Source: Acidocella sp. KAb 2-4
Lineage (GTDB): Bacteria > Pseudomonadota > Alphaproteobacteria > Acetobacterales > Acetobacteraceae
Length of the DNA: 64,000 nucleotides
NCBI RefSeq assembly: GCF_020567705.1
Contig: NZ_JAJDJU010000001.1
Coordinates: 62,001-126,000 of the forward strand
Reading direction: 5' to 3'
Shown here: positions 1-64,000 of the stretch, in pieces
Numbering within the stretch: position 1 is the stretch's first letter
Layout: the number at the start of each line of letters is the position of its first letter
Notes under the pieces: model-generated
What the model was told of the DNA's origin: nothing
Databases searched by the model: none
The model's input: only the letters and a program-made list of their open reading frames with translations
Position numbers and translations under genes: made by a program

Positions 1-18
1 CTCCCGGCCGCCGCGTAG
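1..18 (+). CDS. 3' end of an upstream gene (possibly fabZ), partial
   Basis: Only the last five codons and a TAG stop are visible (reading Leu-Pro-Ala-Ala-Ala). In many alphaproteobacteria fabZ directly precedes lpxA, so this may be the fabZ tail, but five residues cannot show it. Another frame is also open across this stretch, so even the reading frame is uncertain. Confidence 0.3.
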   Translation, partial: LPAAA

Positions 19-64
19 AGCGGGTGGTGGAGGCCGCAGCGAGCCATCGGAGACAAGGCACATC

Positions 65-880
65 ATGGCGCAGACTGAAATCCACCCCACCGCCATCGTC
101 GCATCTGGCGCCGAGCTGGGGCAGGGCGTGAAGATCGGTCCGTTTTGCACAATCGGGCCCAAGGTGGTGCTGGATGATGGCGTCACCCTGGTCTCGCATG
201 TCGCTGTCGATGGCCGCACCCAGCTGGGGGCGGGCGTAAAGCTGTTCCCCTTCTGTACCGTGGGGCTGGAGCCGCAGGACCTGAAATACAAGGGCGAGGA
301 GACCGAGACCGTGATCGGCCCGCGCACCCAGATCCGCGAACACGCCTCGATCCATCGCGGCACCGTCACCGGCACCGGCATCACCCGGATCGGCGCCGAT
401 TGCCTGCTGATGGCCACCGTGCATGTCGCGCATGATTGCGTGCTGGGCGATGGCGTCATCATCTCCAACAATGTCGCGCTCGGCGGACATGTCGAGATCG
501 GTGACCGCGCGGTGATCGGCGGCAATGCCGCGGCGCTGCAATTCGTGCGCATCGGCGCCGGGGCCATGATCGGGGGGCTGACCGGGGTGACGCGCGATGT
601 CATCCCCTATGCCCGCGTGTTCGGCACCCGCGCCGAGCTGCTGGGGCTGAACCTGATCGGCCTGCGCCGCCGCGGGCTGGATAAGGCGCAGGTGCAGGCC
701 ATCAACGCCGCCTATAAATTCCTGTTCACAGGCCCCGGCGTGTTCGCCGAGCGCGTCGCCCAGGTGCGCGAGACCTATGCGGGCGACGCCTATGTGCAGG
801 AGATTCTCGCCTTCATCGCCACCCCGTCCAAGCACGGCATTCTCACCAATGTCGCTGGCGCGGGGGATGACGAGGGCTGA
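65..880 (+). CDS. lpxA: UDP-N-acetylglucosamine acyltransferase LpxA
   Basis: Cytoplasmic enzyme for the first step of lipid A synthesis: it moves an R-3-hydroxyacyl chain from acyl-ACP to the 3-OH of UDP-GlcNAc. The 271-residue length is normal for the family. The N-terminal two thirds show left-handed beta-helix hexapeptide repeats (for example IHPTAIV near residue 6 and VKIGPF near 22). The segment VHVAHDC at residues 119-125 matches the active-site region, with His123 equivalent to the catalytic His125 of the E. coli enzyme. The C-terminal third is the helical domain. The ATG follows a GGAGACAAGG purine stretch. The stop is followed immediately by the GTG of lpxI, so the two are co-translated. 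Confidence 0.97.
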   Translation: MAQTEIHPTAIVASGAELGQGVKIGPFCTIGPKVVLDDGVTLVSHVAVDGRTQLGAGVKLFPFCTVGLEPQDLKYKGEETETVIGPRTQIREHASIHRGTVTGTGITRIGADCLLMATVHVAHDCVLGDGVIISNNVALGGHVEIGDRAVIGGNAAALQFVRIGAGAMIGGLTGVTRDVIPYARVFGTRAELLGLNLIGLRRRGLDKAQVQAINAAYKFLFTGPGVFAERVAQVRETYAGDAYVQEILAFIATPSKHGILTNVAGAGDDEG

Positions 881-1699
881 GTGAGCACCCGGCTGGGGAT
901 CATCGCCGGCGGCGGCAAGCTGCCCGGCCAGGTGGCGGCGGCCGCGCGGGCGGCGGGGCGGGAGGTGTTCATCGCGGGCATCGACGGCTTCGCCGAGGGC
1001 GAGGTGCTGCGCCCGTTTCCGCATAAATTCTTCCGCCTTGGCGCGGTCGGCGCCATGATCCGCGCCTTCCGCGACGAAGGCTGCGGCGATCTGGTGATGA
1101 TCGGCCCGGTGAAACGCCCCTCCTTCCTCTCGCTCCGGCCCGATGCCGAGGGGGCGCGGCTGCTCGCGCGCGTCGGCAAGGCGGCGTTCAAGGGCGATGA
1201 CGGCCTGCTCGCGGCCATCGTGCAGGTGCTGTCCGATGAGGGGTTCCGTATTCTCGGCGCGCATGAGATCATGAGCGACGCGCTCGCGCCGGAAGGGCTG
1301 CTCACCACCACCACGCCGGACGCCGCCGCCATGGCCGACATCGCCCGCGGCGTTGAGGTGCTGAAGCTGATCGGCGCCGCCGATATCGGCCAGGCCTGCG
1401 TGGTGCAGCAGGGCATCGTGCTGGCGGTGGAAACCGTGGAGGGCACCGACGCCATGCTGGCCCGCATCCCCGCCGTCACCCGGCCCGGCCCGGCCGGAGT
1501 GCTGGTGAAGCTGGCCAAGCCAGGGCAGGAGCGCCGCGCCGATTTACCCACCATAGGCCCAGCGACGATCCGCCATGCGCGGCAGGCAGGGCTGCGGGGC
1601 ATCGCCTTTGAGGCGGGCGGTACGATTCTGGCAGATAAGCTGTTAACGATTACCTCGGCTGACGAAGAGGGGATTTTTCTTCTCGGCGTTCATCCTTAA
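881..1699 (+). CDS. lpxI: UDP-2,3-diacylglucosamine pyrophosphatase LpxI (DUF1009)
   Basis: Hydrolyses UDP-2,3-diacylglucosamine to lipid X and UMP, the lipid A step done by LpxH in gammaproteobacteria; LpxI is the usual alphaproteobacterial version. The 272-residue length fits the family. Family features visible are the N-terminal [15 protein letters not shown] segment, [17 protein letters not shown] near residue 50, [12 protein letters not shown] near 106 and the C-terminal [13 protein letters not shown]. The GTG start is directly adjacent to the lpxA stop, supporting one operon. The lpxB gene that often follows is absent; a glyoxalase gene comes next. Confidence 0.95.
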
Positions 1700-1725
1700 A
1701 TAGGATGGGACAAGGAGTCTGTTCT

Positions 1726-2124
1726 ATGAGCACCTATTCGTATCTGCACACCATGCTGCGCGTTGGCGATCTTGAGCGCAGCGTGGCCTTCTATACCGGC
1801 CTGTTGGGTATGCGCGAGTTGCGCCGGCGCGATGTGCCGGATGGCAAATACACACTGTCCTTCCTCGGCTACGGTGCCGAGGATAGCCATACCGTGCTCG
1901 AACTGACTTATAATTACGGTGTCGACCACTACGATATCGGAACCGCCTTCGGCCATCTCGCCATCGGCGTTCCGGATGTTTACGCGACCTGTGAGCAACT
2001 CCGCGCCGCGGGCGCCAAGATCACGCGCGAGCCGGGGCCGGTGAAGTTCGGCACCACGGTGATCGCCTTCGTTGAAGATCCGGACGGATACAAGATCGAG
2101 CTGATCCAGCGCGGGACGCTCTAA
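1726..2124 (+). CDS. gloA: lactoylglutathione lyase (glyoxalase I, VOC fold)
   Basis: Converts the hemithioacetal of methylglyoxal and glutathione to S-lactoylglutathione, in the cytosol. The start is the internal ATG at 1726, preceded by AAGGAG; this gives 132 residues, normal for bacterial GloA, and begins [19 protein letters not shown]. The open frame continues seven codons upstream to 1705. Expected metal ligands are present: His in YLHTML, Glu in VLELTYN, His in FGHLAIGV and Glu near the C-terminus in YKIELI. The GFYxxLLGM-type motif is seen as FYTGLLGM. The next gene starts 2 bases after the stop. Confidence 0.93.
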
Positions 2125-2125
2125 C

Positions 2126-3352
2126 GTGGCGTCACTCGCCCGGCTGATGGCGGAGTCGTTCCGTGTTGCCGACAAGATCGTGCCTGACGCGCTGTTGCCC
2201 TCGATTGCGCCGCAAGCGCTGATCGCGGCTTCCGGCGCATCCCCAGACGCCTCGGCGCGCGAGGCGCTGGCGCGGCTGATCGCGTCGATCGAGGCGGAGT
2301 CGGAATTGTCGCTCTTCGGCAAGCTTTCGCTGCGCTGGGACATGATCCGCCTGTTGCGTAACGCGCAAAAGATCGAGGACGCGCATCGCGCCAACCCGGC
2401 TCTGGCGGCGGCGGCGATTGCAGCACCCGTGTTCATTCTCGGGTTGCCGCGCTCGGGCACGACCTTTTTGCATGGCCTGATGGCCGAGGACCCCGCAAGC
2501 CTGGTGCCGCGCAACTGGCAGACGATGTTCCCCGGTCCGCGCCCGGTGGATTTCAACCCGGCGCAGGATAGGCGGGTAAGGGTAGTGGACCGGCAATTAC
2601 AACTATTCGCGGGAATGGCGCCTGGGTTTCAGGAGATACACCCCATCACCGCCGACAGCCCGCAGGAATGCAGTGAGATCACCTCCCATGTGTTCCAGAG
2701 CCTGCGCTTCGATTCAACGCATCGCGTGCCGAGCTATTTCCATTGGCTGGAGGCGCACGGGCATCAGGATGCCTTCGCGTTTCACAAGCGTTTCCTGCAA
2801 TTTTTGCAAAACGGCCAGCCCGGGCGCTGGGTGCTGAAATGCCCTGACCACACCTTCACGCTCGACGCCATTCTGGCGGCCTATCCCGATGCGCGCTTTG
2901 TCATCGTGCATCGCGACCCAATCGCGGTGATCGGCTCGGTCGCGCATCTCACCGAGGTGTTGCGTAAACCCTTCCTCAAAAACATCGATCCGGCCGAGAT
3001 CGGCACGCAGGTCTCCGAGCGCTGGACGCAGGGGGCGAATCTGCTCGTCGCCTTCGACCAGCGCGCTGATGTCGCGCCCGCGCGCAAGCTGCATCTGCAT
3101 TATGAAGAGTTAGTGGCCGATCCGCTGGCCGCGATCGACCGGATCTACGCGCATTTCGGACTGACGCTGAGCGGCCCGGCACGGGAGGCGATGGCCCGCC
3201 AATGCACGGCCCGCCCGCGTGGTGGCTATGGCAAACACGCGCCCTACCGGCTGGAGAGCTTCCAGCTGAGCCGCTCCGCGCTGCAGGAGGCCTTCGCCCC
3301 CTATGTGCGCCAATATTGTCAACCCCGGGGAACCGCCATCGGCCCGGCTTGA
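2126..3352 (+). CDS. sulfotransferase family protein (PAPS-type)
   Basis: Predicted cytosolic sulfotransferase using PAPS as sulfate donor; the acceptor is unknown. The 5'-phosphosulfate loop FILGLPRSGTTFLHGLM lies near residue 97 and the 3'-phosphate binding strand DARFVIVHRDP near residue 253. The C-terminal third has the helical pattern of the Sulfotransferase_3 type. It starts with GTG two bases after the gloA stop, so it is probably co-transcribed. The position between lipid A genes and two glycosyltransferases suggests, but does not show, a glycan or lipid substrate. Confidence 0.82.
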   Translation: MASLARLMAESFRVADKIVPDALLPSIAPQALIAASGASPDASAREALARLIASIEAESELSLFGKLSLRWDMIRLLRNAQKIEDAHRANPALAAAAIAAPVFILGLPRSGTTFLHGLMAEDPASLVPRNWQTMFPGPRPVDFNPAQDRRVRVVDRQLQLFAGMAPGFQEIHPITADSPQECSEITSHVFQSLRFDSTHRVPSYFHWLEAHGHQDAFAFHKRFLQFLQNGQPGRWVLKCPDHTFTLDAILAAYPDARFVIVHRDPIAVIGSVAHLTEVLRKPFLKNIDPAEIGTQVSERWTQGANLLVAFDQRADVAPARKLHLHYEELVADPLAAIDRIYAHFGLTLSGPAREAMARQCTARPRGGYGKHAPYRLESFQLSRSALQEAFAPYVRQYCQPRGTAIGPA

Positions 3353-4577
3353 CGGGCAGCCCCGCTTCTGGCGCAACCTTTGGTTAATGACTGGGTTGGG
3401 CCACAAATTATGGCGGGTGCTGCCGCGCGGGTTCCGCCGCGCCGCGCTCACCAATCTCGCCGCCATCGCCGCGCCGCGCCCGGCCGCGGCGCCGCCCGCG
3501 CGCAGTGATGGCGTGATCGTCGCGGGCGAGGTGGAGACCGAGAACGGGCTGGGCGAGAGCGCGCGCATCATGCATCGCGTGCTCGCCGCGCGCGGGCTGG
3601 CCCGCGGGCTGCTGCCGCTTGGTCTGCCTGGGGTGGTGGCGATGCGCCCGGCCACGCTGCCGCCCGGCACCGCGCTGCTGGCGGTGGTCAACGCGCCGCA
3701 TCTGCCCGTGGCCTTACTGCGCCTGCCGCGCGATGCGCTGGCGGGGCGGCGGGTGATCGGCTTTTGGGCCTGGGAGTTGCCGCGCGTGCCATCCAGCTGG
3801 GCGCAGGGGGCTAAATTCGTGCATGAGATTTGGGCGCCGTCCCCCTTCGCGGCGGAGGCGCTGGCGCCGCTGTTGCCAGGGCGGGTGAGGGCGGTGCCGT
3901 TCCCGCTGGCCGAGGTGGAACTCCCCGTCTCCGGCACCCGCGCCAGCTTCGGCCTGCCTGAAGACGCTTTTATCGTCACCACCATCTTCAACCTCGCCTC
4001 CTCCTTCACCCGCAAAAACCCGCTTGCCGCCATCGCCGCCTTCAAGGCCGCGTTCGGCGCCAGTCCGGCGCATCTGCTGGTGCTCAAGCTGTCGCATACC
4101 GAGGCCTTCCCCGAGGATCTGCGCCGTATCCGCGCCGCCATGGGGGACGCCCCCAATATCCGCCTGCTCACCGGCACCATCGCCCTGCCCGAACTGCACG
4201 GGCTGATCGCGGCCAGCGATGTCATCCTGTCGCTGCACCGCTCCGAGGGGTTCGGTCTGGTTCCCGCCACCGCCATGCTGCTCGGGCGGCCGGTGGTGGC
4301 CACGGGCTGGTCTGGCAATATGGCGTTCATGGCGCCCGAGGTGTCGGCGCTGGTCTCCTACCGGCTCATCCCGGCCCAGGATGAGCGCGGCGTGTTCGCC
4401 GTGCCGGGCGCGCTATGGGCCGAGCCGGAGGTTGAGGAGGCCGCCGCCTGGTTGCGCCGTTTGGCCGATGATCCGGCGCTCAGGGGCGCGATGGGCGCGG
4501 CGGGGCGTGATTACGCACGGAGCAAACTCGGCGCTGGCCCGTTGCTGGCGGCGCTGGCGGAAGCGGGTGTCGCATGA
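3303..4577 (+). CDS. glycosyltransferase, GT4/GT1-like
   Basis: Predicted glycosyltransferase of the GT-B fold. The C-terminal half has the donor-binding pattern, including LHRSEGFGLVPATAMLLGR with the EGFGL/E motif and VVATGWSGN. The N-terminal half contains GEVETENGLGESARI, seen in polysaccharide-locus transferases. The start is unsure: ATG 3303 has AGGAGG about 12 bases upstream but overlaps the sulfotransferase by 50 bases, while ATG 3387 avoids the overlap but has no visible ribosome binding site. The gene overlaps the next transferase by 4 bases (ATGA), so translation is coupled. The acceptor and sugar cannot be read from sequence. Confidence 0.82.
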   Translation: MCANIVNPGEPPSARLDGQPRFWRNLWLMTGLGHKLWRVLPRGFRRAALTNLAAIAAPRPAAAPPARSDGVIVAGEVETENGLGESARIMHRVLAARGLARGLLPLGLPGVVAMRPATLPPGTALLAVVNAPHLPVALLRLPRDALAGRRVIGFWAWELPRVPSSWAQGAKFVHEIWAPSPFAAEALAPLLPGRVRAVPFPLAEVELPVSGTRASFGLPEDAFIVTTIFNLASSFTRKNPLAAIAAFKAAFGASPAHLLVLKLSHTEAFPEDLRRIRAAMGDAPNIRLLTGTIALPELHGLIAASDVILSLHRSEGFGLVPATAMLLGRPVVATGWSGNMAFMAPEVSALVSYRLIPAQDERGVFAVPGALWAEPEVEEAAAWLRRLADDPALRGAMGAAGRDYARSKLGAGPLLAALAEAGVA

Positions 4578-5641
4578 GGCTGCTGCTCTGGCATTGGGGG
4601 CGGCGGGGCGCGGGGCCGCTCTTCACCGCGCGGCTGGCATCGGCCCTGGCGGAGCAGCCGGGGCAGCATGTGGCGCTGTCTCTGGCGGCGGGGGCGGATA
4701 TCCTACGCGGCCCCGCGCCACCGCCCTGCGCCTGGGCGGAGCCAACTTATGAGAGCGCCCTCGGCTATATGGCGCAGCGCGCGCTCTCGCCGCTGCTGCG
4801 CGCGCGCACGATCGGGTATTTGCGCGCGCTCAGCCCTGATCTCGCGATTTGCGGCATGCCCGCGCTCCTCGATTCGCGCATGCGCGCGGGGCTGGTGGCG
4901 CTACGCATTCCCTATGCCGTCGTGGTGCATGATGCGGCGGCGCATCCCGGCGATTCGCTCTCCTTTCGCATGGTTGCTCAACAAACGCTGCTGCGCGGCG
5001 CGCGGCATGTGATCTGCCTCAGCGGTCATGTCGAATCGGCGCTGCGGGGGCAGGGGGTGGAACGGATCGTCACGCTTTGGCACCCGCCAGTGGAGGTCGG
5101 CCCCGTGCCCCCCATCACGAAGCGGGTGCGGCCGCATATGCTCTATTTCGGCCGGCTGCTGCCTTATAAGGGGCTGGATCTGCTGGCCGATTCGCTCGAT
5201 CTGCTGGGGCCAGCGCGAAATTTCGACCTGCGCATCTGCGGCGAGGGGCCGGAGAGTCCGGCCTTGTCACGGCTGCGGCGCATGCCCGGCGTGACGGTGG
5301 AAAACCGCTGGTTCGACGATGCGGAGCTTCCCGGCCTGCTCGCCTGGGCCGACGCGCTGGTGTTGCCCTACCGCGAGGCCAGCCAATCCGGCGTGGCGGC
5401 GCTGGCGATCGCGGCGGGGCGGCATGTGCTGGCCACCGCGGTTGGTGGCCTGCCCGAGCAGCTCGCGGGGCTGGATCACGCGCATCTCTGCGCGCCTGAG
5501 CCCGGCGCCATCGCGGCAGGCCTGCGCGGCCTCACGGCCCGGCTCGCGGCGGGGGGCGACGTGGCGGCGGCAGGCGATGCGCGCTCATGGCCAGTGATGG
5601 CCGCGGCGCTATTGCGCGGCGTCCAGTCTGATAAGATCTAG
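4574..5641 (+). CDS. glycosyltransferase family 4 protein
   Basis: A GT-B-fold transferase of 355 residues, coupled to the preceding transferase by a 4-base ATGA overlap. The central segment LYFGRLLPYKGLDLLADSL near residue 192 is the typical GT4 strand-loop. The GEGPESPAL motif and LPYREASQSGVAALAIAAG near 270 match the nucleotide-sugar binding region. The N-terminal domain contains LWHWGRRGAGPLFTARL. It is the last gene of the lpxA-led forward cluster; tRNA-Asn lies just downstream on the other strand. Likely role: building a surface glycan. Confidence 0.85.
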   Translation: MRLLLWHWGRRGAGPLFTARLASALAEQPGQHVALSLAAGADILRGPAPPPCAWAEPTYESALGYMAQRALSPLLRARTIGYLRALSPDLAICGMPALLDSRMRAGLVALRIPYAVVVHDAAAHPGDSLSFRMVAQQTLLRGARHVICLSGHVESALRGQGVERIVTLWHPPVEVGPVPPITKRVRPHMLYFGRLLPYKGLDLLADSLDLLGPARNFDLRICGEGPESPALSRLRRMPGVTVENRWFDDAELPGLLAWADALVLPYREASQSGVAALAIAAGRHVLATAVGGLPEQLAGLDHAHLCAPEPGAIAAGLRGLTARLAAGGDVAAAGDARSWPVMAAALLRGVQSDKI

Positions 5642-5657
5642 GATTTAAAAGGAAAGA

Positions 5658-5733
5658 TGGCTCCCGAAGTAGGACTCGAACCTACGACCGAGCGATTAAC
5701 AGTCGCTTGCTCTACCAACTGAGCTATTCGGGA
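5658..5733 (-). tRNA. tRNA-Asn(GTT)
   Basis: A 76-nt cloverleaf with encoded CCA on the reverse strand. The acceptor stem is TCCCGAA paired with TTCGGGA, the anticodon loop is CTGTTAA with anticodon GTT, and the T arm contains GGTTCGAGTCC. All arms can be drawn without mismatch problems. Confidence 0.97.
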
Positions 5734-5749
5734 ACGGTTGGTGACGGGG

Positions 5750-5778
5750 GCTATAGCCAAAGCCGAAACCGGATGCAA
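5750..5778 (-). promoter_or_regulatory. sigma-70-type promoter of tRNA-Asn
   Basis: Read on the reverse strand, TTGCAT at 5778-5773 and TATAGC at 5755-5750 are separated by exactly 17 bases. They lie about 17 bases upstream of the tRNA-Asn 5' end, as expected for a stable-RNA promoter. Assigned by eye only. Confidence 0.55.
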
Positions 5779-5789
5779 CCCCGCCCCGG

Positions 5790-5818
5790 TTGATTTCGTG
5801 CGGCGCCTCCCTTACACA
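5790..5818 (+). promoter_or_regulatory. host tRNA-Leu(CAA) promoter
   Basis: TTGATT at 5790-5795 and TACACA at 5813-5818 have a 17-base spacer and stand 12 bases before the first base of the split tRNA-Leu. After integration this promoter points into the element and toward the integrase gene. Confidence 0.5.
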
Positions 5819-5830
5819 CGGCTACGGCCA

Positions 5831-5880
5831 GCGGGCGTGGTGGAACTGGTAGACGCGCCGGACTCAAAATCCGGTTCTGG
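5831..5880 (+). pseudogene. 5' fragment of host tRNA-Leu(CAA), split by element
   Basis: The first 50 nt of a tRNA-Leu: acceptor 5' strand GCGGGCG, D arm, complete anticodon arm (CAA) and the first strand of the variable arm. The sequence then diverges at 5881. The missing 37 nt are found at 20837-20873. Joining the two pieces through the shared 29-bp core gives a perfect 87-nt tRNA-Leu(CAA) with encoded CCA. Confidence 0.92.
5852..5880 (+). repeat. attL core, 29-bp direct repeat
   Basis: Identical over 29 bases to 20808-20836; the flanking bases differ on both sides, so the match ends are sharp. The core covers the anticodon arm of tRNA-Leu, a common crossover place for tyrosine integrases. 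A third copy with one mismatch is at 7395-7423. Confidence 0.9.
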
Positions 5881-6009
5881 CCCTAAAAATTACAAATAAT
5901 TTCGTGGTTTTTCAGCTATATAGAACATATTCTGCGTCAAGACTGATTTTGCACAGGTCTTGCACAAATTTTCACATCCGTGTTGGGACTTGGCGGTTGG
6001 AGTGTCGCC
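5881..6009 (+). promoter_or_regulatory. left-end non-coding region, candidate integrase arm/operator sites
   Basis: AT-rich stretch between attL and the integrase start. TTGCACA occurs twice as a direct repeat (5949-5955 and 5960-5966), 11 bases apart, about one helical turn. Two 9-mers near the core recur near the right end: CCACGAAAT (here on the reverse strand at 5899-5907, forward at 20741-20749) and GGTTTTTCA (5906-5914 and 20764-20772). These are candidate arm-type integrase or excisionase sites; by-eye evidence only. Confidence 0.35.
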
Positions 6010-7320
6010 ATGGCAGCGCATCATGAGTTTTTCGGCGGAAAGCTTCACGTTTATAAGCGGGACGACAGCCGCTTTTGGCAGTGCTCGACCTACCTCAAGG
6101 GGCGAAATTTTCGAATCAGCACAAAAGAAGAGGGGTTTGCCCAAGCCAAGGACATCGCCGAGGACTGGTATCTGGGGTTAAAAAGCAAGGCGCGGACCGG
6201 AGACCTGCCGCAAGGCAAGACTTTCAAATTTGCCGCCGCGCAGTTTCGCAAGGAATATGAGGCCCTCACTGCGGGGGAGCGCAATCCTGAGTATGTAAAA
6301 GACCATTGGAATCGGCTTCGGGTCCATTTGGAGCCGTTCTTCGGCGATAAAGTGCTGTCAGCAATTACACCGGGATTGGTGCAGGACTACAGGATTCATC
6401 GGGCAACGTCGCGCATCAATGCCAAAACTGGCGAACCAATGCGCCCCTCGCGGAGCACGATGCACCAGGAAATTGTGACGCTACGCCTGGTGTTGAAATC
6501 GGCGGCGCGCCATGGCTGGCTGACGTATGTTCCGGATCTTGCCGCACCCTATAAGAGCTCTGGAAAGATATCCCACCGGGCCTGGTTCTCACCAGACGAA
6601 TATAAACGGCTTTATACTGCCACCAGGGAGCGGGCAGCAACCCCGCCCAAGCCGCGTTGGCGATGGGCGTGTGAACAGATGCATGATTTTGTCCTCTTCA
6701 TGGTCAACACCGGCCTGCGCCCTGATGAAGCATGGCGCCTCGAGTTCCGGGATGTCGAGATCGTCAAGGATGCGCGGTCTGGTGAGACAATTCTTGAAAT
6801 CAGCGTTCGCGGTAAACGAGGGGTTGGGTATTGCAAAAGTATGCCCGGCGCTGTCGTGCCGTTTGAACGATTGCGTGACCGATTGCGGCCTCTCGAGGAA
6901 GAGGGGCGGCGACACCATGGGCCTGTAAATAACGGCGCGGACATGGTGCATGGAAGCCGGAAACCCGAATCAACGGAACGATTGTTTCCCTACCGGCACC
7001 GGGAGCTTTGGAACAAGATTTTGAGCGAATTGGACATGAAAAGTGATCGGGAGGGTAATGCGCGGACGGCCTATAGCCTTCGGCATACCTATATCTCCAT
7101 GCGATTGATGGAGGGGGCCGATATTTATCAGGTTGCCAAAAACTGTCGCACCAGCGTGGAGATGATTGAGAAATTTTACGCAGCTCATATCAAACATATG
7201 ATCGACGCTTCTGCGGTGAATGTTCGCCGCCAGCGGCCTAATAAGCGCCAGCCCCAGCGTGGCACGATTGCCCAACTTTCAAAATTTGGGCAAGAAATCG
7301 ATTTAGGTGAGAGGTCCTGA
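6010..7320 (+). CDS. tyrosine-type site-specific integrase
   Basis: Catalyses integration and excision at the tRNA-Leu core. From ATG 6010 it is 436 residues; a GTG at 5980 would add ten residues. An N-terminal arm-binding / SAM-like core-binding region (FAAAQFRKEYEAL, YVKDHWNRLRVHLEPFFG) is followed by the catalytic domain. Visible catalytic residues are Arg237 in TGLRPDEAWRL, the basic VRGKRGVGYCK strand, Arg358-His359 in YSLRHTYIS, and the nucleophile Tyr390 in IEKFYAAH. It reads in the same direction as the disrupted host tRNA and ends 53 bases before the internal tRNA-Leu. Its base composition is lower in GC than the chromosomal genes. Confidence 0.93.
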   Translation: MAAHHEFFGGKLHVYKRDDSRFWQCSTYLKGRNFRISTKEEGFAQAKDIAEDWYLGLKSKARTGDLPQGKTFKFAAAQFRKEYEALTAGERNPEYVKDHWNRLRVHLEPFFGDKVLSAITPGLVQDYRIHRATSRINAKTGEPMRPSRSTMHQEIVTLRLVLKSAARHGWLTYVPDLAAPYKSSGKISHRAWFSPDEYKRLYTATRERAATPPKPRWRWACEQMHDFVLFMVNTGLRPDEAWRLEFRDVEIVKDARSGETILEISVRGKRGVGYCKSMPGAVVPFERLRDRLRPLEEEGRRHHGPVNNGADMVHGSRKPESTERLFPYRHRELWNKILSELDMKSDREGNARTAYSLRHTYISMRLMEGADIYQVAKNCRTSVEMIEKFYAAHIKHMIDASAVNVRRQRPNKRQPQRGTIAQLSKFGQEIDLGERS

Positions 7321-7334
7321 CGTTAATCTCGGTC

Positions 7335-7363
7335 TTGGCAGCGCCTTCAGGCATCGCTATAGG
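7335..7363 (+). promoter_or_regulatory. promoter of the internal tRNA-Leu(CAA)
   Basis: TTGGCA at 7335-7340 and TATAGG at 7358-7363 with a 17-base spacer, 10 bases before the tRNA start. It is unlike the host promoter at 5790-5818, so the internal tRNA is not simply a duplicate of the host locus. Confidence 0.6.
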
Positions 7364-7373
7364 AAGTCGTGTC

Positions 7374-7460
7374 GCGGGCGTGGTGGAACTGGTAGACGCG
7401 CCGGATTCAAAATCCGGTTCTGGTGACAGAGTGTCGGTTCGATTCCGACCGCCCGCACCA
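7374..7460 (+). tRNA. tRNA-Leu(CAA), element-borne full-length copy
   Basis: Complete 87-nt class II tRNA with encoded CCA. The acceptor is GCGGGCG / CGCCCGC, the anticodon stem CCGGA/TCCGG, the loop TTCAAAA with anticodon CAA, and the T stem GTCGG/CCGAC is perfect. It differs from the reconstructed host tRNA at only two of 87 positions: position 32 (T instead of C, 7406) and the variable-arm loop (GTGA instead of GTAA). Neither change breaks pairing, so it should be functional. Upstream and downstream flanks are unlike those of the host gene. Confidence 0.96.
7395..7423 (+). repeat. third copy of the 29-bp core (one mismatch)
   Basis: Lies inside the internal tRNA-Leu in the same orientation as the two outer copies and matches them at 28 of 29 bases. 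It could in principle act as an alternative crossover site for the integrase. Confidence 0.8.
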
Positions 7461-7535
7461 TATAGCATTCAGAGATCGGCAGGTTAAGAAAATTCTGCGG
7501 GTGCTTTGGAAAATCACCCCCCTCGTTTTTTGATT

Positions 7536-7564
7536 AAGCGGCGGGGCTTGCCCCCGCCGCTTTT
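7536..7564 (+). terminator. hairpin with T run downstream of internal tRNA-Leu
   Basis: AAGCGGCGGGG pairs with CCCCGCCGCTT around a short loop, followed by TT and then GGG. It is 75 bases after the tRNA and could end its transcript; in the reverse direction it lies about 120 bases beyond the stop of the giant helicase gene. The T run is short, so efficiency is doubtful. The stretch 7461-7682 shows nothing else I can support. Confidence 0.5.
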
Positions 7565-7682
7565 GGGCCGAACGGCCCGTTCTTTGCTGAACGGCATTTT
7601 TGCATCTTCCCCGCTTTGGGAACCTGCGGCGTATGCGAATCTCAAGTGCTCTGGCCGTTTTGCTGGAGGTTGGTTTGTTGGG

Positions 7683-10600
7683 TCATATTTTTTGCATGAA
7701 CCCCTCGATTCGCTGCCGTGTGGTGTTTGATAAGCGTTTAATCCCAAACATCCGAGCGACTTCGACGGCCTTGTCCTCGGCCTCGCTGGCCCGGAGCGCG
7801 GCAAGTAGTTCAGGGCCGGGAACATCCTCGATCGATCTCACATCGTCATCGGAGGCCGGTGTGCGGTAATGCTGCCAGAGGTTGGGCGCATCTTTGTCCG
7901 GCCAGACGAAGTTTGTCGCTTCTTCCTCCAGGACGACGTGATGGTGTTGCCCAACTATTCCCATGACGCGTTCATGAATGAGGCGGCCGGAGCGCTGAAA
8001 TCCATGGGCACGGGCGATGCGTTGGACCAACTGAGTTTCGGAGATCGGCGCCTCAAGCGAGATCACGTGTTGGATCAATCCTCGTAGGACGACATCGTAT
8101 GCAGCATCATAGAATGCCGTGGCATCGATGGACTCAGCATGGGTTGTGAAATCGGCGAGGCGATAGTGTCCCGCTGCCGGTGCGCCACGAAAGGGCGATT
8201 GTGCTTCGGCAAATTGGCGTACCTGGGAGGGTACAACAATTTCCGGTGTTGGCGCGATGGAAGCCTGTGCAGCCGCCTGGGCCAATTCTTCCGTCTTCTG
8301 CCGGCGTTGATTTTCCAATACTTCGCTGATGGCTTGATGCAGCTTTTCAGCGGCCCTGTGCTTGTCGATCCACCAGTCGGTTGACCAGATTCGCAGAAGA
8401 GTCCAACCGAGTGAGTCAAGGATCGCCGCACGCACTTTGTCGCGGTCTCGAGCGGTCGCGGCACTGTGGTAGGTGGCTCCGTCACATTCAACACCCAGCA
8501 AATAATCACCAGGACGATCAGGGTGCACGATACCAAGATCGATACGGAATCGGGAAACACCAATTTGGGGCACGACGCACCAGCCGCGCCGGGTTAGTTC
8601 CTGTGACACCGCGGCTTCGAAGGGCGAATCGTGGCCGCCGACCGATCCGAGTACGGCTTCGCTGAGCGCGCGAGGGCCGCGATCGGCGAATTCAATGAAG
8701 TGTTTAAGGTCACGGACAGCGCGCGCGTTGGTGCGGTTAAGATCGATCATATTCGGATCGAATGACGTGAAGATGTGCATTTCCTGACGGGCACGCGTGA
8801 GGGCGACGTTGAGTCTGCGCCAGCCCCCCTGGCTGTTCAGCGGGCCGAAATTCATCGCCATGGTTGGGGCGCCTGCTTCAGTGGGACCAAAGCCGATGCC
8901 CAGGAAGATAATGTCACGTTCGTCGCCCTGCACTGTTTCCAGGTTTTTGACGACGACAGGTTCGCTGCGATCCGGGCTGAAATGCGGCTCAATGGCTGGG
9001 GTATTGCGGCGTGCTTGATCAAGCAGGTCTTCGACCAGCCGCTGTTGGTCGGCATTGAGTGTGATGATACCAAGCGATTTTTGTGCGGCAATAAAGGCAG
9101 GATCTGTGAGGAGGCGAATGGCCGCATCAACGATCGCTTGCGCCTCACGGGTATTGGTCCGACCTGAGCCGCGCGCGTAGATGCCATCAACCCTATGCCA
9201 TTCGACCGCGCTGGGGCGTGTGGTGGCGGCGGGGAAAGTAACAAGGATATTATCGTAGTATTTGTGGTTGGAGAAGGCGATAAGGCTTTCGTGGCGGCTA
9301 CGATAGTGCCAGGTGAGGCTCGTTTGCGGGATCCCTGCCGCGAGGCATTCGTCGAGAATACTCTCCATGTCCTGCTCACTGTCTTCAGAATCGCCCGGGC
9401 TGCGACCAAAAAAATTAGTTGGCGGCATTTGGCGGGGGTCGCCCGCGATAATGACTTGGGCGCCACGGGCCATGGCACCGATAGCATCCCACGGCGCGAT
9501 TTGTGAGGCTTCATCGAAAATAATCAGATCGAACAGCGCCTGATCCGGAGGCAGATATTGGGCGATGGAAAGCGGACTCATCATCATGCACGGCGCAAGG
9601 CGCGTGAAGGCTTCCCCCATCTCGCTGGCGAGCTGGCGAATAGGTTTGTGGCGGCGTTGCAATTGTAATTGGTGTCGCAGGACACCATAACCGCCGGTGC
9701 TTGATTTGGATTCTTTATCCGGAATCTGGCTGCATATGCCAGCGCGGATGCGGCGAACGGCGAGTTGGGCCAGTTTGTCATCGAGGGCGCGGAAGGCGCC
9801 GATGTCGTCCATGTGTATGCTTGACGTAAAAGCGCGCAGGCGGGGTTCAGCGTCAATCGTCTGACTCGCGAACCAGCGAGCATAAATTGTTTCAAACATA
9901 TCAAGAACCCGCGCAGCAAGCGCCGGTCCAGTTTCGGGCATGTCTGCTATTGCCAACAACAGCGGGGTGAGCCCGTTTACTTCCGCTTCAGCTCGTACAC
10001 GGCACCAGTCGGTCCAGGCCTTCAAGCGGGGTTGGTACTGGATGATCAGGTTTGCCAGATCGCGCACGGGGATGATGCCGGGATCGGCGTGGTTGGCAAC
10101 AAGGGCGACAAAGTCACGGACGGGTGTTTGCAGGGCGATGTCTGCGGCGATGCTCTGTTGAAGCTTTTGGCTGAGGTTGCCGCCTGGGGAGAGCAGCTCG
10201 TTGGCATCGATTACCCAGTCTGCCACGGTGCGGCGGAGCGAGATGAGATGTTCGGGATCGATGGCGGCCGTCGTGATGGCGGCGCGTAAGTCCGTGCAGC
10301 GCGCGAGCCATTGGTTGAGCTGTGTTGCATTAGAGGTCGGGCCGCTCCATCCCGGAAGCTGCGCAAGATGAGGCGTGAGCTGGTCCAGTTCGGTCAAACA
10401 GGTTTGCAACGCAGCAAGGCTCGGTGCGGCTTTGGAGAAATCAACGGGTTGAATGACGCCAAGTTGGTTCGCGAGCTGTTTGGCGAATTTCTTTTGGGCG
10501 ATGCCGGCGAGGAAGAGGAATTTGCTGCTGGCCGTCTGCCAGGCTTGTTGCAGCGCGACGAGATCGAGGCGACGAAGGGCGTCCGCCGTGCAAGGCTGCG

Positions 10601-13439
10601 CGAGTTGGGCCATGGCGGCGTGATACCGCCCCAGGATGTCCTGTGCCTGAACAAGCGCCTTTTGTTTTTCCAGAAAATCGGGCGCGAATGCGGCGCGCAG
10701 GTCGTGGCCGTGACAGGCCAGGATTTGACCGATTAAAGGGTGAAGTACCTGAGTGGGCAGGATCAGGCGAGATGCTTGGCATAAGGCGGCTTCGGCTTGT
10801 TCGGCGGCATCTAGCAGCGGGAGGATTGTGTGCGCTAAGGAGGCGAGTTGTTCTTGCCACCGGTTGGACCAATCCGTTTGCTGGATATGGGCGAATGCTC
10901 CGGGGAGGTCGGTAACCTCACGGCGGGCGAGGCCGAGGCGGCGAGCAATGTCACGCAACAACGTGATATCCCCCGCCGTGTGGATGATATTTGGCGCAAA
11001 CATCAGGCGGGGATCGTCGGGCTTTGCGTCATGCACGACGCGGCCAATCGCCCAATGTAGCGTGAGGCCGTTAGGGTGCTGGCGATGAAGCAGGGCGACG
11101 ATATCGTTAAGGTTGTCGCGCAGGCGCTTCGCATCGGCCGCTTCCTGGGCCCAGGCTTCGGTGCTGAGATGGTCGCGGGTTGTCCACGCGCGATCGAGCT
11201 GTTTGAGAACGTCCGCCTTGTTCGCTTTGTTGGAATGCAGTTCGAGACAGAATTCACCAAGCCCCTTTTCGCTCAAGCGGCGGTGCACGACGTCAAGCGC
11301 CGCCATTTTTTCAGCCACAAACAGGACGCGACGTCCCAGCGCCAGATTATGGGCGATCATATTGGCGATAGTTTGCGATTTTCCGGTGCCTGGCGGGCCG
11401 TCGAGCACAAAATTTTGCCCCTGCGCGGAGGCGACAACCGCGGCGAGCTGGGAGCTATCGGCGGGCAGGGGGGTAAATAGAGCCGCCGGGTCGATCATGG
11501 TGTCGAGCTGTTCGGGCCGCACCATTTCACTTTGATTGGCGAGACCGCACGCATTGCGTTCGAGAAGATGTGCGACAACCGGATTTTGGCGCAGCAGATC
11601 GGCGCGATCGACCAAATCCTTCCACATCAGATATTTGGAGAAAGTGAAGCTGCCGAGAACCGTGTCCTCGGTGACTTCGAGGCCAGGGATATCGCGTACC
11701 GCGCGCCGCAAAGTGCGCCAGACGGCGGCTATATCAATTCCATTATCATCCTTGGGCAACTCGCCTTCCAACTCGGGTATGGTGAGCTCGAAGTCTTCCC
11801 GAAGCATCTCAAGTAACGTCATGTTGAAGCGCGGCTCGTCTTCATGTTGGCTCATCACCACGCCGGAATTTGCGCTTTTACGCTCCAACTGCATGGGGAG
11901 CAGAACCAAAGGCGCCCGGTAAGATTTTATATCCTCCGGCTTTCGTTTCCATTTCAGAAAACCAAGGGCCAGGAAAAGTGTATTCGAGCCGCCTTCCTCA
12001 ATGTCGGTTTTGGTGGCGCGGTAGAGTTCAATCAGTTCGGAATCGAGCTTTTCTCGCGGCAATTGAGCGAGAACCTCTCCTTTCAACAGGGCTTCGTTAG
12101 CGTAAACCTCGCGGAGGTTTTCGTGAGTTTGGTCCTGGTAGAGCGCCTCATCGCGTCCGGCCACAGCGAGATCAGGAAGTGCGACGATGCGAATTTTGTC
12201 GCCGCGGGCAAGCTGGTCTTCGAGACTGGCGGGATTAGGGCAGATGAGGCGGATCGCCTTGCTGCGGTCGGGCAGATTAAGCAGTCGATTGCTGGCGGTC
12301 AGATTGAGGAGTTTGCGCTGCCAATGCTTGAGACGGTCTGCCGGGCTGCTGATAGCGGCGGTGATTTCGATATCAAAATCGGGAAGGTTAGGCGCCGCTT
12401 CGAGCGCTTCAGAGACAGATGGGGCGGAAGTATCGCGCACAGCTTCCTGCAGCGTTTGGCTGAGCGGGCGAATTTTCTGCATCCGCGCACGGCGAATATC
12501 GATGGCCATGATGAAATTAGCCTCGACATCTTCCGCGATCTGCCGTTCCGCGTTTTTAACGGCGGCGCTGAATGCGGGCGGCGAGGCATCGGTGGCGAGG
12601 GTAGTCTCAAAGATCAAGAGATCTTGAACATCAATGCAGCGGCGCAGAGCGGCGGCTTCGTCCATGAGCAGGCTTGGGAATTCGACGGGCTGCAACCACA
12701 CGCCAGCAAACGCGTGCCCTTTGAGCAGCACGATCAAGGGGTTCAGACCGGCTTGTTCTAACGCCGCTGCGAAGAGCACGGCAGTATCAAGACAGGTGCC
12801 GACCTGGCCATCGAGAATTGTACCGGGGGGGCGGATGCGCTGCCCGTGCTGCTCGAAGCTGGCAGGGGGAACGGCATACGAAAGGCGAAACCCGCATATT
12901 GCGGTCCAGATGGCGCTCGCCAGTTCCCAGACGCGTTTTTTTGATTTGGCTTGATAACCGTCAATGCCGTCTGGGCTGCCGGCGCGACGTAGCGCGTCCG
13001 ATGCCGCCTTGAGGACCCGATCAACGGCGGGATCATTGGGCATGACAAATGCGGGGAGGAGTTCGGGCATGGCTGCGCCGCCCCATTCCGAGCGGGCGAG
13101 CAACTCAACCGGTTGGCGCAAGTCGGCTAGGGTTTCGTCATTACACGTCAGATGCAGACGGACTTCGCCGCTTAGGGCTTCAGTGAGATCGCCCAGAAAT
13201 GTTGCGTTGAGGGTGATGTTACGGTCGCTGATATTCAGCCTGCTGTCCGCGGTCATCCGATCTATGCGCCATGTGCGGGCGGACAGGAACGGGGGGTCAG
13301 CCGTTAGGGTCAGCGTGAGATCATTGGCGATGTCTTCGGCGCCGCTTGTTAGCCGAAGCTCCCGGAGCAGCGGAACCATGTTTTGATGAGCCGCGAAGCC
13401 GGTTTTCGGAACGATGGTTGCTTCAATCGTATAGGCCAT
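7683..13439 (-). CDS. giant DUF4011 / SF1 helicase / nuclease / DUF3320 protein, likely defence
   Basis: A 1918-residue multidomain protein. Residues about 205-250 look like a transglutaminase-type fold with Cys216 in GQVGTCLDTA and His242 in KGHAFAGVWLQ. A DUF4011-like region lies near 368-420 (LKHWQRKLLNLTASNRLLNL). The SF1 helicase core has Walker A GPPGTGKS at 681-688, Walker B IIFDEAS near 1309, GDPRQMPP near 1333, motif V VQGDERDI near 1503 and motif VI NVALTRAR near 1544. A Vsr/DUF559-like nuclease follows (about 1605-1710) with Asp1634 and Glu1651-x-Asp1653. The C-terminus (from about 1765) matches DUF3320. I chose ATG 13439, which has AGGAG upstream; an ATG at 13487 would add 16 residues. 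Proteins of this architecture are frequent in defence islands; I infer an anti-phage role and do not assign a named system. Confidence 0.88.
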   Translation of the reverse strand: MAYTIEATIVPKTGFAAHQNMVPLLRELRLTSGAEDIANDLTLTLTADPPFLSARTWRIDRMTADSRLNISDRNITLNATFLGDLTEALSGEVRLHLTCNDETLADLRQPVELLARSEWGGAAMPELLPAFVMPNDPAVDRVLKAASDALRRAGSPDGIDGYQAKSKKRVWELASAIWTAICGFRLSYAVPPASFEQHGQRIRPPGTILDGQVGTCLDTAVLFAAALEQAGLNPLIVLLKGHAFAGVWLQPVEFPSLLMDEAAALRRCIDVQDLLIFETTLATDASPPAFSAAVKNAERQIAEDVEANFIMAIDIRRARMQKIRPLSQTLQEAVRDTSAPSVSEALEAAPNLPDFDIEITAAISSPADRLKHWQRKLLNLTASNRLLNLPDRSKAIRLICPNPASLEDQLARGDKIRIVALPDLAVAGRDEALYQDQTHENLREVYANEALLKGEVLAQLPREKLDSELIELYRATKTDIEEGGSNTLFLALGFLKWKRKPEDIKSYRAPLVLLPMQLERKSANSGVVMSQHEDEPRFNMTLLEMLREDFELTIPELEGELPKDDNGIDIAAVWRTLRRAVRDIPGLEVTEDTVLGSFTFSKYLMWKDLVDRADLLRQNPVVAHLLERNACGLANQSEMVRPEQLDTMIDPAALFTPLPADSSQLAAVVASAQGQNFVLDGPPGTGKSQTIANMIAHNLALGRRVLFVAEKMAALDVVHRRLSEKGLGEFCLELHSNKANKADVLKQLDRAWTTRDHLSTEAWAQEAADAKRLRDNLNDIVALLHRQHPNGLTLHWAIGRVVHDAKPDDPRLMFAPNIIHTAGDITLLRDIARRLGLARREVTDLPGAFAHIQQTDWSNRWQEQLASLAHTILPLLDAAEQAEAALCQASRLILPTQVLHPLIGQILACHGHDLRAAFAPDFLEKQKALVQAQDILGRYHAAMAQLAQPCTADALRRLDLVALQQAWQTASSKFLFLAGIAQKKFAKQLANQLGVIQPVDFSKAAPSLAALQTCLTELDQLTPHLAQLPGWSGPTSNATQLNQWLARCTDLRAAITTAAIDPEHLISLRRTVADWVIDANELLSPGGNLSQKLQQSIAADIALQTPVRDFVALVANHADPGIIPVRDLANLIIQYQPRLKAWTDWCRVRAEAEVNGLTPLLLAIADMPETGPALAARVLDMFETIYARWFASQTIDAEPRLRAFTSSIHMDDIGAFRALDDKLAQLAVRRIRAGICSQIPDKESKSSTGGYGVLRHQLQLQRRHKPIRQLASEMGEAFTRLAPCMMMSPLSIAQYLPPDQALFDLIIFDEASQIAPWDAIGAMARGAQVIIAGDPRQMPPTNFFGRSPGDSEDSEQDMESILDECLAAGIPQTSLTWHYRSRHESLIAFSNHKYYDNILVTFPAATTRPSAVEWHRVDGIYARGSGRTNTREAQAIVDAAIRLLTDPAFIAAQKSLGIITLNADQQRLVEDLLDQARRNTPAIEPHFSPDRSEPVVVKNLETVQGDERDIIFLGIGFGPTEAGAPTMAMNFGPLNSQGGWRRLNVALTRARQEMHIFTSFDPNMIDLNRTNARAVRDLKHFIEFADRGPRALSEAVLGSVGGHDSPFEAAVSQELTRRGWCVVPQIGVSRFRIDLGIVHPDRPGDYLLGVECDGATYHSAATARDRDKVRAAILDSLGWTLLRIWSTDWWIDKHRAAEKLHQAISEVLENQRRQKTEELAQAAAQASIAPTPEIVVPSQVRQFAEAQSPFRGAPAAGHYRLADFTTHAESIDATAFYDAAYDVVLRGLIQHVISLEAPISETQLVQRIARAHGFQRSGRLIHERVMGIVGQHHHVVLEEEATNFVWPDKDAPNLWQHYRTPASDDDVRSIEDVPGPELLAALRASEAEDKAVEVARMFGIKRLSNTTRQRIEGFMQKI

Positions 13440-13569
13440 GCGTGGAATGATCTCCTGCGGGCAACATGGCCTTTGGAGTTGGCTCACGTCAACCTGAAGC
13501 TGCAGAGCTAAGGCTTATCCCCATGGCGCGTGGCCCCCGCGCCGGAGCGTCAACTCAACGGATCACGAT

Positions 13570-14076
13570 CTATTCCTTGCCGCCAGCCGGGCCGAATAGC
13601 ATGCGGCGATTGCGCTCAATGATCTCCCGCTCAGCGTCGGTTTGCGGGCGCGGCGGTTCAATCGGCCGGAATGAGACGGATTTGAACCTGGGTTCAGCCG
13701 GGGCGGCCTGTGGGGGGATAACTCCGGCGGCAGGGGCGGGCGGGGTCCCATCGGCACTGCGCGGCTGGCCCGTCTCAGCAGGCTGGGTGCTTTTACGTGC
13801 ATACCCTCGTAGTGGCTTTCTGGCGCGGTAGGCTTCACTTTGCAGCCCATCTGCGGTCCATGCCCTGCCGGTCCGGTAGGTAATGCCAGCCCGCGTAAGC
13901 GCGCGGGCGATTGCCGCCCATGACCATCCTTCCCGTACAAGTGCCAGCAGCATTTCGGCGTGTTGCCGAAGCCAGGGGCGGATTACATCACCCGGCACCC
14001 ATATTGCCCGGAAACTCGCGGCCAGGGCTTCAATTTCGTCATCGGAGGGAACACGCCTTAACGACATCATTGCCAC
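13570..14076 (-). CDS. hypothetical protein with recombinase/HTH-like N-terminal half
   Basis: A 168-residue protein not recognised by name. Residues about 30-75 (WLRQHAEMLLALVREGWSW, then AAIARALTRAGITYRTGR) look like a helix-turn-helix of the kind in small mobile-element proteins. The middle is Pro/Ala-rich and disordered, and the end is charged (DAEREIIERNRRMLFG). Starts at ATG 14076, 14070 or 14067 are all possible. It lies 130 bases upstream of, and co-directional with, the giant helicase gene, so the two may be co-transcribed. Two inverted repeats lie directly upstream (about 14103-14125 and 14130-14144), consistent with a self-regulating DNA-binding protein; that role is inference. Confidence 0.6.
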   Translation of the reverse strand: MAMMSLRRVPSDDEIEALAASFRAIWVPGDVIRPWLRQHAEMLLALVREGWSWAAIARALTRAGITYRTGRAWTADGLQSEAYRARKPLRGYARKSTQPAETGQPRSADGTPPAPAAGVIPPQAAPAEPRFKSVSFRPIEPPRPQTDAEREIIERNRRMLFGPAGGKE

Positions 14077-14129
14077 TCATAAAATCGATCTCGCGGTTGA
14101 ATATCCTCCAAAGTCGAGGAAAATATCAA

Positions 14130-14144
14130 CTTCCGATTCGGAAG
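14130..14144. promoter_or_regulatory. perfect palindrome, candidate operator
   Basis: CTTCCGA-T-TCGGAAG, 7-bp arms around one base, 54 bases upstream of the ATG of the small reverse gene at 13570-14076. Typical size and symmetry for a dimeric repressor site. Confidence 0.45.
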
Positions 14145-14159
14145 ATTGACTTCTGGCTA

Positions 14160-14267
14160 GGCTCAATCCTCAGCCCAATCCCGAGCTCAATCCTGGGCTC
14201 TTTCCCACGCTTAATCCTATCCTCATCCCTATACCCATCCCTATGCTCAACCCTAGCCTCTAATCTC
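14160..14267. repeat. 12-bp tandem repeat, nine degenerate units
   Basis: Nine adjoining 12-bp units without gaps, consensus about NGCTCAATCCTA. Examples are GGCTCAATCCTC (14160), AGCTCAATCCTG (14184), CGCTTAATCCTA (14208) and TGCTCAACCCTA (14244). The phase is kept throughout, which is hard to get by chance. No spacers are present, so it is not a CRISPR array. It could be an iteron-like protein-binding array or a decayed minisatellite. Confidence 0.75.
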
Positions 14268-14435
14268 GTAGGCCTGTTGTGGTAGCGGGTTATGCTTCTA
14301 CAACAGACCAAGGAATGCTAGCGCATGCGAGAGAGCGGAGCCCCGGCCCATCCCGTCTGCCCCTTTGGGTTGTCATCGCGCCCCCCGTCACGCAAACTCC
14401 CCATCGGCGGCGTAAACCGCGAATCGGAGGACGGG

Positions 14436-16175
14436 ATGGCAGGGCAGGCACGGGAAGAGCGGTTTTTGGAGGTTCTGGCAGAACTTGGCGGCAGTGCTGG
14501 CAATGGCAGGCTTCAAGCTGAGCTGGGCTGGCAGGACGCCACCTATGCGCGGGTGCAGGCGGCGCTGATCGAGGACGGGCGTATTGTTAAAGGCCGGGGC
14601 CGGGGTGGCTCTGTGGCCCTGGCGGAGTTTGCCGCCGAGGAAGAGGAAGCCCCGGCGCCCGTGGCGCAGCCCAAGCCCGCCGCCAAGCCAGCTTCCCGCG
14701 CCTCCAACGGCAACGGCGCCACCAGCTTCGAGCAGATTTTCAAGAACATCGACGATGTGCTGTGGAAGGAGGCCGGTTGCACGACCGAGCTGGACTATAC
14801 CGAGCAGACCTCCTGGATGCTGTTTTTAAAATACCTGGACGACCTGGAGTTCACCCGCGCCACCGAGGCGGAGCTGCACGGCCAAGGCTACACGCGCATT
14901 ATCGACACGCCGCACAACTGGGCCTCCTGGGCCGCGCCCAAAAAGCCGGATGGCGGCTTCGACCATGACCGCGCCCTCACCGGCTCAGACCTCATCGACT
15001 ACGTGAACCGCGACCTCTTCCCCTACCTCCAAGGCTTCAAGGCCCGCGCCGCCGGGCCGGACACCATCGAGTACAAAATCGGCGAAATTTTTTCCGAAAT
15101 CCGCAGCAAATTCCAGAGCGGTTATTCGCTCCGGGACGCGCTGGAGCTGATCGACGGGCTGCATTTCCGCTCCCAGGCGGAAAAACACGAGCTGTCCCAC
15201 CTGTACGAAGCCAAGATCAAGAACATGGGCAATGCGGGCCGCAACGGGGGCGAGTATTACACCCCGCGCCCGCTCATCCGCGCCATGATCCAGGTTGTGA
15301 AGCCCCAAATCGGCGAGCGCATTTATGACGGCGCGGCCGGGTCTGCCGGGTTTTTGTGCGAGGCGTTTGAGTATTTGAACGCGCGGGCAAAAACCACGGC
15401 TGAGCGCGACACGCTGCAAAAGCGCACCTTCTACGCCAAGGAGAAGAAGAGCCTCGCCTATGTCATCGCCATCATGAACATGATCCTGCATGGCATCGAG
15501 GCGCCCAACGTCATCCACACCAACACCCTGGCCGAGAACATCGCCGACATTCAGGATAAGGACCGTTTTGATGTCATCCTCGCCAACCCGCCTTTTGGCG
15601 GCAAGGAGCGGCCGGAGGTGCAGCAGAATTTCCCCATCAAAACCGGGGAAACCGCCTTCCTGTTCCTCCAGCATTTTATAAAATCGCTGAAGGCCGGGGG
15701 AAGGGCCGCCATCGTCATCAAGAACACCTTCCTCTCCAACTCTGACAACGCCTCCCGCGCCCTGCGCCAGGAGCTGCTGGAAAACTGCAACCTGCACACG
15801 GTGCTGGACTGCCCCGGCGGCACCTTCCAGGGTGCTGGCGTAAAAACGGTGGTGCTGTTCTTCGAGAAAGGCGCGCCCACGCGGCGGGTTTGGTATTACC
15901 AGCTCGACCCTGGCCGCAGCATGGGTAAGACCAGCGCGCTGAATGATGCCGATCTGGCCGAATTTGTACTCCTCCAGGCCAGCTTTGCGGAGTCCGAGAA
16001 ATCTTGGGGTGTGGATGCCGCCAGCATCGACCCGGCCAGCTTTGATCTGTCCGTAAAGAACCCCAACCAGGCCGAGGAGGTGGCGCTGCGCGACCCGCAA
16101 CACATCATTGCGGAGATTTTGCGCCTGGACGCTAAGAGCGCGGAAATCCTTGAAGGCATCCGGGGGCTAATTTGA
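14436..16175 (+). CDS. hsdM: type I restriction-modification methyltransferase subunit HsdM
   Basis: N6-adenine methyltransferase subunit that works with HsdS (M2S) and HsdR. ATG 14436 has GGAGG five bases upstream and gives 579 residues; the frame is open to 14325. An N-terminal winged-helix-like extension and Pro/Ala linker (to about residue 90) precede the HsdM N-terminal helical domain (FEQIFKNIDDVLWKEAG). The methylase core carries the SAM motif DGAAGSAGFL and catalytic motif IV ANPPFGG. The stop overlaps the hsdS start, giving a coupled operon. Confidence 0.96.
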   Translation: MAGQAREERFLEVLAELGGSAGNGRLQAELGWQDATYARVQAALIEDGRIVKGRGRGGSVALAEFAAEEEEAPAPVAQPKPAAKPASRASNGNGATSFEQIFKNIDDVLWKEAGCTTELDYTEQTSWMLFLKYLDDLEFTRATEAELHGQGYTRIIDTPHNWASWAAPKKPDGGFDHDRALTGSDLIDYVNRDLFPYLQGFKARAAGPDTIEYKIGEIFSEIRSKFQSGYSLRDALELIDGLHFRSQAEKHELSHLYEAKIKNMGNAGRNGGEYYTPRPLIRAMIQVVKPQIGERIYDGAAGSAGFLCEAFEYLNARAKTTAERDTLQKRTFYAKEKKSLAYVIAIMNMILHGIEAPNVIHTNTLAENIADIQDKDRFDVILANPPFGGKERPEVQQNFPIKTGETAFLFLQHFIKSLKAGGRAAIVIKNTFLSNSDNASRALRQELLENCNLHTVLDCPGGTFQGAGVKTVVLFFEKGAPTRRVWYYQLDPGRSMGKTSALNDADLAEFVLLQASFAESEKSWGVDAASIDPASFDLSVKNPNQAEEVALRDPQHIIAEILRLDAKSAEILEGIRGLI

Positions 16176-17401
16176 ATAGTACCTGGAGAAAAATGAAACT
16201 GGCCGACGTGTGTGCGGTTGAAAAACAGGCTTATGACGGTAGTCCGCTCCCGTATGTTGGGTTGGAAGATATCGAAAGCTCAACGGGTCGCTATCTTGGT
16301 AATTTTGAGCCTAAGACCGTGCAAAGTACCAGTTTTAGATTTACCCCTGAGCATTTGCTCTATGGGCGCCTGCGCCCGTATCTCAACAAGCTAATCGCCC
16401 CGGAATTTACTGGCCACTGTTCGACTGAGATTTTTCCAATTCGACCAAGTAAGCAGCTAGACCGACAGTTCCTCTTTTATTGGCTGTCTATGCAGCAAAC
16501 CGTCGATTTGATCGACGGGACGTGCACGGGGGCTCGAATGCCCCGCGCCAACATGAACGAAGTAATGAATTTCGAGCTTCTTGTTCCCTCTATCGCCGAG
16601 CAGAAGCGCATTGTCGCCATTCTCGATGAGGCCTTTGCGGGCATCGCAGCCGCAACCGCCAACGCCGAGAAGAACCTCGCCAACGCCCGGTCCCTGGTTG
16701 ATGTTGCTATTGAAGAGCAATTAGGCCGCATCTCACAAGGGCAACACCAAGAGACGACTGTTGCCCAGGTCGCCGAGAACAGAAAAAATTCTGTCCGAAC
16801 GGGACCGTTTGGAAGCCAGCTGCTGCACGGTGAGTTTGTTGATGAGGGCATCGCTGTTCTGGGTATTGATAACGTCGTTCAAAACAAATTCCGTTGGGAT
16901 AAACGGCGCTATATTACGCCGGACAAGTTCAAGGAACTTACACGGTACAGGGTTTTTCCGGGCGATGTTCTCATCTCCATCATGGGGACTTGTGGAAGGT
17001 GTGCCGTCGTCCCTGATGATATTCCACTCGCAATCAACAGCAAGCACTTATGCTGCATTTCGGTGGATCAATCACGGTGTTTGCCCGAGTTCTTGAAGCT
17101 GTATTTCTTGCATCATCCGGTGGCGAAGAACTACCTGGAAGAGCGTGCTTCGGGGGCGATTATGGCTGGTCTCAATATGGGGATCATCAAGGATTTGCCT
17201 GTCCTTTTGCCATGCGTGAAAGAACAAGCTGCGATCGTTGCGACTTACGAAAGGCTGTCCAGGGGCTTATCCGACCTCATGGAGGTTTACTCTCGTAAGC
17301 GTGCATATTTGGCAGAGCTCAAACAAGCCATCCTCCAAAAAGCCTTCTCCGGTGAACTCACCGCACTGCGCGAAGAGGCCCTGCAAGAGGAAGCTGCATG
17401 A
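16172..17401 (+). CDS. hsdS: type I restriction-modification specificity subunit HsdS
   Basis: Determines the bipartite DNA target. It has two target-recognition domains: residues about 1-140, and about 190-345 beginning at the GPFGSQLLHGEFV segment. Each is followed by a conserved helical repeat (PSIAEQKRIVAILDEAFAGI near 145 and LPCVKEQAAIVATYERLS near 348). The length of 409 is normal. The TTG start at 16172 overlaps the hsdM stop and gives the family N-terminus (STWRKMKLADV); ATG 16193, after GGAG, is the alternative. The recognition domains are clearly less GC-rich than hsdM and hsdR, as expected when target domains are exchanged. The recognised sequence cannot be predicted by eye. Confidence 0.95.
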   Translation: MNSTWRKMKLADVCAVEKQAYDGSPLPYVGLEDIESSTGRYLGNFEPKTVQSTSFRFTPEHLLYGRLRPYLNKLIAPEFTGHCSTEIFPIRPSKQLDRQFLFYWLSMQQTVDLIDGTCTGARMPRANMNEVMNFELLVPSIAEQKRIVAILDEAFAGIAAATANAEKNLANARSLVDVAIEEQLGRISQGQHQETTVAQVAENRKNSVRTGPFGSQLLHGEFVDEGIAVLGIDNVVQNKFRWDKRRYITPDKFKELTRYRVFPGDVLISIMGTCGRCAVVPDDIPLAINSKHLCCISVDQSRCLPEFLKLYFLHHPVAKNYLEERASGAIMAGLNMGIIKDLPVLLPCVKEQAAIVATYERLSRGLSDLMEVYSRKRAYLAELKQAILQKAFSGELTALREEALQEEAA

Positions 17402-19731
17402 ACGAGGCGGAAACTCGCGCTGAGCTGATCGACCCCGCGTTAAAACAGGCAGGCTGGGGCGTGGTGGAAGCCAGCCGGGTGCGCCGGGAGGAGATAACGC
17501 TGGGCCGCCTGCAAGGGGCAGGCAAACGCTCAGCCAAGGACATTGCCGATTACGTCCTCACCTACCGCAACCACAAGCTGGCGGTGATAGAGGCCAAGCG
17601 GCGCGACAAGCCGGACACCGAGGGCGTAGGGCAGGCCAAAAAATACGCCGAAAAACTCCAGGCCCGCTTTGCCTACTCCACCAATGGCGCGGGCATATAC
17701 GAGATAGACATGCACACCGGGGCGGAAGGCTACGTGCCCCGCTACCCTACGCCGGACGAACTCTGGGGCCGCGCCTTCGCCGAACAAAACGCCTGGCGGG
17801 ATCGCTTCGCCACCATCCCGTTTGAGGACAAGAGCGGCACTTGGCAGGCCCGCTATTACCAGCACAACGCGGTGGAGAACACGCTGGAGGCCATCGCCAA
17901 TGGCCGGAACAGAATCCTGCTCACCTTGGCCACCGGCACCGGCAAGACGTTTATCGCCTTTCAGCTCGCCTGGAAGCTGTTTCAGAGCCGCTGGAATATC
18001 GGCCGCGAGCCCACCCGCCGCCCGCGCATATTGTTTTTGGCGGACCGCAACATTCTGGCAGACCAGGCCTATAACGCCTTCTCGGCCTTCCCCGAGGACG
18101 CGCTGGTCCGCATCGCCCCGGATGCCATCCGCAAGCGCGGCCGCGTGCCGAAGAATGGCAGCATCTTCTTCACCATCTTCCAGACGTTTATGAGCGGCCG
18201 GGATGCCGAGGGAAATTCTGCGCCGAACTTTGGCGAATATCCGCCGGATTTCTTCGATTTTATCATCATCGACGAATGCCACCGGGGTGGCGCGAATGAT
18301 GAGGGGACATGGCGCGGGATTCTGGAGCATTTTGCCCCCGCCGTGCAGCTCGGCCTCACAGCCACGCCCAAACGGAAGGACAACGTGGACACCTACGCCT
18401 ATTTCGGCGAGCCGGTTTACACCTACTCGCTGAAGGAAGGCATCAATGACGGCTTCCTGACACCCTTCAAGGTGCGGCAATTCGCCACCACTCTGGATGA
18501 TTACGTGTACACGCCCGATGATGAGGTGGTGGACGGCGCCGTGGTGGAGGGCAAACGCTACACTGAGGGAGATTTCAACCGGATCATCGAGATTGCCGAG
18601 CGCGAGAAATACCGCGTCCGTACCTTCATGGACGAGATCGACCAGCGCCAGAAGACCCTGGTGTTTTGCGCCACGCAGGACCATGCGGCGGCGGTGCGCG
18701 ACCTCATCAACCAGATAAAGGCCAGCAAGGACCCGAATTACTGCGTGCGCGTAACGGCCAATGATGGCGCGCTGGGTGAGCAGTTTCTGCGGACGTTCCA
18801 GGATAACGAGAAGACCATCCCCACCATCCTCACCACCAGCCAGAAACTCTCAACCGGCGTGGATGCGCGGAATGTGCGCAACATCGTGCTGATGCGGCCG
18901 GTGAATTCGATGATCGAGTTCAAACAGATCATCGGGCGCGGGACGCGGCTGTATGAGGGCAAGGACTATTTCACCATCCTGGATTTCGTGAAGGCCTATG
19001 AGATGTTCGAAGACCCCGAATGGGACGGCGATCCGATGGAGCCCGTTGCGGTCACGCCACGCAACCTTACGGCGCCCGGGGAGCCAGAGGTGAAAGCCAG
19101 GCAATCCGACGAGCCTGAGCAGACTCAGCGCGTGAAGATCAAGCTGGCGGATGGCAAGGAGCGGACCATCCAGCATATCAGCACCACCAGCTTCTGGGGG
19201 CCGGATGGCAAGCCGATTTCCGCCAAACAGTTCATGGAGAGCCTGTTTGGGCAGTTGCCGGAACTGTTCAAGGACGAAGAGGAGCTGCGGGCCATCTGGG
19301 GCCGCCCGGATACCCGCAAGGCGCTGCTGAACACGCTGGCCGAACGGGGCTTTGGGGGCGAGCAGTTGGCCGAGATGGGCAAGGTCATCGACGCCCAGAA
19401 GAGCGACGTGTTCGACATTCTGGCCTACATCGCCTTCGCGCTGCCGCCCATCACCCGCGCCGAGCGCGTGGAGAAACACCGGGGGGAAATCCTCCCCCGG
19501 TACGACGCCAAGCTCCAGGCGTTCCTGGATTTCGTGATGGGCCAGTACGTGGCCCAAGGCGTGGAGGAGCTGGACCAGGACAAACTCGCCCGGCTGCTGG
19601 AGCTACGCTACCAGACCCTGGCCGACGCCACGGCCGAGCTGGGGGCCGCGCCCGGCATCCGCGGGGCGTTTGTTGGGTTTCAGGAGTTTTTGTTCAACCG
19701 GGATGCGCCGGAGGGATCATCACATCCATGA
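17398..19731 (+). CDS. hsdR: type I restriction endonuclease subunit HsdR
   Basis: The 777-residue translocase-nuclease that cleaves unmodified DNA, coupled to hsdS by an ATGA overlap. The N-terminal nuclease domain shows the PD-(D/E)xK core as IADYVLTYRNHKLAVIEAKR (residues about 48-67). The superfamily 2 motor has Walker A LATGTGKT near 178, DECH box FIIIDECHRGG near 286, TATPKRK, and motif VI QIIGRGTR near 513. The length resembles EcoEI-type (shorter) HsdR proteins. All three subunits look intact, so the system is probably active. The end overlaps the convergent RES toxin gene by 12 bases. Confidence 0.96.
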   Translation: MNEAETRAELIDPALKQAGWGVVEASRVRREEITLGRLQGAGKRSAKDIADYVLTYRNHKLAVIEAKRRDKPDTEGVGQAKKYAEKLQARFAYSTNGAGIYEIDMHTGAEGYVPRYPTPDELWGRAFAEQNAWRDRFATIPFEDKSGTWQARYYQHNAVENTLEAIANGRNRILLTLATGTGKTFIAFQLAWKLFQSRWNIGREPTRRPRILFLADRNILADQAYNAFSAFPEDALVRIAPDAIRKRGRVPKNGSIFFTIFQTFMSGRDAEGNSAPNFGEYPPDFFDFIIIDECHRGGANDEGTWRGILEHFAPAVQLGLTATPKRKDNVDTYAYFGEPVYTYSLKEGINDGFLTPFKVRQFATTLDDYVYTPDDEVVDGAVVEGKRYTEGDFNRIIEIAEREKYRVRTFMDEIDQRQKTLVFCATQDHAAAVRDLINQIKASKDPNYCVRVTANDGALGEQFLRTFQDNEKTIPTILTTSQKLSTGVDARNVRNIVLMRPVNSMIEFKQIIGRGTRLYEGKDYFTILDFVKAYEMFEDPEWDGDPMEPVAVTPRNLTAPGEPEVKARQSDEPEQTQRVKIKLADGKERTIQHISTTSFWGPDGKPISAKQFMESLFGQLPELFKDEEELRAIWGRPDTRKALLNTLAERGFGGEQLAEMGKVIDAQKSDVFDILAYIAFALPPITRAERVEKHRGEILPRYDAKLQAFLDFVMGQYVAQGVEELDQDKLARLLELRYQTLADATAELGAAPGIRGAFVGFQEFLFNRDAPEGSSHP

Positions 19732-20238
19732 TGCCGGGTTTTTCGGTAGGCGCATTTCATCGTCGATAACCCGGACCTGGTGGGGTAGCGTGTCGGACCA
19801 TTTATAAAAGACGAGGTTACGGTCCCGCTCAATCGCGCCAGGGGCGAAGCTGGGGACGATAATGGCGGCGCTCCCCTGGGCGATAAGCTGCTTTGCCAGC
19901 GCCCAGCTTGGTGGAGTTTTGCCGCGCGAAGCGATATCTTCCCAGGCGCAGGAAAGCGCCGCCGGGGTGAGCCCAAAGCCCGCCAGCGTTTCCTGGTCGG
20001 TCAGGTCGGCAACGTCGTCGCAATCAATCTCATACGCGCAGATTGTCAGCGGCTGGACCTTAAAGGCAAAGCCCTGCTGGGCTTCGAGCCAGGCGGTTTC
20101 CATTCGCAGAGACGTATAGAGTGCGGGTAGGCCGGCGGGGTTAAAACGGCCACCGTAGCGGGCGGCACCATCTCCGGAAAGGGGAGAAAAAGCCCAACGC
20201 GGATTATGGGCGCGGAAAACCGTGCCGCGAAACCTCAA
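19720..20238 (-). CDS. RES-domain toxin (NAD-degrading family)
   Basis: A 172-residue RES-family protein. The family is known to deplete NAD+ and forms toxin-antitoxin pairs with Xre/DUF2384 proteins. The conserved segments are present: RGTVFRAHNPRWAF at the N-terminus, GGRFNPAGLPALYTS around residue 30, MET...E after it, and NLVFYKW near the C-terminus. The start overlaps the antitoxin stop by 4 bases, so it is translated from the same mRNA downstream of the antitoxin. Its 3' end overlaps hsdR by 12 bases in the opposite direction. Confidence 0.93.
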   Translation of the reverse strand: MRFRGTVFRAHNPRWAFSPLSGDGAARYGGRFNPAGLPALYTSLRMETAWLEAQQGFAFKVQPLTICAYEIDCDDVADLTDQETLAGFGLTPAALSCAWEDIASRGKTPPSWALAKQLIAQGSAAIIVPSFAPGAIERDRNLVFYKWSDTLPHQVRVIDDEMRLPKNPASWM

Positions 20239-20615
20239 GCGTAACCGCCAACGGTAATCCGGTCCAGATAACGCTTCACCGCCTCGGCCCGGCCTTCCTT
20301 GACCAGAGACTCGGCGGTTTGATCACCAAAGGAGGGGAGGGGCTGCGAGCGATACCAGGCGAACGCCTGCTGCGGCGAGCCAGCCCAAGGCCGCACGCGG
20401 TTCAGGATTTCAACAATATCCCGCAGCCGTGCCTGGGTGGCATGGGTACTGACGCGGGCGGTCTTCGTGACAGCATCGCGCGAAAGGCCCACCGCAACGG
20501 CAAGCTCAGCGCGGGTGATATGCAGCATGTCGCTTAACTGATCCGCCGCGACGAAGCCGGATTGGCCAGCGGTTTCACTGAGAAAAGATGTGTCAGACAT
20601 AATTTTGCCCATCAT
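20235..20615 (-). CDS. Xre/MbcA/ParS-type antitoxin (DUF2384)
   Basis: A 126-residue antitoxin that should neutralise the RES toxin and bind its own promoter. An N-terminal helix-turn-helix (LSDMLHITRAELAVAVGLS, residues about 27-45) is followed by the toxin-binding DUF2384 domain (DIVEILNRVRPWAGSPQQAF near 66). The typical antitoxin-first order and a 4-base overlap are present. Starts at 20615, 20612 or 20600 are possible; GAGG precedes 20615. Confidence 0.93.
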   Translation of the reverse strand: MMGKIMSDTSFLSETAGQSGFVAADQLSDMLHITRAELAVAVGLSRDAVTKTARVSTHATQARLRDIVEILNRVRPWAGSPQQAFAWYRSQPLPSFGDQTAESLVKEGRAEAVKRYLDRITVGGYA

Positions 20616-20650
20616 ATTGCCTCATAGTGGGGCAACTTATAGGGCAATAT
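20616..20650. promoter_or_regulatory. candidate operator of the Xre/RES pair
   Basis: Repeated ATTGCC/GGCAAT half-sites lie directly upstream of the antitoxin start: TTGCC at 20617-20621 opposed to GGCAA at 20631-20635, and a further GGGCAATAT at 20642-20650. Position and symmetry fit autoregulation by the Xre antitoxin. Confidence 0.5.
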
Positions 20651-20807
20651 GCGGATTTTAACAATAGAGCAGTTGACGCACGACAGGCGCCGGGAGGCAT
20701 GAAAAATTCAGAACGGTCGATCAATGATAGAGCAATTTTTCCACGAAATCTTTCACGGACCGCGGTTTTTCAAAGATTTTCTATGTTAAATCAATACTTT
20801 ATATTTT

Positions 20808-20836
20808 GACGCGCCGGACTCAAAATCCGGTTCTGG
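20808..20836 (+). repeat. attR core, 29-bp direct repeat
   Basis: Identical to 5852-5880. The base before it (T) and the bases after it (TAA) differ from the left copy, so the match is bounded exactly. It marks the right end of the element. Confidence 0.9.
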
Positions 20837-20873
20837 TAACAGAGTGTCGGTTCGATTCCGACCGCCCGCACCA
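20808..20873 (+). pseudogene. 3' fragment of host tRNA-Leu(CAA)
   Basis: Contains the anticodon arm (shared core), variable arm, T arm (GGTTCGATTCC), acceptor 3' strand CGCCCGC and encoded CCA, but no D arm or 5' acceptor strand. The preceding bases (TATATTTT) are element sequence. It completes the fragment at 5831-5880. Confidence 0.92.
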
Positions 20874-21006
20874 CCTTGGCGTGCATCCCCTTCTGTTGTC
20901 TTTGCGCAATTTTCCGTGATGCGGCTTTCTGTCCGACAGCGCTTCTCGTAAAAGGGAATTTGCTATGGGCATTCCGGAAGGGATGCATGGCCAGAGGAGA
21001 CGCAAC

Positions 21007-21204
21007 ATGCTGTCGTCATACCTTCGCCGCGCCGCGATCGCCGCGCCGTATGGGTTTTACCGCATCGCGAGCGACCGCCGGGCGGTGACCGCCATCGAAT
21101 ACGCCCTGATCGCGATGATCATCGTCACGGCCATGCTTGGCGGGCTGCCCTTTATTGGCCGCCATCTTGCGGGCACCTTTAACTCCGTGGCCTCCGAACT
21201 CTAG
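21007..21204 (+). CDS. flp: Flp/Fap-type pilin subunit
   Basis: Major structural subunit of the Tad (type IVb) pilus, exported and trimmed by the prepilin peptidase encoded downstream. ATG 21007 is preceded by GAGGAGA and gives 65 residues; an in-frame ATG at 20965 would add 14. The hallmark TAIEYALIAMIIVTAM is present, with Glu and Tyr at mature positions 5 and 6. The residue before the predicted cleavage point is Ala (DRRA/VTAIEY) rather than the usual Gly. The gene begins 134 bases after the right end of the island. Confidence 0.9.
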   Translation: MLSSYLRRAAIAAPYGFYRIASDRRAVTAIEYALIAMIIVTAMLGGLPFIGRHLAGTFNSVASEL

Positions 21205-21589
21205 GCCGGTGTGAACCCACCAGCGCGGCGCGTGACCAGAGCGCTAAGATTGCCGCAAGTTCATCCCTGACCCCTTAGGGGGCCGCGGCGGCGGTGCGGG
21301 GATGCCTTTTTATTCAGGTTTTTTTCATGCGGGGGAGAAGTTTCATACTCCTGCGCGCTCTTCGTTACCCCTTTCGTAGTAGAAATTGCGGGAAACGCAG
21401 GGGCGGAAAGATCGGAAAATTTCATTAAAAAGAGGCTCCTAAAGGGGAATCATAAAAAAGATTGCAAGACTTTTAAGCTTTTGTGTTCTATTATGTTGAC
21501 ATTGAAACACTTGAGCCTCGGCAGGAAAAAGGGGCAAAACAGATGGAGGTTTTAACGGTCGTGCCCGAAAGGTTCAGCAGGGGACAGCT
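21205..21589. other. intergenic region between flp and cpaA
   Basis: A 385-base region with no credible gene. It becomes AT-rich after about 21360. A CCCC-TTA-GGGG hairpin near 21270, then a T run (CCTTTTTATTC, about 21305), could attenuate transcription after the pilin gene, as is common where pilin is made in excess. TTGACA near 21495 is a possible -35 element, but I found no convincing -10 at the right distance. Confidence 0.4.
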
Positions 21590-22096
21590 TTGCTAGCGGG
21601 TTTGGCCATCCTGGCCGCGGTGCTGCTTGTCTACGCGGCGTTGCACGATCTTGCCGTGCGGACGGTGCCGAACTGGCTGCCGCTTGCCTTGGTCGCGGTT
21701 GGGTTGTGTTCGCGTTTGCTCGATCATTCGCTCGTGCCTGCTCTCGCAGTCGCGGCCGTGGCCTTTGTCTTGCTCTTCATCATCTGGCTGGCCGGGTTGA
21801 TGGGGGGCGGGGATGTCAAGCTCTGGGCGGCGGCGGTGCTGCTCGTGCCGCCGGCGCTGCATCCGCAGCTTTTCTTTTTCGCCGATGTCGTGCTTCTCGG
21901 CGGCGCTTTGGCGCTGCTTTATCTGGTTCTGTCTCTCGTGGTGCCGCGCAAGGTGCCGCCCCGGGCTGGTGGGCGCTTGCAGCGCTTCTGGCGCGCCGAA
22001 CTCTGGCGCATCGGCCGGCGGGCGCCTCTGCCATATGCTTTCGCCATCGCCGGCGGCGCCATCGCCGCTCTTTTGCCCCATCAGCTACAGCCGTAG
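21590..22096 (+). CDS. cpaA: prepilin peptidase CpaA/TadV
   Basis: Inner-membrane aspartic protease of the A24 family that trims Flp prepilin. It has 168 residues and about five membrane segments. The two catalytic aspartates are visible: in LHDLAVRTVPN near residue 19 and in LMGGGDVKLW near residue 74 (the GxGD motif). The only sensible start is TTG at 21590; upstream ATG and GTG codons are in other frames. The next gene follows after seven bases. Confidence 0.9.
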   Translation: MLAGLAILAAVLLVYAALHDLAVRTVPNWLPLALVAVGLCSRLLDHSLVPALAVAAVAFVLLFIIWLAGLMGGGDVKLWAAAVLLVPPALHPQLFFFADVVLLGGALALLYLVLSLVVPRKVPPRAGGRLQRFWRAELWRIGRRAPLPYAFAIAGGAIAALLPHQLQP

Positions 22097-22103
22097 GTAA
22101 ACC

Positions 22104-22952
22104 ATGGTTTTCCGACTTGGTATTTTTGGCGTTCTCGTTGCCGCGCTGGTCGCGGTGATGGTGTTTGCCTATTCGCTCATGAACCACTCGCGCCAAGCTG
22201 AGCAGCAGGCGCAGCAGGCGCAGATGCCGCAGACCGAGCAGATCCTGGTCGCGGCGCAAGCCTTGCCGCCCGGCAGCCTGTTGCAGCCGCCCCAAATCGG
22301 CTCGGTTGGCGTGCCCATCAAAGGCGCGGCGGCCGACGTGATCATCGACACCCCGCAAAACCGCGCCAATCTGGTGGGCGCGATGGTTCGCACTGCCCTG
22401 GTTCCTGGTGCGCCAATCCTCAACGGGCAGGTGATCCACCCCGGAGATCACGGCTTCCTCGCGGCGGTGCTGGCGCCGGGTATGCGCGCCGTGACCATTG
22501 CGGTGGATAATGTTACGGGCGCCGATGGCATGATCTGGCCTGGTGATAATGTGGATGTGCTGCTGACGCAGTCGATTTCCGGCGCGCCGGATTCAAAGAG
22601 CATCGCGGCCGAGGTGGTGCTGAGCAATGTCCGTGTCATCGCTTCGGGCGCGCAGGTGATCAAGGATGCCAGCGCCGGCCCCAGCGGTGGCCCTCCAGTG
22701 CAGACGGTGACGCTGGAAGTCACGCCAGAGGAGGCCTCGCGCTGCCTGGTTGCCACCAGCCTCGGCAAGTTGTCGCTCATCGTGCATTCCGCCGAGACCG
22801 CACCCAATACGGCGCAGGCCGCGCCCCCGCCGGTTGCGCCGGTCTGGGCGGGGGATGTGTCCCCGGCACTCACCGCGAACGAGCCGAGCCAGCCGACCGT
22901 ATCGACAGTTAACGTTATCTCTTCTGGTGGCGTTGGGGAGTTCAAGTTCTGA
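22104..22952 (+). CDS. cpaB: Flp pilus assembly protein CpaB/RcpC
   Basis: Periplasmic, membrane-anchored component of the Tad secretion machine, thought to stabilise the secretin. An N-terminal membrane segment (LGIFGVLVAALVAVMVFAYS) is followed by a SAF-like domain (ILVAAQALPPGSLLQPPQIG near residue 47) and the RcpC domain (MRAVTIAVDNVTGADGMIWP near 128, then GDNVDVLLT). The length of 282 is typical. Its stop overlaps the ATG of cpaC (TGATG). Confidence 0.93.
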   Translation: MVFRLGIFGVLVAALVAVMVFAYSLMNHSRQAEQQAQQAQMPQTEQILVAAQALPPGSLLQPPQIGSVGVPIKGAAADVIIDTPQNRANLVGAMVRTALVPGAPILNGQVIHPGDHGFLAAVLAPGMRAVTIAVDNVTGADGMIWPGDNVDVLLTQSISGAPDSKSIAAEVVLSNVRVIASGAQVIKDASAGPSGGPPVQTVTLEVTPEEASRCLVATSLGKLSLIVHSAETAPNTAQAAPPPVAPVWAGDVSPALTANEPSQPTVSTVNVISSGGVGEFKF

Positions 22953-24400
22953 TGCGCAGCATGAAACATCTCACGGGCGCCGGGTTCGCCGTCGCCGCCG
23001 CGCTTGGTGGCTTCGCCTCGCTCGCTCATGCGCAGACCATGCCAGGTGATGGCAGCGGCGCCGCCACGCCCGCGCCCGCCAGCGCGCAGCCGCCGGCGCC
23101 GTTGCCGCCGCCGTTTTTTGGCTCGCTCGCTATGGCGCAGGGAAAGGGCAAGCTGATCAAGCTGCCCCGTCCGGTGGCAAATCTGTTCGTTGCGGATGAC
23201 AGCATCGCCTCGGTGCGCCCCGCCAGCCCCGGGGTGATGTTCGTGTTTGGCAAGCAGCCTGGCACCACCGACATTGTCGCCACGGACCAGGACGGCAACC
23301 GCATCGCCCAATATGCGGTCACCATCTCGCCGTCTGATTACCAGAGTTCCATGGTGCAGTCGCAATCGGCCTCGGTCGCGCCTGGCAGCGGGGTGACGGC
23401 GCAGAGCGTGCCGGGCGGCATGGTCGTGCGCGGCACGGTGCAAACGCCAGAGGAAGCCGATAACCTCATCAATAGGGCCAAGGCGGTTTCCGGCGGCAAC
23501 GTGATCAACGAGCTGAACGTGAACGAGCCGATTCAGGTCGAGCTCAAAGTCCGCATCGCCTCGATGTCGCGCAATGTGACGCGCGAGCTTGGTATTGATT
23601 GGGGGGCGGTCGGTTCCTCCGGCATCAAGATTGGCAAATTCGTGCTCACCGGGCAGACGGGCTCGGCGGCCGCATCGCTGGCGTCTCAAACCCAAGGGCA
23701 ACTTGGCGTCACCTTCCCCGGCGGCACCTTTGAGGGGGTGGTGGACGCGCTGGCCACGGACAACCTCGCCCATGTGCTGGCGGAGCCGACGCTCACCACG
23801 CTCTCCGGCACCCAGGCGAATTTCCAAGTCGGCGGGCAGTTTCCAATCCCTGCCGCGTCCGGCACAAATGGCACGGTGTCCGTAACCTATAAGGATTACG
23901 GCGTGCTGCTGAGCTTCATCCCCACAGTGCTGTCTGATGGTCGCATCGCGCTGCAGGTGGCGCCGCAGTTCAGCACCTTGAATACCGCCAACTCGTCGGT
24001 GGTGAGCACGGGCACCTCGAATCAGGCCTTCGCGGTACCCTCGTTGAATGTAACCGCCGCCTCGACCACGGTCATCCTTGGCAGCGGCCAAGGCATGGCC
24101 ATTGCTGGGCTGCTCGAGGATACCACCAACCAGGTTGATAACGGCGTTCCCGGTCTGAGCGAGATCCCGCTGCTCGGCGCGTTGTTCCGCGGTGACGCCT
24201 TCCAGCGTCAACAGCAGGAACTGGTGATCACCGTGACTCCGTATCTCGTGAACCCGGTCAACAACCCCGGTGTGCTCGCCTCGCCTGATGATGGTTGGAC
24301 CCCGGCGAATGATTTGCAGCGCATCCTGGAACTGCGCGATAACGGGACCGACACGGCGTCGACCCAAATCCCGGGCGATGCCGGGTTCATGGTGCAATGA
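22952..24400 (+). CDS. cpaC: Tad pilus outer-membrane secretin CpaC/RcpA
   Basis: Forms the outer-membrane channel for the Flp pilus. It is 482 residues with a signal peptide ending in ASLAHAQ near residue 28. The N-terminal pilus domain (GKLIKLPRPVANLFVADDSI) comes first, then a BON-like region (MVVRGTVQTPEEADNLINRA) and the C-terminal secretin domain (VLAEPTLTTLSGTQANFQVG, then GVLLSFIPTVLSDGRI and a PLLGALF motif). Translation is coupled to cpaB. Confidence 0.95.
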   Translation: MRSMKHLTGAGFAVAAALGGFASLAHAQTMPGDGSGAATPAPASAQPPAPLPPPFFGSLAMAQGKGKLIKLPRPVANLFVADDSIASVRPASPGVMFVFGKQPGTTDIVATDQDGNRIAQYAVTISPSDYQSSMVQSQSASVAPGSGVTAQSVPGGMVVRGTVQTPEEADNLINRAKAVSGGNVINELNVNEPIQVELKVRIASMSRNVTRELGIDWGAVGSSGIKIGKFVLTGQTGSAAASLASQTQGQLGVTFPGGTFEGVVDALATDNLAHVLAEPTLTTLSGTQANFQVGGQFPIPAASGTNGTVSVTYKDYGVLLSFIPTVLSDGRIALQVAPQFSTLNTANSSVVSTGTSNQAFAVPSLNVTAASTTVILGSGQGMAIAGLLEDTTNQVDNGVPGLSEIPLLGALFRGDAFQRQQQELVITVTPYLVNPVNNPGVLASPDDGWTPANDLQRILELRDNGTDTASTQIPGDAGFMVQ

Positions 24401-24414
24401 AGGAGATGGCCCGC

Positions 24415-24708
24415 ATGCGCTCCGCCCTGTTCTTCTCTTTCGGTCTCCTGGTACTGTCCCTTAGCGGCTGTGTCAGTCCGTTCGACCCCTATGGCCGCCC
24501 CGGCACATGGGCGGAAACCGGCGCCGCGAATGAAACCATTGCCCAGCAAGCGGCTGATAAATCCGACCTGCTGAGTGGCAAGTCGGAGCCCGGCAGCAAT
24601 GGCATCATGGCCGTTGGCGGGGTTGAGCAGGCGCTGTCCAACAACGCGAAGACGCTCCAGAAACCGCTGAAGGCGACAACGCCTTACACCAGTATCAGCG
24701 TGCAATAA
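24415..24708 (+). CDS. short lipoprotein in the CpaD position
   Basis: A 97-residue predicted lipoprotein. From ATG 24415 (AGGAG nine bases upstream) it begins with a signal sequence ending in the lipobox LSLSGC, so it should be acylated. The ATG at 24397 overlaps the cpaC stop and would lengthen the signal by six residues. The gene is where CpaD/RcpB lies in other tad loci, between secretin and CpaE, but it is about half the usual CpaD length. The rest (NETIAQQAADKSDLLSGKSE) has no motif I recognise beyond a CpaD-like short tail. It may be a minimal CpaD or secretin-pilotin analogue; that is inference. Confidence 0.75.
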   Translation: MRSALFFSFGLLVLSLSGCVSPFDPYGRPGTWAETGAANETIAQQAADKSDLLSGKSEPGSNGIMAVGGVEQALSNNAKTLQKPLKATTPYTSISVQ

Positions 24709-24748
24709 GCATGAGCCAGGTTTCCAGGCTTAGCCGATAGGAGGCTTT

Positions 24749-26011
24749 ATGAACCAGCAAGGCGCTCGCAATGTGCAGAGTGATGGCGGATTGGTCAGCC
24801 GGCCGGACCGCATGACCGTTCTCGCCTTCCTGGGCGACCCGGCAACCGAGCAGGTGCTGCGCGATGGTCTGAGCGAGCTCGTGGCCAATGGCATGGAGAT
24901 CCGCCGCGGCACGGTGCGCACCGCCATTGCCGCCATGGCCAAGATGCAAACCCCCGAGGTGCTGATCGTCGATATCGCTGGCGAGGACCAGCCGCTACAC
25001 GCGCTCGGCGAGCTTTCCGATGTGGTCGAGCCCGGCGTACGCGTGCTGGTGATCGGCGATAACGACGATGTCGATTTCTACCGCCACATCACGCGCGGCA
25101 TGGGCGTGATGGAGTATCTGTTCAAGCCGATCACGCGCGAGGCGGTGGCGCGGCATTTCGCGCCGTTGATCACCCGCAAGACTGTGGGGCAAGACGCTAC
25201 CCGCGGTGGCCGCGTGATCGCCGTGATGGGGGCAAGAGGCGGGGTAGGGGCCACCACCATCGCGGGCAATCTCGCCTGGCTGCTGGGCGTCATGGCCAAG
25301 CGTCACACCGTATTCGTCGAATCCGACATCCATATGGGCTCGGGCGCGCTGCTGCTCGGTGCCAAAACCGGTCCCGGCCTGCGCATGGCGCTGGAAACGC
25401 CTGACCGTATCGATCCGCTCTTCGTTGAGCGCGCCGCCCAGCCCGTGGCGGAGCGCCTGCAAGTGCTGGCTTCCGAGGAGAAACTCACCGATCCGCTGAA
25501 TTACGCCTCCGGCGCGGCGCGGCGCCTGATCGAGGCGCTGCGCGTGCGGTACAACTTCATCGTGCTGGACGCGCCGTTCCTGCCGATGCCATGCAATCGC
25601 GAGCTGATTGAGTTCGCGCATCACCGCGTCATCATAATGGACCCCTCCCTGGCCTCGGTGCGCGATACGCTGCGCCTGCTCAGCCTGCCCAACGGCCCGT
25701 GGCAGCCGCAAAGCCCGACCATCGTGCTGAACCGCCAGGGCCGCCCTGGCGGCCTGACCCGCAAACAGATCGAGGAGGCGTTGAAGGTCAAGATCGACAT
25801 CGTGATCCCCGATATTCCAAAGCAACTCAATGAGTCGGCCAGCTTCGGCGAGCCCGCGATCGCCACGCGCGGCCCGTTCCGCCAGGCGATCATCGATCTC
25901 TCCCGCGAGATCGGCTTCGTCGCCGCGCGCGAGGATGCCGTGATCGAGAGCACGGCGCAGCTCGCCTCGGTTGGCGGCATCTTCAAGATGCTTGGATTCA
26001 GCAAGGGATAG
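24749..26011 (+). CDS. cpaE: pilus localisation/assembly ATPase CpaE/TadZ
   Basis: ParA/MinD-like protein that positions the Tad machine. A receiver-like N-terminal domain (TVLAFLGDPATEQVLRDGLS, then VLIVDIAGED near 72) is followed by an ATPase domain with a deviant Walker A, MGARGGVGATTIAGN, near residue 160, in which Ala replaces the usual Lys/Ser position of GGVGKTT. The ATG has a strong TAGGAGG upstream. It is 420 residues and six bases before cpaF. Confidence 0.93.
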   Translation: MNQQGARNVQSDGGLVSRPDRMTVLAFLGDPATEQVLRDGLSELVANGMEIRRGTVRTAIAAMAKMQTPEVLIVDIAGEDQPLHALGELSDVVEPGVRVLVIGDNDDVDFYRHITRGMGVMEYLFKPITREAVARHFAPLITRKTVGQDATRGGRVIAVMGARGGVGATTIAGNLAWLLGVMAKRHTVFVESDIHMGSGALLLGAKTGPGLRMALETPDRIDPLFVERAAQPVAERLQVLASEEKLTDPLNYASGAARRLIEALRVRYNFIVLDAPFLPMPCNRELIEFAHHRVIIMDPSLASVRDTLRLLSLPNGPWQPQSPTIVLNRQGRPGGLTRKQIEEALKVKIDIVIPDIPKQLNESASFGEPAIATRGPFRQAIIDLSREIGFVAAREDAVIESTAQLASVGGIFKMLGFSKG

Positions 26012-26017
26012 TCGCGC

Positions 26018-27421
26018 ATGTCCGATGGCAGCCTGCCCACTTTTGGCCGCCGCCGCGCCGAGGCCGCCGCCGTGAACGGCGCGGCGGCGGTGCCGTCGGT
26101 GCAGCCGGTGCCGAATGCGCCCGTGGCCGAAGCGCCGCGACCGCCGGTTGAGGGCACCATCACCGTCCGCCCGGAAATCACCGAGCTGCGCAATCTCTGC
26201 CTCGCGCGGATGGATGCGACGGCGGTGGCCTCGTTGTCATCCGATCGCCTGCTGGTTGAGGTCGAGCGGCTGATTGCCGATCTCGCCACCGAGAAGCGCG
26301 TGCAGCTCAACGCGCGCGAACAGCGCGGTCTGGCCACCGAGCTGGTGGACGATATGCTGGGCCTCGGCCCGCTGGAGCCGCTGCTGCTCGATGAATCCAT
26401 CACCGACATCATGGTCAACGGTCCCGACCACACCTTCGTCGAGCGTGGCGGCAAGCTCACCCAGGTGCCAGTGCGTTTCCGCGACTGGACGCATCTGACC
26501 AATATCTGCCAGCGCATCGCCGCCTCGGTCGGCCGCCGCGTGGACGAAGCCAGCCCAATGTGCGACGCGCGCCTCAAGGATGGCTCACGCGTCAACATCA
26601 TCCTGCCGCCGCTGGCGATTGACGGCCCCTCCATCTCGATCCGTAAATTCTCCAAAAAGCCGATCGATTTCGAACGGCTAATCGGTTACGGCACGCTCAC
26701 CCCGCCCATCGCCCGCGTGCTTGAAATCGCCGCGCGCTGCCGGCTCAACATCATTGTCTCGGGCGGCACCGGCTCGGGTAAGACGACGATGATGAACGCG
26801 CTGAGCCGCTTCATCGATCCGTCGGAGCGTATCGTCACGGTTGAGGACGCAGCCGAGCTGCAATTGCAACAGCCGCATATCGTGCGCCTGGAAACCCGCC
26901 CGCCCAGCCTTGAAGGCAAGGGCGAAATCACGGCGCGCGACCTCGTGCGCAACGCCCTGCGTATGCGCCCCGACCGTATCATCATCGGTGAGGTGCGCGG
27001 CGCCGAGGCCTTCGACATGTTGCAAGCGATGAACACCGGCCATGACGGCTCGATGTCCACGATTCACGCCAACAACACGCGCGACGCCTTGGCCCGTATC
27101 GAAAACATGGTGCAAATGTCGTCGATGGGCCTGACACCGCGCGCGATTCGCCAGCAGGTGGTGTCATCGGTGAACATGATCGTGCAGGTGGAGCGCCAAC
27201 GCGATGGCGGCCGCCGCGTGGTGCAGGTGACCGAGATTGCCGGCATGGAAGGCGAGACGCAGCTGCTCAACGACATCTTCAAGTTTGAGGTCACCGGCGA
27301 AACCGCGACCGGGCGCCTGACCGGGCGCTACGAGGTCAGCCGGATCCGCTCCACCTTCCAGGAACGCCTGCAATATTACGGGCTGGACCGCGCCTGGATG
27401 AGCGCATTGGACGAAGCCTGA
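26018..27421 (+). CDS. cpaF: Flp pilus secretion ATPase CpaF/TadA
   Basis: Cytoplasmic hexameric motor of the secretion-ATPase superfamily. After a variable Pro/Ala-rich N-terminus, the N-terminal domain has [20 protein letters not shown] near residue 117. The catalytic domain contains Walker [16 protein letters not shown] near 248, the Asp box and Walker B ([20 protein letters not shown] near 320), and the His box ([13 protein letters not shown] near 343). The stop overlaps the tadB start (TGATG). Confidence 0.96.
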
Positions 27422-28407
27422 TGTCGCCGCAGATCTTAATCCTGTTAAGCGTCGCGTTTTTTCTGCTGATCTTGATCGGCGTAAACGCACTGATGATCGT
27501 GCGCGCCCGCGAGCGCGAGGAGAGACTGAGCGCCCGCCTGCAGGACACGGTCGCCCCAGCGTCGCGCCCGGTGAGCCAGGCCAACGAGGATTTCTCGCTG
27601 GTGCGCACGGTTACCCGCAGCGAGCGGTTGAAGATGCGGGCCGCGGCGATGATCGGCGTGGACCTCAAACAGGCTGAGACCTACCCGATCAAATGGTGGC
27701 TGGTGCCGTTTCTCACCGCCGGGGTGACATGGTTCATGATGTTCCTGGCCTCGCATCCGCTCGGCGGCCATGCGGTGCTGTGGTTCTTCGTCAAAGTGTT
27801 CGGCTCGCCCGTCGCGTGGTGGATGCTCACCGGCTTCGCCTTCAACTGGTTCACCAACCGCCGCAACTCGCGGCTGGTGTCGCAATTCCCCGATGCGTTG
27901 AACACCATCGTGCGCTGCGTGCGCGTCGGCATTCCGATGGCCGAGGCGCTGCGCACCGTATCCAAGGATGCGCTGGAGCCGACCAAGATGGAATTCACCA
28001 TCCTGGCCGATAAGGTCGCGATCGGCGTGCCGCTGGACGTGGCGCTGCGCGAATTGGCCGAGCGCATCAAGCTGACAGAGTACCAGTTCTTCGCCACCGC
28101 GCTCACGCTGCAGGCGCGCTCGGGCGGTGGCATCACGCAGACATTGGAGACGCTCTCCGAGGTCATCCGCAAGCGCGTGGGGCTGAAGGCGCGTGGCTAC
28201 GCCCTCACCGCCGAGGCGCGCACCAGCGCGCTGATCCTCTCCGTGCTGCCCTTTGTCGCAGGTGGCGCGATTTTCGTGATGCAGCGCCAGTACATCATGC
28301 TTCTCTTCACCACGGCCAGCGGTCAGGCGGTGCTTGGCGCGGCGATCCTGCTCATGTGCATTGGCATGGGCGTCATCCAGTTCATGATCAGCAATGTCCT
28401 CAAATAG
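27421..28407 (+). CDS. tadB: Tad inner-membrane protein TadB
   Basis: Inner-membrane platform component of the type II secretion F family. One N-terminal membrane segment (ILILLSVAFFLLILIGVNAL), a central pair, the T2SSF domain (FPDALNTIVRCVRVGIPMAE near 157, then ITQTLETLSEVIRKR) and two C-terminal membrane segments are visible. It is 328 residues. Its end overlaps the tadC start by 14 bases. Confidence 0.93.
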   Translation: MSPQILILLSVAFFLLILIGVNALMIVRAREREERLSARLQDTVAPASRPVSQANEDFSLVRTVTRSERLKMRAAAMIGVDLKQAETYPIKWWLVPFLTAGVTWFMMFLASHPLGGHAVLWFFVKVFGSPVAWWMLTGFAFNWFTNRRNSRLVSQFPDALNTIVRCVRVGIPMAEALRTVSKDALEPTKMEFTILADKVAIGVPLDVALRELAERIKLTEYQFFATALTLQARSGGGITQTLETLSEVIRKRVGLKARGYALTAEARTSALILSVLPFVAGGAIFVMQRQYIMLLFTTASGQAVLGAAILLMCIGMGVIQFMISNVLK

Positions 28408-29356
28408 TTCCCCTCCCGTTTTCGGCCTTTTGCTCCTGCTGTTGCTGTTCCTGGCGCTGGTGAGCGCCGCCGGATTCATGCTGGTTTATGAGCTGGGCCG
28501 AAATGCGCGGCTGGCCAAACGGATCGATTTCGTCACCACTGGCGGGCAGGCCGAGTTGCCGGAGCCCACCAAGCACGATGGCGCGTTGCTGCTGCGGATC
28601 ATCTCGGCCTTTGGCATGATCATCGCGCGCAGCGGCCTGCTCTCGCGCAAGACATTGGCGGAGATGACGGCGACCCTCGAGGGCATTGGCTTCAAGGGGG
28701 GGCGCGGCTTGGGGCTGTTCATCGGCTCCAAGATCCTGCTCGTGCTCGTCACCCCGATCTTCGCCTTCCTGTTCGCGCAGCACTCTCTGGGGCTGAAGGG
28801 GATGTGGCTGTATATCGCCACCGCCGGCGGCGCCATTGGCGGCATGCTGCTGCCCGAAACCATCGCCACCAACATCCGCACCCGCCATCTCGAAAAAGTC
28901 GCCGCCGGCGTGCCGGATGCGCTCGACATGCTGGTGATTTGCGCCGATGCGGGGCTCGCGCTGGAGGCTGGCATCGCCCGCGTGGCGCAGGAGATTTCGA
29001 TGCTCAACCCCGATCTGGCGGCGGAGTTGCAACAGACCTCGCATGAATTGCAGATTGGCTCCGACATGCGCCAGGCCATGGACTCGTTAGGCCAGCGCAC
29101 CGGGCTGGAAACCTTGAAGCGCTTAGCCACCACGTTGGCGCAATCGCTGCAATACGGCACGCCGCTCACCCAGGCGCTGCGCTCGCTCTCCGCCGAGCTG
29201 CGCGCCGAGGCGCTGGTGAAGTTCGAGGAGCGTGCCGGTCGCCTGCCCACCCTAATGACCATGCCAATGATTTTGTTCATCCTGCCCTGCGTCTTTTTGG
29301 TTGTGGCCGGGCCGGCGATCATCAACGTCATGGCGACTCTGCACGGACATAAGTAA
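28394..29356 (+). CDS. tadC: Tad inner-membrane protein TadC
   Basis: Second platform protein, paralogous to TadB and expected to pair with it. It is 320 residues, with an N-terminal membrane segment, a central hydrophobic pair (LLVLVTPIFAFLFAQHS), the T2SSF domain (VPDALDMLVICADAGLALEA near residue 174) and a C-terminal membrane segment (MILFILPCVFLVVAGPAII). Translationally coupled to tadB. Confidence 0.93.
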   Translation: MSSNSSPPVFGLLLLLLLFLALVSAAGFMLVYELGRNARLAKRIDFVTTGGQAELPEPTKHDGALLLRIISAFGMIIARSGLLSRKTLAEMTATLEGIGFKGGRGLGLFIGSKILLVLVTPIFAFLFAQHSLGLKGMWLYIATAGGAIGGMLLPETIATNIRTRHLEKVAAGVPDALDMLVICADAGLALEAGIARVAQEISMLNPDLAAELQQTSHELQIGSDMRQAMDSLGQRTGLETLKRLATTLAQSLQYGTPLTQALRSLSAELRAEALVKFEERAGRLPTLMTMPMILFILPCVFLVVAGPAIINVMATLHGHK

Positions 29357-29364
29357 AAGATCTC

Positions 29365-30798
29365 ATGAGCAAAAGACACATGGCTGCGACCGCTGTTTCC
29401 CGCCCCCGCCAGCGCACTGGCCGGGCCATGCTCTCCTTCGCCGCTGTGCTCGCGCTCAGCGCCTGTGCGCAAAACAACGCCAACACCCTAGGGGCCAGCA
29501 CCTCGGCGCCCACAGGCACGATCGGCCCCAACACGCTCAACGTCGCGGATGCCGCAATCGCGGGCGGGGACCCGAACATGGCGCTGTCGGTGTCGCAATC
29601 CATCCTCGCCAACGACCCCAACAATGTTGATGCGCTGGTGCATGAGGGTGACGCTTATTATGCCCTTAACCGCTGCCCGGCAGCCGAAGCGGCATATCGT
29701 CTGGCGCTTAAGAACGACCCCCATTCTTCTGTCGCCGCCACCGGGCTTGGCCGCTGCCTGTTGAAGACCGATCCGAAGGGCGCCGAACAGGCTTTCATGG
29801 CCGCGGTGCAGGATGATCCGGGCAATGCCGATGCGTATAACGATCTCGGCATCGCGCGCGATCTGCAAGGCAATTTCGCCGGGGCGGTGGACCCGTATCA
29901 ACAGGCGCTCAACGCCAATCCGGGCCTCACCGCGGCTGAGGTCAATCTTGGCCTGTCGCTGGCGCTCTCGGGCCACGGGCCGGAGGCGCTGCAATATCTC
30001 GGGCCGCTGGCCACAGGGCAGGGCGCCACGCCGAAGATCCGCGAGGATTATGCGGCCGCGCTGGTCGCCGTGGGGCGCAATGACGAGGCGCGCCAGGTGC
30101 TCTCAGTGGATCTGCCGCCCGACCAGGTGAACAGGGCAATGGCCGGGTTCTCGGCGCTCATCGCCAGTTCGGTCCAGGCGCCACCGTCACCGCCTGCCCC
30201 CGCGCCGACCGTGCCGCAGGCCCCAGCCACCCCGGTCTCCGCCGCGCCGATCGACACGCCCGCCAGCACCGCGCCCACGCCACTGCAACCCGCCAGCGAT
30301 CCGGCGCCCGTCGCGCCGCAAGCCGTGGCGGTCCCGCCGCCCGCGCCCGTGGTGCCGCCGTCTCCGGCTCCCGTGGCGGCCAGTGCGCCACCAGCCAACC
30401 CCGACGCGGCCTATGTCGGCCCCTCGCCGATTCCGGGGGCGGTTTCCTCCTCCACGGGCGGCAATGTATCCGCTCCGGTCGCCGCGCTCGCCCCGGCCCC
30501 CGTCGCCATGGCGGCGGTGCCGCCCGCCCCCGCTGCCGAGGCCGCGCCAAGCAGCGGCGCCGCCGTGCAGTTGGGGGCGCTCAATTCCCAGGCCGCGGCG
30601 CGGCACCAGTGGCACAAGGTCGCCGCCCGCTACCCGGATTTGTTCCGCGGCAAGGCGCCTGAAATTACGCAGGCCGCGGTTAACGGCAAAACCTATTACC
30701 GCTTGCGCGTGGCGGGGTTCTCGGGCGAGCGCGAGGCCGAAAAGTTTTGTGCCCGGTTATCCGCCAAGGGCGGGGCCTGCACCGTCGCCGCCTTCTGA
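29365..30798 (+). CDS. tadD: TadD-like TPR lipoprotein with C-terminal SPOR domain
   Basis: Predicted periplasmic lipoprotein assisting Tad assembly. The signal sequence ends in the lipobox LALSAC near residue 34. Several TPR units follow (for example NVDALVHEGDAYYALNRCPA and ADAYNDLGIARDLQGNFAGA). A Pro/Ala-rich linker of about 130 residues then leads to a C-terminal SPOR-like domain of about 75 residues (VQLGALNSQAAARHQWHKVA ... YYRLRVAGFSGEREAEKFCA). SPOR domains bind denuded peptidoglycan at division sites. This fusion makes it much longer (477) than ordinary TadD. It is the last gene before a strong terminator. Confidence 0.87.
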   Translation: MSKRHMAATAVSRPRQRTGRAMLSFAAVLALSACAQNNANTLGASTSAPTGTIGPNTLNVADAAIAGGDPNMALSVSQSILANDPNNVDALVHEGDAYYALNRCPAAEAAYRLALKNDPHSSVAATGLGRCLLKTDPKGAEQAFMAAVQDDPGNADAYNDLGIARDLQGNFAGAVDPYQQALNANPGLTAAEVNLGLSLALSGHGPEALQYLGPLATGQGATPKIREDYAAALVAVGRNDEARQVLSVDLPPDQVNRAMAGFSALIASSVQAPPSPPAPAPTVPQAPATPVSAAPIDTPASTAPTPLQPASDPAPVAPQAVAVPPPAPVVPPSPAPVAASAPPANPDAAYVGPSPIPGAVSSSTGGNVSAPVAALAPAPVAMAAVPPAPAAEAAPSSGAAVQLGALNSQAAARHQWHKVAARYPDLFRGKAPEITQAAVNGKTYYRLRVAGFSGEREAEKFCARLSAKGGACTVAAF

Positions 30799-30808
30799 GC
30801 CGCGCATT

Positions 30809-30840
30809 AAAAAACCGCCCGGGAGACCGGGCGGTTTTTT
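30809..30840 (+). terminator. intrinsic terminator after the tad operon (works both ways)
   Basis: AAAAAACCGCCCGG-GAGA-CCGGGCGGTTTTTT: an 8-bp GC stem, A/T extended, with T runs on both strands. It ends the forward tad operon and the reverse gltX gene, whose stop is 19 bases to the right. Confidence 0.93.
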
Positions 30841-30858
30841 GTTGGCCTGCTCCGCGCT

Positions 30859-32253
30859 TTAAGCCGTGACGGCGGCGATACGTTTGAGGCTTTCGTCCTT
30901 GCCCAGCGCGACCAGCGTGGCGTCGATGCCAGGGCTCATCGTGCTGCCGGTGAGCGCCGCGCGCAGCGGCTGCGCCACCTGGCCAAGCTTGCGCCCCTCC
31001 GCCTCGGCGAAACCGCGCAGGGCCGCGTCGATCGCCGTACCCTCAAACGCCACGCCCGTCAGAACACCGTGTAGCCGGCCCAGCATCTCCCGCGCCTCCA
31101 GCGTCAGCAGCGCCTCGGCCTTGGGCTCGAAGGGCAGCGGCACCTCACGCGCCAGGAAGGCCGCCGAGGCCGTCAGCTCCTCCAGCGTCTTGGCCCGCTC
31201 CTTCAGCCCCGGCATCAGGGCCAGGATGCGCGCCATCGCCTCGGTGCCCACGGTGTGGCCCGATTTCACCAGCCGCTCCACCACCTCGCCGCGCAGGCGC
31301 TCATCATCGGCCTGGCGCAGCCACATGCCGTTCAGATGCGTGAGCTTGGCGTAATCCATGCGGCTCGCGGCGCGGCCGACACCGTCCAGCGTGAACAGCG
31401 CGATCTGCTCGTCGCGGGCAAGGAATTCGGCATCGCCATGGCCCCAGCCCAGGCGCAGCAGATAGTTGCACAGCGCCTCGGGCAGGAAGCCCTGTTCGCG
31501 GAATTCCAGAATGCTCACCGCGCCATGGCGCTTGGAGAGCTTCGCGCCATCGGCGCCGTGGATCAGCGGGATATGCGCGAATTGCGGTTTCTCCCAGCCC
31601 ATCGCGTCATAAATCTGGATCTGCCGGAAGGTGTTGGTCAGGTGGTCATCGCCACGGATGACATGGGTGATGCCCATGTCATGGTCGTCGCAGACCACGG
31701 CGTGCAGATAGGTCGGCGTGCCGTCCGAGCGGAGGATGATCATGTCATCCATCTCGGCGTTCTTCACCCGCACCTCGCCCTGCACCAGATCATTCAGCAC
31801 CACCTCGCCCTCGCGCGGGGCTTTCAGGCGGATCGCCGGCTTCACGCCAGCCGGGGCTTCGGCGGGGTCGCGGTCGCGCCAACGGCCGTCATAGCGGGGA
31901 GGGCGCTTCTCCGCCATCGCCTGCTCGCGCATCGCGGTCAGCTCCTCGGGCGTGCAATAGCAGCGATAGGCCTTGCCTTCGGCCAGGAGCTGGATCGCCA
32001 CCTCCACATGCCGGGCTTCGTTTTTGGTTTGATACACGGGCGGCGCGTCGGCATGCAGGCCGAGCCAGTCCAGCCCGTCCAGGATCACCTGCACCGCTTC
32101 CTGCGTCGAGCGCGCGCGGTCGGTATCCTCGATGCGGAGCAGGAACTCGCCGCCGTGGTGGCGGGCGAAGAGATAATTGAACAGCGCGGTGCGCGCGCCA
32201 CCGATATGCAGCAGACCGGTGGGAGAGGGGGCGAAGCGGGTACGGATGGTCAT
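30859..32253 (-). CDS. gltX: glutamyl-tRNA synthetase
   Basis: Class I aminoacyl-tRNA synthetase charging tRNA-Glu. Near the N-terminus the HIGH-type signature PSPTGLLHIGGARTALFN is present, and the KMSKS-type motif appears as AKLSKRHGAVS near residue 237. The C-terminal helical anticodon-binding region is complete. The 464-residue length is normal. It is divergent from comEC, sharing an 80-base upstream region. Confidence 0.96.
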   Translation of the reverse strand: MTIRTRFAPSPTGLLHIGGARTALFNYLFARHHGGEFLLRIEDTDRARSTQEAVQVILDGLDWLGLHADAPPVYQTKNEARHVEVAIQLLAEGKAYRCYCTPEELTAMREQAMAEKRPPRYDGRWRDRDPAEAPAGVKPAIRLKAPREGEVVLNDLVQGEVRVKNAEMDDMIILRSDGTPTYLHAVVCDDHDMGITHVIRGDDHLTNTFRQIQIYDAMGWEKPQFAHIPLIHGADGAKLSKRHGAVSILEFREQGFLPEALCNYLLRLGWGHGDAEFLARDEQIALFTLDGVGRAASRMDYAKLTHLNGMWLRQADDERLRGEVVERLVKSGHTVGTEAMARILALMPGLKERAKTLEELTASAAFLAREVPLPFEPKAEALLTLEAREMLGRLHGVLTGVAFEGTAIDAALRGFAEAEGRKLGQVAQPLRAALTGSTMSPGIDATLVALGKDESLKRIAAVTA

Positions 32254-32332
32254 GCCCGCCTGTTACCCTTTTGCGGCGGATTGTGCCAGCGTGGACAAAT
32301 GGTTAACCTCCAGTTGCAACCGGAGGTAGTTT

Positions 32333-34339
32333 GTGGGCGAGGCTTTTGCGCGCTGGGTAGAGGCCGAGCATGGCCGCTTCATGCTGCTGCTGCCCGTCGC
32401 CATGGGGGCGGCGATCCTGCTCTATTTCACCCTGCCTGCCGAGCCGCCGCTCTGGCTGGGTGGGGCGGCGCTGGGGGTGAGCGCGGCAGCACTGGCCCTG
32501 GGCTGGCGGCATCTCTATCTGCGCTTCCTGGCCGCGCTGGCGCTGGCGGCCGCGCTCGGCTTCGCCCGCGCCGAGTGGCGCACGGCCGCCGAGCCGCCCA
32601 TGGCCTTCATTCCCACCGGCGTCATCAAGCTCAGCGGCACGGTCGCGCGCATCGAGTTCATGCCCCAGGGCGGCGCGCGCCTCACCCTCGCCGCGCCCCG
32701 CCTCGATGGCGGCCCGCCTCTGCCGCGCCGGGTGCGCATCCGGCTGCGCGCGGGCGACCCGGCGCCGCTGCGGGCGGGCGAGGGCGTGCAATGCTACGCC
32801 ATGCTGTTCGCGCCCGACCGCCCGGCCTATCCCGGCGGCTGGGACCAGGGGCGCGACGATTTCTTCGCCGGGCTCAACGCCGCCGGTTTCGCGCTGAACG
32901 ACCTCACCATCCTCAACCCAGCCCCGCCAGACCATTTGGGCGACGCGCTGCAAACCCTGCGCGCCGATATCGCCGCCACCATCCTGGCGGTGCTGCCGCC
33001 CGAGACGGGATCCATCGCCGTCACCCTGCTCACGGGCGACGAACAGGTGATCCCGCCGCCCGAGCGGCAGAATTTCGTCGAAGCCGGGCTGGCGCATATC
33101 CTGGCCGTGGCGGGGCTGCATGTCGGCATCGTGATGGGGCTGGCCTTTGCGGTATCACGCTATCTGCTCACGCGGCATGAGCACACGGCGCTGCGCTGGC
33201 CGACAAAATCCATCGCCGCCGCCTGCGCCTTGCTGGCCGGGTTGGGTTACGCGGTGCTCACCGGGGCACATCTGCCCATCATCCGCAGCTTGGCCATGGC
33301 CAGCCTCGCCACGCTGGGGGTGTTCGTGGGGCGCAAGGCGGTGTCGCTGCGCGGGCTGGCGGTGGCGGCGATGGCGCTGATGCTCGCCACGCCCGAAACC
33401 GTGCTCGGCACCAGCTTCCAGATGAGTTTCTCCGCCGTGCTGGCGCTCATCTCGGGCTATGCCGCCGTGCAGCGGGGCTTCACCCGGTTTCATGCCGCGC
33501 GCTCGCGCCTGGGCAATGGGGTGATGCATGTGCTCGGCCTCGCCTATACCAGCCTACTCGCGGGCGGGGCCTCGATGCCCTTCGCCGCTTACCAGTTCCA
33601 GCAGCTTCAGCCCTATTGGATTCCGGCCAACCTGCTCGCCGTGCCGCTCACCGCGTTCTGGATCATGCCGCTTGGGCTGGTGTCGCTGGTGCTGATGCCG
33701 GTGCATGCGGCGGCGCTGGCGCTCATCCCGATGGGCTGGGGCATCCGCGCCATTGTCTGGGTCACCGGTATGATCGCACGCTGGCCGGACGCGCTGTTGC
33801 CCATCGCGCCCATCCCCAGCGGCGCCATCCTGCTGATCGCCGCCGGGCTGATCTGGCTGTGCATCTGGCGCTCGCCGCCGCGCCTGGCCGGGCTGGGGGC
33901 GATGGCGCTCGGCGTGGCGCTGGCGGCGACTTCGCGCCCGCCGGATGTGCTGGTCTCCGCCGATGCCGGGCTGATCGCCATACATTCCGGCGGCACTGTG
34001 TATCTGGTGGCGCCGCGCAAGCGCGACCGCTTCACCCTGGAGCAATGGGGCGCGGTCTGGGGCGCCACGCCGCTTACCCCGGCGCAATGCCCCGGCGCAA
34101 CCTGCCAGCTCGGCAAAGTGCTCTACGCCGCCGCACCACTCGTCGATTGCACGGGCGCCGCGCTCGCCGTGTCTCCGGCCGTGCTCGGCGGTTGCGCTGC
34201 GCCGGTGGTCATCGACCGCATGGCCGTATACCGCGACGGCGCCATCGCCGCCTGGCTGCGTGGCGGCAAGGTGGTGCTGCGCACCGACCGCGCGGCACAA
34301 GGGACACGCCCCTGGGTTGCGCCATACCCACAACTATAA
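32333..34339 (+). CDS. comEC: ComEC/Rec2 family competence protein
   Basis: Predicted inner-membrane channel for DNA uptake. It is 668 residues from a GTG start. An N-terminal DUF4131/OB-like domain follows two membrane segments, and the competence domain begins around LTGDEQVIPPPERQNF near 226, then AGLAHILAVAGLHVGIVMGL with the family HxxxxSGLH-like motif. About ten membrane segments are visible. The soluble C-terminus (from about 540) looks degenerate compared with a full metallo-beta-lactamase domain, as is usual in alphaproteobacteria. With the Tad pilus nearby, competence is possible but not shown. Confidence 0.9.
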   Translation: MGEAFARWVEAEHGRFMLLLPVAMGAAILLYFTLPAEPPLWLGGAALGVSAAALALGWRHLYLRFLAALALAAALGFARAEWRTAAEPPMAFIPTGVIKLSGTVARIEFMPQGGARLTLAAPRLDGGPPLPRRVRIRLRAGDPAPLRAGEGVQCYAMLFAPDRPAYPGGWDQGRDDFFAGLNAAGFALNDLTILNPAPPDHLGDALQTLRADIAATILAVLPPETGSIAVTLLTGDEQVIPPPERQNFVEAGLAHILAVAGLHVGIVMGLAFAVSRYLLTRHEHTALRWPTKSIAAACALLAGLGYAVLTGAHLPIIRSLAMASLATLGVFVGRKAVSLRGLAVAAMALMLATPETVLGTSFQMSFSAVLALISGYAAVQRGFTRFHAARSRLGNGVMHVLGLAYTSLLAGGASMPFAAYQFQQLQPYWIPANLLAVPLTAFWIMPLGLVSLVLMPVHAAALALIPMGWGIRAIVWVTGMIARWPDALLPIAPIPSGAILLIAAGLIWLCIWRSPPRLAGLGAMALGVALAATSRPPDVLVSADAGLIAIHSGGTVYLVAPRKRDRFTLEQWGAVWGATPLTPAQCPGATCQLGKVLYAAAPLVDCTGAALAVSPAVLGGCAAPVVIDRMAVYRDGAIAAWLRGGKVVLRTDRAAQGTRPWVAPYPQL

Positions 34340-34376
34340 ATTGTCACCATGTTAAGGTTTTGTTAGGAGTCGGGGC

Positions 34377-36488
34377 ATGAGTCTCACCTTGCCCAGCCTC
34401 GCCGTGCCCGTCGCGCCTGGCCTTGCCGACCAGCTGCTCAGCCTGCGCCGCCGCTGGCGTATCATCTTGGCCTGCACGTTGCTGGTGCCGGGCTGCGCCG
34501 GGGTGGCATTGCTGTTCATGCCGCTCAGCTACACCGCCACCGGCACCGTGCTCTACGACCCGATGAGCGCCACCGTGCCCGGCAACAGCAACGAGCAGAC
34601 GCTGGTGCTCGACCTCGCCAACCAGGACGCCGTGGTGGCCAGCCAGGGCGAGGTGATCGCCAGCCTGCCGGCGGCGGCCGAGATCGCCCGGCAGCTTGGG
34701 TTCGACAAGACCGATGAATACAACCCGGCCCTGGCCGCGCGCTATTTTCCGCTCTCGCTGCTGCCCCGCCCGAAACCGCACAGCGATGCGCGCATTGCCG
34801 ACGCCGCCCGCCGCGCCCTGAACGTGCAAGTCGTGCCCGGATCGCGCGTGCTCAGCGTGTCCTTCACCAGCACCTCGGCCCAGCGCGCCGCCGATGCCGC
34901 CAATCTGGCGATGACGCTCTATCTCGACCATGAGCGCGATGTCTCCTTCGCCGCGCTCAGCGACGCGCAGAGCTGGCTGGAGAGCCACGCCGCCGACGTG
35001 CAGGCCCAACTTGACGCCTCGGAGGCCGAGCTGGCCCAGGCGCGCACCGCGGCGGGAGTGGTGCAGGGGGCGCAGGCCACCCTCACCAGCGAGGCCGCGA
35101 GCCATCTCGCCGCTTCACTCACCGACGCGCAGGCCGCCCTGGCCATGGATCAGGCCCGCCTGGACGCCGCCGCCAACGGCGGCGACGCCGCGGCGGCCAA
35201 TGCCGCCATCGCCCCCAATCTGCAGCCGCTGCGCAAGGAACAGGCCGATCTCGCGGCCCAGGTGCAGTCGCTGGCGGCGCAATACGGGCCGGACTACCCC
35301 GATCTGATCACCGCCCGCGCGCAGCTCGCCACCATCGCCGCCGAGATCAACGCCGAAACCGGGCGGGAGCTGGACGCCGCCCGCGCCCAAGTGGCGGCGG
35401 ATCAGGCGCAGGTCGCCGCGCTACAAAAGGCGCTGGACGCGGCGCGCGCGCAAAGCCAGAGCGTGGACGCCGAATCCGCCCCCGTGCGCGCGCTAGAGCA
35501 GCGCGTGGATGCCGGGCAGGATATGCTGCGCGCCATAACCCGGCAGGCCGACCAGCTGGCGCAGGATGCCTCGCTCACCAAGCCGGATGCGCGCATCCTC
35601 TCCGCCGCCGCCCTGCCCACCGCGCCGAGCGGCCCGCATCGCTGGCTGATCCTTGGCGCCTCGCTGGGGCTGGGCTTCTGCCTGGGCGTGCTGCTGGCCG
35701 GGCTGCGCGATGTGCTGGACACATCACTGCGCTCGGGCGTCGATATCCGCGCGCAATTCGGTCTCTCCTGCTATGGCTTGCTGCCCGAAACCCCGGAGCC
35801 GCAGGTAATGGCGTTGCAGGCACCGTTTTCGCTTTATGCCGAGCAGCTGCGCTCGCTGCGCGCGGGGCTGGGGCTGCATGAGGGGGCGGGCCGGATCATC
35901 GCCATCACCGCCGCCCGCCCGGGCGAGGGCAAGACGACGCTGACCATCGCGCTCGCCCGCTCGCTCGCCGCCGCTGGCCTGCGCGTGCTGGCGGTGGATG
36001 GCGATATCCGCCAGCCGAGCTTCGACCCCGTGTTCCGCAGCGCCGGGCGGCCGGGACTCACCGATTATCTCGCCGGGCTGGCGGGGGTGGATGAGGTGAT
36101 CCTGAGCGATGAGCTGACCAGCCTGAAGATCCTGCCCGCCGGCACCCAGGCCAAGGCCGCGCTGTCGCTGTTTCTCTCCCCGGCGCTGCCGCGGTTTCTC
36201 TCGCTCCTGCGCGGCGATTACGACGTCATCCTGATCGACGCCCCGCCCGCCTTTGCCCTGGCCGAGGGGCGGGTGCTGGCGCGGCTGGCCGACGCCGCGC
36301 TGCTTTGCATCCGCTGGGGGCAGACGCCGCGTCGCGTGGTGCGCGCCGCCATCACTTTGTTGCAGGAAGCCGGGGTGGTGCTCGCGGGCACGGCGCTGAC
36401 GCGCGTGGATGCCGCCCAGCACGAGAAATCAGGCTTTGCCGACGCCGAGATCTACCAGCCGCGCTATGGCGGCTATTTCAGGCATTAA
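34377..36488 (+). CDS. polysaccharide chain-length regulator / BY-tyrosine kinase fusion
   Basis: Inner-membrane Wzz-type co-polymerase fused to a bacterial tyrosine kinase, controlling exopolysaccharide length and export. It is 703 residues. The first membrane segment is near 32-50 (IILACTLLVPGCAGVALLFM). A long Ala-rich coiled coil spans about 200-390, and the second membrane segment is near 425. The cytosolic kinase has Walker A TAARPGEGKTTLTIALA near 512, Walker A' LAVDGDIRQP near 541 and Walker B VILIDAPPA near 617. A C-terminal tyrosine cluster (IYQPRYGGYFRH) offers autophosphorylation sites. Its last bases overlap a convergent small gene by 4. Confidence 0.92.
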   Translation: MSLTLPSLAVPVAPGLADQLLSLRRRWRIILACTLLVPGCAGVALLFMPLSYTATGTVLYDPMSATVPGNSNEQTLVLDLANQDAVVASQGEVIASLPAAAEIARQLGFDKTDEYNPALAARYFPLSLLPRPKPHSDARIADAARRALNVQVVPGSRVLSVSFTSTSAQRAADAANLAMTLYLDHERDVSFAALSDAQSWLESHAADVQAQLDASEAELAQARTAAGVVQGAQATLTSEAASHLAASLTDAQAALAMDQARLDAAANGGDAAAANAAIAPNLQPLRKEQADLAAQVQSLAAQYGPDYPDLITARAQLATIAAEINAETGRELDAARAQVAADQAQVAALQKALDAARAQSQSVDAESAPVRALEQRVDAGQDMLRAITRQADQLAQDASLTKPDARILSAAALPTAPSGPHRWLILGASLGLGFCLGVLLAGLRDVLDTSLRSGVDIRAQFGLSCYGLLPETPEPQVMALQAPFSLYAEQLRSLRAGLGLHEGAGRIIAITAARPGEGKTTLTIALARSLAAAGLRVLAVDGDIRQPSFDPVFRSAGRPGLTDYLAGLAGVDEVILSDELTSLKILPAGTQAKAALSLFLSPALPRFLSLLRGDYDVILIDAPPAFALAEGRVLARLADAALLCIRWGQTPRRVVRAAITLLQEAGVVLAGTALTRVDAAQHEKSGFADAEIYQPRYGGYFRH

Positions 36489-36694
36489 ACCTTCCGCTCC
36501 CGCCCGGCGAGCAGCACGATATAGGCGCGCAAGCCGGGCAGCATGATGCGCCGGCGCCAGTCGATGGCATGGGCCACGCGGCTGCGCATGGCGAAATGCA
36601 GTTCGATCGCCTCCAGCTGCGCGCGCGAGAAGCTGGCTGCCAGCTCGGGCGGCAGCCGGGCGAGAAACCGCGCCATGTCCGGGTTGCCCGCCAT
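36485..36694 (-). CDS. small conserved-looking protein, function unknown
   Basis: A 69-residue protein not recognised by name. It begins 9 bases after the stop of the co-directional acyltransferase, so the two are probably co-translated. The sequence is amphipathic and rich in Arg (LARLPPELAASFSRAQLEAI), with a hydrophobic end (LPGLRAYIVLLAGRERKV). It resembles short alphaproteobacterial proteins ending in a VLLAGRERR-type tail, but I cannot assign a function. Confidence 0.55.
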   Translation of the reverse strand: MAGNPDMARFLARLPPELAASFSRAQLEAIELHFAMRSRVAHAIDWRRRIMLPGLRAYIVLLAGRERKV

Positions 36695-36703
36695 GGCGCG
36701 GGG

Positions 36704-37705
36704 TCAGTCGGTCAGCTTGTCCAGAACCGGCACATGCACCAACACGCCGCGTTTCAGCGCCATCGGCCCGAGCACGCCGGCCAGCATGAGCAGCGTGGCG
36801 AACCAGGGGAAATTCGCGCCATCCCACGAGACCCAGCGCAGCAGCGCGCCTTTGGCAAACCCGATGCACAGCGTGTTGAACAGGTAGATCATGAAACTGT
36901 ACCGCCCCAGGACCAGAAAACTTTGCCTGAGCCGAGAGTCGCGCATCTGCCTTAAGAAACCATGAAGCGCGGGGAAAGACAGGGTGCCGACGGCGAGCAT
37001 CACCGGCGCCTGCGGCCAATGCCGCCCGCAGAGCGCGATGCCGCCGAGCGCCACGAGAAACAGCGCCATCGCCGGTTTCCAGGCGCGGCCGAGGACGCCC
37101 AGCCAGCGCTCGCCCAGTAGCCCGGCCCCCGCCCCCAGCAGGAAGAACAGCGCATAGCGTCCGATGCGGTCGGCATAGGCATAGGCGGGCAGGGGCAACG
37201 CATAGAGCGCCAGCGCCGCGCCGATGAGCCAGGGCAGGCGGCGCGGCCGCCCATCCAGCGCCGCCATGCTGGCCAGGCTGACCACGAACAGCACGAACAG
37301 ATACCAGATGCTCAGCGCCGGGCTGGCCGCCGTGTGCCAGAGCAGGCCGTTTAGCCCTGCCCCGAGGCTGGCGGGGGCGTTGTCGACATGCATGAGCGGG
37401 GCCAGCGTCAGCTTGCCCGCCAGCACCAGCGCGCCGAGCCCGAAGAACGGCAGCAGCAGCCGCCTGGCCCGCGCCGCCGCCACGCCAGGCCAAGCCGCGC
37501 GCGGGCGCAGCAACATGCCCGTCTCCGCCGCCACCAGCCCGCTCAGATAGAGGAAGAACGGCATGTGGAACGCGTAAATCGCCTGGCGCAGCGGCTCATA
37601 CCAGCCCACGCCCCTGGGGTCGGCCCGCGCCACCAGATGGCCGAACACCACGAACAGGATGGCGAGCCCCTTCGCCGCGTCGATATCCGCCCGTCTTGGC
37701 CGCAC
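36704..37705 (-). CDS. acyltransferase 3 family membrane protein
   Basis: Integral membrane O-acyltransferase, probably adding acetyl or another acyl group to an exopolysaccharide or LPS sugar. It is 333 residues with about ten membrane segments. The family start is seen as RADIDAAKGLAILFVVFGHL with its conserved His, then YAFHMPFFLYLSGLV with the second conserved His. It lies among exopolysaccharide genes (Wzz/kinase, beta-barrel protein, WecG-type transferase). It is divergent from the beta-barrel gene across 70 bases. Confidence 0.9.
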   Translation of the reverse strand: MRPRRADIDAAKGLAILFVVFGHLVARADPRGVGWYEPLRQAIYAFHMPFFLYLSGLVAAETGMLLRPRAAWPGVAAARARRLLLPFFGLGALVLAGKLTLAPLMHVDNAPASLGAGLNGLLWHTAASPALSIWYLFVLFVVSLASMAALDGRPRRLPWLIGAALALYALPLPAYAYADRIGRYALFFLLGAGAGLLGERWLGVLGRAWKPAMALFLVALGGIALCGRHWPQAPVMLAVGTLSFPALHGFLRQMRDSRLRQSFLVLGRYSFMIYLFNTLCIGFAKGALLRWVSWDGANFPWFATLLMLAGVLGPMALKRGVLVHVPVLDKLTD

Positions 37706-37775
37706 GAAAATTAACCTGTAGTTGTTTTTTCAACTATATGTTGCATATCGTTAATGTGAAAGACATCATCCGACC

Positions 37776-38975
37776 GTGGCCAAGCCTTTCCTTCCCGCGC
37801 TGGCGGCCTGCCTGATTTTGGCTCCCCCTGCCGTCCGAGCGCAGCAGATCGACCTGCTGCTGCCCGAAGGCGGCGTGCCCGGCTACGGCGAAAAATTCAG
37901 CGTCCTCAACGAACATCGCGAGACAGCCACCGGCGCCACAGGCTGGGAATGGAACGGCGTGACCCTGGCGCCCCGGATTACGGTTGGCGGCGGCTATGAT
38001 TCCGCCCCCAACGGCGCGGTTGCCTCGGCCCGGCTCAATGCCGCGCCGAGCCTGCTGCTGACCGATCCGGTGGCCGGGTTCGGCGCCTACGCGGTGGTCG
38101 ATACCGCCGCCTACCCGCAAGACGCGGCACAGAACACGGTCAGTGCCGCGCTGGCGGCGGGGGAGCGCGTGACCCTGCCGCGCGAGGTCATCACCCTTGC
38201 CGGGGGCTATCTGCGCGGCGCGGTCACGGAGTTCGACATCAATGCCGGCCCGCTCTACCGCCCGCTGGCATTCACCCTGCGCGACTTGCGGGCCAGCGAC
38301 GAAATCACCGCCGGGCTGTTCACCGTCACCCCGGAGGTCGAGGCCGATGTGTTCCGCTTCCCCAAGCGCACGGCGCTGGACCGGACGGACATGCACGAAA
38401 CCGCCACCATCGCGTACAGCCAGGGCGGGCCGCTCGATTATGTCATCCGGTTGCACGCCACTCAGTCCGATTACGGCCATGTCTTCCCCGCCGCCGACAC
38501 CGACGAGTTTCTGGCCGGGGTGGAGGATCGGGAGGACGGGCTGTGGACCGTGTCGTTCCTGGCAGGCGCAGCGCGGCGGCAGTCGCGCGATGCCAGCCTC
38601 ACCGCCCCGGTGCTGGAGGCGCGGCTGGATTGGCGGCCGACCTCGCTCGACCAGGTGCAACTCAACCTTGCGCATGAGATCGACGATCCCGATGAGATCA
38701 GCGCCACGCCGTACCGGCTGACCGAGGCGAAACTCAGCATCATCCACGATTATCTCGAAAACGTGATATTCAAAGGCGTCGCAAAAGTCTCAAATGCGGC
38801 ATATATGAAAGAAAATTGGAACGAGACTCTGTTCACCGCTAGTTTGGAGATGGAATGGTCGCTGTCGCCGCGCCTCACCCTCAATGGATGTTACGTTTTC
38901 AACAACCGGCAGGCGAATTTTCTCTCGGCGGCGAGCGAGCACGTGCTCACCATGCAGTTGGCATGGAGTCCCTGA
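37776..38975 (+). CDS. outer-membrane beta-barrel protein of a polysaccharide locus
   Basis: A 399-residue predicted outer-membrane protein. The GTG start gives a clean signal peptide (AACLILAPPAVRAQ, cleavage near residue 22). The remainder is rich in alternating beta-strand patterns (VTLAPRITVGGGYDSAPNGA, VLEARLDWRPTSLDQVQLNL) and ends with a strand finishing in Trp-Ser-Pro. It resembles the BBP2-type barrels seen in capsule and exopolysaccharide clusters. The stop lies 13 bases inside the next gene. No specific family name can be proven by eye. Confidence 0.78.
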   Translation: MAKPFLPALAACLILAPPAVRAQQIDLLLPEGGVPGYGEKFSVLNEHRETATGATGWEWNGVTLAPRITVGGGYDSAPNGAVASARLNAAPSLLLTDPVAGFGAYAVVDTAAYPQDAAQNTVSAALAAGERVTLPREVITLAGGYLRGAVTEFDINAGPLYRPLAFTLRDLRASDEITAGLFTVTPEVEADVFRFPKRTALDRTDMHETATIAYSQGGPLDYVIRLHATQSDYGHVFPAADTDEFLAGVEDREDGLWTVSFLAGAARRQSRDASLTAPVLEARLDWRPTSLDQVQLNLAHEIDDPDEISATPYRLTEAKLSIIHDYLENVIFKGVAKVSNAAYMKENWNETLFTASLEMEWSLSPRLTLNGCYVFNNRQANFLSAASEHVLTMQLAWSP

Positions 38976-39715
38976 ATCCTCCTATTATTTCCTTACTTGA
39001 TATTGAATTCAGCAATTTATCGCAGGAGGCGGTGCTGTCGCGCCTGCTGGCCCGTCCGCCGCAAGCCCGTTTCGCTTATGTGGTGACACCCAATGCCGAC
39101 CATATCGAGCGGCTGCTGCGTATCCCCCGGCTGCGTGGGGTCTACCGGCGCGCGATGATGTGCTTGCTGGATTCATATGTCGTCGCCCTGACGGCGAAAT
39201 GCCTCGGATTACCACAACCAGAAGTCGTTTCCGGCGCGGATCTGACCGCGGCGCTGCTGCCGCGGCTCGCGGGGCAGCGCGTGGCCGTGATCGGCATGCG
39301 GGAGGCTGAGTTCGAGCTATTGGCGGCGCGCTACCCGGATGTGGAATTTCTGCACCACCAGCCGCCCATGGGGCTGCTGTACAACAGCGCGGCCTTTCAC
39401 GCGGCGGCGGATTTTGTATGCGAGGCCGGGGCGCCGTTCACCTTTTTCGCGGTCGGCTCGCCGGTGCAGGAGTTGCTGGCCTATGCCGTCGCCGCGCGCA
39501 GCGACTCAGTCGGCCTTGGCCTGTGCGTCGGCTCGGCGCTGCTGTTTGCCGGCGGGTCCGTCAGCCGCGCCCCGGTGTGGATGCGCCATGCCGGGCTTGA
39601 ATGGCTTTATCGTCTGGCGCAGGACCCGGTGCGGCTGGCGGGGCGCTACCTGATCTCCGACCCGCGCGCCCTGGCCGCGCTGGCTTGCGCGGCGCTCAAG
39701 CAAAAATTGCACTGA
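38963..39715 (+). CDS. WecG/TagA/CpsF family glycosyltransferase (GT26)
   Basis: Adds a sugar (ManNAc-type in characterised members) to a lipid-linked intermediate on the inner face of the membrane. ATG 38963 gives 250 residues, the usual size; the frame stays open to 38855 but that would overlap the barrel gene by 120 bases. GT26 features are FAYVVTPNADHIERLLRIP near residue 30, DSYVVALTAKCLG, SGADLTAALLPRL near 94, and GSPVQELLAY with the GSPxQE motif. The C-terminal segment RAPVWMRHAGLEWLYRLAQD is diagnostic. It overlaps the preceding gene by 13 bases. Confidence 0.92.
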   Translation: MESLNPPIISLLDIEFSNLSQEAVLSRLLARPPQARFAYVVTPNADHIERLLRIPRLRGVYRRAMMCLLDSYVVALTAKCLGLPQPEVVSGADLTAALLPRLAGQRVAVIGMREAEFELLAARYPDVEFLHHQPPMGLLYNSAAFHAAADFVCEAGAPFTFFAVGSPVQELLAYAVAARSDSVGLGLCVGSALLFAGGSVSRAPVWMRHAGLEWLYRLAQDPVRLAGRYLISDPRALAALACAALKQKLH

Positions 39716-39763
39716 TTTTTTCCGCGCGGGGCGCTAGCATGGCACCACCGGCTTGGAGGTGGC

Positions 39764-40048
39764 ATGGTGGAGTTCGCCCCGGAAAAACGCAAAGCCAGCG
39801 ATGATTCGCTATGGGCGGTGGTGGCCACCATTGGCCGCGTCATCCGCATTGCCGAAGTCTTCCCCAACAGGAACGCCGCATTACGCGACCAGGCTTGGCG
39901 CGAGGCGGAGGTGCGGGCTTATGCCGGGTTTCTGGAGCGGTCGGGCCAGCTGATCCCGTGCTACAGTGTGCGCCCGATCCGGCGCACAGACCTGCCCCGG
40001 CGCTGGAAGCCGCTCCCCGCGCTCGGCTTTCTCAACGGGAATCTGTGA
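39764..40048 (+). CDS. small protein coupled to fumC, function unknown
   Basis: A 94-residue protein not recognised. GGAGG lies six bases before the ATG, and its TGA overlaps the fumC ATG (TGATG), so it is very probably translated. It contains [20 protein letters not shown] and is rich in Arg; no membrane segment or motif is seen. The tight coupling to fumC is the main support. Confidence 0.6.
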
Positions 40049-41448
40049 TGGCCGAACCCCGCATCGAGCATGACGCGCTGGGCGAAGTGGCGGTGCCCGC
40101 CGCCCGGCTCTGGGGCGCGCAGACCCAGCGCAGCCTGGAGAATTTCGTCATCGGGCGGCGTAATTACGTGTGGGGCAGGGCGGTGATCCGCGCCTTCGGG
40201 CTCCTCAAACAAGCCGCCGCCGAGGCGAATCTCGCGCTGGGCCAACTGCCCGAGGCCAAGGCACGGCTGATCATCGCCGCGGCGCGGGAGGTGGCTGGGG
40301 GCCAATGGGATGACGAGTTTCCGCTCGTGGTGTTCCAGACCGGCTCGGGCACCCAGACCAACATGAACGCCAATGAGGTGATCGCCAACCGCGCCATCCA
40401 GATGGCGGGCGGGGCGCTGGGCAGCAAAACGCCGGTCCACCCTAATGACGACGTGAATCACAGCCAATCCTCTAATGATGCCTTCCCCACGGTGATGCAC
40501 ATTGCCGCCGTCGAGGCGCTGCACGATAAGCTGTTTCCGGCGGTGCGGCGGCTGGCCGGGGTGTTCGCCGCCCTGGCCGTGGATTATGCCGGAGTGGTGA
40601 TGACCGGGCGCACGCATCTGCAAGACGCCACGCCGGTTACGCTCGGGCAAGTGATCTCGGGCTGGCAGGCGCAGCTCATGGCGGCGCTGGAGGGGCTGGA
40701 GGCGACGCTGCCGGGGCTTTACGAGCTGGCCATCGGCGGCACGGCGGTCGGCACGGGGCTGAACGCGCATCCGGATTTCGGCGCCACCGTGGCGGCGGGG
40801 CTGGCGCGGGAGACAGGCCACCCCTTCCGCCCCGCGCCCAATAAATTCGCCGCGCTTTCGGCGCATGACGCGCTGGTCGCCGCCTCCGGGGCGGTGCGTG
40901 TTTTGGCCGGAGCGGCGATGAAGATCGCCAATGATGTGCGCTGGTACGCCTCCGGCCCGCGCACTGGCATCGGCGAATTGCTGATCCCCGAAAACGAGCC
41001 GGGCTCCTCAATCATGCCTGGCAAGATCAACCCCACCCAAGCCGAGGCGCTGACCCAGGTGGCGGTGCAGGTGTTCGGGCTGGACCACGCCATCGCCTTC
41101 GCCGGCAGCCAGGGCAATTTCCAGCTTAATGTTTACAAGCCGCTGATACTGCATGATTTTCTGGATGAAGTTACGCTGCTGGCCGAGGCGCTGGAGAGTT
41201 TCACCAGCCATTGCGCCGAGGGCATCTCCCCCGCCCGCCCGCGCATCGCGGAGAATCTGGCGCGCAACCTGATGCTGGTGACGGCACTGAACCCGCATAT
41301 CGGCTATTCCCGCGCCGCCGAGATCGCGCTCAAGGCGCACCACGAGGGGCTGACCCTGCGCGAGGCGGCGCTGAGCCTCGGTGTCGCGCCCCAGGATTTC
41401 GACGCCTGGGTCAACCCCGAGGCGATGACCCGCCCGCTGCCGCGCTGA
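40048..41448 (+). CDS. fumC: fumarate hydratase class II
   Basis: Interconverts fumarate and malate in the TCA cycle; iron-independent tetramer. ATG 40048 begins [20 protein letters not shown] and gives 466 residues, the normal length. The signature loop [13 protein letters not shown] is present near residue 315, and the active-site segments [12 protein letters not shown] and [11 protein letters not shown] are intact. Translationally coupled to the small upstream gene. Confidence 0.96.
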
Positions 41449-41514
41449 CCTTGTTTTGTCACGCGCGGAGCGCATGTGATAAGGCTGCGCGGCAAGACTA
41501 GGTTAGGGGTGTTG

Positions 41515-42318
41515 ATGATGGATGGTGGCGCCGAATCGCGGCGGATAGCAATTCACGGGCCGGAGGATTTCGCGCCGATGCGGGCGGCTGGGCGGCTGGC
41601 GGCCGAGACGCTGGACATGATCGGCGCGCATGTCGTGCCGGGCGTAACGACCGAGGCACTGAACCAGCTCTGCCACGATTTCATCACCTCGCATGGCGCC
41701 ACCTGCGCGCCGCTGAATTATCGCGGCTTCCCGAAATCCATCTGCACCTCGATCAACCATGTCGTCTGCCACGGCATACCGGGCGACAAGAAGCTGCAAG
41801 ACGGCGATATCGTGAATATCGATGTCACCGTGATTTTGGATGGCTGGTATGGGGATTCGAGCCGCATGTACGTGGCTGGCACCGCCAGCACCCGTGCCAA
41901 GCGGCTGATCGAGGTGACGTATGAGGCGATGATGCGCGGCATCGCCCAGGTGAAGCCGGGCAACACCTTTGGCGATATCGGCTACGCCATTCAGAGCTAT
42001 GTCGAGGCGCAGCGTTTCTCGGTGGTCCGAGATTTCTGCGGGCATGGCATCGGACGCAATTTCCACGAGCCGCCCAACGTGCTGCATTTCGGCCGCAAGG
42101 GCGAGGGCGCGGCGCTGAAGCCGGGCATGTTCTTCACCATCGAGCCGATGGTGAATATCGGCCGCCCGGAGGTGAAGGTGCTGGACGATGGCTGGACAGC
42201 GGTGACGCGCGACCGCTCTCTCTCGGCGCAGTTTGAGCACATGATCGGGGTGACGGAGACCGGGTGCGAGATCTTCACCCTCTCGCCCAAGGGCTACACC
42301 GCCCCGCCCTACGCGTAA
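41515..42318 (+). CDS. map: methionine aminopeptidase type I
   Basis: Removes the initiator methionine from nascent proteins. ATG 41515 follows AGGGGT and gives 267 residues; ATG 41518 and GTG 41476 are alternatives. The five metal ligands are visible: Asp in NIDVTVILDGWYGDSSRMY (two), His in CGHGIGRNFHEPP, Glu in FTIEPMVN and Glu in QFEHMIGVTE. Downstream is a convergent terminator belonging to hpf. Confidence 0.95.
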   Translation: MMDGGAESRRIAIHGPEDFAPMRAAGRLAAETLDMIGAHVVPGVTTEALNQLCHDFITSHGATCAPLNYRGFPKSICTSINHVVCHGIPGDKKLQDGDIVNIDVTVILDGWYGDSSRMYVAGTASTRAKRLIEVTYEAMMRGIAQVKPGNTFGDIGYAIQSYVEAQRFSVVRDFCGHGIGRNFHEPPNVLHFGRKGEGAALKPGMFFTIEPMVNIGRPEVKVLDDGWTAVTRDRSLSAQFEHMIGVTETGCEIFTLSPKGYTAPPYA

Positions 42319-42390
42319 GGGATAGTCCCAAACTTTTGGCGCGGTGCGAATTAACCATAATCTGGTTAATTTTTATAACTTATTGTTGGA

Positions 42391-42422
42391 AAACAAAAAA
42401 CCGGCGGGATTGCTCCCGCCGG
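42391..42422 (-). terminator. intrinsic terminator after hpf
   Basis: On the reverse strand CCGGCGGGA-GCAA-TCCCGCCGG is a perfect 9-bp stem followed by TTTTTTGTTTT. It lies 10 bases after the hpf stop and ends the long reverse operon. Confidence 0.95.
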
Positions 42423-42431
42423 GGACGTGTT

Positions 42432-43037
42432 TCAGGCGCTCACGCCCGGATCGATCCAGCCGACATTCCCATCCGGCCGCCGATAGACCACGTTGAGCTG
42501 GCCGTTTTTGGCGTTGCGGAACATCAACACCGGTTGAAAGGCCAGATCCATTTTCATCACCGCGTCGCGCACGGAGAGTGTCTCGATCGAGGTTGTGGAT
42601 TCGGCGACCACGGCGGCGTGCAGGGCTTCCCCATTCACGGCGGCAGGGGCCGGGTGATCAGCCGAGTCGTGCTCAACTTCGGGCTCAGGCTTCAGCACAT
42701 ATTGCGTGCCGCTCTGCGGCTTGGCGCGGTTGCCGGCTTCGCGCGCATGTTCCGACACACGGCGGCGATACCGGCGCAGGCGCTTGGCGATATGTTCGGC
42801 AGCGTCGTCGAAGGCGCCATGCGCGTCCGCGGCTTCACCCTCGCCGCGCACGGTAATCCCGCGCCCGGCGTGCATATTGATGTCACAGGTGAAAAAACTG
42901 CGGGCTCGGCTGAAGGTGACCTGAGCTTCCAGCGCGTCATCGAAGTACTTGCTGGTGATGGTCTCCAGCGCTTTGTTCACATGAACGCGCAGGGCATCCG
43001 ACAATTCGACTTGTTTGCCTGAGACCGTTAATTGCAT
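42432..43037 (-). CDS. hpf: ribosome hibernation promoting factor, long form
   Basis: Binds stationary-phase ribosomes and drives 100S dimer formation. It is 201 residues, the long form: an N-terminal S30AE domain (MQLTVSGKQVELSDALRVHV near 1, CDINMHAGRGITVRGEGEAA near 50), a Pro/Ala linker and a C-terminal dimerisation domain (VRDAVMKMDLAFQPVLMFRN). It lies 56 bases downstream of rpoN, the usual partner in proteobacteria. Confidence 0.95.
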   Translation of the reverse strand: MQLTVSGKQVELSDALRVHVNKALETITSKYFDDALEAQVTFSRARSFFTCDINMHAGRGITVRGEGEAADAHGAFDDAAEHIAKRLRRYRRRVSEHAREAGNRAKPQSGTQYVLKPEPEVEHDSADHPAPAAVNGEALHAAVVAESTTSIETLSVRDAVMKMDLAFQPVLMFRNAKNGQLNVVYRRPDGNVGWIDPGVSA

Positions 43038-43093
43038 GGTCTTCTCCCGACTAGAATGGCTCGATTATATGAGGGGCCTTCCTTAAGCCCCCG

Positions 43094-44569
43094 TTACGCG
43101 GGTTGCTTCTCCCGCCTGCGCTGCGCCGAGCCTGGTATACGCAACGCTTCCCTGTATTTGGCCACGGTCCGCCGTGCTATGTCTATGCCTTCTTTTTGCA
43201 ATATTGCCGCGACGGCATCGTCTGACAGAATATTTTTTGGATCCTCCCCCATGATGATCTGGCCGACGCGGTAGCGCACCGTCTCGGCCGAGTGGGTTTC
43301 GCCATTGGCGCCGGCCAGGGCGGTGGTGAAAAAGAATTTCAGCTCGAAGATGCCGCGCGGCGTGGCGATGGATTTGTTGGAGGTGACGCGGCTAACCGTG
43401 CTCTCATGCAGCTCCACCTCGGCGGCGATATCGCGCAGCGTGAGCGGGCGCAGATGCGAGATGCCGTGGCGGAAGAAACCCTCCTGCCGGCGCACGATCT
43501 CGGCGGAAACGCGCAGGATGGTCTGGGCGCGCGATTCGAGCGCCTTCACCAGCCAGGTGGCGCTCTGCATCTGCTCGGAGAGGAAGCCGCGCGTCTCGCG
43601 CGACGAGGAAGCCAGCATCCGGGCATGGAAGCCGCGGCGGATGAGCAGGCGCGGCATGGTCTCGGGGTTGATCTCCAGCAACCAGTCGCTTTGGCCTTCG
43701 GCGGTGAGCGGGGCCGGGCGCATCAGCACGTCCGGGATCAGCGGGCGCAGGGGCTCGATGTCGTAGCCCGCGCCGGGTTTTGGGTCGAGGCGCCTGATCT
43801 CGGCCACCATGTCGGCGAGGTCTTCGGCATCCACACCGCAAATCTCTTGCAAGGCGCGCAACTCGCGCCGTGCCAGCATCTCCAGATGGCCGAGCAGCGC
43901 CTGCATCGCCGGGTCGAGCCGGTTCTGCTCGGCCAGTTGTGCGGCCAGACACTCGGCCAGATCCACCGCGAACAGCCCGGCGGGGTCGAAGCGCAGCATC
44001 TTCGCGCGCACGGCCTCAAGCTGGTCCCGGCTTACCCCCAGCGTCATGGCCAGGGCCTCGGGGGGTTCGGCCAGCCGCCCGGCGGGGTCGAGTGCCGCGA
44101 TCAGCGCCGCGGCGATGGCGAGTTCGGCGCGGCTGGAAAAGGCGAGCCGGGCCTGCTGCTCCAGATGCTCGCGCAAATTCGGTTTTTCGGCCCCGAGTGT
44201 GTCAAGCGGGTCCCAATCCTCGCCGCCCTCGGCCATGCCACCGTTGCCATAGCCATCGGCGGCGGTGCCGGGGTCGTAGAGACTGCTCGGGTCGATATCC
44301 AGCGGCGCCTGGTCTGGCGCGGGCATCACGCCGCTGGCGCCGAAGCTCGTCGCATCGGGCGGCTCAGGCGTGGCGTCGGGCACTGCGACGCTGCTGCCCT
44401 CATCGCGCTCAAGCAGCGGATTTTTCAGCAATTCTTCCTCGACGAAGGCGCTAGCCTCGAGGTTGGAGAATTGCAGCAGCTGGATCGCCTGACGCAATTG
44501 CGGGGTCATCACCAGCGATTGCGATTGTCGCAGATCCAGTCGCGGCCCGAAGGAGGGAGCAAGAGCCAT
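43094..44569 (-). CDS. rpoN: RNA polymerase sigma-54 factor
   Basis: Alternative sigma factor for nitrogen and other enhancer-dependent genes. It is 491 residues. The Gln/Leu-rich activator region I (LDLRQSQSLVMTPQLRQAIQ) is N-terminal, followed by an acidic linker and the core-binding domain. The C-terminal RpoN box appears as ARRTVAKYREALRIP. It sits between lptB and hpf, a conserved arrangement. No convincing -24/-12 promoter was found elsewhere in this window. Confidence 0.96.
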   Translation of the reverse strand: MALAPSFGPRLDLRQSQSLVMTPQLRQAIQLLQFSNLEASAFVEEELLKNPLLERDEGSSVAVPDATPEPPDATSFGASGVMPAPDQAPLDIDPSSLYDPGTAADGYGNGGMAEGGEDWDPLDTLGAEKPNLREHLEQQARLAFSSRAELAIAAALIAALDPAGRLAEPPEALAMTLGVSRDQLEAVRAKMLRFDPAGLFAVDLAECLAAQLAEQNRLDPAMQALLGHLEMLARRELRALQEICGVDAEDLADMVAEIRRLDPKPGAGYDIEPLRPLIPDVLMRPAPLTAEGQSDWLLEINPETMPRLLIRRGFHARMLASSSRETRGFLSEQMQSATWLVKALESRAQTILRVSAEIVRRQEGFFRHGISHLRPLTLRDIAAEVELHESTVSRVTSNKSIATPRGIFELKFFFTTALAGANGETHSAETVRYRVGQIIMGEDPKNILSDDAVAAILQKEGIDIARRTVAKYREALRIPGSAQRRREKQPA

Positions 44570-44670
44570 GCCAAAAGGCTAATGCCTTTTCAGCCGCATT
44601 CCAAGCATTTTGGCCCGGAAACTGCATGGGAAATCGCCCGCCTTGCCGGAGGGCGGCCCAGGCGCTTGAT

Positions 44671-45420
44671 TTACAAGCTGAATTTCTCGCCGAGATAGAC
44701 GCGCCGCACATCCTCATGCGCCACCACCTGCTCGGGGTTGCCCTCCATCAGCACCTGGCCATCATAGAGGATATAGGCGCGGTCGATGATCTCCAGCGTC
44801 TCGCGGACGTTATGGTCGGTGATCAGCACGCCGAGGCCGCGATGCTTGAGATGCGAGACGAGATCGCGGATCTCAGCCACGGCGATTGGGTCGATGCCGG
44901 CCAGCGGCTCGTCGAGCAGGATGTAATTGGGGCCGGTGGCCAGGGCGCGGGCGATCTCGACCCGGCGGCGCTCGCCGCCCGAGAGGGCCAGGGCCGGGGT
45001 GCGGCGCAGATGCGAGATGCTGAATTCGGCCAGCAGCGCGGCCAGAATATCCTCGCGCTTGTCGCGGTCTGGCTCCACCACGTCGAGCACGGCCATGATG
45101 TTTTGCTCGACGGTGAGGCCGCGGAACACGCTGGCCTCCTGCGGCAGATAGCCGATGCCCAGGCGCGCGCGGCGATACATGGGCAGGCTGGAGATCTCGG
45201 CGCCGTCGAGCGAGATGGTGCCGCTATCGGGCGCGATCAGGCCGACGATCATATAAAACGTCGTGGTCTTGCCAGCGCCATTGGGGCCGAGCAGGCCGAC
45301 GGCCTCGCCGCGCTTGACCGCGAGCGAGACATTCCGCACCACCGGGCGCTTTTTATACTGCTTGCCAAGCCCGGTGGCGACCAGCCCGGCCTGCGCCGGG
45401 AGAGAGGCGGCGGCGCTCAT
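44671..45420 (-). CDS. lptB: LPS export ABC transporter ATPase LptB
   Basis: Cytoplasmic ATPase of the LptB2FG complex that extracts LPS from the inner membrane. It is 249 residues with Walker A GPNGAGKTTTF near residue 38, ABC signature LSGGERRRVEIARAL near 146, Walker B YILLDEPLAGID near 166 and the switch His in VLITDHNVRETL. It overlaps lptA by 4 bases. Confidence 0.97.
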   Translation of the reverse strand: MSAAASLPAQAGLVATGLGKQYKKRPVVRNVSLAVKRGEAVGLLGPNGAGKTTTFYMIVGLIAPDSGTISLDGAEISSLPMYRRARLGIGYLPQEASVFRGLTVEQNIMAVLDVVEPDRDKREDILAALLAEFSISHLRRTPALALSGGERRRVEIARALATGPNYILLDEPLAGIDPIAVAEIRDLVSHLKHRGLGVLITDHNVRETLEIIDRAYILYDGQVLMEGNPEQVVAHEDVRRVYLGEKFSL

Positions 45421-46298
45421 GGCGTGGCTCCGCCCGAGCCGGGCACGATCACGCCCGAGACCTGCCCGCCCGGCGAGGCGAGCAGCGTGGCGACGCCAGT
45501 CTTCATATTCACCAGCGCATCGCCTCCGGCGAGTTCGTTCGGGCCGTGGATGATATGCACATTGCCGCCGAGCCGCGCCTCGCCCGTGGGAGGCAGATAG
45601 ACACCGGAATCGCCGGTCGCCGTGTCGGTGCCGGTATGGATGACGACATGGCCCACGGCTTCGACCTTTTCCAGCTGCCCGGTATCGGCCAGACCCGGCG
45701 CGCCGCCCGCGGCGGGCTGGGGGCTGGCGGCGAGATAGCCGGTGATGACATCGGCTGCGATCGAGCGGCCGTTATCGGTGGTGATGGTGGCGTTGCCGCG
45801 TGCCACCGCCATGTGTTTGGCGGAGTAATACTCCACCGATTCTCGCGCGGTGATGGTGTCTTGCGGGGTGGTGAGCTTGAGCGCGCCGCCGGTGAGCACC
45901 AGCACCTGATCATCCATGCTGTAAACCGCGCGGTCGCCCCAGGCATTGTCGGTGGCGGTGTAGATGTGCACATGGCCGACGGCTTCCAGCTCGTAGAGCT
46001 GCCCGCCGCCTTGCGCCAGCGATTCGGCGGGCGCCGGCTGGGTGGCGGATGGCGCCGCGTCCGGCTTCTTGCGGTAATGCGCCACCAATTCGTCGGCGAC
46101 GACGGTGACATCGCCGCGCACCGCCCTGGCGCCGCCCGTGGCGGTAACGGTCTGGGCATCCTGCGACCATGTGATGGCGCCGCTGGCGCTGATTTGCACC
46201 GGCTGGGGCGGGGCGCCCGGCTTGCCGCCGAGGTCGAGGTTTTGCGCGGCGGCGGGGGTGGCGAGCAGCGCCGCCAGCGGAAACAGCAGATATTTCAT
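45417..46298 (-). CDS. lptA: LPS periplasmic bridge protein LptA
   Basis: Periplasmic OstA-fold protein that carries LPS toward LptDE. A signal peptide ends in ATPAAAQN near residue 20. It is 293 residues, considerably longer than the roughly 185 of E. coli LptA. OstA-type strands occur twice (YELEAVGHVHIYTATDNAWG and KVEAVGHVVIHTGTDTATGD), so the protein may contain an internally duplicated jelly-roll edge. It has 4-base overlaps with lptC and lptB. Confidence 0.88.
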   Translation of the reverse strand: MKYLLFPLAALLATPAAAQNLDLGGKPGAPPQPVQISASGAITWSQDAQTVTATGGARAVRGDVTVVADELVAHYRKKPDAAPSATQPAPAESLAQGGGQLYELEAVGHVHIYTATDNAWGDRAVYSMDDQVLVLTGGALKLTTPQDTITARESVEYYSAKHMAVARGNATITTDNGRSIAADVITGYLAASPQPAAGGAPGLADTGQLEKVEAVGHVVIHTGTDTATGDSGVYLPPTGEARLGGNVHIIHGPNELAGGDALVNMKTGVATLLASPGGQVSGVIVPGSGGATP

Positions 46299-46948
46299 TG
46301 CGCCTGCATCAGGGTCAGCGTGGCCGGGCCGTTAAAGGTGATCTGCGCGCCATGCCCGGTGACGGTGAAGCCGTTGGCGGCGGCGAGGGTGCCAAACGGC
46401 CCCTGAACCTGCACGGGGCTGGTGGAGGCGGCCGTGCCGGCGTGCAGATCGACATCGGCGGCCGTGGTGTTCAGGGTGGTGCCGTCATTGCGGTAGAGCG
46501 TGACGTTATTGGTCAGTGTCAGCGTGTCGGTCTTCGGGTGATAGAGCCCGGAATCGGCTTTCACCATCAGCCACGCGCCAGATTTAAGGGTGATGTCACC
46601 CTCCGGGGCGGTCAGGGTCACGTTGTTGCCGTCGGTCTCCACCGCGCTGTCGGCGGTAACGGTGAAGGGCTGGCCGTTCTGGTCGGTGCCCCGGTATTTA
46701 ACGCCGAGCAGGCGGGAGGACGGGGTGTCGGCGGTGCCGGGCTGCACATGGTAGGAGACGCGGTCGGCATCCGGCCCGGAGCGCCAATACGGCGCCAGGG
46801 CCAGGGCCACCAGCAGCAGCGCCGCGGCCACGGGCAGCAGCTTCTTCAGCAGCGCCACGCGCGCACCCCGGCGCGCCAGCGCGGCCGGATTTTCCGCGTC
46901 GTGACGGCGGATACTGTCGATCAGGTTCTGGCGGGTGAGGGGGCTCAT
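46295..46948 (-). CDS. lptC: LPS export protein LptC
   Basis: Bitopic inner-membrane protein passing LPS from LptFG to LptA. It is 217 residues: a basic N-terminus, a single membrane segment (LLPVAAALLLVALALAPYW near 37) and a periplasmic LptC domain (GVKYRGTDQNGQPFTVTADS near 83). Coupled by 4-base overlaps to kdsD and lptA. Confidence 0.92.
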   Translation of the reverse strand: MSPLTRQNLIDSIRRHDAENPAALARRGARVALLKKLLPVAAALLLVALALAPYWRSGPDADRVSYHVQPGTADTPSSRLLGVKYRGTDQNGQPFTVTADSAVETDGNNVTLTAPEGDITLKSGAWLMVKADSGLYHPKTDTLTLTNNVTLYRNDGTTLNTTAADVDLHAGTAASTSPVQVQGPFGTLAAANGFTVTGHGAQITFNGPATLTLMQAQ

Positions 46949-48000
46949 ACGAAGCCCGCCCGCAGCAGATCATGAATATGCAGAATTCCGCGCACCATAT
47001 TCGCCTCATCGACCACAAATAAGGCGGTAACAGGGCGGGTGGGGGCGTTCATCTCGCGTAGCGCATCCTCGGCCAGCGCTTCGGGGGCGATGGTCTTGGG
47101 GGAGCGGTTCATGATCTCTTCGACCGGGCGGCAGAGCAAATCCGGGCTCATCGCCCGGCGCAGGTCGCCATCGGTGACCACGCCCAACAGCCGGTGCTGC
47201 GCGTCCACCACGCCCAGCAGGCCGAAGCGTTTGGCGGTCATGGTGATGAGCGCCTTGTCCATGGTGATGCCGGGGGCGACCAGGGGCAGCTCATCCTCTT
47301 TATGCATCAGCTCGCGCACGCGCTTGAGCCGCGCGCCCAGCTTGCCGCCGGGGTGGAAGCTGCGGAAATCGGTGGCGGTGAAGCCGCGCCGGGCGAGCAG
47401 CGCCACGGCCAGGGCGTCGCCTAGCGCCATCTGCAAGGTGGTGGAGGTGGTGGGGGCGAGGCCGATCGGCCCGGCCTCGGGCGCCGGGGGGAGTTGCAGC
47501 AGGATGTCGCCCGCCTGGCCCAGCGTGCTCTCGGCCTTGGAGGTTATGGCGATCAGCGGCAGGCCGAAGCGATGGGCGTGGCCAACGATCGCAGCCAGTT
47601 CCTGCGCCTCGCCGGAATTGGAGAGCGCGATCACGGCGTCGCCGCGCACGATCATGCCGAGATCGCCATGCGCGGCCTCGGCTGGGTGCACAAACAGCGC
47701 GGGGGTGCCGGTGGAGGCCATGGTCGCCGCGATCTTGCGCGCCACATGGCCGGACTTGCCCATGCCGGTGACGACGACGCGGCCCGTGATGTTGAGCAGG
47801 GCCTCAACGGCGGCAATGAACGGCGCGCCCAGCGACGAAGCCAGCGCGTTGAGCGCCGCCGCTTCCGTGGCCAGCACGTCTCGGGCGATGGCGAGATCAT
47901 CGGCGCCCTGGGGCGCGCGCGGCGCGTGAGTGTTGGGCAGGGTGGTGTCGCCAGAATTCATGGCGGAGATATGAAGAGCCGCGCGGTTGCGGTCAACCAT
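46945..48000 (-). CDS. kdsD: arabinose-5-phosphate isomerase (KdsD/KpsF family)
   Basis: Converts ribulose-5-phosphate to arabinose-5-phosphate, the first step to Kdo for LPS. An N-terminal SIS domain (VVVTGMGKSGHVARKIAATM near 72, SNSGEAQELAAIVGHA near 131) is followed by two CBS domains (LPLVAPGITMDKALITMTAK and IMNRSPKTIAPEALAEDALR). From ATG 48000 it has 351 residues; ATG 47961 would remove 13. First gene of the kdsD-lptC-lptA-lptB group. Confidence 0.94.
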   Translation of the reverse strand: MVDRNRAALHISAMNSGDTTLPNTHAPRAPQGADDLAIARDVLATEAAALNALASSLGAPFIAAVEALLNITGRVVVTGMGKSGHVARKIAATMASTGTPALFVHPAEAAHGDLGMIVRGDAVIALSNSGEAQELAAIVGHAHRFGLPLIAITSKAESTLGQAGDILLQLPPAPEAGPIGLAPTTSTTLQMALGDALAVALLARRGFTATDFRSFHPGGKLGARLKRVRELMHKEDELPLVAPGITMDKALITMTAKRFGLLGVVDAQHRLLGVVTDGDLRRAMSPDLLCRPVEEIMNRSPKTIAPEALAEDALREMNAPTRPVTALFVVDEANMVRGILHIHDLLRAGFV

Positions 48001-48024
48001 GACCTTGACAACCCAGCTTGCCGG

Positions 48025-48654
48025 TTAATGCGCGAACAGGTCGGGCTCTTCATAGCCAAGCAGGTCCAGCTTGGCGCGGGTGGGCAGGAAATCATACGCC
48101 GCCTGGGCGATGGCGAGGCGGTTTTCGCGCTCCAGCAGCGCCCGCAGCCGCTCCCAGATCTTGTGCAGATGTAACACGTCCGACGCCGCGTAGGTGAGCT
48201 GCTCTGCGGTGAGGTTGAGCGCGCCCCAATCGGAGGTCTGCTGCTGCTTGGAGATTTCCACCCCGGCGAGGTCGCGGCAGAGATCCTTCAGCCCGTGGCG
48301 GTCGGTATAGGTACGCACCAGCTTGGAGGCGATCTTGGTGCAGATCACCGGCGCGGTGACGACGCCGAGGCCGTTCTCGATCGCCGCGATGTCGAACCGC
48401 GCGAAATGGAACAGCTTGGTCACGTTGGGGTTGGTGAGCAGGGCTTTCAGGTTCGGGCAATCCGCGCCGCGCCCGCCGAGCGCGGGGGGGATGATCTGCA
48501 CCAGATGCGCCGTGCCATCGCCCGAGGAGAGCTGCACGAGGCAGAGCCGGTCGCGCCGCGGGTCGAGGCCCATCGTCTCGGTGTCGATGGCCACGACCGG
48601 GCCAAGATCGAGCCCCGCCGGAAGATCGTGCTGGTGCAGCGTGATCCCGTTCAT
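48025..48654 (-). CDS. ribonuclease D-like 3'-5' exonuclease
   Basis: Single-domain DEDDy exonuclease of 209 residues, lacking the HRDC domain of full RNase D. The DEDD motifs are visible: VVAIDTETMGLDPRRDRLCL near residue 20, HFARFDIAAIENGLG near 82, and the YAASDVLHLHKIWERL motif III near 155. The start is ATG 48654 after AAGGTG; the longer frame would run through tRNA-Leu(CAG). The stop lies 24 bases before kdsD, so it probably heads the reverse operon. Small Rnd-like proteins next to kdsD are typical in alphaproteobacteria. Confidence 0.9.
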   Translation of the reverse strand: MNGITLHQHDLPAGLDLGPVVAIDTETMGLDPRRDRLCLVQLSSGDGTAHLVQIIPPALGGRGADCPNLKALLTNPNVTKLFHFARFDIAAIENGLGVVTAPVICTKIASKLVRTYTDRHGLKDLCRDLAGVEISKQQQTSDWGALNLTAEQLTYAASDVLHLHKIWERLRALLERENRLAIAQAAYDFLPTRAKLDLLGYEEPDLFAH

Positions 48655-48682
48655 GTTTTCACCTTGAATTTTTGAGGAAAAA

Positions 48683-48769
48683 TGGTGCCCAGGAGAGGAC
48701 TCGAACCTCCACGCCCTTGCGAGCGCTAGCACCTGAAGCTAGTGCGTCTACCAATTCCGCCACCTGGGC
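48683..48769 (-). tRNA. tRNA-Leu(CAG)
   Basis: An 87-nt class II tRNA on the reverse strand with encoded CCA. The acceptor GCCCAGG pairs with CCTGGGC, the loop is TTCAGGT with anticodon CAG, there is a long variable arm, and the T arm GGTTCGAGTCC is present. It is a different leucine isoacceptor from the one the island occupies. Confidence 0.97.
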
Positions 48770-48929
48770 TTGCCATTTTTCGCGCCGCCCGGCTGCTATC
48801 CGGAGGGAGCGGCGATGCCGAAGCATCGTGGGACGGGCGTTTAATCTGCCGGGAGAGCCGCGTCAACTCCGCTTGAGCGAGAAAACGCACGAGCCTAGGA
48901 TCGGCGCATTGCAAACACGGAGGGTCGGG

Positions 48930-49880
48930 ATGGGCGCGGAACGGAAAATTGCTGTTGTTTTCGGCGGCTCCGGGTTTTTGGGGCGGTATGTGGTGCAGCG
49001 ACTGGCGGACCGGGGCTACCTCGTGCGCGTCGCCGTGCGGGACACCGAATCGGCCAAACAATTGCAGCCGCTCGGCGGGGTGGCGCAGATCGTGCCGCTC
49101 TACGCGCCGGTGGGCAACGAAGCCGCGGCGGCGCGGGCGCTGGCCGGGGCTGAACTGGCGGTAAATCTGGTCGGGATTCTCGCCGAATCGCGCAAGGGCG
49201 ATTTCGACCGCGCGCATACCGAGGGGGCGGGGCGAATCGCCCGGCTGGCGGCGGCGTCCGGCGTGGCGCGGCTGGTGCATGTTTCCGCCATCGGCGCCGA
49301 CGCGGCCAGCGCCAGCCTGTATGCGCGCAGCAAGGGGCTGGGCGAGGTGGCGGTGCGGGCGGCGTTTCCGGGGGCGGTGATCCTGCGCCCCTCCATCGTG
49401 TTTGGCTCCGAGGACGGATTTTTCAACCGCTTCGCTGCCATGGCGCAGGTGCTACCGGTGCTGCCGATCGTGCACGGGGCGACGAAATTCCAGCCGGTTT
49501 ACGTGGGCGATGTGGCGGATGCGGTGCTCGCCGGGCTGGACGGGCAGGCCGGACGGACATTTGAGCTGGGCGGGCCGGAGGTGGCGCGTTTCATCGATCT
49601 GCTGCGGCTGATGCTGCGCCTGACCGGCCGCCATTGCGCGATCTGGGATATGCCGGTGGGGCTGGCGCGGGCGCAGGCCGCGTTGCTGGAGCGTCTGCCC
49701 GGCAAGCTGCTGACCAATGACCAGATCACGCTGCTGGAGCGGGATAATGTCGTTGCCCCCGGCGCGCTGGGGTTGGAGAGCCTGGGCATCGCACCGACGC
49801 CGATGGCGATGGTGGTGCCGCAATATCTGGCCCGCTACCGCGAGGGGGGCAAAGGCCCAGAGGCGGTTTTTTGGGAATAG
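48930..49880 (+). CDS. NDUFA9-like SDR protein (complex I-associated family)
   Basis: Atypical short-chain dehydrogenase of the NDUFA9/39-kDa subunit family, thought to bind NADP(H) and associate with respiratory complex I. ATG 48930 follows GGAGGG and gives 316 residues. The Rossmann motif VFGGSGFLGRYVVQRLADRG is at residues 10-29. HVSAIGADAASASLYARSKG near 115 holds the Ser/Tyr-x3-Lys region. The family C-terminus is intact. It may instead be a generic NAD-binding epimerase-like protein. Confidence 0.85.
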   Translation: MGAERKIAVVFGGSGFLGRYVVQRLADRGYLVRVAVRDTESAKQLQPLGGVAQIVPLYAPVGNEAAAARALAGAELAVNLVGILAESRKGDFDRAHTEGAGRIARLAAASGVARLVHVSAIGADAASASLYARSKGLGEVAVRAAFPGAVILRPSIVFGSEDGFFNRFAAMAQVLPVLPIVHGATKFQPVYVGDVADAVLAGLDGQAGRTFELGGPEVARFIDLLRLMLRLTGRHCAIWDMPVGLARAQAALLERLPGKLLTNDQITLLERDNVVAPGALGLESLGIAPTPMAMVVPQYLARYREGGKGPEAVFWE

Positions 49881-49929
49881 GTCCGGAACGCGCCCCAGTA
49901 TTGCCAGTAGGACGCGATCAAACTCAACC

Positions 49930-49976
49930 AAATCCGCCGGATTTTGAATAATACGACATTATAGCTGTCATAATGT
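49930..49976. promoter_or_regulatory. inverted repeats upstream of gltD
   Basis: Two inverted repeats: AAATCC-GCC-GGATTT (49930-49944), which may be a weak terminator for the upstream gene, and ACATTAT-N7-ATAATGT (49956-49976), 7-bp arms and 7-base spacer, 104 bases before the gltD ATG. The latter has the shape of a dimeric regulator site. Confidence 0.45.
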
Positions 49977-50080
49977 GAAGAAATCGCTGGTAATCCGCCA
50001 AAAACGCAGTTAATACGCTCCGGCATTCAACCCGAGGGCGGCGCATAATGGTGCCGCCCCGTTTTTCACGAGGCGGAGTC

Positions 50081-51514
50081 ATGGCCGAGCGCATGCTGAA
50101 ATTCATCTCCCTGCCGCAGCAGACGCCGGAGAAACGCGCTGCCGCTGACCGGCGCGAGGATTTCCACGAAATCTACGAGGAATTCGCGCCGGACGCCGCC
50201 GCTGCCCAGGCCAGCCGCTGCTCGCAATGCGGCATTCCGTTCTGCTCGGTGAATTGCCCGCTCGGCAACAACATCCCCGACTGGCTGAAGCTGACCGCCG
50301 AGGGCCGGCTGGAGGAGGCGTATGAGCTGTCCTCGGCCACCAACACCTTCCCCGAGATCTGCGGCCGCATCTGCCCGCAGGACCGCCTCTGCGAAGGCAA
50401 TTGCGTGATCGAGAAAGGCTTCGAATCGGTCACCATCGGCGCGGTGGAGCGCTATGTCACCGACACCGCCTTCGATCAGGGCTGGGTCAAGCCGATCCGC
50501 CCGGCGCAGGAGCGGGCCGAGCATGTCGCCATCATCGGCGCCGGCCCGGCGGGCCTCGCCGCCGCCGAGGCGCTGCGCCGCAACGGCTATAAGGTGACGG
50601 TGTATGACCGCCATGACCGTGTCGGCGGGCTGCTGATCTACGGCATCCCCGGCTTCAAGCTGGAGAAGGAGATCGTGCTCCGTCGCTGGAAGTGGCTGGA
50701 GGAAGGCGGCGTGAAATTCGTGCTCAACGCCGATATCGGCGGCGCCATTACTTTTGCCGAACTGCGCAAGAAGCACCAGGCGGTGCTGATCGCCACCGGC
50801 GTATACAAGGCGCGCGAGATTGGCGGGCCGGGTGCGGGGCTGCCGGGCATTGTGCGCGCGCTCGATTACCTTATCACGTCTAATCGCCAGGGCCTGGGCG
50901 ACGCCGTGCCGGAATTTGATTCCGGGCTGTATGACGCCAAGGGCAAGGATGTGGTGGTGATCGGCGGCGGCGACACGGCGATGGATTGTGTGCGCACCGC
51001 CATCCGCCAGGATGCGAAATCGGTCACCTGCCTGTATCGCCGCGACAGGCAGAATATGCCGGGCTCGCTGCGCGAGGTGAAGAATGCCGAGGAGGAGGGC
51101 GTGACCTTCACCTGGCTCGCCGCGCCAGAGGCCTTCCTGGGCGATACGCAGGTCACCGGCGTGCGCGCGGTGAAGATGCATCTTGGCCTGACCGACGCCT
51201 CCGGCCGCCAATCGGTGGAGCCGATCGAGGGATCGTCCTTCACCATCAAGGCCGATCTGGTGATCAAGGCGCTCGGCTTCGACCCCGAGGATCTCCCCGG
51301 CGCGTTCAACGAGCCGCAGCTCGCCCTCACAAATTGGGGCACGCTGAAGGTGAACCCCCGCACGTTTGAAACCTCGCTGCCCGGCGTGTTCGCCGCGGGC
51401 GATATTGTGCGTGGCGCCTCGCTGGTCGTTTGGGCGATCCGCGACGGGCGCGATGCCGCCGCCGCCATCCACAAGCATTTCACTGCCGCCACCCAGGCGG
51501 AAGCCGCGGAGTAA
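50081..51514 (+). CDS. gltD: glutamate synthase small subunit
   Basis: NADPH-oxidising flavoprotein subunit of GOGAT that feeds electrons to GltB. ATG 50081 follows GGAG and gives 477 residues. An N-terminal iron-sulfur domain has CSQCGIPFCSVNC near 48 and CGRICPQDRLCEGNC near 96. The FAD site is GAGPAGLAAAEALRRNGYK near 150, and a second dinucleotide site DVVVIGGGDTAMDC lies near 292. It is seven bases upstream of gltB; the small-before-large order is the reverse of E. coli. Confidence 0.96.
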   Translation: MAERMLKFISLPQQTPEKRAAADRREDFHEIYEEFAPDAAAAQASRCSQCGIPFCSVNCPLGNNIPDWLKLTAEGRLEEAYELSSATNTFPEICGRICPQDRLCEGNCVIEKGFESVTIGAVERYVTDTAFDQGWVKPIRPAQERAEHVAIIGAGPAGLAAAEALRRNGYKVTVYDRHDRVGGLLIYGIPGFKLEKEIVLRRWKWLEEGGVKFVLNADIGGAITFAELRKKHQAVLIATGVYKAREIGGPGAGLPGIVRALDYLITSNRQGLGDAVPEFDSGLYDAKGKDVVVIGGGDTAMDCVRTAIRQDAKSVTCLYRRDRQNMPGSLREVKNAEEEGVTFTWLAAPEAFLGDTQVTGVRAVKMHLGLTDASGRQSVEPIEGSSFTIKADLVIKALGFDPEDLPGAFNEPQLALTNWGTLKVNPRTFETSLPGVFAAGDIVRGASLVVWAIRDGRDAAAAIHKHFTAATQAEAAE

Positions 51515-51521
51515 GACCATC

Positions 51522-54500
51522 ATGAACCACGAAACCGCCCCTGAATTCCTCGCCGCCTGGGACAAGAACAAGCAGATCCTGCGCGAGACCTATACCCCCG
51601 CGATGGAGCATGACGCGTGCGGCGTCGGCTTGGTCGCCGCGCTGGACGGCAAGAAGCGCCGCGACATCGTGCAGGCCGGCATCGACGCGCTGAAGGCCGT
51701 GTGGCACCGCGGCGCCGTGGATGCCGATGGCAAGACCGGCGACGGCGCGGGCATCCATATCGAGATCCCGCAGGATTTCTTCGCCGCAGAGGTCAAGCGC
51801 GGCGGCGACCGTCTGCGCGAGGGGCCGATCGCGGTGGGCATGGTGTTTCTGCCCAAGACTGATCTGGCAGCGCAGGAGCGCTGCCGCCAGATCGTGGAGA
51901 CCGAGATTCTCAATTTCGGCTACCGCATCTATGGCTGGCGCCAGGTGCCAATCAATGTCGAGTGCATCGGTGAGAAGGCGAACGCGACGCGCCCCGAGAT
52001 CGAGCAGATCATGCTGTGGAACGCGCGCGGCCTCTCCGAGGAGGAGTTTGAGCGCGAGCTGTATCTGATCCGCCGCAAGATCGAGAAGGCGGCGATCGAG
52101 GCGCAGATCGCGGATCTGTATATCTGCTCGCTGTCTTGCCGCAGCATCGTGTATAAGGGCATGTTCCTGGCCGAGAGCCTCACGGAATTCTACCCGGACC
52201 TGCTGGATGAGCGTTTCGTCTCGCGCTTCGCCATTTATCACCAGCGCTATTCGACCAACACTTTCCCCACCTGGAAGCTAGCGCAGCCCTTCCGCATGCT
52301 CGCGCATAATGGCGAGATCAACACCGTGGCGGGCAACATCAACTGGATGAAGAGCCACGAGACGCGCCTGGCCGCCGAGGGGCTGAACGAGTTTCTCGAT
52401 TACGTGAAGCCGGTGGTGCAGGATGGCGGGTCGGACACCGCTGCGCTCGACAACGTGTTCGAGCTGCTGGTGCGCGCCGGGCGCGACGCGCCGATGGCGA
52501 AGGCGCTGATGATCCCGCCCTCCATCGCCAATGACGCGACGATGAAGCAGGCGCATAAGGATTTGTTCCTTTATTGCAACGCCGTGATGGAGCCGTGGGA
52601 CGGCCCCGCCGCCGTGGCCGCCACCGATGGCCGTTTCGTGATCGCCGGGCTGGACCGCAACGGGCTGCGCCCGCTGCGCTATTCGGTCACGCGCAACAAG
52701 ATGCTGATCGTCGGCTCCGAGACCGGCATGGTGAAGCTCGATGAGGAGGATATCGTCGAGAAGGGCGCGGTCGGCCCTGGCCAGACCATCGCCGTCGATC
52801 TCAACGAGGCGCAATTCTACACCGATGAGCAGGTGAAGGACATGCTGGCCGAACGCCAGGATTTCGGCGCCTGGGTGAAGCGCATTACCGTGATCGACCA
52901 TATCGTGAAGACCGACGCGCCGGAGCCCGTGCGGCTGGACGCCGAGGCGCTGCGCCGCCGGCAGCTCGCCGTGGGCTTCACGCTGGAGGATCTGGAACTG
53001 ATCCTGCACCCGATGGTGGATGACGCGCAGGAGGCCATCGGCTCGATGGGCGACGACGCGCCGCTCGCCGTACTCTCCAGCAAATATCGCGGGCTGCATC
53101 ATTATTTCCGCCAGAGCTTCAGCCAGGTCACCAATCCGGCCATCGACTCATTGCGCGAGACGCGGGTGATGTCGCTGAAGACGCGCCTCGGCAATCTCGG
53201 CAACGTGCTCGATGAGGACGCCGAGCAATGCGATTTGTTGCAGCTGGAAAGCCCGGTGCTCTCCACCGCTGAGTTCGACGCCATGCGCAAGACCATGGGC
53301 GCCTCCGCCTGCGTGGTGGATTGCACCTTCAAGGTCGCCAATGGCGAGGGCGGGCTGCGCCGCGCCATCGAGCGCATCCGCCGCGAGGCCGAGGAGGGCG
53401 TGCGCGCGGGCTGCACCCATGTCATCCTCACCGATGAGGCGATGAGCCCCGAGCGCGCGCCGATCCCGATGATCCTGGCCACGGGCGCGGTGCATACGCA
53501 TCTCGTGCGGCAATCGCTGCGCACCTTCACCTCGCTCAACGTGCGCGCGGCCGAGTGCCTCGACGTGCATTATTTCGCGGTGCTGGTCGGCGTGGGCGCC
53601 ACCACGGTCAACGCCTATCTGGCGCAGGAATGCATCGCGGACCGCCATGCGCGCGGGCTGTTTGGCAGCGTCACGCTGAAGGAGGCGGTGAGCCGCTATA
53701 AGAAGGCGGTGGATAAGGGGCTGCTGAAGGTGATGTCCAAGCTCGGCATCTCCGTCATCTCCTCCTATCGCGGCGGCTATAATTTCGAGGCCATCGGGCT
53801 CTCGCGCGCGCTGGTGGGTGAGTTCTTCCCCGGCATGCCCTCGCGCATTTCCGGCATCGGTCTGCCCGGCATCGCGCATGAGGTGCTGGAACTGCACAAA
53901 GCCGCCTGGAGCGGCAATGTGGTGCCGCTGGATATTGGCGGGCAATACCGCCTGCGCCGCACCGGCGAGGCGCACGCGCTCGACAATAACGCGATTCATC
54001 TGCTGCAAACCGCGGTCGGCACCGGCTCGTACAAGACCTACAAGAAATATACCGAGATGGTGCGCAAGCAGAAGCCGATCGCGCTGCGCGACCTGCTGGA
54101 TTTCCGGCGCGACGGGCTGAGCCCGATCTCGGTGGACGAGGTCGAGAGCATCACCGAGATCCGCAAGAAGCTGCTGGCGCCGGGCATCTCGCTCGGCGCG
54201 CTCAGCCCGGAGGCACATGAGACGCTCTCGATCGCGATGAACCGCATCGGCGCGCGCTCCGATTCCGGCGAGGGCGGCGAAGACCCCGCGCGCGCCGAGC
54301 CGCGCCCGAATGGCGACAACGCTTCCAGCGCCATCAAGCAGATCGCCTCGGGGCGTTTTGGCGTCACCGCCGAATATCTGAACGACTGCAAGGAGATCGA
54401 GATCAAGGTCGCGCAGGGCGCCAAGCCCGGCGAGGGCGGGCAGCTGCCGGGCTTCAAGGTGACCGAACTCATCGCCAAGCTGCGTCACTCCACGCCAGGG

Positions 54501-56054
54501 GTGACGCTGATCTCTCCGCCGCCGCATCACGACATCTATTCGATCGAGGATCTGGCGCAGCTCATCTACGACCTCAAGCAGATCAACCCGCGCGCCACGG
54601 TGTGCGTAAAGCTGGTCTCGCGCTCTGGCATCGGCACCATCGCCGCGGGCGTGGCCAAGGCCAAGGCCGACGCCATTCTGGTCTCCGGCCATGTCGGCGG
54701 CACCGGCGCGTCGCCGCAATCCTCCATCAAATATGCGGGCATGCCGTGGGAGATGGGGCTCTCGGAGACGCATCAGGTGCTGATGCTCAACCGCCTGCGC
54801 CATCAGGTGGTGCTGCGTACCGATGGCGGCATCAAGACCGGGCGCGACGTGGTGATCGCCGCCATGCTGGGCGCCGAGGAATACGGCATCGGCACGGCCT
54901 CGCTGGTGGCGATGGGCTGCATCATGGTGCGCCAGTGCCACTCCAACACCTGCCCGGTGGGCGTGTGCACGCAGGATGAGGCGCTGCGCAAGAAGTTCGA
55001 GGGCTCGCCGGAGAAGGTGATCAACCTGTTCTCCTTCGTGGCCGAGGAAGTGCGCGAGATCCTGGCCTCGCTCGGCTTCAAGTCGCTCAAGGAGATCATC
55101 GGCCGCACCGACCTGCTGCATCAGGTCTCGCGCGGCGCCGATTATCTCGACGACCTCGACCTCAACCCGATCCTGGCCCAGGCCGACCCCGGCCCCTTCG
55201 CGCGCTATTGCACCCGCGAGGGCCGCAACGAGGTGCCGGAGACGCTGGACGCGCAGATGATCGAGGACGCCGAGCCGTTTTTCATGAGCGGCGAGAAGAT
55301 GCAGTTGCAGTACAATATCCGCAACACGCATCGCGCCATCGGCACCAAGTTCAGCTCGCAGATCGTGGCCAAATACCGCAAGGCCAAGCTGCAGCCGGAC
55401 CATGTGACGGTGCGTCTGCGCGGCTCGGCCGGGCAGTCGCTCGGCGCCTTCGCGGTGCGCGGGCTGAAGCTGGAAGTGTTCGGCGACGCCAACGACTACG
55501 TGGGCAAGGGGCTTTCGGGCGGCATGATCGTGGTGCGCACCGGGCCGTCCTCCAAGCTCAAGACCAACGAGAACACGATCATCGGCAACACCGTGCTGTA
55601 TGGCGCCACCTCGGGCGAGTTGTTCGCGGCCGGGCGCGCGGGTGAGCGTTTCGCGGTGCGTAACTCGGGCGCGACGGCGGTGGTCGAGGGCATTGGCTCC
55701 AATGGCTGCGAATACATGACCGGCGGCACGGTGGTGGTGCTGGGTGAGGTGGGCGATAATTTCGGCGCCGGCTTCACCGGCGGCGTGGCCTTCGTCTACG
55801 ACCCGCACAAGACCTTCGAACTGCGCGTGAACCCGGACACGCTGCGCTGGCAGCGCGTGGCCTCGGCGCATTGGGCGGGCGTGCTGAAGGAGCTGGTCGA
55901 GCGCCATGTGCAGGAAACCGAGAGCCGCTACGCCGCGACGCTGCTGAATGACTGGAACCGCGAATTCCAGAATTTCTGGCAGGTGGTGCCGAAGGAGTAC
56001 GTCAAGTACCTGCCGGTGCCGCTGGACGAGGCCGCCGAGGCCGCACGGGCCTGA
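51522..56054 (+). CDS. gltB: glutamate synthase large subunit
   Basis: Transfers the glutamine amide to 2-oxoglutarate, making two glutamates. ATG 51522 gives 1510 residues, the normal length. The glutaminase domain is expected to start at Cys33 (EHDACGVGLVA) after removal of a short propeptide. The FMN synthase domain contains SGHVGGTGASPQSSIKYAG near 1055, and the 3Fe-4S cysteines are in CIMVRQCHSNTCPVGVC near 1134. The C-terminal GXGXG beta-helix repeats (TGGTVVVLGEVGDNFGAGFT) are complete. Followed by a strong hairpin. Confidence 0.97.
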   Translation: MNHETAPEFLAAWDKNKQILRETYTPAMEHDACGVGLVAALDGKKRRDIVQAGIDALKAVWHRGAVDADGKTGDGAGIHIEIPQDFFAAEVKRGGDRLREGPIAVGMVFLPKTDLAAQERCRQIVETEILNFGYRIYGWRQVPINVECIGEKANATRPEIEQIMLWNARGLSEEEFERELYLIRRKIEKAAIEAQIADLYICSLSCRSIVYKGMFLAESLTEFYPDLLDERFVSRFAIYHQRYSTNTFPTWKLAQPFRMLAHNGEINTVAGNINWMKSHETRLAAEGLNEFLDYVKPVVQDGGSDTAALDNVFELLVRAGRDAPMAKALMIPPSIANDATMKQAHKDLFLYCNAVMEPWDGPAAVAATDGRFVIAGLDRNGLRPLRYSVTRNKMLIVGSETGMVKLDEEDIVEKGAVGPGQTIAVDLNEAQFYTDEQVKDMLAERQDFGAWVKRITVIDHIVKTDAPEPVRLDAEALRRRQLAVGFTLEDLELILHPMVDDAQEAIGSMGDDAPLAVLSSKYRGLHHYFRQSFSQVTNPAIDSLRETRVMSLKTRLGNLGNVLDEDAEQCDLLQLESPVLSTAEFDAMRKTMGASACVVDCTFKVANGEGGLRRAIERIRREAEEGVRAGCTHVILTDEAMSPERAPIPMILATGAVHTHLVRQSLRTFTSLNVRAAECLDVHYFAVLVGVGATTVNAYLAQECIADRHARGLFGSVTLKEAVSRYKKAVDKGLLKVMSKLGISVISSYRGGYNFEAIGLSRALVGEFFPGMPSRISGIGLPGIAHEVLELHKAAWSGNVVPLDIGGQYRLRRTGEAHALDNNAIHLLQTAVGTGSYKTYKKYTEMVRKQKPIALRDLLDFRRDGLSPISVDEVESITEIRKKLLAPGISLGALSPEAHETLSIAMNRIGARSDSGEGGEDPARAEPRPNGDNASSAIKQIASGRFGVTAEYLNDCKEIEIKVAQGAKPGEGGQLPGFKVTELIAKLRHSTPGVTLISPPPHHDIYSIEDLAQLIYDLKQINPRATVCVKLVSRSGIGTIAAGVAKAKADAILVSGHVGGTGASPQSSIKYAGMPWEMGLSETHQVLMLNRLRHQVVLRTDGGIKTGRDVVIAAMLGAEEYGIGTASLVAMGCIMVRQCHSNTCPVGVCTQDEALRKKFEGSPEKVINLFSFVAEEVREILASLGFKSLKEIIGRTDLLHQVSRGADYLDDLDLNPILAQADPGPFARYCTREGRNEVPETLDAQMIEDAEPFFMSGEKMQLQYNIRNTHRAIGTKFSSQIVAKYRKAKLQPDHVTVRLRGSAGQSLGAFAVRGLKLEVFGDANDYVGKGLSGGMIVVRTGPSSKLKTNENTIIGNTVLYGATSGELFAAGRAGERFAVRNSGATAVVEGIGSNGCEYMTGGTVVVLGEVGDNFGAGFTGGVAFVYDPHKTFELRVNPDTLRWQRVASAHWAGVLKELVERHVQETESRYAATLLNDWNREFQNFWQVVPKEYVKYLPVPLDEAAEAARA

Positions 56055-56061
56055 GATTTAT

Positions 56062-56098
56062 CCACCGGCGCCGCCTTTCAGCATGGCGGCGCCGGTGG
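56062..56098 (+). terminator. 14-bp perfect hairpin after gltB, no T run
   Basis: The arms CCACCGGCGCCGCC (56062-56075) and GGCGGCGCCGGTGG (56085-56098) pair perfectly around a 9-base loop, immediately after the gltB stop. No run of T follows, so it may be a T-less terminator or a 3' mRNA-protecting structure. Confidence 0.5.
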
Positions 56099-56110
56099 CA
56101 TAAAGCGCCT

Positions 56111-56779
56111 ATGCGAGTCCTTTATCACCTCCCGCTCTCCCCCTATTCGCGCAAGGTGCGTCTGGTGATGGCGGAAAAGCGCCTGCCATTCGAATTGCGG
56201 GTGGAGAAGGTGTGGGACCGTCAGCCGGATTATCTGGAACTCAACCCCGCCTGCACCGTGCCGACGCTGGTCGAGGATAACGGGCTGGTGATCCCCGATT
56301 CGCGGGTGATCTGCGAGTATCTGGAGGAAGCCTATCCAGAGACGCCGCTGCTCAGCAAGGTGATGCCCGAGCGGGTGGAGACCCGCCGCCTCGTCGCCTG
56401 GTTCGATGAGAAATTCCATTCCGAGGTCACGCGCCATCTGCTCTGGGAAAAGACCATGAAGCAGGCGCTGAAGATCGGCCCGCCGGACGCCAACGCGCTG
56501 CGCGCGGGCTATGCCAATCTCAAGCAGCATCTGGTGTATATCGGCTGGCTGGCGGAGCATCGGCGCTGGCTGGCCGGGGCCAATCTGTCGCTGGCCGATT
56601 TCGCCGCCGCGGCGCAGCTCTCGGCGCTCGATTATATCGGCGATGTGGACTGGTCGGCCTCGCCCGCGGCCAAGGATTGGTATGCGCGGATCAAGAGCCG
56701 CCCGTCCTTCCGCGCCGTGCTGGCCGACAAGGTGACCGGCATCGCGCCGCCGCCGCATTACGCCGATCTCGATTTCTAG
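56111..56779 (+). CDS. glutathione S-transferase family protein
   Basis: A cytosolic GST of 222 residues. The N-terminal thioredoxin-like domain has LYHLPLSPYSRKVRLVMAEK near residue 4 with the likely catalytic Ser/Tyr, and the cis-Pro glutathione site NPACTVPTLVEDNGLVIPDS near 46. The C-terminal helical domain contains LAGANLSLADFAAAAQL with the conserved Asp. It resembles the GST_N / GST_C class with an unknown electrophile substrate. It starts 56 bases after gltB. Confidence 0.88.
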   Translation: MRVLYHLPLSPYSRKVRLVMAEKRLPFELRVEKVWDRQPDYLELNPACTVPTLVEDNGLVIPDSRVICEYLEEAYPETPLLSKVMPERVETRRLVAWFDEKFHSEVTRHLLWEKTMKQALKIGPPDANALRAGYANLKQHLVYIGWLAEHRRWLAGANLSLADFAAAAQLSALDYIGDVDWSASPAAKDWYARIKSRPSFRAVLADKVTGIAPPPHYADLDF

Positions 56780-56788
56780 GCCCGGCGG

Positions 56789-57649
56789 ATGAACACCGCG
56801 CCCGGCACGCTGCTGATCTTCGGGCTGGGCTATTCCGGCCGGGCGATCGCGCGCGCGGCTGTTGCCGCCGGATACGCCGTTACCGCCACCACGCGCGCGG
56901 GCGCCGCGCCGGAGCCGGGGGTGGCGCTGGTGCCGTTTTCGGCCGCCGGGGCCGCCATTGCCGCCGCCACGCATCTCATCGCCACCGCCGCGCCGGATGA
57001 GGATGGCGACCCGGTGCTGGCGCGCTATCGCGCCGCCATCGCCGCCGCGCCGCATCTGCGCTGGCTGGGCTATCTCTCCACCACGGGCGTCTATGGCGAT
57101 GCCGGCGGCGCCTGGGTGGACGAGGCGACGCCGGTGAATCCAGGCTCCGCGCGCGCGCGCCGGCGTGTGGCGGCGGAGCAGGCCTGGGCGGCGCTTGGCA
57201 AACCGCTCGCCATTTTCCGGCTGGCCGGGATTTACGGCCCCGGACGCTCGATGTTCGACGATCTGCGCGCCGGGCAGGGGCGGCGCGTGGTCAAGCCGGG
57301 GCATGTATTCGGGCGCATCCATCGTGACGACATCGCCCAGGGCGTGTGCGCCGCGATGGCGCGCGCGGCCACCGGCATTTTCAACTTCGCCGACGACGAA
57401 CCCGCCGCCAGCGCCGATGTGGTGGTTGAGGCCGCGCGGTTGCTGGGCATGGCGCCGCCGCCACCCGTGCCCTATGAGCAGGCGGTGCAGGGCATGTCGC
57501 CCATGGCGCGCAGTTTCTGGGCCGAAAACCGCAAGGTGAGCGCGGCCCGGACCAAGGCGGCGCTCGGAATCGCTTGGCGCTACCCCAGCTACCGCGAGGG
57601 CTTAGCCGCCATTCTGCGCGAGGAGCGCACGCAGCGCCGCGATCAATAG
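56789..57649 (+). CDS. extended SDR family NAD(P)-binding protein (YeeZ-like)
   Basis: A 286-residue Rossmann-fold protein. The nucleotide motif is LLIFGLGYSGRAIARAAVAA near residue 8, an atypical GxGxSG form seen in YeeZ-like proteins. YLSTTGVYGDAGGAWVDEAT near 92 holds the active-site Tyr region, and IFRLAGIYGPGRS is present near 138. The substrate is unknown. It starts 9 bases after the GST gene; its 3' end overlaps the convergent hydrolase by 48 bases. Confidence 0.85.
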   Translation: MNTAPGTLLIFGLGYSGRAIARAAVAAGYAVTATTRAGAAPEPGVALVPFSAAGAAIAAATHLIATAAPDEDGDPVLARYRAAIAAAPHLRWLGYLSTTGVYGDAGGAWVDEATPVNPGSARARRRVAAEQAWAALGKPLAIFRLAGIYGPGRSMFDDLRAGQGRRVVKPGHVFGRIHRDDIAQGVCAAMARAATGIFNFADDEPAASADVVVEAARLLGMAPPPPVPYEQAVQGMSPMARSFWAENRKVSAARTKAALGIAWRYPSYREGLAAILREERTQRRDQ

Positions 57650-58357
57650 CGCCAGATCCTGCGGGCGCGAGAGCCGGTGGTCGCCATCCTTCACGAAGGT
57701 GAGGCGCACATCCGGGGTTTCCAGCCGCTCGGCCAGGGTCAGGCTGAGCCGCCAGGGCACATCGGCATCCTGCATGCCGTGCAGGATGCGCACTGGCCCC
57801 GCGATGGGCAGCGGCGCGTGCAGCAGCAGATGCGCCCGGCCTTCCTCCAGCAAGTGCCAGGTGAGCGGCAGCGGCTCGCCATATTCCGAGGGGCGGTGGA
57901 GCACGCCCTCGCGGCGCAGCGTGTCGAGCTGTGCGGGTGTGAGTTCCTCGCGGATCAGCGTCTCGGTGAAATCGGGCGCGGGGGCGATGAGCAGCAGCCC
58001 GCGCAGCCGGGCTTGCAGGCGCATGGCGAGCAACAGGGCGATCCACCCGCCCATCGAGGACCCGACCAGGATCACCTCCTGCTCCGGCACCACTTGTTCG
58101 ATGATGAAGGCGGCGTCCTCGGCCCAGGCGCCGATGCTGCCCTCGATGAATTTGCCGCCGGATTGGCCATGGCCGGAATAGTCGAAGCGCAGCATGGCCT
58201 GGCGGTCGTGGCGGCAGATTTCCTCCAGCGCCAGGGCTTTGGTGCCCGCCATGTCCGAGGCGAAGCCGGGGCAGAACACCACCACCGGCCCGGCGCCGGG
58301 GAGGTATTCATAGGCCAGATCGATCCCCGGCTCGCGGCTGAGTTTTGGCATTGTCAT
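57602..58357 (-). CDS. alpha/beta hydrolase
   Basis: A 251-residue serine hydrolase of unknown substrate. ATG 58357 follows GGGGGGA and begins MTMPKLSREPGIDLAYEYLP; the longer frame has no support. It carries the nucleophile elbow VGSSMGGWIALLLAMRLQ near residue 94, an acid in HGMQDADVPWRLSLTLAERL near 196, and His in KDGDHRLSRPQDL near 229. Reads toward and overlaps the SDR gene by 48 bases. Confidence 0.88.
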   Translation of the reverse strand: MTMPKLSREPGIDLAYEYLPGAGPVVVFCPGFASDMAGTKALALEEICRHDRQAMLRFDYSGHGQSGGKFIEGSIGAWAEDAAFIIEQVVPEQEVILVGSSMGGWIALLLAMRLQARLRGLLLIAPAPDFTETLIREELTPAQLDTLRREGVLHRPSEYGEPLPLTWHLLEEGRAHLLLHAPLPIAGPVRILHGMQDADVPWRLSLTLAERLETPDVRLTFVKDGDHRLSRPQDLALLIAALRALLAQNGG

Positions 58358-58385
58358 TCCCCCCTGAATCGCTGATAGCCCGCTC

Positions 58386-59522
58386 ATGAATACTCGACGG
58401 CTGACGATTCTCCAGGTACTGCCGCAACTTGGCATGGGCGGGGCGGAGCGTGTGGCGGTGGAAGGCGCGGCGGCTGTGCATCTGAGCGGGCACCGCGCGC
58501 TGATCGCCGCCGCCCCCGGGCCGCTGGCGGCGCTGGCCACGCGGGCCGGGGCCGAGCTCGTGCGGCTGCCGCTCGACGCCAAGAGCCCGCTCGGCATCTG
58601 GCGCAATATCCGGCGGCTGGAAGAGGTGATCGAGGAAAACGAGGTGGATTTGATCCACGCGCATTCCCGCGCGCCGGCCTGGTCAGCCTATCACGCGGCG
58701 CGGCGGCGCAAGATCCCGTTCGTGACCACGTATCATGGCGTTTACGGCGAGCAGAACGGGCTGAAGCGCCGCTATAACCAGGTGATGGCGCGCGGGGACC
58801 GGGTGATCGCGGTGAGCCATTACGTGGCGGAACTGATCGGCGCGCGCTATGGCGTGGGCGAGGAGAGGGTGCGGGTGATCCATGGCGGTGTGGATACCGC
58901 GGTGTTCGACCCCGCCACCGTGCTGGGCGACCGCGCGGTGAAGCTGGCGCGGGCATGGCGGGCCGATTCCGGGCAGCCCACGGTGGTGCTGCCGGGGCGG
59001 CTAACCGGCTGGAAAGGGCAGAAACTGTTCATCGAGGCGCTCGCCAAGATGCGCAACCAGGAGGTGCTGGGCGTTCTCGTGGGCTCCGACCAGGGGCGCG
59101 GGGCTTATACCGCCAGCCTGATGCGCCTGGCCGAAACGCTGGGCGTGGGGGCGCGGCTGCGCTTGACCGGGCATGTCGAGGATGTGCCCGCGGCGATGAT
59201 GCTGGCCGATGTGGTGGTGAATTGCTCGACCAAGCCCGAGGCGTTCGGGCGCACCATCGTCGAGGCGCAGGCGATGGGCCGCGTGGTGGTGGCCGCCGAC
59301 CATGGCGGCGCTCGCGAGACGGTGCTGGACGGGCAGAGCGGCTTTTTGGTGCCGCCCGGCAACGCCGCCGCCCTGGCCGCCATGCTGGACGCGATTTTGG
59401 AGATGCCGGCGCAGGCGCGCATCGAGTTCGGGCAGCAGGCGCGGGCGCATATCGTGCGCAGTTTCTCGCTGCCAGTGATGCAGACGCGCCTGCTCAACGT
59501 GTATGCGGAGCTGCTGGGGTGA
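58386..59522 (+). CDS. glycosyltransferase family 4 protein, LPS-type
   Basis: A 378-residue GT-B transferase of the GT4 family. The N-terminus has ILQVLPQLGMGGAERVAVEG, a classic GT4 start, and HSRAPAWSAYHAARRRKIPF near 98. The C-terminal half has VVLPGRLTGWKGQKLFIEAL near 200 and the E-x7-E region STKPEAFGRTIVEAQAMGRV near 282. Its TGA overlaps the GTG start of the next gene. The pair probably acts in LPS core synthesis. Confidence 0.9.
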   Translation: MNTRRLTILQVLPQLGMGGAERVAVEGAAAVHLSGHRALIAAAPGPLAALATRAGAELVRLPLDAKSPLGIWRNIRRLEEVIEENEVDLIHAHSRAPAWSAYHAARRRKIPFVTTYHGVYGEQNGLKRRYNQVMARGDRVIAVSHYVAELIGARYGVGEERVRVIHGGVDTAVFDPATVLGDRAVKLARAWRADSGQPTVVLPGRLTGWKGQKLFIEALAKMRNQEVLGVLVGSDQGRGAYTASLMRLAETLGVGARLRLTGHVEDVPAAMMLADVVVNCSTKPEAFGRTIVEAQAMGRVVVAADHGGARETVLDGQSGFLVPPGNAAALAAMLDAILEMPAQARIEFGQQARAHIVRSFSLPVMQTRLLNVYAELLG

Positions 59523-60400
59523 AGGTGCTGGTGATCAAGCACGGCGCCTTTGGCGATATCGTGCTGGCTTTTCCGGCGATGGCGGCGATCCGGGCCGCGC
59601 ATCTGGGGGCGCGCATCACGCTGCTCACCACCCGCCCTTATGCCGGGCTGCTCGGCGCTTCCCCATGGTTTGACGAGGTGCGGGTGGACGCCAAGCCGGA
59701 AGGGGGGAACCTGCCCGGGTTGTGGCGGCTGAAGCGGCAGCTCGCCGGGTTCGACCTCGTTTATGATCTGCAAACCTCCGGCCGCTCCTCGCGCTATTTC
59801 GCCCTGGCCGGGCGGCCGCGCTGGTCGGGCGTTGCCAGGGGCTGCGCCCTGCCGCACCGCGATGCGCGGCGCGATTTTATCCATACCCGTGAGCGGCTGG
59901 AAGGCCAGTTGCGCGATGCCGGGATCGTCACGCTGCCGCCGCCCGACCTCTCCTGGCTGGCGGGCGATGTCTCCGGTTTCTGCCTGCCCGCGCGCTATGC
60001 CGTGCTGGTGCCCGGCGCCGCCCCGCACCGGCCCGAGAAGCGCTTTCCGGCGGAGAAATTCGCCGAGGTGGCGCGCGGGCTGGGGATGCCGGTGGTGGTG
60101 GTCGGCACCGCCGGGGAGCACGATCTGGCGCGGGCGATCGGCGGCATCGACCTCACCGGGCGCACGGATTTCTTCCAGCTCGCCAGCGTATTCCGGGGCG
60201 CGGCGCTGGCCATTGGCAACGATACCGGGCCGATGCATCTGGCCGCCGCGCTCGGTGTGCGCTGCATCGCGCTGTTTTCCGCCGCCTCCGACCCGGCGCT
60301 CACCGCCCCGCGCGGCCCCGATGGCGGCTGGCCCATCATTCTGCGCGCGCCAAATCTGCAAGACCTGGCGGTTGCACAGGTCCTCGCCGCCCTGCCATAA
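59519..60400 (+). CDS. heptosyltransferase-type GT9 protein
   Basis: Predicted ADP-heptose:LPS transferase of GT9. The GTG at 59519 overlaps the previous stop (GTGA) and begins [20 protein letters not shown], the standard family N-terminus; 293 residues result. Acceptor and donor regions [20 protein letters not shown] near 160 and the signature [16 protein letters not shown] near 237 are present. It could equally transfer another sugar, since GT9 specificity cannot be read by eye. Confidence 0.92.
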
Positions 60401-60431
60401 GGCCCTAGATTTTCAAGCCAAAGAGAGAGAC

Positions 60432-62360
60432 ATGCCTGTAATCACACTGCCCGATGGTTCCGTTCGCTCCTTCGATGGCGCGGTGACGGGCACTACCATC
60501 GCCGAGGCGATCGGGCCGGGGCTGGCCCGCGCCGCGCTCGTCATGGTGGTGAATGGCGTGGACATGGACATGGCGCGCGAGATCACCGAGGATTCCGCGG
60601 TGAAGTTCATCACCCGCAAGGATGAGGCGGCGCTGGAGCTGATCCGCCACGACGCGGCGCATATCATGGCCGAGGCGGTGCAGGAGCTTTATCCCGGCAC
60701 GCAGGTGACGATCGGCCCCGCCATCGAGAACGGGTTCTACTACGATTTCTACCGCAATGAGCCGTTCAAGCCCGAGGATCTGCCTGCCATCGAGGCGAAG
60801 ATGCGCGAGATCGTGGCGCGCAACGAGAAATTCGTGCGTGAAGTGTGGAGCCGCGACGCGGCGATTGATTTCTTCGCCGCCAAGGGTGAGCGCTTCAAGG
60901 CCGAGCTGATCCGCGACCTGCGGGAGAGCGAGACGATCACCATCTACCGCCAGGGCGAGTGGCTCGATCTCTGCCGCGGGCCGCATCTGCGCTCCACCGC
61001 CGATATCGGTACCGCCTTCAAGCTGATGAAGGTCGCGGGCGCCTATTGGCGCGGTGACGCCAAAAACCCGATGCTGAGCCGTATCTATGGTACCGCCTGG
61101 CGCGACCAGAAGGAGCTGGATGCCTATCTGCACCAGCTGGAGGAGGCCGAGCGCCGCGACCACCGCAAGATCGGCCGCGAGATGGACCTGTTCCACATCC
61201 AGGAAGAGGCGGTGGGCAGCATCTTCTGGCACCAGAAGGGTTGGAAGCTCTACCGCACGGTGGAGGCCTATATCCGCCGCCGCCTGGAGCAATCCGGCTA
61301 TGAGGAAGTGCGCACGCCGCAGCTGGTGGACCGCAAGCTGTGGGAGATGTCCGGCCATTGGGACAAATATCGCAAGAACATGTTCATCGCCGAGGTGGTG
61401 GAAGAAGACACCATGCTGGCGCTGAAGCCGATGAACTGCCCCTGCCATGTGCAGATCTTCAAGCAGGGGCTGCGCTCTTACCGCCAGCTGCCGTTACGCA
61501 TGGCGGAGTTCGGCTCCTGCCACCGCTATGAGCCCTCGGGCGCGCTGCACGGCATCATGCGCGTGCGCGCCTTCACGCAGGATGACGCGCATATCTTCTG
61601 CACCGAGGACCAGATCGCTGATGAGACGGTGAAGTTCGTCGAGCTACTGGAGAGCGTGTACAAGGATTTCGGCTTCGAGAGCTTCACCGTGAAATTCTCC
61701 GACCGGCCCGAGGTGCGCGCCGGCGCCGACGAGGTGTGGGACCGCGCCGAGGGCGCGCTGAAGGATGCCTGCGCCAAGGCGGGCGTGGCTTATACGCTCA
61801 ACCCCGGCGAGGGCGCGTTTTACGGGCCGAAGCTGGAATTCGTGCTGCGCGACGCCATCGGGCGCGACTGGCAATGCGGCACCATCCAGGTGGATTTCGT
61901 GCTGCCCGAGCGGCTGGACGCGGAATATGTGACCTCGGAGAGCGGGCGCGCCCGCCCGGTGATGCTGCACCGCGCGATCATCGGCAGCTTCGAGCGCTTC
62001 CTGGGCATCCTGATCGAGCAATATGCCGGGCGCTTCCCGCTCTGGCTGGCGCCGACCCAGGCGGTGGTGGCGACCATCGTGTCGGACGCCGATGACTACG
62101 CGGCCGAGGTGGCGGCGGCGCTGAACAAGGCCGGGTTGGCGGCGGAACTGGATGTGAGCAACCAGAAGATTCAGGCCAAGATCCGCGAGCATTCGCTGCA
62201 TCACGTACCGAACATCCTGGTGGTGGGGCGCAAGGAGGCCGAGGAGCGCAAGGTCGCCCTGCGGCGGCTGGGCGGCGCGGCGCAGGAGATTTTGCCCCTG
62301 GAAGACGCCATCGCCCAGCTCAAGGCCGAGGCGACGCCGCCCGATCTGCGGAGGGCGTGA
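60432..62360 (+). CDS. thrS: threonyl-tRNA synthetase
   Basis: Class II synthetase charging tRNA-Thr. ATG 60432 follows AGAGAGAG and gives 642 residues. Domains in order: TGS (1-60), editing domain with [12 protein letters not shown] (HxxxH near 76) and [20 protein letters not shown] near 180, catalytic core with motif 2 [20 protein letters not shown] near 362 and motif 3 [16 protein letters not shown] near 518, then the anticodon-binding domain ([20 protein letters not shown]). No T-box or attenuator-like leader was seen. Confidence 0.97.
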
Positions 62361-62361
62361 G

Positions 62362-62994
62362 GTGTCGCTGAAGATCGGCATCGTTCCCGTCACCGCGTTT
62401 CAGCAGAATTGCACCATCCTGTGGGATGACGCGACCATGCAGGGCAGCATCGTGGACCCGGGCGGCGATGTGCCGGACCTGCTGGACCTGCTGAACAAGG
62501 CGGGCATCACGCTCACCGGCATCTACATCACCCATGGCCATATGGACCATGCCGGAGGCGCGGCCGCGCTTTCCGAGGCGACGGGCGTGGCGGTGACCGG
62601 GCCTGATATCGCCGATAAATTCCTGCTCGAAGACATGGAGAGCGCGGCCAAGCGCTTCGGCCTCGTCGCGCGCAACTGCACGCCCACCGCCTGGGTGAAG
62701 GAGGGCGACATTATCACCCTCGGCGGCGCTGAATTTGAAGTGCGGCATTGCCCCGGCCATACGCCCGGCCATGTGGTGTTCATCAACCACGCGCATAAAT
62801 TCTGCATCGTTGGCGATGTGCTGTTCCGCGGCTCAATCGGGCGCACCGATCTTGGCGCCTATGGCAACCATGAGCAGTTGATCGCGAGCATCCGCGCCAA
62901 GCTGCTCAGCCTGCCCGATGATTACCAGTTTACCTGCGGGCACGGGCCGAGCTCGACCATTGGCGAAGAGCGGCGCAGCAACCCGTTTCTATAA
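62362..62994 (+). CDS. metallo-beta-lactamase fold hydrolase (glyoxalase II-like, YcbL type)
   Basis: A 210-residue hydrolase starting with GTG two bases after thrS. The metal-binding motif THGHMDHAGG is at about residue 53, followed by HCPGHTPGHVVF near 129 and VGDVLFRGSIGRTDLG near 149. It ends with a further ligand in FTCGHGPSSTIGEE. It lacks the C-terminal helical domain of full GloB, so it is like the compact YcbL-type enzymes; the thioester substrate is a guess. Confidence 0.9.
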   Translation: MSLKIGIVPVTAFQQNCTILWDDATMQGSIVDPGGDVPDLLDLLNKAGITLTGIYITHGHMDHAGGAAALSEATGVAVTGPDIADKFLLEDMESAAKRFGLVARNCTPTAWVKEGDIITLGGAEFEVRHCPGHTPGHVVFINHAHKFCIVGDVLFRGSIGRTDLGAYGNHEQLIASIRAKLLSLPDDYQFTCGHGPSSTIGEERRSNPFL

Positions 62995-63660
62995 CGGGTC
63001 GATATCCACCCAGGAGAGATGTCCGCCCTTGCCGGCGCCGGTGTCGAGAAACACCGCGGTGCCGCCGCTGCGGGCGGTGCGGACATACGGGCGGCCATCG
63101 GTGCTGCGCTGGTCATGCCCGGCATACACGGTCAGCCCGGCGGGAATATCCTCGACCCAGCGCAGCAGCCGCTCGGGCTTGCCGGAGCCGGTGACGCGGC
63201 CGCTGGTCTGGCCATAGAGCGCGCGAGAGAGCAGCGGCCCGGCGCGGCCGGGGGGAAAGGGCGGCGGCGCCTCGACCAGCATGCCCGGATGAAACGCGCC
63301 ATGCACGAAAAACATCTCGCCAATCTGCGCCCAGGCTGGCGCGGCCATAATCGTCTCGCGCGTGCGCTCGCGCAGATGGAGGGGAAGTTCAACCAGGGTT
63401 CGGGCCAGCGGGGCGCCGCGCACATTGTCGCCGCGCAGGGCGCGGGCGAGTTTGAAATCGTGATTGCCTAGGATGAACAGGCCGCGCTTTTCCTCCAGCA
63501 GCCGGAACATGATATGCAGCGCGCCGGGCGTGTCCGGCCCGTCATCGACCAGATCGCCAAGCTGGATGACGAAACGGTCGGTCTCGGCGGCGGCGGCGAA
63601 GGCCCGGGAATCACCGTGGACATCACCGACAACGCGCAGCCTCGCGCCTGGGGGAATCAT
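62989..63660 (-). CDS. metallophosphoesterase (Ser/Thr phosphatase / ApaH-like)
   Basis: A 223-residue calcineurin-like phosphoesterase. The dimetal motifs are intact: GDVHGD near residue 12, LGDLVDDGPDTPG near 35, GNHDFKL near 63, VHGAFHPGM near 118 and AGHDQRSTDGRP near 178. Reverse strand; its stop overlaps the end of the convergent hydrolase gene by 6 bases. Possible substrates are phosphoproteins or dinucleoside polyphosphates. Confidence 0.87.
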   Translation of the reverse strand: MIPPGARLRVVGDVHGDSRAFAAAAETDRFVIQLGDLVDDGPDTPGALHIMFRLLEEKRGLFILGNHDFKLARALRGDNVRGAPLARTLVELPLHLRERTRETIMAAPAWAQIGEMFFVHGAFHPGMLVEAPPPFPPGRAGPLLSRALYGQTSGRVTGSGKPERLLRWVEDIPAGLTVYAGHDQRSTDGRPYVRTARSGGTAVFLDTGAGKGGHLSWVDIDPL

Positions 63661-63767
63661 GCGCAGCCGCCTGAAATTGCTGACCTTAACAACATTACAA
63701 CTGTTACATGGTCGGCCCCGGACGAATTGGCAAGATTGCGCCAGGATGAAACGGCAATAACCTTGCC

Positions 63768-64000
63768 TTAAGCGTCCTTCAATGTCTGATACGCGGCGAG
63801 CGCGCGCTCACGTCCCGTGGCGAGGTCGATGACCGGGCGGGGGTAGTTGCCGCCCAGCTTTACCCCGGCATGGGCCAGGATCGCCGGGTCGGTCTCCCAC
63901 GGCGTGTGAATGCAGGCGGCGGGGAGCTTTGCCAGTTCCGGCACGAAGCGGCGGACATAGGCGCCCTCGGGGTCGAATTTCAGGCCCTGCAGCACCGGGT
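63768..64000 (-). CDS. DNA photolyase, C-terminal end only (partial)
   Basis: Reverse gene cut by the window edge; only the last 77 codons are seen. NPVLQGLKFDPEGAYVRRFV and VPELAKLPAACIHTPWE are the conserved FAD-domain end of class I cyclobutane pyrimidine dimer photolyases, and the tail GYxxPIVD-like region appears as NYPRPVIDLATGRERALAAY. The N-terminus and antenna domain lie outside the window, so photolyase and cryptochrome-like forms cannot be separated. Confidence 0.88.
   Translation of the reverse strand, partial: PVLQGLKFDPEGAYVRRFVPELAKLPAACIHTPWETDPAILAHAGVKLGGNYPRPVIDLATGRERALAAYQTLKDA

What the first reader, a model, noticed from the sequence alone, without database searches (positions are those of the whole stretch)
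5831..20873. Island splits host tRNA-Leu(CAA) and carries a complete replacement tRNA-Leu(CAA)
The host tRNA is cut into 5831-5880 and 20837-20873 with an identical 29-bp core at both junctions. Unlike the usual tRNA island, neither junction restores the gene. Instead an intact tRNA-Leu(CAA), 85/87 identical, lies inside the element at 7374-7460 with different flanks. The two differences avoid paired positions. This looks like an element that destroys its target tRNA and supplies a guest copy. The alternative is two adjoining elements, one (5852-7394) restoring the 5' half and one (7424-20807) restoring the 3' half; but the outer cores are identical while the middle core has one mismatch, which favours a single element.
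Basis: partly seen in the sequence, partly recalled or inferred. Interest (0 to 1): 0.85.

Follow-up and report, generated by a model that had tools for sequence, protein, structure and literature searches.

The report
Island breaks leucine tRNA, brings replacement
A mobile DNA island has cut a bacterium's leucine tRNA gene in two and carries a whole spare copy, and related islands in other bacteria do the same with spare copies altered just where the island's own integrase would be expected to cut, in many cases by a self-splicing intron.

Summary
Confirmed. The host tRNA-Leu(CAA) is split at 5831-5880 / 20808-20873. Neither junction restores it, and the only intact copy found in the genome is 7374-7460, just after the island's integrase. 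It is most likely one ~15-kb defence island: its right end carries the flank motif of this integrase family, and relatives share the order host 5' half, integrase, complete tRNA-Leu, orphan 3' half. In 21 of 21 elements with both ends found (window included) the joined halves give a whole tRNA-Leu. The principle is known in actinobacteriophages as tRNA-dependent lysogeny (2024). What I did not find in print is a second rule: the carried tRNA is changed at the presumed crossover in the anticodon loop. The window's guest equals the commonest genus allele except for C32 to U; UAA guests carry a group I intron there; others have changed stem pairs, or C32 where the target has U32. In all, 51 of 53 guests lack their own element's 9-bp core; 78 of 90 ordinary tRNA-Leu(CAA) genes keep the usual core. 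I read this as shielding the spare from the element's own integrase (inferred). Against: four guests keep the core, and relative L079 carries the same cargo with a restored tRNA and no integrase.

The parts
5658..5733 (-). host tRNA-Asn, flank of the insertion site
   Evidence: same neighbour beside tRNA-Leu(CAA) in many relatives
5831..5880 (+). 5' part of the split host tRNA-Leu(CAA) = attL; core 5852-5880
5980..7320 (+). tyrosine integrase (PHROG 1), 446 aa; may start at ATG 6010
   Evidence: E 5e-30; Pfam hits below cut-off
7335..7363 (+). promoter-like TTGGCA-17-TATAGG of the guest tRNA
   Evidence: not reported by the stricter scan
7374..7460 (+). guest tRNA-Leu(CAA), complete; middle core 7395-7423; T at 7406 = C32U
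7564..7594 (+). two overlapping terminator-like stem-loops after the guest
   Evidence: 2 found, shuffles mean 0.8, sd 1.1: weak
7683..13487 (-). cargo: DUF4011/AAA/MTES_1575 nuclease protein, PADLOC PDC-S37
14325..16175 (+). cargo: type I HsdM
16172..17401 (+). cargo: type I HsdS
17398..19731 (+). cargo: type I HsdR
19720..20238 (-). cargo: RES-domain protein, toxin-like
   Evidence: no PADLOC match
20235..20615 (-). cargo: Xre/MbcA/ParS-type antitoxin
   Evidence: no PADLOC match
20774..20806 (+). attR flank with the motif shared by attR ends of this integrase family (AATCAATACTT...)
   Evidence: score 14.9, best of 63,967 + strand positions
20808..20873 (+). core plus 3' part of the split host tRNA-Leu = attR; core 20808-20836

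Best explanation
One integrative defence island (core to core about 15.0 kb) of a tyrosine-integrase family that inserts at the anticodon loop of tRNA-Leu genes. Integration leaves two dead halves (shown by sequence). Because the attP does not carry the rest of the tRNA, the element brings a complete tRNA-Leu of the same anticodon with a promoter-like sequence just downstream of int (shown), which should replace the lost decoding function (inferred). The guest differs from the element's own core in the presumed crossover region: in the window by C32U, in relatives by C32U, by the reverse (target U32, guest C32), by changed anticodon-stem bases at positions 30/31, or by a group I intron inserted in the anticodon loop (difference shown for 51 of 53). 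I propose that these changes stop the element's integrase from using the guest as attB, so that the spare is not cut by the copy beside it or by a newcomer of the same kind (inferred).
For: Layout: 64 of 85 integrase loci examined (window, L046, L047, 2 viral and the best 80 of at least 344 in a capped scan) have a complete tRNA downstream of int, 60 of them 40-200 bp away; ARAGORN Leu and 5 Phe/Ser, the latter intron-bearing and read by me as UAA from their junctions. In 53 elements with a host 5' half and a guest, the guest has the disrupted anticodon in 52 (those five included) and lacks the element's own 9-bp core in 51. In 21 of 21 elements with both ends found (15 on one contig) the joined halves are called tRNA-Leu, and 0 of the 19 guests seen there keep their element's core. 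Background: 78 of 90 tRNA-Leu(CAA) genes caught by one pattern in 190 genomes of the class have GACTCAAAA (hand count) against 2 of 21 CAA guests of elements with that core (Fisher 2e-11, not corrected for kinship). All 24 UAA guests of that set have an intron; RF00028 matches in 25 of 25 such genomes, inside the guest in 24 and overlapping its end in L161, against 21 of 190 class genomes (stricter filters). Window guest = commonest genus allele, 18 of 30 distinct genes, + C32U only. Guest kind changes at least 15 times on the integrase tree. Right-end motif.
Against: No test of excision, tRNA expression or splicing was possible. L146 and L159 keep the 9-bp core in intronless guests; L134 and L140, outside the 53, keep GACTCAAAA too, and L153 has it but no attL core to compare. 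L131 has a UAA-looking host half with a CAA guest. L079 carries the same cargo with a restored C32 tRNA and no int. In L166 the tRNA after int is itself broken in its U32 loop, so a guest is not safe from every insertion. In L167 the guest lies at the far end, in L108 and L110 2-10 kb away; for L107, L164, L171, L176, L178 and L179 none was found in the DNA held. A UAA-type tRNA-Leu match exists in the window's genome and might read UUG by wobble, so the CAA guest may not be strictly essential. U32 occurs in 11 of 90 genes of the class (whether some of these are guests was not checked). Most relatives are MAGs, and the integrase tree is a quick one.
Confidence: 0.8

Rival explanations
1. Two adjoining elements: a 1.5-kb int element that restores the 5' half (5852-7394) and a classical island that restores the 3' half (7424-20836).
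For: L079 has the 7349-13643 and 19738-20876 DNA (95% and 93%) as an island with restored C32 tRNA and no int; both its neighbours resemble, by eye, those of the intact gene L049.
Against: The right end bears the attR motif of this integrase family, the middle core does not. Twenty related elements show a 5' half beside int with a distant 3' half, and in 8 of the 19 with a guest seen beside int the guest has an intron that core restoration cannot produce.
Confidence: 0.1
2. The differences between guest and target are neutral divergence of a tRNA captured elsewhere, and the introns are passengers; no shielding.
For: Guests of relatives differ from the host tRNA at many sites (60/90 to 79/87 matching columns). 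Most group I intron loci of the class have no integrase of this family beside them (20 of 23). Four guests keep the core.
Against: The window guest is the common genus allele with one change, and that change is in the crossover region; 51 of 53 guests are altered in a 9-bp core that 78 of 90 ordinary CAA genes keep. When the target has U32 (L112, L123, L145) the guest has C32.
Confidence: 0.17
3. L079-like forms are ancestral classical islands, and the tRNA-carrying form arose from them by gain of int plus a promoter.
For: L079 is simpler and has the common C32 allele.
Against: L079 shows no integrase of this family although its right end carries the family's motif (score 10.2); deletion between attL and the guest, which share 49 of 50 bp, would explain it in one step (inference).
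Confidence: 0.2

Closest known systems
tRNA-dependent lysogeny of actinobacteriophages (Guerrero-Bustamante and Hatfull 2024, PMC10865867: abstract, two results sections and discussion read, plus passages); includes phage Gaia at tRNA-Leu-CAA with an 8-bp core and its tRNA downstream of int
   Same: tyrosine integrase, attB in a tRNA gene, short core, no restored tRNA, element-borne tRNA of the same isotype
   Different: here an island with defence genes and no phage gene recognised among the eight proteins scanned apart from the integrase; relatives in Proteobacteria and Acidobacteria (split genes) and Planctomycetes (int plus guest only); guest altered at the crossover region, often by a group I intron, which the parts of the paper that I read do not describe; core 29 bp (family 8-39; their tRNA-dependent phages 8-17)
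Classical tRNA/tmRNA genomic islands (Islander, PMC4383910, passages read)
   Same: tyrosine integrase at a tRNA anticodon region, orphan 3' fragment at the far end
   Different: no restored tRNA at either junction; a complete tRNA before int is seen in Met and Arg relatives of this integrase (L036, L041, L042, L128, L149, L169, L172)
Lj965 prophage of Lactobacillus johnsonii and vB_MloP_Lo5R7ANS-like prophages of Sinorhizobium (as cited in PMC10865867 and PMC12429752, passages read)
   Same: integration into a tRNA gene, with a prophage-borne tRNA said to compensate
   Different: prophages; no change at the crossover or intron in the guest in the passages read
Tycheposons (recalled; only a search listing seen)
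   Same: recalled: tyrosine recombinase elements at tRNA genes carrying tRNA sequence
   Different: not compared here

Membership tests
tRNA-dependent lysogeny | tyrosine integrase | tested here: met
   PHROG integrase E 5e-30; Pfam below cut-off; NCBIfam and PDB none
tRNA-dependent lysogeny | attB inside a tRNA, core too short to rebuild it | tested here: met
   core 29 bp, no tRNA at either junction
tRNA-dependent lysogeny | element-borne tRNA of the same isotype | tested here: met
   52 of 53 elements share the anticodon with the disrupted gene
tRNA-dependent lysogeny | tRNA required for viable integration | not testable with these tools
   needs genetics; no second CAA gene found in the genome
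tRNA-dependent lysogeny | temperate phage | tested here: not met
   of eight proteins scanned, named ones are integrase, restriction/defence and toxin-antitoxin; one 168-aa ORF has no match; only the integrase was scanned against phage families
Classical tRNA island | restored tRNA at one junction | tested here: not met
   met in relative L079
Group I intron (related guests only) | RF00028 match inside a tRNA, U before and G at the end of the intron | tested here: met
   RF00028 in 25 of 25 genomes, 11 over the cut-off, inside the guest in 24 and overlapping it in one; junctions in 27 of 27 guests
Group I intron (window guest) | intron in the guest | tested here: not met
   87-nt intronless gene

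The most novel reading that the evidence does not exclude
A widespread integrase family lives by breaking tRNA-Leu genes and replacing them with copies made uncuttable at the crossover, either by a single anticodon-loop or stem change or by a self-splicing group I intron used as a removable shield: the DNA is no target, the spliced tRNA is normal. Such islands would carry tRNA-Leu introns between phyla.
Probability: 0.65. Interest if true: 0.88.

Novelty: new variant of a known kind. Interest (0 to 1): 0.8.

Why it matters
It would extend tRNA-dependent integration from actinobacterial phages to defence-carrying islands in at least two further phyla (a third by int plus guest only), give group I introns a selected role (hiding a needed gene from an integrase while leaving the RNA unchanged), and offer a route for the scattered distribution of tRNA-Leu introns. 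It predicts that integrase and guest evolve as lock and altered key, which can be tested in plasmids.

Tried and rejected
Two-element reading: judged the less likely by the right-end motif and the family layout, with L079 as the remaining evidence for it. G407 also has an intact CAA gene on another contig, perhaps a mixed bin, so its split gene is not counted as loss of the only copy. No orphan 3' half turned up in G405 or G407; it may lie off the assembled contigs. The phage collection gave one weak match to the integrase, plasmids 19 at under 60% identity. Integrase model: AlphaFold2 with four sequences gave mean pLDDT 51, too poor, so no fold search was run. A first scoring of the right-end motif with a composition background (window 4.6, members -14.7 upward with median 10.5, 36 of 20,000 shuffles and 9 window positions as high; wrong offset for L079) was replaced by a uniform-background one. 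L155 first looked guest-less; a group I intron and a tRNA 3' end lie after int, with two unread bases in its 5' part. Literature: no paper on introns or loop changes shielding island tRNAs was listed by searches; their listings were read as listings, capped at 20. The 2002 sublocation paper (PMC100330) is not held.
Full report
Observation. The host tRNA-Leu(CAA) is present in two pieces, 5831-5880 and 20808-20873, which share an exact 29-bp core, and a complete tRNA-Leu(CAA) lies at 7374-7460. No tRNA is predicted at either junction. The joined halves form a complete 87-nt tRNA-Leu(CAA) and differ from the inner copy at 2 of 87 positions. In its own genome (100% complete, 71 contigs) the inner copy is the only CAA gene found; a UAA-type stretch is also present. 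The genus relatives hold an uninterrupted gene: the 40 intact loci examined are 30 distinct genes (ten were fetched twice), all with loop CTCAAAA; 18 of the 30 differ from the inner copy only at tRNA position 32 (C against U). The neighbourhood agrees on both sides in L080, L082 and L086 (tRNA-Asn before, tad genes after). The host family is probably Acetobacteraceae, since contig G113:C54 of the same family matches the record PKWQ01000082, so named, in length and place.

Anatomy. After the 5' half come an integrase (5980-7320), a promoter-like TTGGCA-17-TATAGG, the complete tRNA, weak terminator-like stem-loops, then cargo: a DUF4011/AAA/nuclease protein matching PADLOC PDC-S37, type I restriction genes hsdM, hsdS and hsdR, and a RES/Xre pair, ending at the 3' half. 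Promoter-like matches upstream of guests exceed shuffles (12 of 63 with at least 9 of 12 matches; shuffles 1.3%).

Relatives. A profile of four integrases found at least 344 relatives in named genomes, of which the best 80 were kept, and 2 in viral contigs. With the window, L046 and L047 this makes 85 loci; 64 have a complete tRNA downstream of int by ARAGORN with introns allowed, 60 of them 40-200 bp away. ARAGORN of these Leu and 5 Phe or Ser; the five have introns and I read them as tRNA-Leu(UAA) from their junctions. The other 21: four have a complete Arg or Met tRNA upstream of int in the classical manner (L128, L149, L169, L172); six contigs end within about 410 bp of int (L105, L109, L118, L129, L152, L160); L108 and L110 have the tRNA 2-10 kb away and L167 at the far end; L155 has an intron-bearing guest that ARAGORN missed; L166 has only a 5' half after int; for L107, L164, L171, L176, L178 and L179 I found none in the DNA held. 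Upstream of int 70 of the 85 have a tRNA-Leu 5' half broken in the anticodon loop, by an HMM score of 15 or more.

Both ends. For 21 elements, window included, I found an orphan 3' half. I looked in 30 genomes reached through loci, with one pattern that misses U32 cores, and in the loci held. Joined, all 21 are called tRNA-Leu, 12 CAA and 9 UAA, with cores of 8-39 bp. Elements run from about 6 kb (L106) to about 63 kb (L157), reckoned. The attR flanks share a motif about 25-35 bp before the loop; the window's right end scores 14.9 (20 members, leave-one-out, -10.0 to 22.3) and is the only place on its + strand that high; the flank of the middle core scores -24.7. Five loci show the motif, a core and int in a row, as an attP-like joint would (L117, L124, L137, L139, L177; scores 1.8 to 22.4, while the 70 flanks with a tRNA 5' half score -13.1 at most). 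I take this as strong evidence for a single element.

The altered spare. In 53 elements with a host 5' half and a guest (one twin, L100, dropped), 52 guests have the anticodon of the broken gene. Fifty-one lack the element's own 9-bp core: 26 by an intron (24 UAA, 2 CAA), 15 CAA guests with U32 where the target has C32, 3 with C32 where the target has U32 (L112, L123, L145, which also have changed stems), 6 with changed stem bases at positions 30/31, and L131, whose target looks UAA. L146 and L159 keep it, and so do L134 and L140 outside this set. Intron junctions have U before and G at the end in 27 of 27, and RF00028 matches in all 25 genomes searched, 11 over its cut-off, inside the guest in 24 and overlapping its end in L161. 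As background, of 94 matches to one CAA pattern in 190 genomes of the class I left out the window's two and two that are not tRNA; of the remaining 90, 79 have C32 and 11 U32, and 78 have the full GACTCAAAA core (hand count). A group I intron match occurs in 21 of those 190 genomes, and 3 of 23 such loci lie beside an integrase of this family. On the integrase tree the guest kind changes at least 15 times (quick tree, 17 of 92 rows without a label).

Interpretation. The shown facts are the split gene, the single complete copy, the shared layout, and the altered core. That the spare works, that the integrase cuts at the anticodon loop, and that the change protects the spare are inferred. Guerrero-Bustamante and Hatfull (PMC10865867; abstract, two results sections and discussion read) showed by genetics that phages can break a tRNA and must carry their own; phage Gaia uses tRNA-Leu-CAA. 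So the principle is known and this is a new variant: an island, new phyla, and a spare changed at the crossover region. Split genes were seen in Proteobacteria and Acidobacteria; in the Planctomycetes loci (L104, L117, L137, L142) only int plus guest.

Results against. L079 in the same genus carries the same cargo (95% and 93%), shows no int, HsdM or HsdR match, and has a complete C32 tRNA at its left end. I read it as an element that lost int by recombination between the 5' half and the guest, but it could be a classical form. G405 and G407 lack an identifiable 3' half. L146, L159, L134, L140 and L153 have GACTCAAAA in intronless guests. The guest of L166 is itself broken at a U32 loop. Most relatives are MAGs.

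Noticed in passing
G000:C6:211-1467 (L035): A second integrase of the family (53%) in the window's genome, near the start of a contig behind a tRNA-fMet-like 3' half, as in the classical fMet relatives.
   Followed up: partly
L079 (G380:C32) 5078-12507: Same cargo as the window without integrase and without the type I restriction genes; the junction lies where window 13643 meets 19738.
   Followed up: partly
L166, about 5213-5254: The tRNA after int is a 5' half broken in a U32 loop (GATTCAAAA), as if a guest had itself been hit by an element that targets U32 genes.
   Followed up: partly
L192 (G427:C4) 380 and 508: Two tRNA-Leu(UAA) 3' halves 128 bp apart at one right end, perhaps a remnant of an earlier element.
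   Followed up: no
L200 (G436:C2) and L173: One Acidobacteria genome seems to hold two such elements, one in the UAA and one in the CAA gene; in L200 and L186 a complete tRNA-Leu(CAA) lies about 235 bp (loop to loop) before the right end rather than after int.
   Followed up: partly
G439:C24:114028 and 123154: Two identical tRNA-Leu(CAA) 3' parts 9.1 kb apart, possibly another island.
   Followed up: no
L117, L124, L137, L139, L177 upstream of int: attP-like joints (motif, core, int) instead of a tRNA 5' half: tandem or circular forms.
   Followed up: partly
L202, L206, L208, L211: tRNA-Leu(UAA) genes with group I introns and no integrase of this family in the 1.5 kb beside them: residents or remnants.
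   Followed up: no
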